Shown: piece by piece, positions 1 through 34,700 of the stretch
Position numbering within the stretch: position 1 is the first letter of the stretch
Layout: the number at the start of each line of letters is the position of its first letter
DNA from: a virus
Strand: one strand, 5' to 3'
Length of the DNA stretch: 34,700 bases
IMG/VR virus record: IMGVR_UViG_3300047355_000180
Span: 1 to 34,700 of that record
Notes under the pieces: model-generated
What the model was told of the DNA's origin: nothing
The model's database searches: none
What the model saw: only the letters and a program-made list of their open reading frames with translations
Made by a program: the position numbers and the translations under genes

Positions 1-116
1 GCTATATTTGCCCGAATGTAGCAATGCAAAATGAAAACATATGGGAAGCATTGCAAGAACCAAGCGCTTTTATACGTCACGAAAATATTTGTACTATATT
101 AGATGTTGAATTTTAA
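1..116 (+). CDS. 3' part of a small protein gene cut by the window edge
   Basis: An open frame enters from the left edge (codons in phase with base 3) and stops at TAA 114-116. The visible peptide runs from YICPNVAMQN to TILDVEF. It has no start codon inside the window. If the window is circular, the last seven bases (ATGTATA, 34694-34700) supply the start, giving an uninterrupted 40-aa protein beginning MYSYICP, with AGGTGG just upstream of the ATG. I do not recognise the protein. The following gene starts 16 bases after the stop, so the two are probably co-transcribed from the promoter at 34608-34637. The reconstruction across the junction is inference. Confidence 0.55.
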   Translation, partial: YICPNVAMQNENIWEALQEPSAFIRHENICTILDVEF

Positions 117-132
117 GAAAGGATTAAAGGTT

Positions 133-861
133 ATGACAAAACAATCATGTTTAATTTATCGCGGGCCAAGTCAAATTGACGGTCAACCAATCATTGCGGC
201 TTTAACGTTTAGCAAGAGAAACAAAAAACTTGGTAAAATGGCGAGCCTATATATTATCAATGATAATGGAAAAGGGCCAATTGAAAATAATAGATTAGGT
301 TTAGACGTTTCAATTTGTGGTAATTGCCCATTGAAAGGAATAGCTCATAATGGTGACAAGGGAACTGCAAAAGAGCGCGTTTGTTATGTTTCATTGATAC
401 ATGGGCCAAATTCAATTTATAAAGCTTACAAGGCCAACAAATATAAACTTGTTGATGACTTGGAATCGCTTGGCGCTAATGAAGCTATAAGATTAGGTGC
501 ATATGGTGATCCCGCCGCCGTACCAAATCACATAATTAAAGCATTAATCAGCAAGGCTAAATCTTATACGGGTTATACGCATCAGCATGATTTAAAAGGG
601 GTTGATTATTCTAATTGTATGGCAAGTGCTAATTCGTTAAAAGACGCGCGTAAATTTTGGAAGCTTAATATTAGAACTTTTAGAACCATAAGTAAAAATG
701 ATAGTTTACAGCCTAATGAAATTTTGTGTCCCGCTACTGATATAAAGTTAAAAGAAAAGAAGATAACTTGTGCAACGTGTAAGCTTTGCAAGGGCTCAAG
801 TATTAACGCCAAATCCGTAGCTGTTGTATTGCATGGCAACGGCGCGAAATGGGCGGCGTAG
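133..861 (+). CDS. Cysteine-rich phage protein of unknown function
   Basis: 242 aa. I chose ATG 133 over the in-frame ATG at 103 because AAAGGATTAAAGG sits directly before it, matching the start context of the neighbouring early genes. The protein has two cysteine groups: C62/C65/C84 (GNCP...VCYVS) and C199 with C213/C216/C219 (CATCKLC), plus a lone C162. A central GAYGDPAAVP stretch (about 122-131) is followed by a GYTHQH motif. Similar proteins occur in many environmental phages as conserved hypotheticals. The cysteine spacing suggests bound metal (zinc or Fe-S), and the GAYGDP part looks like a strand-loop of a barrel-type enzyme, but I cannot assign an activity. It is one of the first rightward genes, so an early host-takeover role is possible. 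Confidence 0.85.
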   Translation: MTKQSCLIYRGPSQIDGQPIIAALTFSKRNKKLGKMASLYIINDNGKGPIENNRLGLDVSICGNCPLKGIAHNGDKGTAKERVCYVSLIHGPNSIYKAYKANKYKLVDDLESLGANEAIRLGAYGDPAAVPNHIIKALISKAKSYTGYTHQHDLKGVDYSNCMASANSLKDARKFWKLNIRTFRTISKNDSLQPNEILCPATDIKLKEKKITCATCKLCKGSSINAKSVAVVLHGNGAKWAA

Positions 862-862
862 T

Positions 863-970
863 ATGTTTAAATATTTACAATCAAAACAATTTTTAATGGA
901 TATGATCAACTTACTTTTAATATCAATTACAACTTTCCTATTAACGTGTTTCTTTATCGTATTAGCTTAA
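863..970 (+). CDS. Putative 35-aa single-span membrane peptide
   Basis: This ORF (MFKYLQSKQF... to ...FFIVLA, TAA 968-970) starts one base after the stop of the preceding gene. Residues about 15-35 form a continuous hydrophobic stretch (INLLLISITTFLLTCFFIVL), long enough for one membrane span. The N-terminus carries two lysines, suggesting a cytoplasmic N-terminus by the positive-inside rule. The upstream sequence GGGCGGCGTAGT is only a weak ribosome binding site, so translation may depend on coupling to the previous gene. A rho-independent terminator follows 28 bases later, which supports a real transcript end here. Function unknown; early phage peptides of this kind often target host membranes, but that is inference. 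Confidence 0.5.
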   Translation: MFKYLQSKQFLMDMINLLLISITTFLLTCFFIVLA

Positions 971-997
971 ATATATAATAAAATTTATTATCTTATG

Positions 998-1023
998 ACC
1001 TCGCTTTTAGCGGGGTTTTTTTT
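998..1023 (+). terminator. Rho-independent terminator after the first early genes
   Basis: A stem ACCTCGC / GCGGGGT (one G-U pair) with loop TTTTA is followed directly by eight T residues on the + strand. It ends the rightward unit containing the 133-861 gene and the 35-aa membrane peptide. Confidence 0.85.
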
Positions 1024-1342
1024 ATGCCAGTTATGCAGCCAACCCATGTTCCTGTTTTGTTCCATAAATACCAATATAAAAAGTCTCGCAGGATGGCCAC
1101 AGAGAGCGTTTTGCGCATAGCTTGGTATGATTGGTTATGAAAATATACTGGGCCCAGGGCGGCTGTTATAGAGGTCTATAGAGGTTTTTTGATTTCTTCA
1201 GCCCCTGATAACCACTATTTACCCTTCTACAATAGAATAGAAGCGCGGTTTTATTAGGTTTATTGATCAATTAAAATCTATTAAAGATCATTAATAGTCC
1301 CTTATCTATTCTAAGTACTATCCCCTATATACTAATTAGGCA
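1024..1342. other. Gene-poor region between two terminators
   Basis: No convincing gene. A 38-codon ORF (1024-1140, MPVMQPTHVP...) begins inside the terminator T-tract with no ribosome binding site. The rest contains a perfect palindrome CTGGGCCCAG (1148-1157), a doubled TATAGAGG (TATAGAGGTCTATAGAGG, about 1167-1184), an inverted repeat CTTCTA/TAGAAG (1224-1243), and a 7-bp inverted repeat CTATTAA-AGATCA-TTAATAG (1278-1297). It lies between the end of a rightward unit and the end of a leftward unit, so transcription converges on it. Confidence 0.45.
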
Positions 1343-1367
1343 TAAAAAAGGCCACCGAAGCGACCTA
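1343..1367 (-). terminator. Rho-independent terminator of the minus-strand small-gene cluster
   Basis: Read on the minus strand, AGGTCGC-TTCG-GTGGCCT (one mismatch or wobble in the stem) is followed by TTTTTTA. The UUCG tetraloop and T-tract are typical. It lies about 45 bases after the stop of the 1413-1637 gene. Confidence 0.8.
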
Positions 1368-1374
1368 ATAAAGT

Positions 1375-1406
1375 TATTAATCTATTAACTATCTATTAAG
1401 TATTAA
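1375..1406. repeat. Cluster of four TATTAA hexamers
   Basis: TATTAA occurs at 1375-1380, 1383-1388, 1394-1399 and 1401-1406. Further copies in opposite orientations form the inverted repeat at 1278-1297. The cluster lies just beyond the stop codon of the 1413-1637 minus-strand gene. It could be simple AT-rich sequence or a protein-binding array; nothing in the window decides which. Confidence 0.4.
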
Positions 1407-1412
1407 TTAGGG

Positions 1413-1637
1413 TTACACTTTAACAGCAAAGGCGGGCCTAACAATCTCGGGCGCGTATTCACATTGAATTGCGCAACTGGTGACGTCTTCACGTTTTCTA
1501 ATTTTTTTAAGTTCAGTAAGCGGAAGCGGCTCGGCTAATTCGTAAAGGCGGTACAGCTCGCCATCTTTGCGAAATTCACTATGGAAAGCGCTTTCATACT
1601 CAGCAAATAAATTATTTATAAAATTTGAAACTTTCAT
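1413..1637 (-). CDS. Small phage protein, unknown function
   Basis: 74 aa, starting MKVSNFINNL and ending PAFAVKV. The ATG is preceded by AAAGGATTAAAAAA, the early start context of this phage. It contains two cysteines (C55 and C59) in a SCAIQCEY segment and a charged middle (ELKKIRKRED). No membrane segment or known domain is visible. It is the last gene of a three-gene leftward cluster (2067 to 1413) and is followed by a clear terminator. Function not recognised; a small host-modulating protein is plausible from position only. Confidence 0.75.
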   Translation of the reverse strand: MKVSNFINNLFAEYESAFHSEFRKDGELYRLYELAEPLPLTELKKIRKREDVTSCAIQCEYAPEIVRPAFAVKV

Positions 1638-1707
1638 TTTTTTAATCCTTTATGTGGCATAATTGCCTCTTGTTAATATAGCAGAATAGCCATTAATAAC
1701 AACATAT

Positions 1708-1860
1708 TTATTTCTTTTTAGCTGTTTTTTTAGCCGCCTTAAAAGCACTAGCAGTCGGTGCGCCTTTAGTACCTTTTTTACGCATTTGCTCATTTGAGCC
1801 TTTTGCTATTCTTTTCCGCTTTGCATGAATATTGGCATAAAGCCCTTTTTTGGTTGGCAT
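1708..1860 (-). CDS. Small basic protein (MPTKKGLYANI family)
   Basis: 50 aa, strongly basic. It begins MPTKKGLYANIHAKRKRIAK and ends in a lysine-rich tail (AFKAAKKTAKKK). The GLYANI-(H/A)AKRKRIA...GSxE.MR pattern is a small conserved protein seen in many marine and other phages; its role is not established. Its ATG follows the TAA of the upstream gene (2067-1861) with no base between, so translation is probably coupled. The composition suits nucleic-acid binding or binding to an acidic partner. Homologues often sit near structural genes, so its place in an early cluster is noteworthy. Confidence 0.8.
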   Translation of the reverse strand: MPTKKGLYANIHAKRKRIAKGSNEQMRKKGTKGAPTASAFKAAKKTAKKK

Positions 1861-2067
1861 TTAAGATCTCCCTTTATGCTGTTTTAATAGTGTTAAAAGT
1901 TGCTCTTCATTAAATTGTAAATCATGCGTTTTATCCCATTTTACTATATAATCATCTAGCCAATCAATATGGCTATTCAAAACGCTTATTAATTCTAATG
2001 CGTCAAGATATGGTAAATTGTGCTTTTCAGTATATTCTTTATATTCGTTTATTAATAGCTTTTCCAT
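1861..2067 (-). CDS. Small helical protein, unknown function
   Basis: 68 aa, MEKLLINEYK to LLKQHKGRS, with AAAGGATTAAAAAA immediately before the ATG. Composition and spacing of hydrophobic residues suggest an all-helical protein (LDALELISVLNSHIDWLDDY). No cysteines, membrane segments or catalytic motifs are seen. First gene of the leftward three-gene cluster, with a candidate promoter at 2096-2123. Confidence 0.75.
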   Translation of the reverse strand: MEKLLINEYKEYTEKHNLPYLDALELISVLNSHIDWLDDYIVKWDKTHDLQFNEEQLLTLLKQHKGRS

Positions 2068-2095
2068 TTTTTTAATCCTTTTTAAATGATAACTT

Positions 2096-2123
2096 ACTAT
2101 AGCGAATTAACAATATAATACAA
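2096..2123 (-). promoter_or_regulatory. Candidate leftward promoter for the 2067-1413 cluster
   Basis: On the minus strand, TTGTAT (2123-2118), a 16-bp spacer, and TATAGT (2101-2096), a reasonable sigma70-type pair about 30 bases before the first start codon. It is one of two promoters in the 198-bp divergent gap 2068-2265. Confidence 0.45.
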
Positions 2124-2207
2124 GCATAAAACCCAATAAACCTGCACATTTTGCAATATAATTTTCACCCGGATTTTAGCACAAACGGAATTAAATTCAC
2201 GTTACTG

Positions 2208-2235
2208 TTGCAATAATATTATTATTATGTATATT
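2208..2235 (+). promoter_or_regulatory. Candidate rightward promoter for the 2266-3687 small-gene operon
   Basis: TTGCAA (2208-2213), a 16-bp spacer, and TATATT (2230-2235), 30 bases before the ATG at 2266. The -35 hexamer TTGCAA is identical to that proposed for the switch at 5042-5047. Another TTGCAA at 2151-2156 overlaps a TATAAT. Confidence 0.5.
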
Positions 2236-2265
2236 AAAAGCTCATTTTGAAAAAAGGATTATAAA

Positions 2266-2670
2266 ATGTTAAATAATGTAGAAATAAAAACAACATTAAA
2301 CACTGCAATAGATGAGATCACAGAGGTGCTTGAAAATTATTCATGCAAATATAGAAAACCATATGCAAACAAAACATATGATTTATTTGCTGTCGATGGT
2401 GATTTATCAGCGTCTGGGATGTCAAATCAATCAACTGTATTGACAATTAAAGGCGAGCAAATGTTTAAGGTCGAAGCTTATATTGAAGTGCAAAGAATTT
2501 GGCATGAAACGCGTGCAATGCTTAGTATTGGGATTTCTAAGGTTCACAAAAAACACGCTGAAACATTTGATAAACTTTATCAATTATGGCGTAAATCTAA
2601 TGCGCTGATGGCTGATATATTTGACAACAAATATTGCTATCGTTCCACATGGGCATTTTTAAGCAAATAA
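2266..2670 (+). CDS. Early phage protein, unknown function
   Basis: 134 aa, soluble, starting MLNNVEIKTT. AAAAAGGATTATAAA precedes the ATG. The first half has a helical segment (IDEITEVLENY), then a strand-rich part (LFAVDGDLSA, TVLTIKGEQM). The C-terminal half is helical, basic and aromatic (HKKHAETFDKLYQLWRKSNA), ending with WAFLSK. No motif I can tie to a family. It leads a rightward operon of six small genes ending at the 3691 terminator. Confidence 0.8.
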   Translation: MLNNVEIKTTLNTAIDEITEVLENYSCKYRKPYANKTYDLFAVDGDLSASGMSNQSTVLTIKGEQMFKVEAYIEVQRIWHETRAMLSIGISKVHKKHAETFDKLYQLWRKSNALMADIFDNKYCYRSTWAFLSK

Positions 2671-2685
2671 TAAAAAGGAAATAAA

Positions 2686-2856
2686 ATGTATAAAATATTT
2701 GACAAAGAAATATGTGTAGATTGCAATAATAATTGCTCACGCGGTACAGGCAGGTGGGTCAATCGTTATCCCTACTATGGCGATGATATTGAGGGGTGGA
2801 GATGTGGAATCTGCGCGGAAGAGTTAGAAACAGAATTTAATGAAAATAAAGGATAA
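2686..2856 (+). CDS. 56-aa putative zinc-ribbon protein
   Basis: The reading frame MYKIFDKEICVDCNNNCSRG...WRCGICAEELETEFNENKG has two CxxC knuckles: C10-C13 (ICVDC) and C40-C43 (RCGIC), plus C17. That is the layout of a small zinc ribbon. AAAAAGGAAATAAA precedes the ATG at 2686. The stop (2854-2856) is four bases before the next start, so the genes are tightly packed. Small zinc-ribbon proteins of early phage regions often bind host RNA polymerase or nucleases; here that is only a possibility. Confidence 0.7.
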   Translation: MYKIFDKEICVDCNNNCSRGTGRWVNRYPYYGDDIEGWRCGICAEELETEFNENKG

Positions 2857-2860
2857 TAAA

Positions 2861-3058
2861 ATGACTGAATTAGAACAAAAAAATGATATATTACTTGATA
2901 TTACAGAATTGACTGATGATAGCGAGGATATATTAAACGAATTACTTGAAATTATGACATTGGATCAGTGGTATGAGCTATATAATAGCTTTTATGAACC
3001 GCCCGAAGAACGCTCTGATTATGACGAACATAACACAATGCATAAAAATTTTCATTAA
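2861..3058 (+). CDS. Small very acidic protein
   Basis: 65 aa from ATG 2861 (MTELEQKNDI). I prefer this start to the in-frame ATG at 2840, which lies inside the previous gene, because AAAGGATAATAAA precedes 2861. The protein is rich in D and E (ELTDDSEDILNELLEIM, PPEERSDYDEH), with no basic cluster. The strong negative charge recalls DNA-mimic or anti-restriction proteins, but there is no specific signature. Function unknown. Confidence 0.7.
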   Translation: MTELEQKNDILLDITELTDDSEDILNELLEIMTLDQWYELYNSFYEPPEERSDYDEHNTMHKNFH

Positions 3059-3069
3059 AGGATTAAAAA

Positions 3070-3249
3070 ATGACAAAAAATAAAATAATAGAGTTTATCT
3101 TAGAATGTGACAATATTATAGCCAAGCACAATGTACAGCTTGAATTACAATGGGATGACCCAAACTTAAAAGATGACTCTGATGATTATCATGAGGGTGT
3201 GATTGCCAGTTTAAATTGGGTTTCAAAACGACTTGAAAGATACATATAA
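3070..3249 (+). CDS. 59-aa acidic/helical protein, unknown function
   Basis: MTKNKIIEFI to VSKRLERYI. The ATG at 3070 is preceded by AAAGGATTAAAA. It is a mixed-charge protein with an acidic loop (DDPNLKDDSDDYHE) between two helical parts. Its placement, start context and spacing match its neighbours in the small-gene operon. No family recognised. Confidence 0.65.
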   Translation: MTKNKIIEFILECDNIIAKHNVQLELQWDDPNLKDDSDDYHEGVIASLNWVSKRLERYI

Positions 3250-3262
3250 AATAAAGGATTAA

Positions 3263-3436
3263 ATGATGTATACAATATTAGGACAAATAGAAAATCAATA
3301 TATAGACGACCAGTTTGAACAAATTGACAGCTATGCAAACATAAATGAAGCGCAAATTGCTTTGCAACATATGCAAGCATTTGACTGCTTTAGTAATTAC
3401 AGCAACTATTACATAATAAAAAAACAAAAGGATTAA
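3263..3436 (+). CDS. 57-aa protein, unknown function
   Basis: Starts at ATG 3263 (or the adjacent ATG 3266), MMYTILGQIENQ, and ends YYIIKKQKD with TAA 3434-3436. AAAGGATTA precedes the start. The last codons (AAG GAT TAA) are themselves the ribosome-binding motif of the next gene, so translation of the two is probably linked. The C-terminus is tyrosine- and asparagine-rich (FSNYSNYYII). No known motif. Confidence 0.65.
   Translation: MMYTILGQIENQYIDDQFEQIDSYANINEAQIALQHMQAFDCFSNYSNYYIIKKQKD
3427..3435 (+). promoter_or_regulatory. AAAGGATTA early-gene ribosome-binding motif (representative copy)
   Basis: Representative of nine exact copies in the window. + strand: 118, 2253, 3057, 3253, 3427, 6961, 7056. 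Minus strand: 1643-1651 and 2073-2081. Eight of them lie a few bases before a start codon; the copy at 6961 sits in a hairpin loop without a start. Close variants precede 2861 and 9218, and AAAGGATTG precedes 4994. Late genes instead use AGGAG-type sites without this motif. Confidence 0.7.
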
Positions 3437-3438
3437 AA

Positions 3439-3687
3439 ATGACTATTACATACAACAAAAAACAAGCACAAAAAATTGCAAAAAAATATAATAAATATGC
3501 AAAATCTAAAATAGGAGCTGATAAGGTTTGGTGCTTATGGGATGATTACTCCGACCAAGAAATGGAGGATTCAGGTTATGCATCTATTGAAATAAACAGG
3601 TTTGAAAGCATTGATGGCTGTAATCACACAATAGATATATATCAAAATGAAATTGACTATATACCTTTTAAGGAAGAATTAGACTAA
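3439..3687 (+). CDS. Small acidic protein, unknown function
   Basis: 82 aa. The N-terminus is lysine-rich (NKKQAQKIAKKYNKYAKSK) and the rest is acidic and strand-rich (CLWDDYSDQEMEDSG, IEINRFESIDG, IDIYQNEIDY). The ATG at 3439 follows AAAGGATTAAAA. It is the last gene of the rightward small-gene operon, and a terminator begins three bases after its stop. No family recognised. Confidence 0.75.
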   Translation: MTITYNKKQAQKIAKKYNKYAKSKIGADKVWCLWDDYSDQEMEDSGYASIEINRFESIDGCNHTIDIYQNEIDYIPFKEELD

Positions 3688-3690
3688 TTA

Positions 3691-3712
3691 AAGCCCTTCG
3701 GGGCTTTTTTAT
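3691..3712 (+). terminator. Rho-independent terminator of the small-gene operon
   Basis: AAGCCC-TTCG-GGGCTT followed by a T-tract. The T-tract overlaps the stop codon (3709-3711, minus strand) of the leftward 52-aa gene, so the two convergent units end on the same few bases. Confidence 0.9.
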
Positions 3713-3867
3713 TTGTCTGTTTTTCTGCTATTAAACCATTTAATGTAATAACCATAAGCATCAGGACGGCTTAAATTAAACTTATCAGCCAAGTAATCAG
3801 GGCTTTTGGTATAGTCCATCTTTACTGATCTACTAAGCTTATCAAGATAATCATAATATTGTTTCAT
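3709..3867 (-). CDS. 52-aa putative helix-turn-helix protein
   Basis: MKQYYDYLDK to FNSRKTDK. The start ATG (3867-3865) overlaps the TGA of the NusG-like gene (ATGA), a sign of translational coupling. The segment SPDYLADKFNLSRPDAYGYY has the spacing of a helix-turn-helix (helix, turn around FNLS, second helix), but a single motif in such a short protein is weak evidence. As the third gene of the regulator operon it may assist or control its two partners. No family recognised. Confidence 0.6.
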   Translation of the reverse strand: MKQYYDYLDKLSRSVKMDYTKSPDYLADKFNLSRPDAYGYYIKWFNSRKTDK

Positions 3868-4394
3868 TTGTTTAACCTAATTTCATCTAAAGCAACTGTA
3901 ACGGCTCTTGCTGCGCCTAATATTTGCAAATTACCTATTAGATTACTGTCAGTGACTGATAATACAGATATCTGTAACCCGGAAAAAGGCCCACTATCAA
4001 TTTTTAATATATCATTTTTTTTATATCTCGGTTTAATTTGCTCAATACTATTTTTTAATTTACCTGTTTTATAACCAACAGGATATATTTCTTTTAGCTC
4101 GTCAATTACGCTGTCATGCAACCGATATGGTGATGTGCCATCGTACAATAGACCATAAACATTGCTGTATTTGCTTATTAAATCATAAATTTCTGTAAAA
4201 TCATCTATGTTAATCAGCAGATAACCCAGTAAAACAGGCAAAATATAGTTAATACGAACCCTGGATTTTTTCTGCTGCTTACTGCGCCTGACAGCTTTTT
4301 TCTCATACGGACTATAAACCTCAATATTGTTATCAGTTAATAGATCATGAATTTTAAATTCTGTGCCAGTTTTAACTTTTAATAAATACCACAT
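3864..4394 (-). CDS. NusG/RfaH-like transcription elongation factor
   Basis: 176 aa from ATG 4394 (MWYLLKVKTG); the longer in-frame extension is not needed. Residues 1-80 look like a NusG N-terminal (NGN) domain: the opening WYLLKVKTGTE, the NNIEVYSPY strand, and LLGYLLI where NusG proteins have PGYxxV. After a linker, residues about 123-150 form a KOW motif (YKKNDILKIDSGPFSGLQIS). Known NusG paralogues such as RfaH and UpxY bind RNA polymerase and reduce pausing and termination on chosen operons. The ATG overlaps the stop of the upstream GcrA-like gene (ATGA), and its own stop overlaps the next start. The inferred role is processive antitermination on phage transcripts, possibly the 23-kb late unit. 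Divergent from host NusG and lacking an N-terminal extension. Confidence 0.8.
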   Translation of the reverse strand: MWYLLKVKTGTEFKIHDLLTDNNIEVYSPYEKKAVRRSKQQKKSRVRINYILPVLLGYLLINIDDFTEIYDLISKYSNVYGLLYDGTSPYRLHDSVIDELKEIYPVGYKTGKLKNSIEQIKPRYKKNDILKIDSGPFSGLQISVLSVTDSNLIGNLQILGAARAVTVALDEIRLNK

Positions 4395-4975
4395 CAATAT
4401 TCCTTTACAGCAATAAGATTTCTGAATGGTGATGTTTTCATTAAAATATTGCATTGATACTCTGTACCACGCCAAGCATACTTACTATTTAATGTTAAAC
4501 TTTTGCCACTTAAATGTAGGTATCCACCACTAGATTTTAAATAATAACCTTTTCCAGGGGGCGCAAACTTAACAGGTATAATATTTTCAGACTGTGGTGC
4601 TTTTACTTTAATAAAATATTTAGGCGCATATTTACGCATTTTATAAAATGTAGATTGACTTACTTGAGCTAAATCACAAATATCCGGGGTACTGTATCCT
4701 GCCTCAAAAAGTCTACGGCATTTATGTATGACTTTAATGTCTGTATATTTTTTATATTGATTAGATACTTTTGGAACCAATTTAAACTTTATAGGTTCTG
4801 ATTTTTTTATATGACCGCGCTTCGGCAACGTATCCCGGTTACGATGTGCAAACTTATCAACAGCAGACTTAGTAGTACCTAGCTCGGTTGCAATCTGATC
4901 TACAGAAAGTGTTTCATCTTTCCATAATGTTATTATTTGTAATATCTTATCTTGTGTCCAAAATCTTTTAGGCAT
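4394..4975 (-). CDS. GcrA-like DNA-binding regulator with second HTH
   Basis: 193 aa from ATG 4975 (MPKRFWTQDK). Residues 5-54 match the GcrA N-terminal pattern: WTxDK, then LW, then LSVDQIATELG, TTKSAV and a basic end (HRNRDTLPKRG). GcrA in alphaproteobacteria binds sigma70 RNA polymerase and methylated promoters. Residues about 81-118 contain a second HTH-like segment (TPDICDLAQVSQSTFYKMRK), as in transposase/resolvase HTH proteins. The C-terminal part (KFAPPGKGYYLKSSGGYLHL) is unassigned. It is first of three overlapping leftward genes with the NusG-like gene. Divergent from the Cro-like gene at 5094. An 8-codon leader overlaps its start. Likely a regulator of the early/late decision; target sites unknown. 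Confidence 0.75.
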   Translation of the reverse strand: MPKRFWTQDKILQIITLWKDETLSVDQIATELGTTKSAVDKFAHRNRDTLPKRGHIKKSEPIKFKLVPKVSNQYKKYTDIKVIHKCRRLFEAGYSTPDICDLAQVSQSTFYKMRKYAPKYFIKVKAPQSENIIPVKFAPPGKGYYLKSSGGYLHLSGKSLTLNSKYAWRGTEYQCNILMKTSPFRNLIAVKEY

Positions 4976-4994
4976 TTTTACCAACGTAATTCAT
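4968..4994 (-). CDS. Possible 8-aa leader peptide overlapping the GcrA-like start
   Basis: On the minus strand AAAGGATTGAGAA, the phage's early ribosome-binding motif, precedes an ATG at 4994-4992 that opens the ORF MNYVGKNA with TAA at 4970-4968. The GcrA-like gene's ATG (4975-4973) lies inside its last codons. The regulator itself has only a weak site, so ribosomes finishing the leader may re-initiate. A TTG start at 4984 for the regulator is the alternative. Confidence 0.4.
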   Translation of the reverse strand: MNYVGKNA

Positions 4995-5019
4995 TTCTCA
5001 ATCCTTTGTCATTACATTC

Positions 5020-5070
5020 ATTATAAGCAAAAACTTAATCCTTGCAAATAGGAAAACATTTCCTTATGAT
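5020..5070. promoter_or_regulatory. Divergent promoter pair sharing one palindromic -35 box
   Basis: TTGCAA at 5042-5047 is its own reverse complement. Rightward: TTGCAA, a 17-bp spacer, TATGAT (5065-5070), reading toward the Cro-like gene at 5094. Leftward: the same TTGCAA, a 16-bp spacer, and a perfect TATAAT on the minus strand (plus-strand ATTATA, 5020-5025), reading toward the GcrA-like operon. Polymerase could occupy only one direction at a time. Confidence 0.65.
5050..5064. promoter_or_regulatory. Candidate operator in the rightward promoter spacer
   Basis: Perfect inverted repeat AGGAAA-ACA-TTTCCT filling most of the spacer between the -35 (5042-5047) and -10 (5065-5070) of the rightward promoter. 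A repressor bound here would block that promoter and sit next to the leftward one. The Cro-like protein encoded at 5094 is the most obvious candidate ligand; the GcrA-like protein is the alternative. I saw no second full copy in the neighbourhood. Confidence 0.55.
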
Positions 5071-5093
5071 AAAGATATTAAAGGAGAAAAATA

Positions 5094-5306
5094 ATGAAAC
5101 ATACAATAGAATCAATTATTAAAAATTGTGGTGGCGCAAAATCTATTTCAGAGAATACAGAAATAAAACAAGATAGTGTCAGAAAGTGGCGTATCTTTGG
5201 CATCCCGGAATCTCGGTGGTCATGTATTATTAAACTACATAAAGGTAGATTAACACCTAACCAACTACACAAACTAAACAAGATTTGCAGAGGTGACTTC
5301 ACATGA
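5094..5306 (+). CDS. Cro/YdaS-like helix-turn-helix repressor
   Basis: 70 aa, MKHTIESIIK to KICRGDFT. It matches the Cro/YdaS layout: a first helix (IESIIKNCGG), an HTH (AKSISENTEIKQDSVRKW), the turn IPESRW and a final helix (PNQLHKLNKIC). AAAGGAGAAAAATA gives a strong ribosome binding site. It is the first gene to the right of the divergent switch and most likely binds the operator in its own promoter. Its stop overlaps the next start (ATGA). Small single-domain repressors of this type act as dimers. No CI-type repressor with a peptidase or dimerisation domain is present in the window. Confidence 0.75.
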   Translation: MKHTIESIIKNCGGAKSISENTEIKQDSVRKWRIFGIPESRWSCIIKLHKGRLTPNQLHKLNKICRGDFT

Positions 5307-5485
5307 GAATACAAAAGCATGAAGGAGAAGTGACTGAAACCTTTTACACTGAACATCCCTACTTCAATCGCATGATGTTACAACGCGCTGTAAAACGAGG
5401 CGACACAAGGCGGCAACACTATTTCCAGGAATTAGTAACAAAAGAAACAACAGATGCACTCAGGAGATTGTTAGATGAAGTTTAG
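5303..5485 (+). CDS. 60-aa protein, unknown function
   Basis: MRIQKHEGEV to RRLLDEV. The start overlaps the Cro-like gene's stop (ATGA at 5303), and its end overlaps the HNH gene by 11 bases, so it is firmly embedded in the operon. Rich in R, H, T and E, predicted helical in the second half (QELVTKETTDALRRLLDEV). No motif recognised. Confidence 0.65.
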   Translation: MRIQKHEGEVTETFYTEHPYFNRMMLQRAVKRGDTRRQHYFQELVTKETTDALRRLLDEV

Positions 5486-5861
5486 TGAGCATCCAGATTA
5501 CGTTAAATATAAGCTTATACCTAATTATCTTTATGCTAAGATAGCGCTTGAGCAGTGTGGCAAGTGTGGCTGTGGATGTGGGAGGGACTTAGAATTTAAA
5601 CAGCGGAAAATAAGAATCGAGCATTTGGCCCAGAGAGCGTTTGGGGGCAAGCATGAGGAGGCTAATATAGCGCTTTGGTGTGTGAACCCTTGCGCCCTGG
5701 CAAAAGATAAAAGAGATGCAGCTAACCGCAAAAAAGTTAGAAGCCTAACAAACTCCACAAAAAAAAGTCAGAGGCCCAAACAGAAAATACAAGGTAAAGC
5801 TAAGATACAATCGCGTGGTTTTAACAACAGCTTTAAGCCGAACATTAAGGAAATTGATTGA
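5475..5861 (+). CDS. HNH endonuclease-like protein
   Basis: 128 aa. A cysteine knuckle at 30-36 (CGKCGCGCG) precedes IRIEHLAQRAFGGKHEEANI (about 47-66), where EH is the first His of the HNH core and GG...EAN the asparagine-containing turn. LWCVNPCALAKDKRD supplies a second CxxxC pair and the terminal K/R residues. This is the usual beta-beta-alpha-metal layout with structural zinc. The C-terminal 40 residues are basic and probably disordered (TKKSQRPKQKIQGKAKI). It lies inside an operon rather than next to an intron, so a role in phage DNA processing or host DNA breakdown is more likely than homing. The terminal core histidine is not obvious (CALAKDK in its place), so activity is uncertain. 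Confidence 0.75.
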   Translation: MKFSEHPDYVKYKLIPNYLYAKIALEQCGKCGCGCGRDLEFKQRKIRIEHLAQRAFGGKHEEANIALWCVNPCALAKDKRDAANRKKVRSLTNSTKKSQRPKQKIQGKAKIQSRGFNNSFKPNIKEID

Positions 5862-6613
5862 TGGAGATAAGCAATCAAAACATAACTGTATGGTTTAGCT
5901 GTGGAGCTGCAAGTGCTATAGCAGCAAAAAAAACAATAGAACTTTACGGTCAAAGCAACACAGTTACTGTTGTAAACAACCCTGTAAGAGAAGAACACCC
6001 AGACAATGTAAGATTTTTAAAAGACGTACAAGATTGGTTAGGTCAAAAGATACATATATCAAAAAACAGTAAATACCCAAATTGTAGTGCAGTAGAGATA
6101 TTTGACAAACGCAAATACATGGGAGGTATAGCAGGAGCGCCTTGCACACAACTACTAAAAAAGGGAGCTAGGTTAGAGTGGGAAAAAACACACGATATTG
6201 ATTGGCACGTTTTAGGATTTACATATGAAGAAAAAAGCAGAAGTGAACGATTTATGTTTACAGAGCGCTCAAATTTAATACCTGTACTAATTGATTTAGA
6301 AATTACAAAAAATGATTGTTACAACATAATAACAAAAGCTGGGCTGCAGTTACCAGAAATTTACACATTAGGCTATCCAAACGCTAATTGCATAGGCTGT
6401 GTTAAGGCCACAAGCCCTACATATTGGAATCATGTGCGTAAGATGCACCCAAAAACATTTGAACAAAGAGCAAAGCAATCAAGACGGATTGGCGCTAAGT
6501 TGGTTAGAGTAAAAAACAAACGTATATATTTAGATGAGCTTAAAGTGACAGATAAAGGCAGACCAATGAAATCAATGAACATTGAATGTGGTATCTTTTG
6601 TGAGGAGAAATAA
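5861..6613 (+). CDS. PAPS-reductase/DndC-like PP-loop protein
   Basis: 250 aa from ATG 5861, which overlaps the upstream TGA (TGATG). Residues 10-19 (VWFSCGAASA) are the PP-loop that binds the adenylate of ATP or PAPS. EEHPDN (about 45-50) and the central C-containing PCTQLLKK segment fit the adenine nucleotide alpha-hydrolase fold. CIGCVKA (about 170) plus the end IECGIFCEE give extra cysteines that could bind zinc or Fe-S. Phage proteins of this family are common, but their substrate is unknown; relatives act in sulfate reduction, tRNA thiolation or DNA phosphorothioation (DndC). No DndD/DndE or cysteine desulfurase partner is present. Its neighbours are nucleases, so a nucleic-acid modification role is tempting but unproven. 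Confidence 0.8.
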   Translation: MEISNQNITVWFSCGAASAIAAKKTIELYGQSNTVTVVNNPVREEHPDNVRFLKDVQDWLGQKIHISKNSKYPNCSAVEIFDKRKYMGGIAGAPCTQLLKKGARLEWEKTHDIDWHVLGFTYEEKSRSERFMFTERSNLIPVLIDLEITKNDCYNIITKAGLQLPEIYTLGYPNANCIGCVKATSPTYWNHVRKMHPKTFEQRAKQSRRIGAKLVRVKNKRIYLDELKVTDKGRPMKSMNIECGIFCEEK

Positions 6614-6943
6614 ATGTACAAACGCAATAAATACAACGCGGTTAAAGTTAAAGACGATGGTATGACATTTGACTCAAAGCGGGAACACGCCAGATACTTA
6701 CATAACAAACAAAGATTAAAAGATGGTGAGATATCAGACCTTGAGATACATCCAGTTTATCAGATACTAGTTAATGATCAAAAGATATGTAGATATACAG
6801 CGGATTCGCAATACAAAAATAAAGAAGGCACATTGATAGTGGAAGATGTTAAATCACCTATTACAGCGCGACAGGCCCGGTACAGGCTAGTCAAGAAACT
6901 CATGAAGGCTGTGCATAATATAACAATTTTAGAGGTATACTAA
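6614..6943 (+). CDS. DUF1064-type phage nuclease-like protein
   Basis: 109 aa beginning MYKRNKYNAVKV, directly after the previous stop. The pattern KYNA...DGMTFDSKREHARY, then EIHPVYQI, YTADSQYKN and IVEDVKSPIT is that of the DUF1064 family, thought to have a PD-(D/E)xK nuclease fold: the D of YTADSQY and the E-D-V-K of VEDVKS are the candidate catalytic residues. Members are often found in phage replication regions and are suggested to act in recombination or as junction-processing enzymes. It precedes DnaB after a 125-bp gap. Confidence 0.8.
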   Translation: MYKRNKYNAVKVKDDGMTFDSKREHARYLHNKQRLKDGEISDLEIHPVYQILVNDQKICRYTADSQYKNKEGTLIVEDVKSPITARQARYRLVKKLMKAVHNITILEVY

Positions 6944-6950
6944 AAAAATA

Positions 6951-6983
6951 GGGCGATAGAAAAGGATTAGAAAACTACCGCCC
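6951..6983. promoter_or_regulatory. Hairpin displaying an AAAGGATTA loop upstream of dnaB
   Basis: GGGCGATAG (6951-6959) pairs with CTACCGCCC (6975-6983) apart from one A-C mismatch. The 15-base loop contains AAAGGATTAGAAAA, the ribosome-binding motif of this phage, but no start codon follows. There is no T-tract, so it is not a classical terminator. The rest of the gap to 7068 holds a possible 28-codon ORF (7011-7097, MALHNIKYNI) and a weak TTTACA/TAACAT promoter (7016-7044). Confidence 0.55.
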
Positions 6984-7068
6984 AGATGCCATTACTATAG
7001 GGGGAAACCAATGGCTTTACATAATATTAAATACAATATAACATATTGCAAGCAAAAAGGATTAAAAA

Positions 7069-8472
7069 ATGCAAGATTATCACTCACCAGAGGCTGAACA
7101 GGCTATCATAGGCGGTTTACTACGCGATAACGACTATTATGACGTGGTTAGCAACAGCCTAGCGCAACAACATTTCTATAACCCTGTTAACAGCAAGATA
7201 TACATCATTATCAGCGACAGACTAACATCCGGGCATAGTGTTGATGCGATATATGTAAAGAACCAACTTACAATGTTAGACGTTGATGTTGACCTAGCAG
7301 AATACCTGTCAATGTGCGTACATCTTTTCACAGGTGATGAAAATGTAGTAAAATCATACAGCGAGATAGTTATAGATTACGCTAAACGTAGAGAGGCAGA
7401 CTACCTCACAAGATCATTACAAGACAAATTGAATGACAATGAGCAAGCAATAGATACTGTATTGCAAGATTACGTTGCTGACATTGATGCTGTTATGCTT
7501 GATGGCAATAAGCAGCTAACCAAAAGTGAAACCTCAAAACAGTTATCAGACACTTTTATAGCAGACTTGAATGCAGATAAAGAGCAAGCAAGCTGTTACT
7601 CTGGCTACTTTCATCTCGACCAGATGCTTGGTGGATTTGTACCGGGGAGAGTATATGTCATGGCGGGAAGGCCATCAATGGGCAAGTCAGCAGTAGCCTT
7701 AAACATTGCAAAAAATGTAGCTATGCAGAGAAAAGGTGTAGTGTTTTTATCACTTGAAATGACTAACAGCGGCCAAAGTGAAAGAATTATCAGTAGCATA
7801 GGCGCTACTGCATATGGGCCACATAACTTTCCAATTTACAGTCAGTTGCGACACGCATGGCGCGAAAATAAATCAAGAGATAAGATAAATAGAGCCGCAG
7901 ATATATTTGCTAAACTACCTATTGAATGGGAAGAAGGTGTTGGATTAAACCTTAACAACATCAAGCTAGTGACCAACAGAGCCATACGCTCATTACGTGC
8001 AAGCGGTAGTGGTTTGAAGTTACTTATTATTGACCACATAGGTCACGTTGCTGGAACGCGGCCAGGGCAATCAAACTACGAAAAGGTTACAGAAGTTAGT
8101 AACGCGCTTATTGCCATAGCAAAGCAGTACGAAGTACCTGTATTGGCATTGTGCCAACTATCCAGAGCAGTGGAGCAAAGGGATGATAAGAGGCCACAGT
8201 TAAGCGACCTCAGAGAATCTGGTCACATAGAACAAGATGCAAGTTGCGTGATAGGTATCTACAGAGATTACTACTATGCTGAACGTGAAGCCAGAAATAA
8301 TAGTGGTGTTGTTGATAATGAAATAACATCAAGGTTAACCCAAGGGCAAAACAAACTTGAAATGATTGTAACAAAAAACAGACATGGTAACATAGGTGAA
8401 GTCAATTTATATTGTGTGCTGTCAAGAATGTTCATAGATAATCCAAACCAAGACTATAGGGGTAGAAAATGA
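7069..8472 (+). CDS. dnaB: Replicative DNA helicase (DnaB-like)
   Basis: 467 aa, close to the normal DnaB length. The N-terminal domain starts with HSPEAEQAIIGGLLRDNDYY, the usual DnaB opening. The RecA-like domain has Walker A at about 200-207 (GRPSMGKS), the SLEM motif (VVFLSLEMT), Walker B-like LLIIDHIGH, and the late PQLSDLRESGHIEQDA and VTKNRHGNIG motifs that close the ATP site of the neighbouring subunit. It unwinds DNA at the phage fork as a hexamer. A strong AAAGGATTAAAA site precedes the ATG. The initiator gene overlaps its end by four bases (ATGA), so helicase and initiator are made together; no separate lambda P-type loader is visible. Confidence 0.95.
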   Translation: MQDYHSPEAEQAIIGGLLRDNDYYDVVSNSLAQQHFYNPVNSKIYIIISDRLTSGHSVDAIYVKNQLTMLDVDVDLAEYLSMCVHLFTGDENVVKSYSEIVIDYAKRREADYLTRSLQDKLNDNEQAIDTVLQDYVADIDAVMLDGNKQLTKSETSKQLSDTFIADLNADKEQASCYSGYFHLDQMLGGFVPGRVYVMAGRPSMGKSAVALNIAKNVAMQRKGVVFLSLEMTNSGQSERIISSIGATAYGPHNFPIYSQLRHAWRENKSRDKINRAADIFAKLPIEWEEGVGLNLNNIKLVTNRAIRSLRASGSGLKLLIIDHIGHVAGTRPGQSNYEKVTEVSNALIAIAKQYEVPVLALCQLSRAVEQRDDKRPQLSDLRESGHIEQDASCVIGIYRDYYYAEREARNNSGVVDNEITSRLTQGQNKLEMIVTKNRHGNIGEVNLYCVLSRMFIDNPNQDYRGRK

Positions 8473-9176
8473 AAAAAGGGATCTGGGGATGGGAAGATGC
8501 CATCACAAAAAGCAATTTAGAACCAATGACTAGGTTAGTGTTGCTGACGCTGCGGACTTACATGAACGCAAAAAATGAACAATGTTTTCCAGGTGCAAAG
8601 AAAATAGCACAAAGCAGTGGTATGAGCTTGAGAAGTGTATTTACACATTTACATAAAGCAGAGAAGGCTGGATTTGTTGTAATAACGAAGAAGAAAAATC
8701 ATAAAGGTGGACACGACAGCAACGAATATACTGCTTCATACCCTCATGCAGAAGATGCACTACCCCTCATGCAAGAGGTGCATGACCCTCATGCAGGAGC
8801 TGCACCCCCCCTAGTGCAGGAGATGCATACTAACATACAAGTAGAACAAACAAGTGAACATAAAGAGTTGTTTGAAAAGGTATGGAGTGAGATTAATAGC
8901 AAGTTAGTTAAATCTCGGCGAGGTGGTAAGAAAAGAGCGTATGCTAGATTTGTAAAGCTATGTAATGAACATGATCCTAATATTCTGGCTAATGCTATCA
9001 GAGGCTATTACAAGGATGCACAACAAAAGAAAAATAATTATGCATATGCTGCAAGTATTCTTGTTTGCTTGGGTACTAAAGAATTATACTCAGGATATTT
9101 GTATGCTAAAATAACAAAAGAGGAGGGTAAGAGCGTTTATGAAAGATGGATAGAAAAAAATAAATTGACAACGTAA
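8469..9176 (+). CDS. Lambda O-like replication initiator
   Basis: 235 aa. The N-terminal 1-85 is a winged helix: WGWEDAITKSNLEPMTRLVL, then CFPGAKKIAQSSGMSLRSVF as helix-turn-helix and a basic wing (ITKKKNHKGG). Residues about 90-120 are a low-complexity linker (PHAEDAL, PLMQEVHD, PHAGAAP, PLVQEMH) encoded by the four DNA iterons. The C-terminal domain (130-235) has a basic helical start (KSRRGGKKRAYARF) and an LFEKVWSEI segment typical of phage initiators. The arrangement of DNA-binding N-domain, iteron-coded linker and partner-binding C-domain is that of lambda O. It would bind the iterons in its own gene and recruit the DnaB encoded just before it. Confidence 0.85.
   Translation: MKKGIWGWEDAITKSNLEPMTRLVLLTLRTYMNAKNEQCFPGAKKIAQSSGMSLRSVFTHLHKAEKAGFVVITKKKNHKGGHDSNEYTASYPHAEDALPLMQEVHDPHAGAAPPLVQEMHTNIQVEQTSEHKELFEKVWSEINSKLVKSRRGGKKRAYARFVKLCNEHDPNILANAIRGYYKDAQQKKNNYAYAASILVCLGTKELYSGYLYAKITKEEGKSVYERWIEKNKLTT
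8741..8828. repeat. Putative replication origin: four 22-23 bp iterons
   Basis: Four repeats start at 8741, 8764, 8786 and 8809, so the spacing is 23, 22 and 23 bp, about two helical turns. Each is CCCTCATGCA-NNNN-TGCA-like: CCCTCATGCAGAAGATGCAC, CCCTCATGCAAGAGGTGCAT, CCCTCATGCAGGAGCTGCAC and CCCTAGTGCAGGAGATGCAT. Within each, TGCA-N5-TGCA is a partial palindrome. The spacing is not a multiple of three, so the protein reads the repeats in alternating frames, which argues for selection on DNA rather than protein. An A-rich top strand (8829-8880) follows, as in lambda ori. Confidence 0.8.
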
Positions 9177-9195
9177 AATAAATCCGTAGTATATA
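9165..9195 (+). promoter_or_regulatory. Candidate promoter for the recombination operon
   Basis: A perfect TTGACA (9165-9170), then about 18-19 bp, then GTATATA (9189-9195), which offers GTATAT or TATATA as a -10. The -35 lies in the last codons of the initiator gene. The ERF gene starts 23 bases downstream. The long spacer suggests modest strength. Confidence 0.5.
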
Positions 9196-9217
9196 CATAT
9201 TAATAAAGGAAAACATT

Positions 9218-9814
9218 ATGAAAACTTCAGAAACAATAACTAAAATTGCCCCTGCGCTTGTGAAAGCTATAGGTTCTATCCAAGGAGCCGCTAAAGACGG
9301 CAAAAACCCACACTTTAGGTCTAGCTACGCAACACTATCAAGTGTTGTAGATGCTGCTAGGTTACCGCTGTTAGAAAACGGAATAGCTGTGATACAATGC
9401 CAAGGCGGTATTACTGAAAGCAATACAGTCGTAATGACTACACGATTGCTACATACTAGCGGAGAGTGGTTAGAAACAGTCTGCGAGGCAAAGCCTAAGT
9501 CATTTACACCACAAGACATTGGTAGCTCTATCACATATTTGCGTAGATATGGATTAATGGCGGCTGTTAATATGCCAGCAGAAGATGATGATGGTAACGG
9601 CAGTTCATTAGGTAAACAGCAGGATGATGTTAAGTCAGTTGACTTAGAGCCTATGCTTATAAAGATATCAGAATCAATGGATAATGATTCCCTTGCTACA
9701 GTTGCTAAGGAAATAAAGTCTGCTAAGTTACCTTCCAACGCAAAAGCTAAGTTACGACAAGCCTGGGCAGAACAAAAAGCTACATTGATTGCTGTTGAGA
9801 AAGCAGAAGCGTGA
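9218..9814 (+). CDS. erf: ERF-family single-strand annealing protein
   Basis: 198 aa. The core of the ERF superfamily is clear: ALVKAIGSIQGAAKDGKNPH, FRSSYATLSSVVDAARLPLL, NGIAVIQ, then GEWLE and the GSSITYLRRYGLMAAVNM signature (about 108-125), followed by an acidic DDDGNG linker. The C-terminal 60 residues are helical and lysine-rich. These proteins bind ssDNA and promote annealing of complementary strands in phage recombination. TAAAGGAAAACATT precedes the ATG. Its stop overlaps the GTG start of the YqaJ exonuclease, giving the usual annealase-exonuclease pair. Confidence 0.92.
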   Translation: MKTSETITKIAPALVKAIGSIQGAAKDGKNPHFRSSYATLSSVVDAARLPLLENGIAVIQCQGGITESNTVVMTTRLLHTSGEWLETVCEAKPKSFTPQDIGSSITYLRRYGLMAAVNMPAEDDDGNGSSLGKQQDDVKSVDLEPMLIKISESMDNDSLATVAKEIKSAKLPSNAKAKLRQAWAEQKATLIAVEKAEA

Positions 9815-10449
9815 AAATCGTAGACGTACAGCAAGGTAGCCCAGAGTGGTTTAGTGCGAGGTGTGGTAACTTTACTGCATCTCGCGTTAAGGACATACTT
9901 GCTAAGACAAAATCTGGGTATAGTACATCACGCAAGAACATGATTGTTAAGCTTGCTTTAGAGCGCATGACAGGCGAGATTGAAGAAACTTACAGCAATG
10001 CTGCGATGCAAAGAGGGAACGATTTAGAACCAGAAGCACGTGACTTTTATGCATTTGAGAAAGATGTAATAGTTACAGAAGTTGGTATGGTCATACATCC
10101 AGAGCATGAGCATATTACCTGTAGTCCAGATGGCTTGGTAGGCGATGATGGTTTAGTAGAAATCAAATGCCCTGCAAGTATGGCTAAAATGGTAAGCTAC
10201 CTGGAAAAAGATGCACACGCTAAAGAGTATCAGATTCAGTTACAACATCAGTTACTTGTTACGGGTAGAGAGTGGGTAGACATTGCCGGGTATGATCCAA
10301 GGTTCCCAGAGGGTTTACAGCTTGCTGTCTGCCGAGTAGAAGCTGATAAGCAAATGCAAGCAGAAATATTAACAGAGATACAAAGCGCAAACGAAGAAGT
10401 AAACGCGCTTGTAGAAAAACTTAATCAACTAAAAAAGGAAAAAACATGA
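9811..10449 (+). CDS. YqaJ-like recombination exonuclease
   Basis: 212 aa from a GTG start at 9811 that overlaps the ERF stop (GTGA). The YqaJ/lambda-Exo core is complete: QGSPEWFSARCGNFTAS (about 6-22), AMQRGNDLEPEARDFY (about 66-81), then SPDGLVGDDGLVEIKCP with the catalytic D and ExK (about 107-123), and the QIQLQHQLLVTG helix. The enzyme degrades one strand of dsDNA ends processively, leaving ssDNA for the ERF partner. The C-terminus (EEVNALVEKLNQLKKEK) looks like a short coiled coil. Confidence 0.92.
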   Translation: MKIVDVQQGSPEWFSARCGNFTASRVKDILAKTKSGYSTSRKNMIVKLALERMTGEIEETYSNAAMQRGNDLEPEARDFYAFEKDVIVTEVGMVIHPEHEHITCSPDGLVGDDGLVEIKCPASMAKMVSYLEKDAHAKEYQIQLQHQLLVTGREWVDIAGYDPRFPEGLQLAVCRVEADKQMQAEILTEIQSANEEVNALVEKLNQLKKEKT

Positions 10450-10877
10450 TTAACAAAGCAACACTAATTGGCAATGTTGGTAACGACCCGGAAATAAAAA
10501 CATTTTCTAATGGCAGTAAAGTAGCAAACTTTAGCTTGGCAACGACTGACAAATGGAAAGACCGCAACACAGGTGAGATGCAATCTAAAACTGAGTGGCA
10601 TAAAGTAGCTGTATTCTCAGAAGGTTTGATAGGCATTGTAGAGCGCTATGTAAAAAAAGGTAGCAAGATTTATGTTGAAGGCAAAATACAGACTAGAAAG
10701 TGGCAAGATATGTCTGGCAACGAAAAATCTATGACTGAGGTAGTTTTAAAGGGCTTTACAGGCGTTATAACGCTTCTGGATAGCCGTGAGAGCAGTTTTG
10801 GTGGTGTTGGTGCAGACAGAGGCGGTTATGCTCCTGTAACGAAGCCTGTAGAGCTTAACGACGAGATTCCATTTTAG
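10446..10877 (+). CDS. ssb: Single-stranded DNA-binding protein
   Basis: 143 aa. The OB-fold starts MINKATLIGNVGNDPEIK, with the typical FSNGSKVANFSLATTDKW, EWHKVAVFSE and KKGSKIYVEGKIQTRKWQD motifs over residues 1-105. A short glycine-rich linker leads to the acidic tip LNDEIPF, the conserved SSB tail that binds partner proteins. A little shorter than E. coli SSB because of the linker, as is common in phages. The start overlaps the YqaJ stop (ATGA). Confidence 0.95.
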   Translation: MINKATLIGNVGNDPEIKTFSNGSKVANFSLATTDKWKDRNTGEMQSKTEWHKVAVFSEGLIGIVERYVKKGSKIYVEGKIQTRKWQDMSGNEKSMTEVVLKGFTGVITLLDSRESSFGGVGADRGGYAPVTKPVELNDEIPF

Positions 10878-11297
10878 ATGGGCCAGCATACAGTACAGAT
10901 AAAATGTGAGGCAGATAAGGTGGAGTGTAAGCGCCTTATCGACCTTTCACCTATTGGTACATATGTGCGATACACTAGGAATGTTAGAACCATACCGCAA
11001 AACTCTAGGTTGTGGGCGTTGCTGTCAACTATATCTGTTGCTATGCGATGGAATGAATTTGAGGGTTATCACACAGGATTAAAGTCAGGTGAGAAGTATA
11101 GCCCAGAAGAATGGAAAGATTACTTTTGCCATATGTTACGCGGCAATAAATTTATGCCAGATGAACATGGGCGCGAGCAGATACCTGTTGGTATGTCTAC
11201 CAGGAGCATGACTAAAGACGAACACAATGAGCTACAGGCTCTTATAGAAGCTTTTGCTGTAAGGTTTGGAATAGGAGTGAGAGACCTTGAAAAATAA
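10878..11297 (+). CDS. ninB: NinB-like recombination protein
   Basis: 139 aa, starting with no gap after the SSB stop (TAGATG). The order RNVRTIPQNSRLWALLSTIS, then the YSPEEWKDYFCHMLRG helix, then GMSTRSMTKDEHNELQALIE is that of NinB/Orf. In lambda this protein binds ssDNA and SSB and can replace RecFOR functions, so its place next to SSB, ERF and YqaJ fits. Length equals the family norm. No unusual residues seen. Confidence 0.88.
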   Translation: MGQHTVQIKCEADKVECKRLIDLSPIGTYVRYTRNVRTIPQNSRLWALLSTISVAMRWNEFEGYHTGLKSGEKYSPEEWKDYFCHMLRGNKFMPDEHGREQIPVGMSTRSMTKDEHNELQALIEAFAVRFGIGVRDLEK

Positions 11298-11619
11298 AAA
11301 GAGAGAAGCAGGGTTAAAGAAAAGACAGTATCACCATGTGCCTGTCCAAGTGCTTAATGAGGTTGCAGATGCCATGACCGAAGGTGCTGACAAATATGGT
11401 ACTTATAACTGGAGATGGGAAAAACTGCATTACAGCGATTATTACAGTGCAGCACTAAGACATCTTATGGCATTTTATGGTGGTGAGGATCATGACCCGG
11501 ATTCGGGCTTATCACATATAACAAAAGCGATTGCTGGTCTTATTATATTGCGAGATGCTATGTTAAACGACTCTGTTGTTGACGACAGGTACGAGGCTAT
11601 AACTAGGCTTGATACATAA
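11287..11619 (+). CDS. dATP/dGTP pyrophosphohydrolase-like protein
   Basis: 110 aa. It appears to start at TTG 11287, inside the end of ninB, with TAGGAGTGAG ahead of it; no in-frame ATG exists before the conserved part. The sequence HHVPVQVLNEVADAMTEGAD, KYGTYNWRWEKLHYSDYYSA, ALRHLMAFYGGEDHDPDSGL, SHITKAIAGLIIL matches the phage dATP/dGTP diphosphohydrolase N-terminal family, with its helical E/D/H metal-binding residues (GGEDHDPDSG; H in SHITK). Such enzymes cut dNTPs to dNMP and PPi and, in some phages, help exclude a base from DNA. No PurZ or alternative polymerase is present here, so pool adjustment is the safer guess. The 3' end overlaps the convergent late gene by 17 bp. Confidence 0.75.
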   Translation: MKNKKREAGLKKRQYHHVPVQVLNEVADAMTEGADKYGTYNWRWEKLHYSDYYSAALRHLMAFYGGEDHDPDSGLSHITKAIAGLIILRDAMLNDSVVDDRYEAITRLDT

Positions 11620-13153
11620 CGTCGGCTAGGCTTTTGCCATTAATATAAAAATACATTGAACGTTTGCCATTAGCATTAATAATTACATCAGCGCAGGCCC
11701 ATGTTGACAGACCGACTTTGTAAGGTTGCTTTAGGGTAGAGACACCTGTCTGCCACGCACCGCCACTAATACCGGGTGAATGGCTGTGGCCTATTACAGT
11801 TTTATACATAGCATTGGCAAATCCCTTGATACTGCCTCTTGAGCCATTAGCGCCTCTATCGCCATGTTGTGATACGTCTATTCCTTTTATGTTCGCACGT
11901 TTGTTTGCATTAACAAATTTATAACAGCCCGGTATATATTTTTGAAAAGCGCACTCCAGTGCTGATTTATTTTTATAGGATATCTCAGCAAGTAACTCTG
12001 AGCCTATCGCTGCGTTATGTGGCTCTTTAAGGTGTCTGCCTTCATTCAAGTAACGCTCAATATGCCTGTCGTGATTGCTGTCTACTATCCAATTCTCTTT
12101 ACCTCCTGTCTGCACTATATGTGCCGCAGTATGCTTTAACTCCCACGCCAAACTATTCATACGCATATTAAAGACTTTTATCTTATCAAGTAATTTATGG
12201 TGATGTGATATAGATACGCCATCAAATACGTCATGGAATACGTGTATTTCTGGTTTAAGTCTACCGCACAAACTAGCTCTAGCTTTCAGTATAACTCTAT
12301 CATGCATAGCCGCGTGGTCATCACCTCTAACGATAGCCGCTGCGTTTTCACCGGGTTGCAGTCCATCTGGTGTCCAATACTGATCTAGAAAGTAAAAACC
12401 TTTACCATCCCAAATTATTTGTGTGTGATAAAACTTATCTCCAACAAGCTTTACATATGTTGCCGCAAACACATGATTGAATTTAGCCTTACCACCAGCT
12501 TTTGTTCGAGTGTACGTTTTACTGGTACAGCTACCTGTAGTTTGTAGCATCTTGGGTAGTTCATCACCCGGTGTTGCTGCTAACCGCAAGTGCAGTGATG
12601 TAGCGCCATAAACAACAGACCTCTGGCCGCTATGTGCTTGCATACCAGATAGCGGATCCATAGCAGTAGCTGTCAGGCGCAATCCAGACACCATGAATGA
12701 CTTGCTTAATATTAGGTCATCAAGCAATGCATAGTTATGTATAGCAACGGGCCACTGATAATCTTTTTTAGCTATCAGTGTGTTGTGTCTGTATTTTAGG
12801 GGAATGATTAACAACTGACTTTTGTGATGCTTACTAAACAGCTCTAGTGTGTCAAAAAACTTTTGGTTTAATGTGCTGTTATTTGTTGCAGATGTTATTA
12901 AAAATGATTTATACTTCTTTGCAGCTTTTATATCTAAGTTACTTGGACACTCTACGTCATTTGTTTTATATTTAGGATTATGTGGCTCAAGCTTTATACC
13001 AAGAATACTTTGTGTATTGCTTTTATGCTGTCGCATCGCGCGTTCTGTATTTGTGCAAATACCAGCCTTTCGCATAGCATCAGCAAGTGATGTGCTGTTA
13101 GGCCAAACTTCTGCAATTTTTCTGGCGCGTTCAATGCTAGTGTATGTTTTCAT
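11603..13153 (-). CDS. T5 A1-like metallophosphoesterase
   Basis: 516 aa from ATG 13153, overlapping the previous TGA (ATGA). The C-terminal half holds the five metallophosphoesterase motifs in the correct order: GDDHA (about 277-281; D-x-H), HDVFDG (about 307-312; D-x-x-D), SNHD (about 359-362; GNH(D/E)), a lone H in SQHGDRG (about 430), and GHSH (about 455-458; GHxH). All metal ligands are present. The N-terminal 50 residues have an HTH-like arrangement (TSLADAMRKAGICTNTERAM). The overall build resembles protein A1 of phage T5, implicated in host DNA destruction and second-step DNA transfer, and A1-like proteins annotated in marine phages. The likely role is a two-metal nuclease or phosphodiesterase; the substrate is inferred. 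It is the last gene of the late unit. Confidence 0.75.
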   Translation of the reverse strand: MKTYTSIERARKIAEVWPNSTSLADAMRKAGICTNTERAMRQHKSNTQSILGIKLEPHNPKYKTNDVECPSNLDIKAAKKYKSFLITSATNNSTLNQKFFDTLELFSKHHKSQLLIIPLKYRHNTLIAKKDYQWPVAIHNYALLDDLILSKSFMVSGLRLTATAMDPLSGMQAHSGQRSVVYGATSLHLRLAATPGDELPKMLQTTGSCTSKTYTRTKAGGKAKFNHVFAATYVKLVGDKFYHTQIIWDGKGFYFLDQYWTPDGLQPGENAAAIVRGDDHAAMHDRVILKARASLCGRLKPEIHVFHDVFDGVSISHHHKLLDKIKVFNMRMNSLAWELKHTAAHIVQTGGKENWIVDSNHDRHIERYLNEGRHLKEPHNAAIGSELLAEISYKNKSALECAFQKYIPGCYKFVNANKRANIKGIDVSQHGDRGANGSRGSIKGFANAMYKTVIGHSHSPGISGGAWQTGVSTLKQPYKVGLSTWACADVIINANGKRSMYFYINGKSLADVMYQA

Positions 13154-13728
13154 CAACTAGTTCTTTTGTAATGCTCATCTTCATAGCTAGTATTTTGACC
13201 CCGGCTACCAAACCACCAGCCAACTACCATTGCAGTCATATTGACTAATGCCAAGTCAAAAGGATTTGCAAGCATCTGGTCAAACGCAGTGCCTATCAAT
13301 GCTACTTGGTCATTTAAGTTAGTTACATCTTGCGTTAGCTTATCTGTAATAGCGTAGTATTCACTTGTGCGTATACTTGTCATTAAAACTAAATACCAAG
13401 TGATGCCGGGGCGCGTTATAGATCGCATAAAGTTTGCAATGTCACCTAACATTGACTTGCCCCATCTAATCTTGCTCAGATTGTTTTCAGCATCTTGCGA
13501 GTTAGTAAACGCAGATATGTTGCCAGCGATTTCTGTTAGTGCAATCTCTTGCTCAGTTTCTTCACGCTTTGCTTTCATTGACATTTCAGTCAGTGCTAAC
13601 TCTTGCTCAAACTCCACCCGCATACGCTCTGTTTCATGTTTAAACATATTGCGCTCATGCTTACGCTGCAAGAACGCGCCAAAGATACCAACGCCTGTTG
13701 ATAGAATAGGGGATAAAATATCAATCAT
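13153..13728 (-). CDS. Multi-span membrane protein, holin-like
   Basis: 191 aa from ATG 13728 (MIDILSPILSTGVGIFG), preferred to the upstream non-ATG start. Hydrophobic segments: residues about 3-20, 110-125 (GITWYLVLMTS) and 155-175 (LALVNMTAMVVGWWFG). Between the first two is a charged coiled coil with a repeated pattern (EQELALTEMSMKAKREETEQEIALTEIAGN broadly, residues 41-70). The RP-x-TW-Y-L-V-L part recalls three-span holins associated with gene transfer agents and some phages. Its position after the endolysin supports a lysis role, but a virion membrane protein is possible. The start overlaps the endolysin stop. Confidence 0.6.
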   Translation of the reverse strand: MIDILSPILSTGVGIFGAFLQRKHERNMFKHETERMRVEFEQELALTEMSMKAKREETEQEIALTEIAGNISAFTNSQDAENNLSKIRWGKSMLGDIANFMRSITRPGITWYLVLMTSIRTSEYYAITDKLTQDVTNLNDQVALIGTAFDQMLANPFDLALVNMTAMVVGWWFGSRGQNTSYEDEHYKRTS

Positions 13729-14128
13729 CTGACCAAAACTCCAATGACTTATCACCACCAAACCAATGTCGGCGGCGACCTGTATCTATGTGTAAAAACG
13801 TCTGATAATAACCAAAGCCTGTAAACCCGGCAGACTTACACATAAAATTTAATTCTTCTTTGTTGTGATTACGCAAAGATATATCTACAGCAAGTTTTCT
13901 ATGCTTGCTCATTGGCACACCGCCTACAGCTAAATTATGCCTAAAACATCTATGTGCAGAGTTTATGTGCAACGGCTTTTCTATCTTTGTGCGTACCCAT
14001 TGAAGTTTGTCTAAAAACTCTGGGTCATGATAGTATTGACCGCAATGTCTGCATGATAGCTCTTTGGCACTAAAGTTAGGCCATCGGTCACTATCCCAAT
14101 CGACTTTTATGTAATGTTTAGTTTTCAT
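13721..14128 (-). CDS. Endolysin, peptidase M15 (D-Ala-D-Ala type)
   Basis: 135 aa from ATG 14128 (MKTKHYIKVD). I rejected the longer upstream frame because it would lie over the previous gene. The M15A layout is complete: FSAKELSCRHCG (19-30), HINSAHRCFRHNLAVGG (54-70), SKHRKLAVDI (74-83; zinc ligands H76 and D82), and FGYYQTFLHIDTG (105-117; H113, with D115 beside it), ending RRRHWFG. It cleaves the peptide part of peptidoglycan to release virions. No signal peptide, so export through a holin is expected. It lies between two small membrane-protein genes, with start and stop overlaps on both sides. Confidence 0.88.
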   Translation of the reverse strand: MKTKHYIKVDWDSDRWPNFSAKELSCRHCGQYYHDPEFLDKLQWVRTKIEKPLHINSAHRCFRHNLAVGGVPMSKHRKLAVDISLRNHNKEELNFMCKSAGFTGFGYYQTFLHIDTGRRRHWFGGDKSLEFWSDD

Positions 14129-14417
14129 TCTTAATAATGAGTGCAGTGAGGTCTTTATGGTTTTGCCGCATTTCAACGCCCAAACTCTCAATGCTGCGCT
14201 CAACTCTTTTAACAGATTCACGTACATCATCTTTCCTTGCGAAGTTTTCATTCATATCATCTTTTAAGTCATCTATACGACTATGCGTTTTAGAATTGTC
14301 ATTGCTTATCTTAGCTGAGACCTGTCTATCTCTGGCAATAACACCGCCAACAAACGTTACTAATAATGCACAAAAAGTTAATAATGTCTTAACATCTACG
14401 TTTGCCGGGTTTTCCAT
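14118..14417 (-). CDS. Single-span coiled-coil protein, likely lysis accessory
   Basis: 99 aa. Residues about 10-27 (LLTFCALLVTFVGGVIA) form one membrane helix; residues 30-95 are charged, heptad-like and hydrophilic (DDLKDDMNENFARKDDVRES, VKRVERSIESLGVEMRQNH). The build of one N-terminal span plus a long coiled coil is shared by some holins and spanin-like proteins and by hemolysin XhlA-type proteins. It overlaps the endolysin gene by 11 bases. Lysis function is inferred from position and topology. Confidence 0.65.
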   Translation of the reverse strand: MENPANVDVKTLLTFCALLVTFVGGVIARDRQVSAKISNDNSKTHSRIDDLKDDMNENFARKDDVRESVKRVERSIESLGVEMRQNHKDLTALIIKNEN

Positions 14418-14421
14418 GATC

Positions 14422-17400
14422 TTAACTTTCTAGCGCTGTAAGGCGTGTTTCTAGTGCTTCAATCTTAGCAATAGCGTCTTGTAGTGCAGATGTTAGCAAT
14501 GGCACAATCTTACTTTGATCAATGCCTTGGTAATCTGGAACCTGTTCAGTTTCAGTTACAGCTGGTATCTCAGAAGTTAGCTCATTACCTTCTTCATCAT
14601 ACGTTGCTTCAATTAAGGGAGTAATAATATTTACTTTATCACGCATTGCATCTTTTTGACCAACAATCGCTTCTGGCACTACCTCTTGCGCTTCATGTGC
14701 TATGAAGCCATCTACCCTAGTTCCATCAGTAATCCATTCAAAGTTTACTGGTTTTAGTGCTTTTACTCTGTCAATACTACCTTGCATAGGCTGTATATCA
14801 GTCTTGAGCCTATAGTCTGAGCTAGTAGAATAAATTGTATTAGTACCCAGTGTGTTAATCTTGCCTACTTGTCCATTGCTATTTTCAAAGCTATGATGTG
14901 TACGCAAGCTAGTAGTTCCTGCTGAAACTGATACAATAGCAGGTGTGCTACTATTTATTACAGGCACTTCAAATGCACCATTGTTAGAGCTTGGATTAGC
15001 ACCAGATATATTAAGCTGTCCTGTCATTACAACTTGACTTAAACCTATTGAGATTTGTTGAGTAGATGATTGGCTTCGCTGTAATAATAAATCACCACCA
15101 TAGCTTGATACAACTCTATTACCTGCTACTACTAAATTTTGATTAAAGTAATATCTAGTCCTGTCAGTGCTAAAGTGACAATAACTTGTATTCTGTGGCC
15201 CAATCTCAACAAAACCACTATTGGAAGTAATTCTTACCCCATTACCGCTCCCTTCACTAATCTTAGTGTTAGTATCCGCAATGTTTATGTGTCCACTGAC
15301 TTTTATATTACCAACTACGTCCAATTTCTCGGCAGGAGATGTAACTCCTATACCCACGTTACCTAAATAATCAACACGCATACGTTCATTTAATCCAGTA
15401 GGTGTTGTTCCGCCTGTAGTCGCATTATTTGTATAAATAACAAATGCGCCTTCACCTTCTTTTTCTTGTGAGCTGGCGTCACTGTTAGGCCCTACTTCAG
15501 CACCTATACGTACTTGTGGAACCTCATTTGCATTACTGTCGTAGAGTGCAAAGTCTATAAATGTTTTTTGTTGTGATAAGTCACCATTTACATCGTTATC
15601 TAATCTTAGTAATGTAGAGCCTGTTGTACTACCTGACGTATTTGTAACGTCTTTAATATGGATCTTAGCAGTCGGGGCTAATGTACCCACGCCCACGTTA
15701 CCGCCCTCTGGATTAAGCAACAAGTCATAAGTTGCTGTACCTAAGTTTGATACAAAGCCTGCTTGTATATAGCTTTTAAATCCAGATGTACTTAATGTAC
15801 CAAATAACATACCATTACCGCCAGTACCTTCAACACACAGGTTAGAGTTAGCTTCAGTTACAGTTGAGTTAGATGAACCTAGTATTGCCATTTTAGCAAC
15901 TGGTGACGTGTGTCCCACGCCAAAATTACCATTACCTAATAGCGTTGTCTTAATACTGTTATTCGTAATAGTGTAGATTGGAATGTTATCGTATGTACCC
16001 CACTGATAGTTAGTAGCATTACCTGTTTCTAATCTGTGATAGAACGTACTGTTATCATAAGCATATATAGCTAGCTTCTGTCCTGCTGAACCTGCTTCCC
16101 ATTGTCGTGTATCAGCTGTACCTTCAACAAACATTTTATCAGCAACAACTGTACCTGTTACTTCTACACCAGTGCTTTTAGCAACTAAAACATTGTCTTG
16201 CGAACCAACATTAACAACAAATTTAGGGTCTGAACCTGTTTCGTCTTTATCAACGTGCATAAATAAGTTACCAACACCACTATTACCATCAATAGAATGA
16301 GTTACACTCGTAGAAGTATCGGTAAGAAATATCTCTGGGTCTGTGGATGCTACAGTAATCTTACCTGTTACATCTATACCATCTGAATCAATCCTGAGCT
16401 TTTCTACATTTGATGCGTTTCTAAAGCGCATATTGTTATCAAAAGTTAAGTAAGAAGCCGAACCACTTTGTGTAATATCTAGTGTATTACTACCATCAGA
16501 ATCAACTAAACGAATAGTTGGTGATGTGCTTTCAATATGAAGCTCATGTGCAGGGCTTGTAGTACCTATGCCTACACCCGTACTATTAATACGCATACGT
16601 TCTGTACTAGCATCCGTATAAAATATATGTGCATCTGCACGCCCATCAGTATCTGACGTTTGTATTGAATACCAATTAGCGGCAAAGCCACCCGCACTTG
16701 TTCTACCTTGTATAGTAAAGTTAGCACTGTTGTCCCACTGTAATGTAGCCATCTCACCTGTATCAGCTAATGTGGTATTAGAGATATCTATTCTACGTGT
16801 GTTAGAACCTTTAACTTTTAGTTCCCTAAATAATGCACCGCCTGTAGAATCTATATTAGCTACTTCGCCACCACTATTTTCAAACTTAATAAAGTCATTA
16901 GTAGTTGTACCACCGCCATTTCTTAAGAATGTCATAGTAGGGCATAGTGAGCTATCTTCGTCATTAATAACGATTGAGCCTGTACCACCACCTGTAAAGG
17001 TTGCGTCACCTTCTATGGTTAATCCGTCACCTACAACATTACCTGTTACATCTATACCTGAAGCGGACGTTTCAAGTTTCTTGTTACCATTATAATACGC
17101 GGAAACAGAACCATCTTTGGTTGCAACAACCATATTTTCTGTACCACCCAACAAACTAATATTACCGCCTGTGGTTTCTAGTTTTAAGTTACCTGTGCCA
17201 CTGTCCTTTATATATGAATGACTAGCGTCGTGATAGATTTGTAAGTCTGAGCTAGTTCCATACTTAGCTTTAACACTGTCGTTAAACAGTATATCGCCTG
17301 TCATAGTGCCACCAGCTTTAGGTAGCGCAGCATCAGCAGTAGTACCCTGTGCGGCAGTAGCATAATCAGATGAATCAAATGCTTTAACTTGTGCTAAGTT

Positions 17401-18387
17401 AGTAACCTCAGAATCCATCAAGGCTCCTGCGGCTGTTACGTTAGCAGTATCTGTTATGTTAGCACCTGCTTCTATGCCATCAAGTTTAGTACCATCAGCA
17501 GCTACGTCGCGGCCATCTACTGTGCCTGATAGGGTTACGCTCCCAGTAAAGTTTAAGTTACCTGTGCCTGTAATATCGTGGCTGTTTAAGTCTAAATTGC
17601 CGCCAAGTTGTGGTGTAGTGTCGTCTACAACGTGTGCTATGCCGCTAGTGCCGCCTGTTGCAGATATAGTACCATCAGCCGCTATAGTTACATTTGTACC
17701 AGCGGTTAGCGACGCAACAACATTTGTTGTATCTGTAACATCAGCCGCTGTTTCTATTCCGTCTAATTTTGTGTGATCAGCATCTGTAAATGCGTTTGTG
17801 TTGCTGTTGCTTTCGTATGCGGTTTTAATCTGTGTTGCTGTCTGGTCTGCTGTTGCACCCGGCTCTATACCGCTAAGTTTGCTTACATCAGCGTCAGCAA
17901 AATTGTTTGTGTTTGCATTACTCTCATACGCAGTTTTAATTTGCGCTGCTGTCTGATCTGCTGTTGCTCCAGATTCAATGCCGTCAAGTTTTGTGCCATC
18001 TGCTGATACATCACGCCCATCAATAGTACCTGTTATTGCAATATTGCCTGTGCCTGTAATATTGCGATTATTCAAATCAAGATTACCGCCAAGCTGTGGT
18101 GATAAATCTTGCACAAGTGCAGTAATACCAGATGTGTTAGTTGCATTAGCCCATACAGTGCCATTGTAGACAAGTATTTGACCGCTAATAGCATTGTTAA
18201 CTTGCACGTCTGTGATGTTGCTAAGTATATGATTGTGACCATTATCTACAACTGTTACGGCAATGTCTATATCGCCTGTTGTATAATCTAACGTACCACT
18301 ACCTGTTGCTTCTCCAGTAAGGTTTGTTGTTAGATTTGTAGGTATGGGTACGGGTGAACCACCAGCACTATCTTCAGCTATTGGCAT
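14422..18387 (-). CDS. Long tail fibre with S74 autocleaving chaperone
   Basis: 1321 aa. GGAGAG lies just before the ATG. The N-terminal 350 residues are built from repeated modules: about 37 aa beginning KL(D/S)GIE.GATADQTA and continuing to TNxFxDAD, twice in tandem, and copies of LGGNLDLN...GTGN and GT(I/V)DGRDV(S/A)ADGTKL. The middle 800 residues contain many beta-strand repeats with NVG(I/V)GTxxP and ERMR(I/V)xxxGxVGIG motifs, typical of trimeric fibres. The last 133 residues are a peptidase_S74 chaperone: SSDYRLKTDI (from about 1189; cleavage next to S, with D as partner), FIAHEAQEV, and a terminal coiled coil. It folds the trimer and cuts itself off. Receptor binding is expected but the receptor is unknown. 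Confidence 0.88.
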   Translation of the reverse strand: MPIAEDSAGGSPVPIPTNLTTNLTGEATGSGTLDYTTGDIDIAVTVVDNGHNHILSNITDVQVNNAISGQILVYNGTVWANATNTSGITALVQDLSPQLGGNLDLNNRNITGTGNIAITGTIDGRDVSADGTKLDGIESGATADQTAAQIKTAYESNANTNNFADADVSKLSGIEPGATADQTATQIKTAYESNSNTNAFTDADHTKLDGIETAADVTDTTNVVASLTAGTNVTIAADGTISATGGTSGIAHVVDDTTPQLGGNLDLNSHDITGTGNLNFTGSVTLSGTVDGRDVAADGTKLDGIEAGANITDTANVTAAGALMDSEVTNLAQVKAFDSSDYATAAQGTTADAALPKAGGTMTGDILFNDSVKAKYGTSSDLQIYHDASHSYIKDSGTGNLKLETTGGNISLLGGTENMVVATKDGSVSAYYNGNKKLETSASGIDVTGNVVGDGLTIEGDATFTGGGTGSIVINDEDSSLCPTMTFLRNGGGTTTNDFIKFENSGGEVANIDSTGGALFRELKVKGSNTRRIDISNTTLADTGEMATLQWDNSANFTIQGRTSAGGFAANWYSIQTSDTDGRADAHIFYTDASTERMRINSTGVGIGTTSPAHELHIESTSPTIRLVDSDGSNTLDITQSGSASYLTFDNNMRFRNASNVEKLRIDSDGIDVTGKITVASTDPEIFLTDTSTSVTHSIDGNSGVGNLFMHVDKDETGSDPKFVVNVGSQDNVLVAKSTGVEVTGTVVADKMFVEGTADTRQWEAGSAGQKLAIYAYDNSTFYHRLETGNATNYQWGTYDNIPIYTITNNSIKTTLLGNGNFGVGHTSPVAKMAILGSSNSTVTEANSNLCVEGTGGNGMLFGTLSTSGFKSYIQAGFVSNLGTATYDLLLNPEGGNVGVGTLAPTAKIHIKDVTNTSGSTTGSTLLRLDNDVNGDLSQQKTFIDFALYDSNANEVPQVRIGAEVGPNSDASSQEKEGEGAFVIYTNNATTGGTTPTGLNERMRVDYLGNVGIGVTSPAEKLDVVGNIKVSGHINIADTNTKISEGSGNGVRITSNSGFVEIGPQNTSYCHFSTDRTRYYFNQNLVVAGNRVVSSYGGDLLLQRSQSSTQQISIGLSQVVMTGQLNISGANPSSNNGAFEVPVINSSTPAIVSVSAGTTSLRTHHSFENSNGQVGKINTLGTNTIYSTSSDYRLKTDIQPMQGSIDRVKALKPVNFEWITDGTRVDGFIAHEAQEVVPEAIVGQKDAMRDKVNIITPLIEATYDEEGNELTSEIPAVTETEQVPDYQGIDQSKIVPLLTSALQDAIAKIEALETRLTALES

Positions 18388-18398
18388 TTAACTCTCCA

Positions 18399-18680
18399 TT
18401 ACCATTTTACGCGGTCAGCCCAATAAGCTGCGCTTGATTTACCTTTTGCTATGTTCTTGCGATGTCTCGCTTTAAAACTAGCTCTCTTTTTCTTCATACG
18501 TTGGCTCTCACCAGACTTAGGCTTTCCTGCTGTACTAGCACCTTGCTGTCCAAAGCGTATGATCTTCTCTTTGCCGTCATAACATGATTTTACAACGTGC
18601 GACTTTGTTTTATGCCCCGGTGTACGTTTGGGTTTGTTGCACTTCATATTAGCTTTAAGTATGGGTTTGCGGCTAATCAT
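18399..18680 (-). CDS. Small basic conserved phage protein
   Basis: 93 aa, highly basic. It runs from MISRKPILKANMKCNKPKRT to SAAYWADRVKW. An in-frame ATG at residue 12 (MKCNKPKRTP) is another possible start. The segments HKVV-like KSHVVKSCYDGKEKIIRFG and SFKARHRKNIAKGKSSAAYW are conserved in a small protein family of marine and other podoviruses whose role is not established. Composition suggests nucleic-acid contact, perhaps a virion protein packed with DNA. The start overlaps the 557-aa gene's stop by four bases. Confidence 0.7.
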   Translation of the reverse strand: MISRKPILKANMKCNKPKRTPGHKTKSHVVKSCYDGKEKIIRFGQQGASTAGKPKSGESQRMKKKRASFKARHRKNIAKGKSSAAYWADRVKW

Positions 18681-20350
18681 TTTTTGTAAGCATCTGGCGT
18701 TGTTTTTAATGTGAGTGCCTGACCTACTTTAGCGCCTAATACTCTACTAGCATTATTAATTATATTTTTCTCTTTTTGCGTTAATACTCTAGCTTTACCT
18801 TCTAATTGTAATAAATTAATTATTTTACGTGCATCAGCTTTTGCTTGTTTATTTACAACAAATTTTACAGCTTCAGCGCCACCTAATAAAGTTGCAGCCA
18901 ATCCAGCTTTACCAGAAACTGCACCAGCTAATAATGATAACGCACCAATTGGCCCCATTGCCGCTGTTTGATTAGTTATTGCCAAATCTGCAACCATATC
19001 AGCCATTCCATTTTTAGAGTCTACTATATCTGATACTTCATTTGCAATTACTTGCTGTTGTTTATCTTTGTCAGGTCTAGCTCCGCGTGTATTTTTTGTT
19101 TTTTGCATAGCCATATTAGCTTGTTGTACATCTCTTAGTGCAGATTTTACTTCACTTCGTTTACCCATTGTTCCAGCAATTGGATTACCAAATTCATCGT
19201 AATTATTTGGCCTACCTACAAGTCTTTCCAATGGTTCAATTTGTGCAAATTGTGCATTTTTCTTATTTCCTAAAATAAATCGTGATTGTGAAAAACGTGC
19301 CGCAGGATTACTATATTTTAATATATTTTTATTTAAATTGTTATTAATTTGTCTAAGCACTTCCCTTTCATTTTCATTAAATTTACCAAAATTACTATTT
19401 ACTTTTATTTGCTCATTAAATAAATCATTAGTTGTAAATTCTTTTTTTGACACTGTTGTGTTTGGTATTACAGGTTCATTTTTTGGTATTGTACTGTATG
19501 GTTTTAATCCCATTGCTTTAAATTCAGCTTGTACATTATTTTCAGGTAATATATTGTTTGTTGGTTGCTTAATTGGTTTAATTTGTTCGCGTAATTTGCT
19601 AAAATATACGCCTACTTTACTGCCATCAGGCAATTGCGCTAGTCTATTTGTATCTACTCCATCTAATGCAAATCCAATTACATCATCTTCTATCGGTGCA
19701 CTTTTAGCTTGTGCTTCTTTATAATAATCATCTCTTTTTTTAATTATATCTACTGTGTTTACTTCGTTTTCTTTACGCAATTTAGTGTTTTTACTAGCAA
19801 TTCCAATATTTGCAGCTTTGTTAAGTCCATATTGTGCAAGCCCACCTGTCAAACCACCTGTTGCAGCAGCTTGTGCTGTTAATACTGGATTAAAATCTGT
19901 GTCAACACCAGTAGCTATCCCACTGTAAACAGCACTATCTAAAGCAGCGCCTTTACCTGTATTAGCTGCTTTTGTTAATTGGTTGCTTTTTGCTAGTTTT
20001 GGCGTTATCATACCGCCAGAATTTGCTGCTAGTTTGCGTCTTTTAAGCAATTGTGATGGCAACATACCAGCTTTCATGACTTTGCCAAAACCAAGTGCAG
20101 AGCCGCCAATATTTGAAGCAAGTGCTCTTTTATTTGCTTGTTCATATACTTGTTTATTGCGCTGTCTTAACAGTTTTTTTGCATTTTCGTACGATATATT
20201 ATTTTTACTTGCTAAAAAACGTGCCGCTATAGGGTCTGATATATTTGCCGTAGCACCACGTACTGCTTGATATGCAATCAATTGATTTAATAATGTCTCA
20301 CTTAAATCTGGCATTGGTGCATTACGTTTTGTATTTATATTGTAACCCAT
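18677..20350 (-). CDS. Putative internal virion/ejection protein
   Basis: 557 aa. The N-terminal 160 residues are alanine-rich and helical, with many basic residues (ENAKKLLRQRNKQVYEQANK). An alanine/glycine-rich part (ALDSAVYSGIATGV, QAAATGGLTGGLAQYG) resembles membrane-active segments of ejection proteins. Another such segment lies at 465-500 (GPIGALSLLAGAVSGKAGLA). The middle is low-complexity and rich in N, K and Q. No enzyme motif. It follows the transglycosylase gene by two bases, and podoviruses usually encode their ejected proteins as such a series, so ejection is the likely role. Confidence 0.6.
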   Translation of the reverse strand: MGYNINTKRNAPMPDLSETLLNQLIAYQAVRGATANISDPIAARFLASKNNISYENAKKLLRQRNKQVYEQANKRALASNIGGSALGFGKVMKAGMLPSQLLKRRKLAANSGGMITPKLAKSNQLTKAANTGKGAALDSAVYSGIATGVDTDFNPVLTAQAAATGGLTGGLAQYGLNKAANIGIASKNTKLRKENEVNTVDIIKKRDDYYKEAQAKSAPIEDDVIGFALDGVDTNRLAQLPDGSKVGVYFSKLREQIKPIKQPTNNILPENNVQAEFKAMGLKPYSTIPKNEPVIPNTTVSKKEFTTNDLFNEQIKVNSNFGKFNENEREVLRQINNNLNKNILKYSNPAARFSQSRFILGNKKNAQFAQIEPLERLVGRPNNYDEFGNPIAGTMGKRSEVKSALRDVQQANMAMQKTKNTRGARPDKDKQQQVIANEVSDIVDSKNGMADMVADLAITNQTAAMGPIGALSLLAGAVSGKAGLAATLLGGAEAVKFVVNKQAKADARKIINLLQLEGKARVLTQKEKNIINNASRVLGAKVGQALTLKTTPDAYKK

Positions 20351-20352
20351 TA

Positions 20353-22575
20353 CTATTGCCTACTCTTATAATTAAGATAACCATTTAAATCTTCAATTTC
20401 ATTATTTAAAAACAAATCATATGCTTCTTTTGTATCTAGTTTGCTGTAAGTGCCGCTACTATCAGAGTAACCTGGTATTCCCGCTGCTGTATTATGCTCA
20501 TGGAATTGTCCTAAGAATTGTATTTTAGCTATTTCTTCTCTGAGTGTTTCTGCTGACATTTTTACATTTAATTTATTTATAGTCTTAGCCATAATTTCTG
20601 TTTCATAATTTGATATTGAACCAGCACCTTTTAATATATCAACATATGCTTTTTTCGCTTTATTATCATTTATAAAATCATATATAGTTTTTATTTTTTT
20701 GTAACTATCATCATTAGCGCCAATAACATCTCTTCTTATTTGATTATCTAATATTCCAGATTGTCCAAATAATTTATTTAGTTGATCATCGCTGTAGTTT
20801 AATAACTCATTAAAATCTTTGTTATTTGTAAAATTTGTTTGCCTTATTGAAGATAAATTTTCTACACGTTCACCTGCTTCTTTACCTTGGGTTTCCTGAT
20901 GTTTCTCGTACATATTTTTATCCATCATTATGGTTATACCACCACCCATATCTACAGCTTTTGGAAAACCGCCAACACTATCGCTATTGTCTATTGCAGT
21001 GTATCCTGGTATAGTTTGGAAACTACCATCTGGTGTTGGGCCACCATACACTACTTCTCCTTTTTCATTTCTGTAATTACCAAATTGACTTTCTATAGCT
21101 TGCTTATCTAATCTTTGTTGCTTTATTGCATCTTGTGTATATGCCATATATTTTGAGAAATTATCTTCTGGCTGTGATGGATTACCATATCTGTCTGCCA
21201 TAATACTGCCTAGCAACCCTGCAAGATAACGTAAATTATTAGGTTTTTGTTTTTCACTATTAGGATCTACAAGATTACCATTAATGTCACGATAAACAGT
21301 TGTTGGCTCTCCTAATAAATTACGTGCTCTATCAAGTCCTGCTGTTTCGTTTTGGTCAAATGCAAAATCATCTTGTATAAAAGGTACTTTAACAGCGTTA
21401 CTCATATCCTGTAATATGCCTACACCTGTTGGCATGTCAGTATCACTAACACTATTACTTTGTTTACTACTGTTATATAGGGCTAAAACTTCTTCTTGTG
21501 TAAGTCCTTTTTCGTGTACAAATTCTTCACCATCTATTGTAGAGCTGTCAGTAGCAGTTTTATCTTTAAAACGATTACGCGCAGATATTGAGTTGCCTGG
21601 AATACCAAACCCACTTTGTGTGTAACTTTGTGCTACATCAGCATTTTGTTGCGGTTGTACTTGTTGCGGTATAAAACCTTTTTCTGCATTTAACATATCA
21701 TTTTTTTTATAGTTAAATTCTTGGTCAACATCTTGTGCGCGTTTTAATACATCTGCTTCTTGTTTTGTTAATGGTTCTTTAGGAAAAAGAGGTATGACTG
21801 TGGGTCTATCGCTAACTTCACCTTCTTTGTATTGTTTACTTAAATTTTGTCTTTTTATGCTGCCTTCTCTGTAATTATTTCTCATCATATCAATTGCACT
21901 TGGAGGACTGACAGGAATATCTTTTACTGTTAGTTCTGGCACTATATTATTGCTGTCGTCTTGTGCAGGTCTATCTAGTGGTGGAAACATTTTTTCAAAT
22001 GCTTCTTCATCAAAATCTTCGTAACTACCATCTTCTTTTATGTTAATTACAAAATCAGGACTTTTAGCTTTAGCATCGTTATAATTGTTTATATAACGAC
22101 CATATAAATTTAATTGTTGTGCTGGTGTCATTTTACTAATTTCATCAGTTGTTGTACCTAAATTTTTTGCAGTAGATTCTATAAATTGAAACAAACCTGT
22201 TGCACTTGAATCTGGATTTTTTGCAACTGGATTGTAACTACTTTCGCCTGATATTATTTGATATATATCTTTTTTATTTATATTTGGATTTTTGTTTAAA
22301 ATATTGTTTAACTCTGATTGAAAATTTGGGTCTGCCAAAAAAGGATAATCTGTTTCTACAGTTTCCATATCAACTTCCCGTTTAGCGTAATATTCATTTA
22401 TACCTTTTTTTGTTACATTACCACTATCGTCTGTCCAACCTGGATTTAACTGTGCTTGCGGTGAATCAGGCCCATATAATATTTCTTCATCTGACTTTTT
22501 TCTGTATGCTGGCGCACCCTGTAATATACCTAAAGGATTACCTCTGATTGCAAACATATTTGTTAGTGGTGACAT
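20353..22575 (-). CDS. Ejection protein with lytic transglycosylase domain
   Basis: 740 aa. Residues about 82-165 form an SLT/lysozyme-like domain: the ISGESSYNP motif with catalytic E111, then SSATGLFQFIESTAKNLGTT and PAQQLNLYGRYI. These are the hallmark E-S and GLxQF motifs. The rest (170-740) is long, charged and Q/N/D-rich without known domains, suitable for an extended protein packed in the head. In T7-like phages such a protein cuts peptidoglycan locally so the DNA channel can cross the cell wall. AAAAGAGAAAATT precedes the ATG. Confidence 0.8.
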   Translation of the reverse strand: MSPLTNMFAIRGNPLGILQGAPAYRKKSDEEILYGPDSPQAQLNPGWTDDSGNVTKKGINEYYAKREVDMETVETDYPFLADPNFQSELNNILNKNPNINKKDIYQIISGESSYNPVAKNPDSSATGLFQFIESTAKNLGTTTDEISKMTPAQQLNLYGRYINNYNDAKAKSPDFVINIKEDGSYEDFDEEAFEKMFPPLDRPAQDDSNNIVPELTVKDIPVSPPSAIDMMRNNYREGSIKRQNLSKQYKEGEVSDRPTVIPLFPKEPLTKQEADVLKRAQDVDQEFNYKKNDMLNAEKGFIPQQVQPQQNADVAQSYTQSGFGIPGNSISARNRFKDKTATDSSTIDGEEFVHEKGLTQEEVLALYNSSKQSNSVSDTDMPTGVGILQDMSNAVKVPFIQDDFAFDQNETAGLDRARNLLGEPTTVYRDINGNLVDPNSEKQKPNNLRYLAGLLGSIMADRYGNPSQPEDNFSKYMAYTQDAIKQQRLDKQAIESQFGNYRNEKGEVVYGGPTPDGSFQTIPGYTAIDNSDSVGGFPKAVDMGGGITIMMDKNMYEKHQETQGKEAGERVENLSSIRQTNFTNNKDFNELLNYSDDQLNKLFGQSGILDNQIRRDVIGANDDSYKKIKTIYDFINDNKAKKAYVDILKGAGSISNYETEIMAKTINKLNVKMSAETLREEIAKIQFLGQFHEHNTAAGIPGYSDSSGTYSKLDTKEAYDLFLNNEIEDLNGYLNYKSRQ

Positions 22576-22599
22576 AATTTTCTCTTTTATTATTAAATT

Positions 22600-23559
22600 T
22601 TATTTATTTAACATGCTGCCAATTAATGTACCTGCAAACGGATTTGCTGGCCCCATAGCAAGACCTAACAATCCTTTACCTATCATACTGCCAGCACCAC
22701 CGCTTTTAGATGTTGTTTCATTTGAAACAGAATCTGTATATTTAGGTGTAGCACCAAGTATGCCTCCCTCTATACCTGCTCTTCTGTAATAATCATCATA
22801 TTGCCTCATAGCTTCTTGATATTGTGCATCTAATTGTGCTTGGTCTAAACCGCGTTGTGTTTGCCCATATTGATTTTCTATTCCGTATGCCCTGTAATCT
22901 GCATCAGATAATTGTCCTGCCATATTACCAACTTGTGCTGCACCGCGTAAACGTAAATCTGCACCACGCAAACCAGCAGCTTGATTGTATGAGTCAGCCT
23001 GTAATTGCCTAGCAGCATCTGCTTGCAATCTAGCCGCTGCATCTTCATAACCTTGACTTCGTAATTGACCTATAGTTTTTGCAGTAATGTCAGCGTAATT
23101 ACGTTCATTTTCAGCTTGTTGTATTGCTTGTCTGGAGCCACCAAATGCAGCAGATTTAGCAGCTTGTGCATCTATATTTTCAGCACTTCCCATTTGTTTA
23201 CGTTCTATGTCACTAACTGTATTGTCAATAACTTGTTGTATATATGGATTCATATATCCAGATATGTCCATATCAGTAAAATTTTGTGTTTGTATTTGGT
23301 CTGGCGTATATTGCGCACCTTGTTGTGCCATTTCTAAACCTTGCTCCATAATACCACGATTGCTAACATTGTTTGACATATAATTAGACAATGCTTCTGT
23401 TTCCATGTCACTCATGCCAGCAACACGTTCACCTGTATATGGCGTGTATGCTTGTTCACCAAATGCTCTTGCATTTGATGCAGCAGTATTAATCATATTT
23501 TGTGTAAATGGATCTACTGTTTCATTTCTTTTTGTTTCTTTTTTTGTTTTACTGCCCAT
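22600..23559 (-). CDS. Putative internal virion protein, glutamine/alanine-rich
   Basis: 319 aa from ATG 23559 (MGSKTKKETKRN). A GGAGG lies just before it, inside a longer frame that starts at 23571, so the shorter start is preferred; it overlaps the upstream TAA (TAATG). The central part is a long helical, Q/A/R-rich region (SGYMNPYIQQVIDNTVSDIE, AQAAKSAAFGGSRQAIQQAE, AARLQADAARQLQADSYNQA). The C-terminus is glycine-rich and hydrophobic (GKGLLGLAMGPANPFAGTLI), possibly membrane-active. Proteins with the MNPYIQ...AFGGSRQA pattern are frequent in marine podoviruses next to the ejection genes. Confidence 0.65.
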   Translation of the reverse strand: MGSKTKKETKRNETVDPFTQNMINTAASNARAFGEQAYTPYTGERVAGMSDMETEALSNYMSNNVSNRGIMEQGLEMAQQGAQYTPDQIQTQNFTDMDISGYMNPYIQQVIDNTVSDIERKQMGSAENIDAQAAKSAAFGGSRQAIQQAENERNYADITAKTIGQLRSQGYEDAAARLQADAARQLQADSYNQAAGLRGADLRLRGAAQVGNMAGQLSDADYRAYGIENQYGQTQRGLDQAQLDAQYQEAMRQYDDYYRRAGIEGGILGATPKYTDSVSNETTSKSGGAGSMIGKGLLGLAMGPANPFAGTLIGSMLNK

Positions 23560-23930
23560 TACGGCCTCCATATTAAAGTTTTGCCATCTACAACAAAACC
23601 TAGTTTTTTTAATAATCTATTCCAGCCCTTACGATGCCCAAATGTTTCAATGTAACTACCACCTAAATCGTTTACATATTTTTTTGCGGCATCTACTAAA
23701 AGATAAAAGTCTTTTAAGTCTCCACCATATAGCCAAACATTTAATCCAACAGTGCCATCAGATTTGTTAGCTATTTCTGTTATTGCAGCGCTGTTATTAG
23801 CTGGCCAATATTGCGCTTCTTTGTTTATAACAGCCTCTTTAACTTCTTCATATGTATGCTCATGCCCTGAACGTGCTAAAGCGTTGATAATTTGTATTTT
23901 ATGATTATCTATGTTTACAATGCTGTCCAA
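23559..23930 (-). CDS. GNAT-like protein in the tail/ejection region
   Basis: 123 aa. No ATG is available in the frame; TTG at 23930 with GGAG about nine bases before it is the best start. The pattern of an N-terminal helix-strand, AQYWPANNSAAITEI, VWLYGGDLKDFYLL, then AAKKYVNDLGGSYIETFGHR, KGWNRLLKKLGF is that of shortened GNAT-fold proteins common in podovirus late operons. The acetyl-CoA loop (Q/R-x-x-G-x-G/A) is not preserved, so acetyltransferase activity is doubtful and a structural role is as likely. Overlaps both neighbours. Confidence 0.6.
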   Translation of the reverse strand: MDSIVNIDNHKIQIINALARSGHEHTYEEVKEAVINKEAQYWPANNSAAITEIANKSDGTVGLNVWLYGGDLKDFYLLVDAAKKYVNDLGGSYIETFGHRKGWNRLLKKLGFVVDGKTLIWRP

Positions 23931-24124
23931 GACAATACTCCAGAATTATCAATACTTGCACTGTAACGTGTTCCGTTAGGGCTTGTCAGTATTAATCTAT
24001 TATTTGCGTTTATATTTATATCTTCATTAATTTTACGTGTTTGCGTCATTTCATATGTAATATTACGACGTGTTTCTATTTCATTTACTGCATCATATGT
24101 TGGCGTAGCATCAGGTAGTCTCAT
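23915..24124 (-). CDS. Small tail-associated protein, unknown
   Basis: 69 aa, MRLPDATPTY to SGVLSWTAL. The C-terminal half (NANNRLILTSPNGTRYSASI) is strand-rich. The start overlaps the stop of the propeller-like gene (ATGA), and its end overlaps the GNAT-like gene by 16 bases. Position suggests a minor virion component. No family recognised. Confidence 0.65.
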   Translation of the reverse strand: MRLPDATPTYDAVNEIETRRNITYEMTQTRKINEDININANNRLILTSPNGTRYSASIDNSGVLSWTAL

Positions 24125-25623
24125 CGTTTACTCCCTGGTTTAACTTCAATGCGCGGTATACCAAGTCGCCAATTAGTTGACGCAGCACCTATTGCTTTAA
24201 CAAGCATTTGTCTGCCATGCACTCTTATTGGTACAGGCTGTCTAGTTGCTGTGTAGGGGCCAAAACTACGCTCTGTGCCATTAGGATACATTTTAGTTTT
24301 AAATGTCATGCTAACGTCGCCCTGTGCGCTTTCATCAGGATATAAAAACGTAAGATTAGAGCTATTTTCACCCGTACCTAATTCTACAGGCCCATGCTCA
24401 ATAAAACTAATTGCACCATCATGGTTATAACCTACTTCATGGTCATAAACATAACCATAAGCATCTACAGCTATTGGATATGGCAATGGCGCTTTGTCTG
24501 TCGCACATAATCTTGATAAAGTGCCTTTGTTCCAATGTCTTTCTCTGTAGTCATAAACCACATATTTGTCATTTTCAGTGCTATCAGCACTAGGGTAAAA
24601 CCACCAAACCTCACCAAATGATGCGTTATGCCAAGCAGTAACTTTACTAATTTGCGCTCTGTTAATATCTTTAAACACTGCATCATGTACGTCACACGCT
24701 ATAGGTTGGCTGTAACCTGTATAAACATAAAAGTTTTCGTGTGACATCCAATATGCTGCGCCATCAGCCGTTGTCACCGCACCAGCAGATACTAAGCCGC
24801 CACCAGCGTTATCTTGCGGAAATCCATAAACTAATGGCGGCCCTAAATAAACAACGCGCCATACATCTTTGTCTGTAAATATAAGGCTGCCACCTTTTAC
24901 ATTAACAGCATTTAATATTGTTCCTGCTGTTTGTAAGCTAAAGTTACCAGCCTGGTTGTTAGCTGCAGCTGTCCATTGGTTTCTATCTTCTTGGTCTGAC
25001 CAAGCAACATCTCTTGGCACTCCTGCTGCGCCTAAACACATTACAATACGTTCTGGCGTTACTAATACGCATTTATTGCTTATTGGTGCATTAGTTACTT
25101 GTGTAGCTACTACGTTAGTATTTAAGTTCCATTCGTACAGTTTTCCATCATCAGGCAATACACCTAACAATATTTCACCAAACGTATCTAACGACCAAAT
25201 ACTTGCTGGTAATAATGTAGTATATGCTTCTGGATTACTTTGCCCAAACGGGCCTTCTCCAAAACCGCCACTACCATACCCTGCGCCTGTTGTAGCATCT
25301 GCCCTACCAACCGTTAAACCTGTAGGTGTTATATCGCTTAATACTCCACTAATTGTCATGGCGTACAAATTGCTATGCGTACCTATTGCAGACCACGCTT
25401 GACTACTGTTATCACGCCAACTTATTATACGTCGTGCTTTGCCTGTAACTGTTGCGTAACTATTAGTTGCTTCTGTATATTCAGTTCTTTTTCTCCAGCC
25501 ACCTATTGGCCCTAATGCACCAAACTGCCATCGCACTAAATTAGCATCAAAATTACGGCCTTTAGACTGATATTCTGTGCCGTTACTATATACGCCTGGC
25601 GGTATGTTTAATGGTACTAACAT
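24121..25623 (-). CDS. Tail hub/nozzle protein, probable beta-propeller
   Basis: 500 aa, beginning MLVPLNIPPGVYSNGTEYQS. This opening, followed by a W-containing GPIGGWRKR, is typical of a protein found in many environmental podoviruses directly after the head-tail adaptor region. The body has regularly spaced strands and SLDTFGEILLG, RIVMCLGAAG, GSLIFTDKDVW and AYWMSHENFYVYTG segments that look like blades of a propeller, as in P22 gp10-type and podovirus nozzle proteins. Probably closes the portal channel and connects tail parts. The start overlaps the Ig-like gene's stop (TAATG). Confidence 0.65.
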   Translation of the reverse strand: MLVPLNIPPGVYSNGTEYQSKGRNFDANLVRWQFGALGPIGGWRKRTEYTEATNSYATVTGKARRIISWRDNSSQAWSAIGTHSNLYAMTISGVLSDITPTGLTVGRADATTGAGYGSGGFGEGPFGQSNPEAYTTLLPASIWSLDTFGEILLGVLPDDGKLYEWNLNTNVVATQVTNAPISNKCVLVTPERIVMCLGAAGVPRDVAWSDQEDRNQWTAAANNQAGNFSLQTAGTILNAVNVKGGSLIFTDKDVWRVVYLGPPLVYGFPQDNAGGGLVSAGAVTTADGAAYWMSHENFYVYTGYSQPIACDVHDAVFKDINRAQISKVTAWHNASFGEVWWFYPSADSTENDKYVVYDYRERHWNKGTLSRLCATDKAPLPYPIAVDAYGYVYDHEVGYNHDGAISFIEHGPVELGTGENSSNLTFLYPDESAQGDVSMTFKTKMYPNGTERSFGPYTATRQPVPIRVHGRQMLVKAIGAASTNWRLGIPRIEVKPGSKR

Positions 25624-26087
25624 TAACTAAAACTCACTGTAACTGTATCTGAATTAATTACGTTGTTATCTGCATCTGTTACTTGGCATCTGTATACAGC
25701 GTTACCACCTGACAATGCGTAATTAAAACCAAATCTTGTAGCGTACTGCGTAGGGAGTTGTGGAAATAAATTTATGCTACTTACAGTGCCAGATATATAA
25801 AACCATTGATATGTAAATGGCGCTTTACCGCCTGTAACAGTTACCGCTGTATAACCTGTGCCGGGGCTACTTGTAACGCCTGTGTAACTACCTAAAGATG
25901 AGTTGTATGATGTAGATCCAGACAATGTTGTTTGTGTTAATGTAGCTTCAAATGCAGTAGAAACAACTTCCCATGCACTACCAGTCCATCTTTTCACACC
26001 ACTGTTAGGTTCTACCCACGCACTACCATTGTAATACTTAGCTGTTGCGTCTGCAAATGCAGTGCCGTTATACGTTTTTATTGCCAT
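25623..26087 (-). CDS. Ig-like virion protein
   Basis: 154 aa. The first 40 residues contain short repeats (YNGTAF, YYNGSAWVEP, RWTGSAWEVV), typical of phage attachment or coat modules. Residues about 55-154 are strand-rich and look like an immunoglobulin-type fold (GKAPFTYQWFYISG, YRCQVTDADNNVINSDTVTV), with a C in the expected F-strand position. Such domains decorate virions and may bind cell-surface sugars. It lies between the short fibre-like protein and the hub protein, overlapping both by the TAATG arrangement. Confidence 0.7.
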   Translation of the reverse strand: MAIKTYNGTAFADATAKYYNGSAWVEPNSGVKRWTGSAWEVVSTAFEATLTQTTLSGSTSYNSSLGSYTGVTSSPGTGYTAVTVTGGKAPFTYQWFYISGTVSSINLFPQLPTQYATRFGFNYALSGGNAVYRCQVTDADNNVINSDTVTVSFS

Positions 26088-26680
26088 TATGCCGTTGTAT
26101 CAAACCAAATGTCGTCTGTTAATGGGCTTGTAGGCGCTGTATTGCCTACAGTTATTGTTCTGCCATTACCACTTGCGTGTGCTACTTTACTATCTAATGC
26201 AGCTTGTAAGCCGTTTGTTTGTGCTATTGACAATGTGTTATCTGCTATTGTGCCAACACCTGTATCAAGTGTAAAATTACCTGTTCCGTCAAACGCTACG
26301 CTACCTGTAACAACGCCTGTTAATGTAACTGTTCTTGCAGTAGACCATTTATCTGCTGACGTTGCATTACCTGTTAATACAGCATCAGTGCCATCTGTGC
26401 CAGATTCAAGTATTTTGCTTGTACCATTACTTGCAAATACATCACCCGTAACATCACCTGTCAGTCCACCAACAAATGTTGGGCCTGTTATTGTACCTGT
26501 AAATGTGGGGTCAGCTAATGGTGCTTTTAATGCAACAGAATCAGCTACGCTCTTAATTACAGCATCAATACCTAGCGTGCCTGTTGTTGATCCTAAGTTG
26601 TCGTTCCAAGTGCCACCCCAAGTGTCTACACCACCTCCTGGCGTAATCATTGTCCATCCATAATTAGTTGTTGTTGCCAT
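26087..26680 (-). CDS. Short fibre-like or fibre adaptor protein
   Basis: 197 aa. It begins MATTTNYGWTMITPGGGVDT followed by WGGTWNDN, the usual start of phage tail-fibre and baseplate-attached proteins. Strand repeats follow (DPTFTGTITGPTFVGGLTGD; VTLTGVVTGSVAFDGTGNFT), then a short C-terminal tag with DDIWFDT. No chaperone domain. It shares the GDVTGD and LTGNATSA repeat style with long fibres and could be a side fibre, or the anchor to which the 1321-aa fibre binds. Confidence 0.7.
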   Translation of the reverse strand: MATTTNYGWTMITPGGGVDTWGGTWNDNLGSTTGTLGIDAVIKSVADSVALKAPLADPTFTGTITGPTFVGGLTGDVTGDVFASNGTSKILESGTDGTDAVLTGNATSADKWSTARTVTLTGVVTGSVAFDGTGNFTLDTGVGTIADNTLSIAQTNGLQAALDSKVAHASGNGRTITVGNTAPTSPLTDDIWFDTTA

Positions 26681-26681
26681 G

Positions 26682-27293
26682 TTAATAGTATCCTGCGGTT
26701 GCGTTTATCATCTGTGGTTTAGTACCTGACATTCTGCGCTTGTCTTGGTCATTTAATGCTTTTATAGCATCTTCAAACAACGCACCCCATACAGGCAATC
26801 TACTGTCATCATTTAAAAATGGTGCAGCGTGTAATAATGTACCATACAAGTATATTTGTGGTGATTTATTTAATAACCAATTTGTATCTACATCATTTAC
26901 TAATGGTGTTACTTCAGCTAAATATCTCATTATGCCAATAGTAGAATCCGGGGGAAATGGGTAAAATAATAATTTAGTGCCTTGTATAGAATAAAATTTA
27001 GGTATACCTGAGTCAGCGCCAATGCCATCCAATGAGTTATGCGGTACATACTGCAATGGATATTCAGAGTTTTTCATCTGTATATTACGCATTTCTAAAA
27101 AGTTTGTAGGAAGTGTTGTTTGGCCTACGTTTATAGTAAACTCAGTATATTCTTCCATTTCAGATACATTAACTTTGCGGTTAACGCTTTCTTCGTTCAT
27201 TTTAATAAAATTAGGTATTTGTGCAGTCAAATCATCACGATTTAACGTATCACTTATAACTGTTTTTAACTCGCCTAGATTTGCAAATGCCAT
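26682..27293 (-). CDS. Head-tail adaptor protein (SU10-adaptor-like)
   Basis: 203 aa, mainly helical at both ends: LGELKTVISDTLNRDDL, IPNFIKMNEESVNRKVNV, then a strand section (ITLP-type INVGQTTLPTNFLEMRNI, GTKLLFYPFPPDSTIG), and a C-terminal helix (WGALFEDAIKALNDQDKR). This matches the adaptor that sits below the portal ring in SU10/P22-like podoviruses. It follows the small head genes, as expected for a connector component. Twelve copies would bind the portal in related phages. Confidence 0.75.
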   Translation of the reverse strand: MAFANLGELKTVISDTLNRDDLTAQIPNFIKMNEESVNRKVNVSEMEEYTEFTINVGQTTLPTNFLEMRNIQMKNSEYPLQYVPHNSLDGIGADSGIPKFYSIQGTKLLFYPFPPDSTIGIMRYLAEVTPLVNDVDTNWLLNKSPQIYLYGTLLHAAPFLNDDSRLPVWGALFEDAIKALNDQDKRRMSGTKPQMINATAGYY

Positions 27294-27295
27294 AT

Positions 27296-27625
27296 CTACA
27301 CCTTAAATTGTGCTACACGTAATGCTTGAAATTCATTACTGTTTAATTTTTCTACAACACGAGGCCAATGCTCTTTTTTATATATATCTAAGCCTTCTGT
27401 TGCTTTCCAATGCTCTATCAAGCCTAAAGGTATTGTTCCAACTTTAACTAAATCAGCTTTACCTAATGTGCCTTTTGCATCATATTGTTGTCGTTTATTT
27501 TCATCTAATATTTTAGTAAAATCTTGTTCTGTTTTTACATACATTTCATTAGTTAAACTATCTACTGCCAGGCTATGTTTAATCCCTGTAAGTGTATCTA
27601 TTGAAAATGGTTTAAAACTACTCAT
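27296..27625 (-). CDS. Small head/tail protein, unknown
   Basis: 109 aa, MSSFKPFSID to FQALRVAQFKV. The N-terminal half is strand-rich (HSLAVDSLTNEMYVKTEQDF), followed by a helical C-terminal half (HWKATEGLDIYKKEHWPRVV). Unusual lack of cysteine. Conserved position between the capsid and adaptor genes suggests a minor structural or assembly protein. No family recognised. Confidence 0.7.
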   Translation of the reverse strand: MSSFKPFSIDTLTGIKHSLAVDSLTNEMYVKTEQDFTKILDENKRQQYDAKGTLGKADLVKVGTIPLGLIEHWKATEGLDIYKKEHWPRVVEKLNSNEFQALRVAQFKV

Positions 27626-27626
27626 A

Positions 27627-27845
27627 TTAATCTCTTGCTACAACTAAATCGTTTTCTTCTAATAGTTTAGCTTGCGCTGCATTTGTTTTAAATATGTCGC
27701 CTTTTTTGTAACATATTTCACTGCTATCAGCATTTAATTTGCCTGTTCTTATTTGCGCTATACTGCCTTTTTTGGTGACAATGCACTCAATACCATCATC
27801 TTTTTGTATTTTAGCTTTAATCTTTGGTGCTTTTGCTTTTGGCAT
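27627..27845 (-). CDS. Small basic head-region protein
   Basis: 72 aa. The N-terminus is lysine/alanine-rich (MPKAKAPKIKAKIQ), followed by a compact strand-rich part (ECIVTKKGSIAQIRTG, ICYKKGDIFKTNAAQA) that could be a small barrel, perhaps a head decoration or minor head protein. TAGGAGATAAAT precedes the ATG. The gene starts 19 bases after the hairpin at 27864-27885. Confidence 0.65.
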   Translation of the reverse strand: MPKAKAPKIKAKIQKDDGIECIVTKKGSIAQIRTGKLNADSSEICYKKGDIFKTNAAQAKLLEENDLVVARD

Positions 27846-27863
27846 ATTTATCTCCTAATTGTA

Positions 27864-27885
27864 GGGGCTGGCAAATGCCAACCCC
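27864..27885 (-). promoter_or_regulatory. Stable hairpin just downstream of the major capsid gene
   Basis: GGGGCTGGCA-AA-TGCCAACCCC on the plus strand; as minus-strand RNA it is a 10-bp stem with one G-U pair. No T-tract follows, so it is unlikely to be a strong terminator. It may protect the capsid mRNA 3' end, be an RNase processing site, or be a leaky terminator reducing expression of downstream genes. Confidence 0.6.
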
Positions 27886-27901
27886 CATTCGTTACCTAAT
27901 A

Positions 27902-28861
27902 CTAGGTTAAGTCTGCGGCTACGCCTAGACCTTTTTCGTTTTTAACGATCAATGTCATATCACCAAGAATTTGACCTTTTTCGTTGTCACCAGTTTTGGA
28001 TAGTTCTTCATAACGTGGTGAACGTAATGTACCTAAAGTACACATAGATGGGTCTACAAATAGAGCATCGCGTGTTAGGCCATACTGTACTGGTATTACA
28101 GTTAATTCGCCGTGGTTAGACATATACACGTCTGCACCGCCAATTACTCTACCTTCTTGCCCAGCAGATACTTGGTATCTGTTAGCCGCTAATCCTGTAA
28201 ATCCAGAGAATATTGCTTTGTGAGCAGCACTCATATAGATTTGTGAGAATGTAGCGCCATTGTTAAATCCAGATTGGATTACGGCATCCATGATGTCTTT
28301 AGTAAAAGTACGCTGTGTACCATTTGTAGCAGCAGCACAATCTGTTCCGCTATATCCACCATTAGCACCATTTGTACCACGCGATACGTTTGAAGTTGCC
28401 CATGCTAATGCACCAGCAGCTTTACGACCAGTTGTACCTGATTCTTCAGATGAAGCAAAGTTACCAATAAAACGTGCTTCAAAGTCACGCTTTAGCTCGA
28501 TACCTTTAATAAGCTTTTGTCTAGCCATTTCTGACGCTACGCCAGCTGAGTCAACAGCTTCTTGTATGCCAGCGACAACTACGGCACGCTTTTTAGTTTG
28601 TACGCGATTAGCAACACGAGTTCTTGTGTTAGCTTCAAATGATGTAGTATCATCACCATCAACTTGTGCTGATGCAGCATCTGGTGCAGCTAATGTTTCT
28701 GTTTGCCACTCATGTCTTGTAGCTTTAACTTTTACGCCGCCGCCTTTGATGTTTGAGCAGAATGGTGTTTTCTCAGGAGCAACGCGCTCAATGAGGTTTG
28801 AGAGGTCTTCTCTGTTGCCAGCAACACCTGCTGGTACGATTGTGTTTGTTGGTGCAGCCAT
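27902..28861 (-). CDS. Major capsid protein (SU10/DUF5309-like)
   Basis: 319 aa. It begins MAAPTNTIVPAGVAGNREDL followed by SNLIERVAPEKTPF, the typical opening of the SU10-type major capsid family. Next is the WQTET...DDTTSFEANTRTRVANRVQ segment and the long spine-helix region (GVASEMARQKLIKGIELKRD, FEARFIGNF). QIYMSAAHKAIFSGF, then the late GADVYMSNHGELTVIPVQYG and ERVIVNEKGL-like VKNEKGLGVA, match HK97-fold capsid P and A domains. Strong AGGAGATATTAAG site. It builds the icosahedral shell around the scaffold encoded just upstream. Confidence 0.9.
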   Translation of the reverse strand: MAAPTNTIVPAGVAGNREDLSNLIERVAPEKTPFCSNIKGGGVKVKATRHEWQTETLAAPDAASAQVDGDDTTSFEANTRTRVANRVQTKKRAVVVAGIQEAVDSAGVASEMARQKLIKGIELKRDFEARFIGNFASSEESGTTGRKAAGALAWATSNVSRGTNGANGGYSGTDCAAATNGTQRTFTKDIMDAVIQSGFNNGATFSQIYMSAAHKAIFSGFTGLAANRYQVSAGQEGRVIGGADVYMSNHGELTVIPVQYGLTRDALFVDPSMCTLGTLRSPRYEELSKTGDNEKGQILGDMTLIVKNEKGLGVAADLT

Positions 28862-28882
28862 CTTAATATCTCCTGTTGATAG

Positions 28883-29854
28883 CTAACTCGATAACAATAA
28901 CGCTACAGCATCATCTAATGAATTAGACCTGTTAAAACGTTTTGCAGCACGAGCTTTTCTTAATGAATTTGCATTACCTGCTGATTTGCCTTTTGACTTG
29001 ATTGCCTTAGGCGCAGGTTTTGCGCTAGTTTTTGAAAGTTTCTTTTGACTATTACGATACTTAATACCATCATAAGCCAAAGATAACATTCCTGGTTTTG
29101 CAAACCTAAGTTCTTCTGGTGTAGCGCCTAAATCTAACAATGTTTTAGTTAATGTTTGTTGTATTTCTGGCCCTTTAACAGCATCCAATAAATCTGGAAA
29201 TTGTTTAGGTACATTTGCAAAATTTTCCTGCAATATCTGTTGTTCATATTCTTGTTGTGCATTGACCGCAGATTCTTTATGAACCTCTAAGGCTTGCGAC
29301 TCAGCTTCAAACAACGCTTTGTTTTGCAAGTATTCTGACGGGTCTCTTTGCGACATAGCTACCCAATCAATGTTATTCCAACGTTCATCAAACAATCTAT
29401 CTAATGTTGCTGTTTCAGTTTGCACTGACTCAATAACATTGTGTAATTGTTCCATGCGTTGCATTGACTGTTTAGTTACTTCAGCCGCAGCTTGTTGCGC
29501 TCTAGTTGTTTCAGCTTGTGACCGCTTAACTTCATCTGCAATAACAGATTGTGCTTCAGCAGGTAGTGATGAAAAAACATCTTTAGCGCCATCAGTCCAG
29601 AATTGGGGTGCGTCGATTGACGGAACATCTTCTTCCGCTTCAACTTCCTCAACTTCTTCATCTTCAAGGTTGACCTCGCTATCGTCAGGCTCCTCGTCGT
29701 CGTCGATGGTTTCTGGTTCACCATCTAGTTCAGTATCTTCTGTTTCTACTTCCTCTACAGCATTTGTAGTTTCTGCTTCTTCGGGCTTTGGCGGTTCTAA
29801 CTGTGTTAGCTCGCTTACGGCTTGGTCGATACTTAAGGGGGCTTCATTACTCAT
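28883..29854 (-). CDS. Capsid scaffolding protein
   Basis: 323 aa. Residues about 20-75 are extremely acidic (TEDTELDGEPETIDDDEEPD followed by further E/D runs). A helical middle with coiled-coil character (QAETTRAQQAAAEVTKQSMQ) follows, and the C-terminal 60 residues are strongly basic (KLSKTSAKPAPKAIKSKGKS). The acidic N-terminus and basic capsid-binding C-terminus are typical of internal scaffolds. It lies directly before the major capsid gene. GAAGGAGTCTAAAAA precedes the ATG. The PQFWTDGAKDVFSSLPAEAQ segment is a recurrent motif in phage scaffolds. Confidence 0.85.
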   Translation of the reverse strand: MSNEAPLSIDQAVSELTQLEPPKPEEAETTNAVEEVETEDTELDGEPETIDDDEEPDDSEVNLEDEEVEEVEAEEDVPSIDAPQFWTDGAKDVFSSLPAEAQSVIADEVKRSQAETTRAQQAAAEVTKQSMQRMEQLHNVIESVQTETATLDRLFDERWNNIDWVAMSQRDPSEYLQNKALFEAESQALEVHKESAVNAQQEYEQQILQENFANVPKQFPDLLDAVKGPEIQQTLTKTLLDLGATPEELRFAKPGMLSLAYDGIKYRNSQKKLSKTSAKPAPKAIKSKGKSAGNANSLRKARAAKRFNRSNSLDDAVALLLSS

Positions 29855-29857
29855 TTT

Positions 29858-30100
29858 TTAGACTCCTTCTTGGTTAATCTTATGAGTGTCAATGTAGTTG
29901 TTTAGTTTACGTGGAATCTCACGGCACACATTGATAAGTGCTATAAGTTCACGTCGTTTATCTTCGTCTTTTGCTCCTGTTTGCAAGAGCGCTTCGTATG
30001 CTATTTCTTCCATGTTTTTTAGTGCTGTAGTTGTCAGCTTTAACTCACGTTTAGCTTGTGTAGCGTTCGTGCTTGCTTCTGCGCTATTTATTGTTGTCAT
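29858..30100 (-). CDS. Small helical protein between portal and scaffold
   Basis: 80 aa, MTTINSAEAS to THKINQEGV. Predicted nearly all helical (KRELKLTTTALKNMEEIAYE, KRRELIALINVCREIPRKL). It overlaps the portal stop by four bases and precedes the scaffold by three. A head assembly role is likely by position. No family recognised. Confidence 0.7.
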   Translation of the reverse strand: MTTINSAEASTNATQAKRELKLTTTALKNMEEIAYEALLQTGAKDEDKRRELIALINVCREIPRKLNNYIDTHKINQEGV

Positions 30101-32148
30101 GTTATAAGGCTACCACCTGGTCTAAATGATGATACTTCTTGTTTATATTGCATTTCCATTTCACGCATTTGCACGGCTAGTGCTGTTTCTCTGTCAATTT
30201 TTTCACGTTGCAATGCATCGTTTGCAGCCATTTTTTCACGCTCTAATTGCATTCTGCTATCTATTTCGTATTTTTTTAATTCCATTTCTTGTTGTTTAGC
30301 CTGTGCTTGCATTTGTATTTTAATCTGTTCGCTGTTATCTTGCGGCTCTTGTTCTTGCTCACCCATGCCAGGTTGTGGTGCAGGAAAAAACATTTCAGGC
30401 GCTTTTATACCAGCTTTTGTAGCATATCGTATTAATGCAGCGTGTATTGACTCAGGTGTTACAAGCGAACCTTGTTCTGCACCGCCTTGTTGATTTACAA
30501 TTGCAGCTTGCAAATTTATAACTTCTTTAGCCAACAATGCTTCTTGTTGCTTACCACCAGCACCAACGCCAATCTCTATAGTCATATCGTGTCGCCTACC
30601 CCACTTTGTAGGATCTACTTGTGTCCATTTGCCCCTAAGACGGACATAATCAGCTTCCGTTGCATAATCTTTAATAAGGCAATGCAATCCTAACATCATA
30701 TCTTTGATGCCGCCTTCAGCAAAGATACGTGCCATTAGTCTTGTACGTTTTTTACCTTCAGAAAGCATTGTAAGCGCTCCTGAGGCCGTTTCGTGCAATG
30801 TGTCAGCCTTTATACCCGTTTCACCGCGCATGATGCCTGTACGGCGCTCTGCCATAACATTTGCTGTTTCAAGACCTGACATATAGTCAAAACCACTGCC
30901 AGCCAGTCTAACTGGTCTTACAGCACCGCCATTGCGTGATCGTATCGGCGCACCGGGCGTATTGTTAAGCAAATCAGATATAGTGTTTTCATTTGCACCA
31001 TCTTCTGACACTTCCATGCGTTGATTAAGGCTAAATGACAGTTCATCTAGCATATGACGTTGTATGCCTGTTTTTACACGCTGTACTTCAATTAATTTAT
31101 CAGCTAATGACAATCCATAAAATTTATGGGGCATTGGGTATGGACATATACTAGAGTATTGTATATAGTCCGCATCTTCTATTTCCAATATTACAGACGC
31201 ATCGTCATTAGTTATAAGTCGTTTTATTTGGCCTTCAACACGTATATAATGTTCTAAAACAGTAACCTGCTCCATTACACCTATAGAATTGTTAAATAAA
31301 TCATCTTCGGTGTCTAAACTACGTGCATCAGTAACAGTTTCATTGTCACCTACGTCTACATTAGTTAAATTTGCTACTTTGTCAGGATCATAACCTTTTT
31401 CAAGCAAATCTTGCTTACGTGTTTGTATTTGCGCTACGCAATATGTTGCATCTCGCAATTTTACCGTGTCTTTTGCTACTGCAAATCGTTCAGCAGGTAC
31501 TGTTTCTACTTTTACGCGGCCTTTTGTAGTAGTTTTAGTAAATTCAGCGCCTGTTATAGTTATTTGGCCATCTTCACGTTCTTCTGTTTTACCAGCAGTC
31601 AATTCATAACCGTTTTCAAGCATTGACATATACCCAAAACCGTCAATTTGTTCGTATGTTTGTTTATCGTCGTAGCTATCTTCTTCCCAATACCAACGAA
31701 ATATACCTGTTTTAAGCAATAATGCTTCTTTTATGCCGTCATATAGCACCTGGAACCCATTGTTTTGTTCAAAAAACACATGATTTATGTAGTCTGTTTC
31801 TTGTTGTGCAGCTTCTTCATCTTCCATACCTACAGGTTGAAATACAGCTACATCTTCACCTGACAATATTTCTACAAGGTCAGGCAGTATAGATTCAACA
31901 TTATCAGCAATATCTGTGCTTACAGTTTTACTACGCTGTCCAAATACAGATACATCAAACACATCGCCATTGTAGTAACGTAATGCTATTTCACGACTGT
32001 TTGTTAGGTCACTGTCATGTGACATACCAATAGATTGCTCAAACTCAGCACGTACCATAGTTAACACATCATCATCACCCGTATCATCTACGCCGTCAGC
32101 AGTGTTGTTTTCATCGTCGTCAAATATGTCTGCGTTGTATTCTTGCAT
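30097..32148 (-). CDS. Portal protein
   Basis: 683 aa. The size and opening region (EFEQSIGMSHDSDLTNSREI, then ALRYYNGD) fit P22/SU10-type portals. Portal wing and crown parts are strand/helix mixtures (ESILPDLVEILSGEDVAVFQ; YPMPHKFYGLSLADKLIEVQ; GAPIRSRNGGAVRPVRLAGS; RRTGIMRGETGIKADTLHET). The C-terminal 120 residues are a Q/E/K-rich coiled coil (MQAQAKQQEMELKKYEID; REKIDRETALAVQMREMEM), the probable barrel region. It forms the dodecamer through which DNA enters and leaves. The start overlaps the terminase stop (TAATG). Confidence 0.9.
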   Translation of the reverse strand: MQEYNADIFDDDENNTADGVDDTGDDDVLTMVRAEFEQSIGMSHDSDLTNSREIALRYYNGDVFDVSVFGQRSKTVSTDIADNVESILPDLVEILSGEDVAVFQPVGMEDEEAAQQETDYINHVFFEQNNGFQVLYDGIKEALLLKTGIFRWYWEEDSYDDKQTYEQIDGFGYMSMLENGYELTAGKTEEREDGQITITGAEFTKTTTKGRVKVETVPAERFAVAKDTVKLRDATYCVAQIQTRKQDLLEKGYDPDKVANLTNVDVGDNETVTDARSLDTEDDLFNNSIGVMEQVTVLEHYIRVEGQIKRLITNDDASVILEIEDADYIQYSSICPYPMPHKFYGLSLADKLIEVQRVKTGIQRHMLDELSFSLNQRMEVSEDGANENTISDLLNNTPGAPIRSRNGGAVRPVRLAGSGFDYMSGLETANVMAERRTGIMRGETGIKADTLHETASGALTMLSEGKKRTRLMARIFAEGGIKDMMLGLHCLIKDYATEADYVRLRGKWTQVDPTKWGRRHDMTIEIGVGAGGKQQEALLAKEVINLQAAIVNQQGGAEQGSLVTPESIHAALIRYATKAGIKAPEMFFPAPQPGMGEQEQEPQDNSEQIKIQMQAQAKQQEMELKKYEIDSRMQLEREKMAANDALQREKIDRETALAVQMREMEMQYKQEVSSFRPGGSLIT

Positions 32149-33464
32149 TATATTGCACTTCCGTAATTAGGCATTATCAGTGGTTTTGCTTTACGTCTAA
32201 CAAATCTATCTGACATTATTGCCATTAATCCAAAACTATCAGCGTCATGTGATGACCAATCGTGATTAGGGCCAAGTCCTATGTCACGTCCATCAGCAGG
32301 GCGCTTTTCATGATACCAACCTAGTGATACTCGGCCAGCCTGTGTTTTCTCTCTAACAAACTTACATTTAGGTAATATGCGTCTTACAGCTTCAACACGT
32401 TGCATTGCTGCGCCTTTACCTTGGTTTGTTAATGGTTTTAACACCTCAAACCCACCATCTCTCCAGTGATCTTCTATTCTTTTGCCTGTCCAACTATTTT
32501 CATTAACACCATCATGCGGTAGTTGCATTATAGCGTGTGGCCATCGTCTACGCATTTCATTAATGTGATAACTTAACACCTGACCTTGTGCTATGTAATG
32601 GTCTAATATGTGTATCCAGTCACCTACAAATTGTGCTAACCAAATAGTATAACTATCAGCCTTAGCACCAGAACCACCAATATCGTGGAATCCATATACA
32701 GGCAGTGCCGGGTCAATAGGTAGACTATCAACTATCCGTTTATCACGTTCAGCTTGCGCTAGTAGTTTAGAGAAATATGCGCCTTCATGCACACTGGCAT
32801 AATCGCCTTCCCATATCCACTCATAGCTATCAGGTCGTTTTTCTTGGTCTTCTATGCGTTGATTAGCCAATCGCGTTTTATTAAACCAAGGGTTATCCTT
32901 CCAGTTCATTTGTACTATTTTACTGCTGTTAGGCGGTTCAAGCCTAAAACGTTGGTCTGTAGCACTACCTTTGCGTTCTGGGTTCCATGTTACCCATATT
33001 TCAGAGCCTTCTTCACGAATTGTAGGGAGCAGTTTACTCCAGGCTAGTTCGCTTACAGGTTCTGCTTCGTCAATCCAGCACAGCATAATACGCGCTTTTG
33101 ACTTAATACTTTCAAGGTTATGTCTTAGTCCGCTAAAACTATAATCAACACGCCCTGGCATCTTAGGGTTAGTTCTTATAAACTTTTCACCTACTTCATA
33201 ACATTGTGACAGCCATTCATTGCCTAATATAGCTGCTTTTACTTCGGCAAAACTACTATCATTCAAACTGTTCAACTGCTCACGAGCGCAAAGTATTTGT
33301 CCACTTTCGCCATTACTTGCAAGCATTGCACCTCTTACAGCCGTCATCATGGCAAAACTACGTGTCTTAGCACTGCCTCTGCCGCCATATGCGCCCCTAA
33401 AATCAGCTTTACCTTCAAATACAGGTATAAGCTTGGGCGGTAATTCTATGTTAATCGCTGTCAC
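32148..33464 (-). CDS. terL: Terminase large subunit
   Basis: 438 aa. The ATPase domain has Walker A at 27-34 (GGRGSAKT), Walker B followed by catalytic E in IMLCWIDEAE (about 125-134), and the coupling motif IWVTWNPE. The nuclease domain has the first acidic residue in YGFHDIGGSGAKADSYTIWL (about 245-264), a middle region LPHDGVNENSWTGKRIEDHW, and the end DIGLGPNHDWSSHDADSFGL supplying further acidic metal ligands. It cuts and pumps phage DNA into the prohead. It overlaps the small terminase gene by 14 bases and the portal by the TAATG arrangement. A complete, normal-length protein. Confidence 0.95.
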   Translation of the reverse strand: MTAINIELPPKLIPVFEGKADFRGAYGGRGSAKTRSFAMMTAVRGAMLASNGESGQILCAREQLNSLNDSSFAEVKAAILGNEWLSQCYEVGEKFIRTNPKMPGRVDYSFSGLRHNLESIKSKARIMLCWIDEAEPVSELAWSKLLPTIREEGSEIWVTWNPERKGSATDQRFRLEPPNSSKIVQMNWKDNPWFNKTRLANQRIEDQEKRPDSYEWIWEGDYASVHEGAYFSKLLAQAERDKRIVDSLPIDPALPVYGFHDIGGSGAKADSYTIWLAQFVGDWIHILDHYIAQGQVLSYHINEMRRRWPHAIMQLPHDGVNENSWTGKRIEDHWRDGGFEVLKPLTNQGKGAAMQRVEAVRRILPKCKFVREKTQAGRVSLGWYHEKRPADGRDIGLGPNHDWSSHDADSFGLMAIMSDRFVRRKAKPLIMPNYGSAI

Positions 33465-33738
33465 TTTTTGGTGCTGTCAACTGTATTTGGTTAATAATTT
33501 TAAATGGATCACCGCTATCATCGTTAGCTATTTGCATTGGCAATACTTTGCCTAGCAACGTCATAAAAGCGGCAGGGTTTTCTTCTGCACGTTCACGTAA
33601 ATACTTAACAAGTCCATCTTTACCACCGCCTGTTTTGATCGCAGCTTCTAGTATAGCATCTTTTAATAGCGTTGGTTGTTTATTAGGTGTACCTTTTTTG
33701 CGGCCACCTGTTTTTTTATGTCCCGGCTTAAAACCCAT
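33451..33738 (-). CDS. terS: Terminase small subunit
   Basis: 95 aa. It begins MGFKPGHKKTGGRKKGTPNK, the widespread GRPKGxxNK opening of small terminases, then a helical part (LLKDAILEAAIKTGGGKDGL; YLRERAEENPAAFMTLLGKV) and ends with DPFKIINQIQLTAPKS. It would recognise the packaging site and hand DNA to the large subunit. The start lies within the last codons of the upstream gene (11-base overlap). Shorter than many TerS proteins but typical of this subfamily. Confidence 0.85.
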   Translation of the reverse strand: MGFKPGHKKTGGRKKGTPNKQPTLLKDAILEAAIKTGGGKDGLVKYLRERAEENPAAFMTLLGKVLPMQIANDDSGDPFKIINQIQLTAPKSDSD

Positions 33739-34408
33739 TACGTTGCCTTAATTCATCGTCAGATATTGAACCCATACCTCTTATTTGATTGTTTAATGTT
33801 TGTTGCTGCATCATGCGATTATAATTATTAAATGGGTTTTGCATTTGTGAATTAAACCTATTAGCACCACCTATGTTACCCATAAATTGCGGTCTGTTGA
33901 ATTGTGGTCTTTGCGGCACAATGTTATTTGTCATTGAACGAGGCGGCATTTCTTCTCTAGTTGGCTGATAATCGTTAGGTGTTGTTTCTCGTTGCATACC
34001 TATGTTTTGCTGCATATTAGCACGATTAAATAATCTGCTGTCAGGCATAGGATTACTCATGCCCATGTTTTCACCGCCCATTGGTTGCATTTCACCCATA
34101 TTTGGTGTTGATTTTATGTATCCTGGCTCTGGTTGTTTGGGCATAAACATATCTCTATCATTCATTGTGTTTATGTTTGGCATTGTAACTTGTGGCATTT
34201 GTGCAACACCAGGTCTTGATTTTATGTAATCTGGCACAGAATTTTGCATCATAGGCTGTTTTGGCGTTTGCATTGGCTGTTGTTGACGCATCATACCACC
34301 AGCGAAACCAGGTTGTTTAGTTGCACGTTGCAATGGTGCTGTACCCATATTATTACGACGACCACCACCAGGTTTATTAAATCTATCTAATCCAGGTTTA
34401 CCAAACAT
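33728..34408 (-). CDS. Low-complexity Met/Pro/Gln/Asn-rich protein
   Basis: 226 aa. It starts MFGKPGLDRFNKPGGGRRNN and is dominated by short repeats of M, P, Q, N and R (QQQPMQTPKQPMMQ; PQRPQFNRPQFMGN; NPFNNYNRMMQQQTLNNQIR). Partial repeats include YIKS(R/T)PG/N and (P)QMPxxTM. No folded domain is visible until the last 15 residues (MGSISDDELRQRNGF). TAGGAGTAATTT precedes the ATG. It sits directly before terS. Such disordered proteins may be head-packed or assembly proteins; function is unknown. Confidence 0.7.
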   Translation of the reverse strand: MFGKPGLDRFNKPGGGRRNNMGTAPLQRATKQPGFAGGMMRQQQPMQTPKQPMMQNSVPDYIKSRPGVAQMPQVTMPNINTMNDRDMFMPKQPEPGYIKSTPNMGEMQPMGGENMGMSNPMPDSRLFNRANMQQNIGMQRETTPNDYQPTREEMPPRSMTNNIVPQRPQFNRPQFMGNIGGANRFNSQMQNPFNNYNRMMQQQTLNNQIRGMGSISDDELRQRNGF

Positions 34409-34417
34409 AAATTACTC

Positions 34418-34528
34418 CTAATACCCAGGTATCTTATAACCGCTTGATTTACGCTTACCAGAACGCTTTCTACACTTACCCATCTTCTGACAGGTTTTAG
34501 GACTAGTACATGACTTACAAGGTTTCAT
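34418..34528 (-). CDS. 36-aa cysteine-rich basic peptide, first late gene
   Basis: MKPCKSCTSPKTCQKMGKCR followed by KRSGKRKSSGYKIPGY. It has four cysteines (C4, C7, C13, C19) in the first half with CxxC spacing and eleven lysines/arginines overall, so it may bind zinc and nucleic acid. The stop TAG is also part of the ribosome binding site (TAGGAG) of the next gene. GGAAAAATTTTTT precedes its ATG. Too short for homology by eye; the tight junction to the next gene is the best support. Confidence 0.6.
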   Translation of the reverse strand: MKPCKSCTSPKTCQKMGKCRKRSGKRKSSGYKIPGY

Positions 34529-34607
34529 AAAAAATTTTTCCAAAAAAAAATGACACAATAACCCCATAAGCCCTAACAAAAGGCGAGGTGCGAGGCTTCA
34601 ATATTGT

Positions 34608-34637
34608 TTGAACGCGCGGCATCATCTGTTGTATAAT
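34608..34637 (+). promoter_or_regulatory. Candidate main early rightward promoter
   Basis: TTGAAC (34608-34613), 18 bp, and a perfect TATAAT (34632-34637), reading toward the right edge and, if the genome is circular, into the genes at 1-970. The divergent gap 34529-34693 separates early and late units. I saw no convincing sigma70 promoter in it for the leftward late genes, which may therefore need an activator. The gap also holds a doubled GCGAGG (about 34583-34595) and long A-tracts. Confidence 0.6.
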
Positions 34638-34693
34638 TACCACAGGGCAAAAAAAATTCAAGAAAAAAAATGGGGATATAAAAATAGGTGGTG

Positions 34694-34700
34694 ATGTATA
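34694..34700 (+). CDS. Probable 5' end of the gene completed at bases 1-116
   Basis: ATGTATA at the very end of the window continues in frame with GC at bases 1-2 to give MYSYICP. AGGTGGTG directly before the ATG is the best ribosome binding site in the area, 57 bases after the -10 box. This holds only if the sequence is circular. Confidence 0.5.

Follow-up and report, generated by a model that had tools for sequence, protein, structure and literature searches.

The locus considered here raises the question of what a phage does with a NusG-family protein that is encoded in one operon with a DNA-binding protein, and whether this pair takes part in the expression of the late genes. To our knowledge, the way in which late genes are switched on in phages outside the relatives of lambda is mostly unknown. 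The window, meaning the whole stretch of DNA that was analysed, is one virus record, 34.7 kb long, of a marine virus that infects bacteria. The answer that we prefer, with a probability of a little under 0.6, is that this operon serves the phage as a cassette for late-gene antitermination, in which the protein P0001 would be a specialised NusG paralogue that is loaded at the late leader and antiterminates processively, as Q does. What can be read from the sequences is the NusG family and fold of P0001, the conservation of the pair, its relocation beside the terminase, and a promoter-proximal element that accompanies it.

The cassette and its surroundings

The cassette consists of three overlapping ORFs on the minus strand (4975-4394, 4394-3864 and 3867-3709), which bears out the operon given in a preliminary description of this DNA. 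According to that description both junctions are ATGA; this holds for the second (3867-3864), while the first is TGATG, with a 1-bp overlap at 4394. The features of the region are:

3690..3707, unstranded: terminator hairpin at the operon end, AAAGCCCTTCGGGGCTTT; scan match on the plus strand only
3709..3867, minus: P0003, 52 aa, without a family, found only in the window-type cassette
3864..4394, minus: P0001, 176 aa, phage NusG paralogue with NGN and KOW
4394..4975, minus: P0002, 193 aa, two-HTH protein with a GcrA-type DNA-binding fold (6-47), a second HTH (~80-116) and a C-terminal beta-rich domain (143-192)
5020..5047, minus: sigma70-like cassette promoter from the promoter scan, TTGCAA-16-TATAAT, present in the relative L036 too
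5050..5064, unstranded: operator-like palindrome AGGAAAACATTTCCT, read directly, between the cassette and the divergent Cro-like gene with their divergent early promoters
5094..5306, plus: divergent Cro/YdaS-like HTH gene, by domain and PHROG matches, first gene of the rightward early/replication operon

The third protein had been thought a possible HTH protein, which we could not uphold, as Pfam and PHROG searches gave no family for P0003 and the sister lineages have no counterpart. The hairpin at 3690-3707 may be shared by both convergent operons. Promoter scan counts in the window were no higher than in shuffled sequence, and promoters are therefore argued here from conservation and not from the scan. 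A similar GGAAA-TTCC palindrome lies at the matching position in two relatives, L032 and L038. Among the replication genes of the window there is a phosphoadenosine phosphosulfate reductase-like gene (5858-6613), and Bradyrhizobium phage ppBeUSDA76-2 has an annotated PAPS reductase as well. The last rightward ORF (11287-11619) matches both phrog_2252 ('endolysin; inhibits RNA polymerase') and phrog_801 (dATP/dGTP pyrophosphohydrolase); the phrog_2252 label looks like a naming error.

P0001, a NusG-family protein

P0001 belongs to the NusG/Spt5 family, with an NGN domain above the curated cutoff and a C-terminal KOW, as the preliminary description had it. It matches PF02357 (NGN) with E=2.7e-14 and 53.9 bits (cutoff 22.2), as do 9 of the 9 aligned members of its family, and phrog_6386, 'transcription antiterminator', at 2.4e-20. 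Its profile reaches the NusG and RfaH chains of solved structure and aligns to the Aquifex KOW. An AlphaFold2 model built with nine homologues is of moderate confidence (pLDDT 72.5) and has an NGN-type domain followed by KOW strands at residues 129-174 that form a C-terminal beta-barrel; Foldseek matched this model to NusG, full-length NusG included, and to RfaH (best E 5.8e-10). The KOW is modelled as beta and not as alpha-helical, a prediction that is compatible with fold switching too. In Pfam, none of the three cassette proteins P0001, P0002 and P0003 matched the Q families PF06530, PF03589 and PF06323.

P0002 and its likeness to GcrA

The first gene of the cassette had been called GcrA-like. 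The likeness is real but confined to the N-terminal DNA-binding domain of about 42 residues. Here the model of P0002 superposes on 5yiu with an rmsd of 1.2, a TM of 0.74 by target and 40% identity over 42 columns (probability 0.99, but E=0.6), and the P0002 profile finds the GcrA domain at E 0.0034. PF07750 (GcrA) covers residues 6-47 only and scores 16.3 bits, below its gathering cutoff of 26.9, and the weak match is found in just 2 of 8 P0002 homologues. Full-length GcrA (7ye1_G) aligned to P0002 only at its residues 2-37, so that its sigma-interacting C-terminal part has no counterpart in P0002 by this profile comparison. P0002 instead carries a second and stronger HTH (HTH_23, 5.7e-8) and a C-terminal beta domain unrelated to GcrA. 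GANTC sites were found neither near the late promoter (7 leaders) nor in the intergenic region 4976-5093. Given the sub-cutoff score, the unmatched remainder and the lack of GANTC, P0002 should not be filed as GcrA, and the earlier suggestion of a functional GcrA working with sigma70 is not supported. Control of initiation by P0002 is speculation. Phage-borne GcrA is known from phiCbK (PMC3556154). P0002 has the N-terminal DNA-binding fold in common with Caulobacter GcrA and with phiCbK GcrA, but the phiCbK homologues are full Pfam members, unlike P0002 with its second HTH and other C-terminal domain (PMC3556154).

Related loci

A terminase scan gathered 59 related loci. NusG is present in 13 of the 37 records searched, and P0002 in 12 of these 13; in the exception, G019, the contig begins at its NusG gene. 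Alignment-based scans gave 27 NusG loci and 25 P0002 loci on essentially the same viral contigs. The two genes adjoin in about 25 related contigs, at identities down to 33-38%, and the idea of a NusG/RfaH-class factor and a DNA-binding protein as a conserved unit thus stands. When bacterial genomes were scanned with TerL, the one match was a Bradyrhizobium prophage (54%), in a genome with only one NusG-family gene.

The cassette has also moved as a block. Between the window and L032, TerL is ~99% identical while NusG is 46% and P0002 ~56% identical, from which an exchange of the whole cassette between near-identical phages can be deduced. The exchanged regulatory cassettes lie at 3709-4975 in the window and at L032:3143-4269.

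Two clades of relatives differ in where the pair is placed. In clade A the cassette opens the leftward early operon, which is an N-like and not a Q-like position. In clade B, whose TerL is 85% identical, a P0002 homologue is followed by NusG, ~310 bp, the small-terminase gene and TerL. The cassette here closes the early region and lies next to the terminase, in the position of lambda Q. The NusG gene is directly upstream of the late promoter in clade B and in other NusG phages, but not in the window.

These positions bear on two other explanations. P0001 could be an early antiterminator similar to N, acting on the rightward replication unit or the leftward small-gene units, with late genes activated at their promoter, perhaps by P0002. 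Lambda N is located near the lambda immunity region, and the window cassette is likewise the first leftward unit, beside a Cro-like gene and an operator-like palindrome; the two HTH motifs of P0002 would suit an activator. We nevertheless consider this unlikely, since in clade B the cassette closes the early region, next to the terminase, NusG stands just before the late genes in other phage groups, and the sole conserved promoter-proximal element that was found is in the late leader. It could also be that the two proteins have unrelated functions, P0002 being a repressor or timing regulator on the operator at 5050-5064, in a place similar to that of CI, while P0001 alone antiterminates the late genes. 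The divergent layout with the Cro-like gene, the intergenic palindrome and the restriction of the GcrA likeness to a DNA-binding domain are in line with this. In clade B, however, P0002 stays with NusG at a distance of ~5 kb from the Cro-like gene, which shows that its linkage is to NusG and not to the immunity region, and no integrase was found in the window; such a division of roles therefore seems quite improbable.

The late unit and its leader

The preferred reading, late antitermination by P0001, requires a look at the late unit and the start of its transcript:

11603..34408, minus: late unit of ~23 kb on one strand, with terminase, portal, capsid, tail, ejection proteins and endolysin
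34418..34528, minus: first late ORF, a 36-aa basic CX2CX5CX5C peptide (MKPCKSCTSPKTCQKMGKC...), conserved in both clades (L041:9569-9676)
34542..34584, minus: hairpin GCCTTTTGTTAGGGC (34584-34570), the second of the leader, with a T9 tract (34550-34542) after it; resembles a terminator in the fold prediction
34590..34620, minus: conserved late-leader element GCCGCGCG-TTCAA[ACAATA]TTGAA-GCCTCGC, ~+8 to +38, once in the window; proposed NusG loading site
34634..34661, minus: late promoter candidate TTGAAT-16-TAATTA, conserved in 16 clade A leaders, with a -10 region that aligns with clade B

The absence of a convincing internal T-tract terminator was confirmed for the transcribed strand of the late unit (34408-11603), where the three matches of the scan are all weak and lack a T run; these are 3 of 24 terminator matches, a lower share that strand base asymmetry could account for. 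The late unit had also been said to have no clear promoter of its own, and this did not hold. TTGAAT-16-TAATTA falls short of the strict consensus of a simple scanner, but this sequence or its clade B equivalent, TTGACA-17-TAAATA, is found in every relative whose sequence reaches the region upstream of the late unit, and the two clades align at the -10.

Downstream of this promoter the relatives share an element in which GCCGCGCGT at ~+8 is followed by a short inverted repeat (TTCAA/TTGAA in clade A, TACC/GGTA in clade B) and then by GCCTCGC. Aligned from the -10 region through the element, clade A and B leaders score 21.5, where the best of 300 simulated pairs reached 17.5; the four-fold sites of TerL are just 54% identical between the clades. 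The element is absent from relatives lacking NusG, and the records that have it without NusG are fragments ending before the expected position of the cassette. Together with the Q position of the cassette in relatives, this conserved element after the late promoter agrees with the earlier view that the late unit fits antitermination. One finding speaks against a specific reading of the element: the late leaders of the window and L032 are nearly identical despite their differing cassettes, which would be surprising if NusG proteins that are only 46% identical read it closely.

The leader hairpin is suggestive only, since shuffled sequence folds as well as the window leader does in RNA prediction (z -0.16) and the pairs of the leader hardly vary across relatives, with zero double changes; the element might be read as RNA, as single-stranded DNA or as duplex. 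In clade A the predicted leader fold ends at the T9 tract, which falls short of a standard definition of a terminator. Rfam gave nothing in the window leader. The 36-aa four-cysteine peptide encoded next is possibly a zinc-binding regulator.

NusG genes in other phage groups

An unrelated and mostly prophage-derived group was reached via the NusG of Nostoc phage Nsp-JY10, and comprises this phage and 44 viral contigs, many of the latter from isolate genomes. Here NusG is the last early gene and the late genes come after it (searches with two query terminases identified a terminase at roughly one locus in three). In 44 of 44 contigs the start of NusG is overlapped by a gene for an HTH_36-type protein; the HTH_36 domain was verified in five of the proteins from this group and its relations.

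Directly 3' of NusG in this group there is a conserved structured RNA of ~150 nt (alignment A7; e.g. L155:6522-6665 and L188:4672-4822). Its covariation score is 0.110 versus 0.065, and it has 34 double-change cells where 13.8 are expected (0 of 500 shuffles), a signal that collapses when slid. Searching for the RNA core as a DNA pattern gave 70 records, and in all 70 the NusG gene ends 21-29 nt upstream. An intrinsic terminator follows the RNA, before the late genes, in 49 of 55 distinct leaders, compared to 10 of 275 control windows. The RNA has no match in Rfam and probably represents a new family of regulatory RNAs. The model of this RNA does not match the window leader, so that the support from the second group is an analogy of layout. 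It also found nothing in 150 Bradyrhizobium-family genomes, which says only that the hosts of this RNA lie elsewhere.

Two further candidates were dropped. In the second group, an open -1 frame had suggested programmed frameshifting within NusG; this was rejected because frame 0 already holds the entire KOW domain. The 6-mer AGCCTC is common to the window element and the structured RNA, but this is insignificant by a rough estimate and the RNA model misses the leader.

NusG also occurs shortly before the terminase in phiLM21 (gp34), in Microcystis phage yong2 and in contig L134. In phiLM21 (gp33-gp34, L158:19398-20389) a DnaA_C-type HTH gene overlaps the NusG-like antiterminator gene by ATGA, and is another, unrelated HTH partner at the equivalent place.

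A possible mechanism

In the antitermination reading, P0001 would be made from the early or middle leftward promoter at ~5035 and would join host RNA polymerase soon after the start at the late promoter, ~34635. The nascent RNA or the non-template DNA would present GCCGCGCG-hairpin-GCCTCGC, at ~+8 to +38, for the loading of P0001. P0001 would then ride with the polymerase and suppress pausing and termination over the 23 kb of late genes, so that a NusG fold would take on the task of lambda Q. P0002 would be its DNA-binding partner, most likely marking the late promoter or leader or timing the cassette. We infer the binding to polymerase, the loading at the element, the antitermination and a role of P0002 at initiation; processive antitermination of the late unit by a leader-loaded NusG is the most economical account, comparable to the action of LoaP and RfaH on host operons and of Q in lambda.

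The Rho-contact loop raises a further explanation. In NusG, F165 is part of the loop I164-F165-G166 that contacts Rho (PMC7593976). This position is Leu in all aligned phage homologues except the outgroup L056; the loop reads ILG in the window, as clade A keeps I and G with F165 replaced, and FLS in clade B. The replacement is compatible with a loss of service to Rho, but proves nothing. P0001 might compete with host NusG and, acting at no particular site, alter Rho termination as well as the coupling of transcription to translation throughout the genome, and the Leu is what would be expected of a NusG no longer serving Rho. The location beside late genes in several phage groups and the linked conserved leaders argue for a specific target, and a general takeover of the host is in our opinion very unlikely.

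Comparison with known systems

Leader-loaded antitermination by P0001 would have several counterparts. LoaP, a NusG paralogue of Bacillus velezensis, has a long target operon and a gene near its target, as in the system proposed here (PMC12691694). Its leader has a conserved hairpin upstream of a terminator (PMC12691694), whereas the window leader has hairpins and a T9 tract with a fold no better than shuffles; the hairpin-then-terminator type is present in the second phage group, with its covarying RNA and terminators (49/55). The RNA hairpin that LoaP recognises is of UNCG type and belongs to polyketide operons (PMC12691694), while the window has a viral operon, another element sequence and a co-encoded HTH partner. 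RfaH and the NusG paralogues linked to plasmids or operons have, like P0001, NGN and KOW; their Rho-contact loop is altered (PMC7593976, PMC7819879), and in P0001 F165 of this loop is replaced while I and G are kept. They are recruited promoter-proximally to long foreign operons (PMC7593976, PMC7819879), a likeness that is proposed for the window, where a conserved promoter-proximal element is found instead of an ops sequence. Unlike the autoinhibited alpha-hairpin of RfaH, the KOW of P0001 is a beta-barrel in the AlphaFold2 model, and P0001 is phage-encoded and paired with P0002.

Lambda-type Q resembles the clade B system in its position before the late genes, in a promoter-proximal late-leader element and, presumably, in its job, with a fold unrelated to that of P0001 (PMC7171158). 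Q uses a binding element and a sigma-dependent pause at the RNA exit channel, and NusG paralogues bind elsewhere on the polymerase (PMC7171158). The 'transcription antiterminator' families phrog_6386 and phrog_25909 (phiLM21 gp34, Nsp-JY10) are of P0001's family by profile and likewise stand before the terminase; their partners and leaders differ from the window, with a DnaA_C-type HTH in phiLM21 and an HTH_36 protein and structured RNA in the second group.

Novelty and significance

The preliminary description had taken the joint system to be undescribed. This is right for the pair as such, as neither P0001 nor P0002 had a tblastn match at E<1e-5 among 50,697 annotated phage records, and no open-access paper was found that joins GcrA, phage and NusG. 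It is not right for phage NusG antiterminators in general, examples of which already carry annotations in PHROGs and in phages of rhizobia, H. pylori and cyanobacteria, among them phiLM21-like prophages (PMC12429752) and H. pylori prophages (PMC11321410). What is new here is the conserved cassette of HTH and NusG genes, the element in the late leader and the structured RNA linked to NusG.

It is possible, though we would put it somewhat below an even chance, that phage NusG paralogues are a widespread class of late antiterminators, each with a dedicated leader: a ~150-nt RNA before an intrinsic terminator in one group, and a short hairpin element after the late promoter, along with an HTH partner, in the window lineage. 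If true, phages would have, in addition to N and Q of lambda, a third way of doing this job, one based on NusG. A leader-specific antiterminator with a NusG fold would account for the expression of late genes in many prophages and environmental phages, those of alphaproteobacteria and cyanobacteria among them, and NusG with its leader would make a directly testable pair of NusG and nucleic acid.
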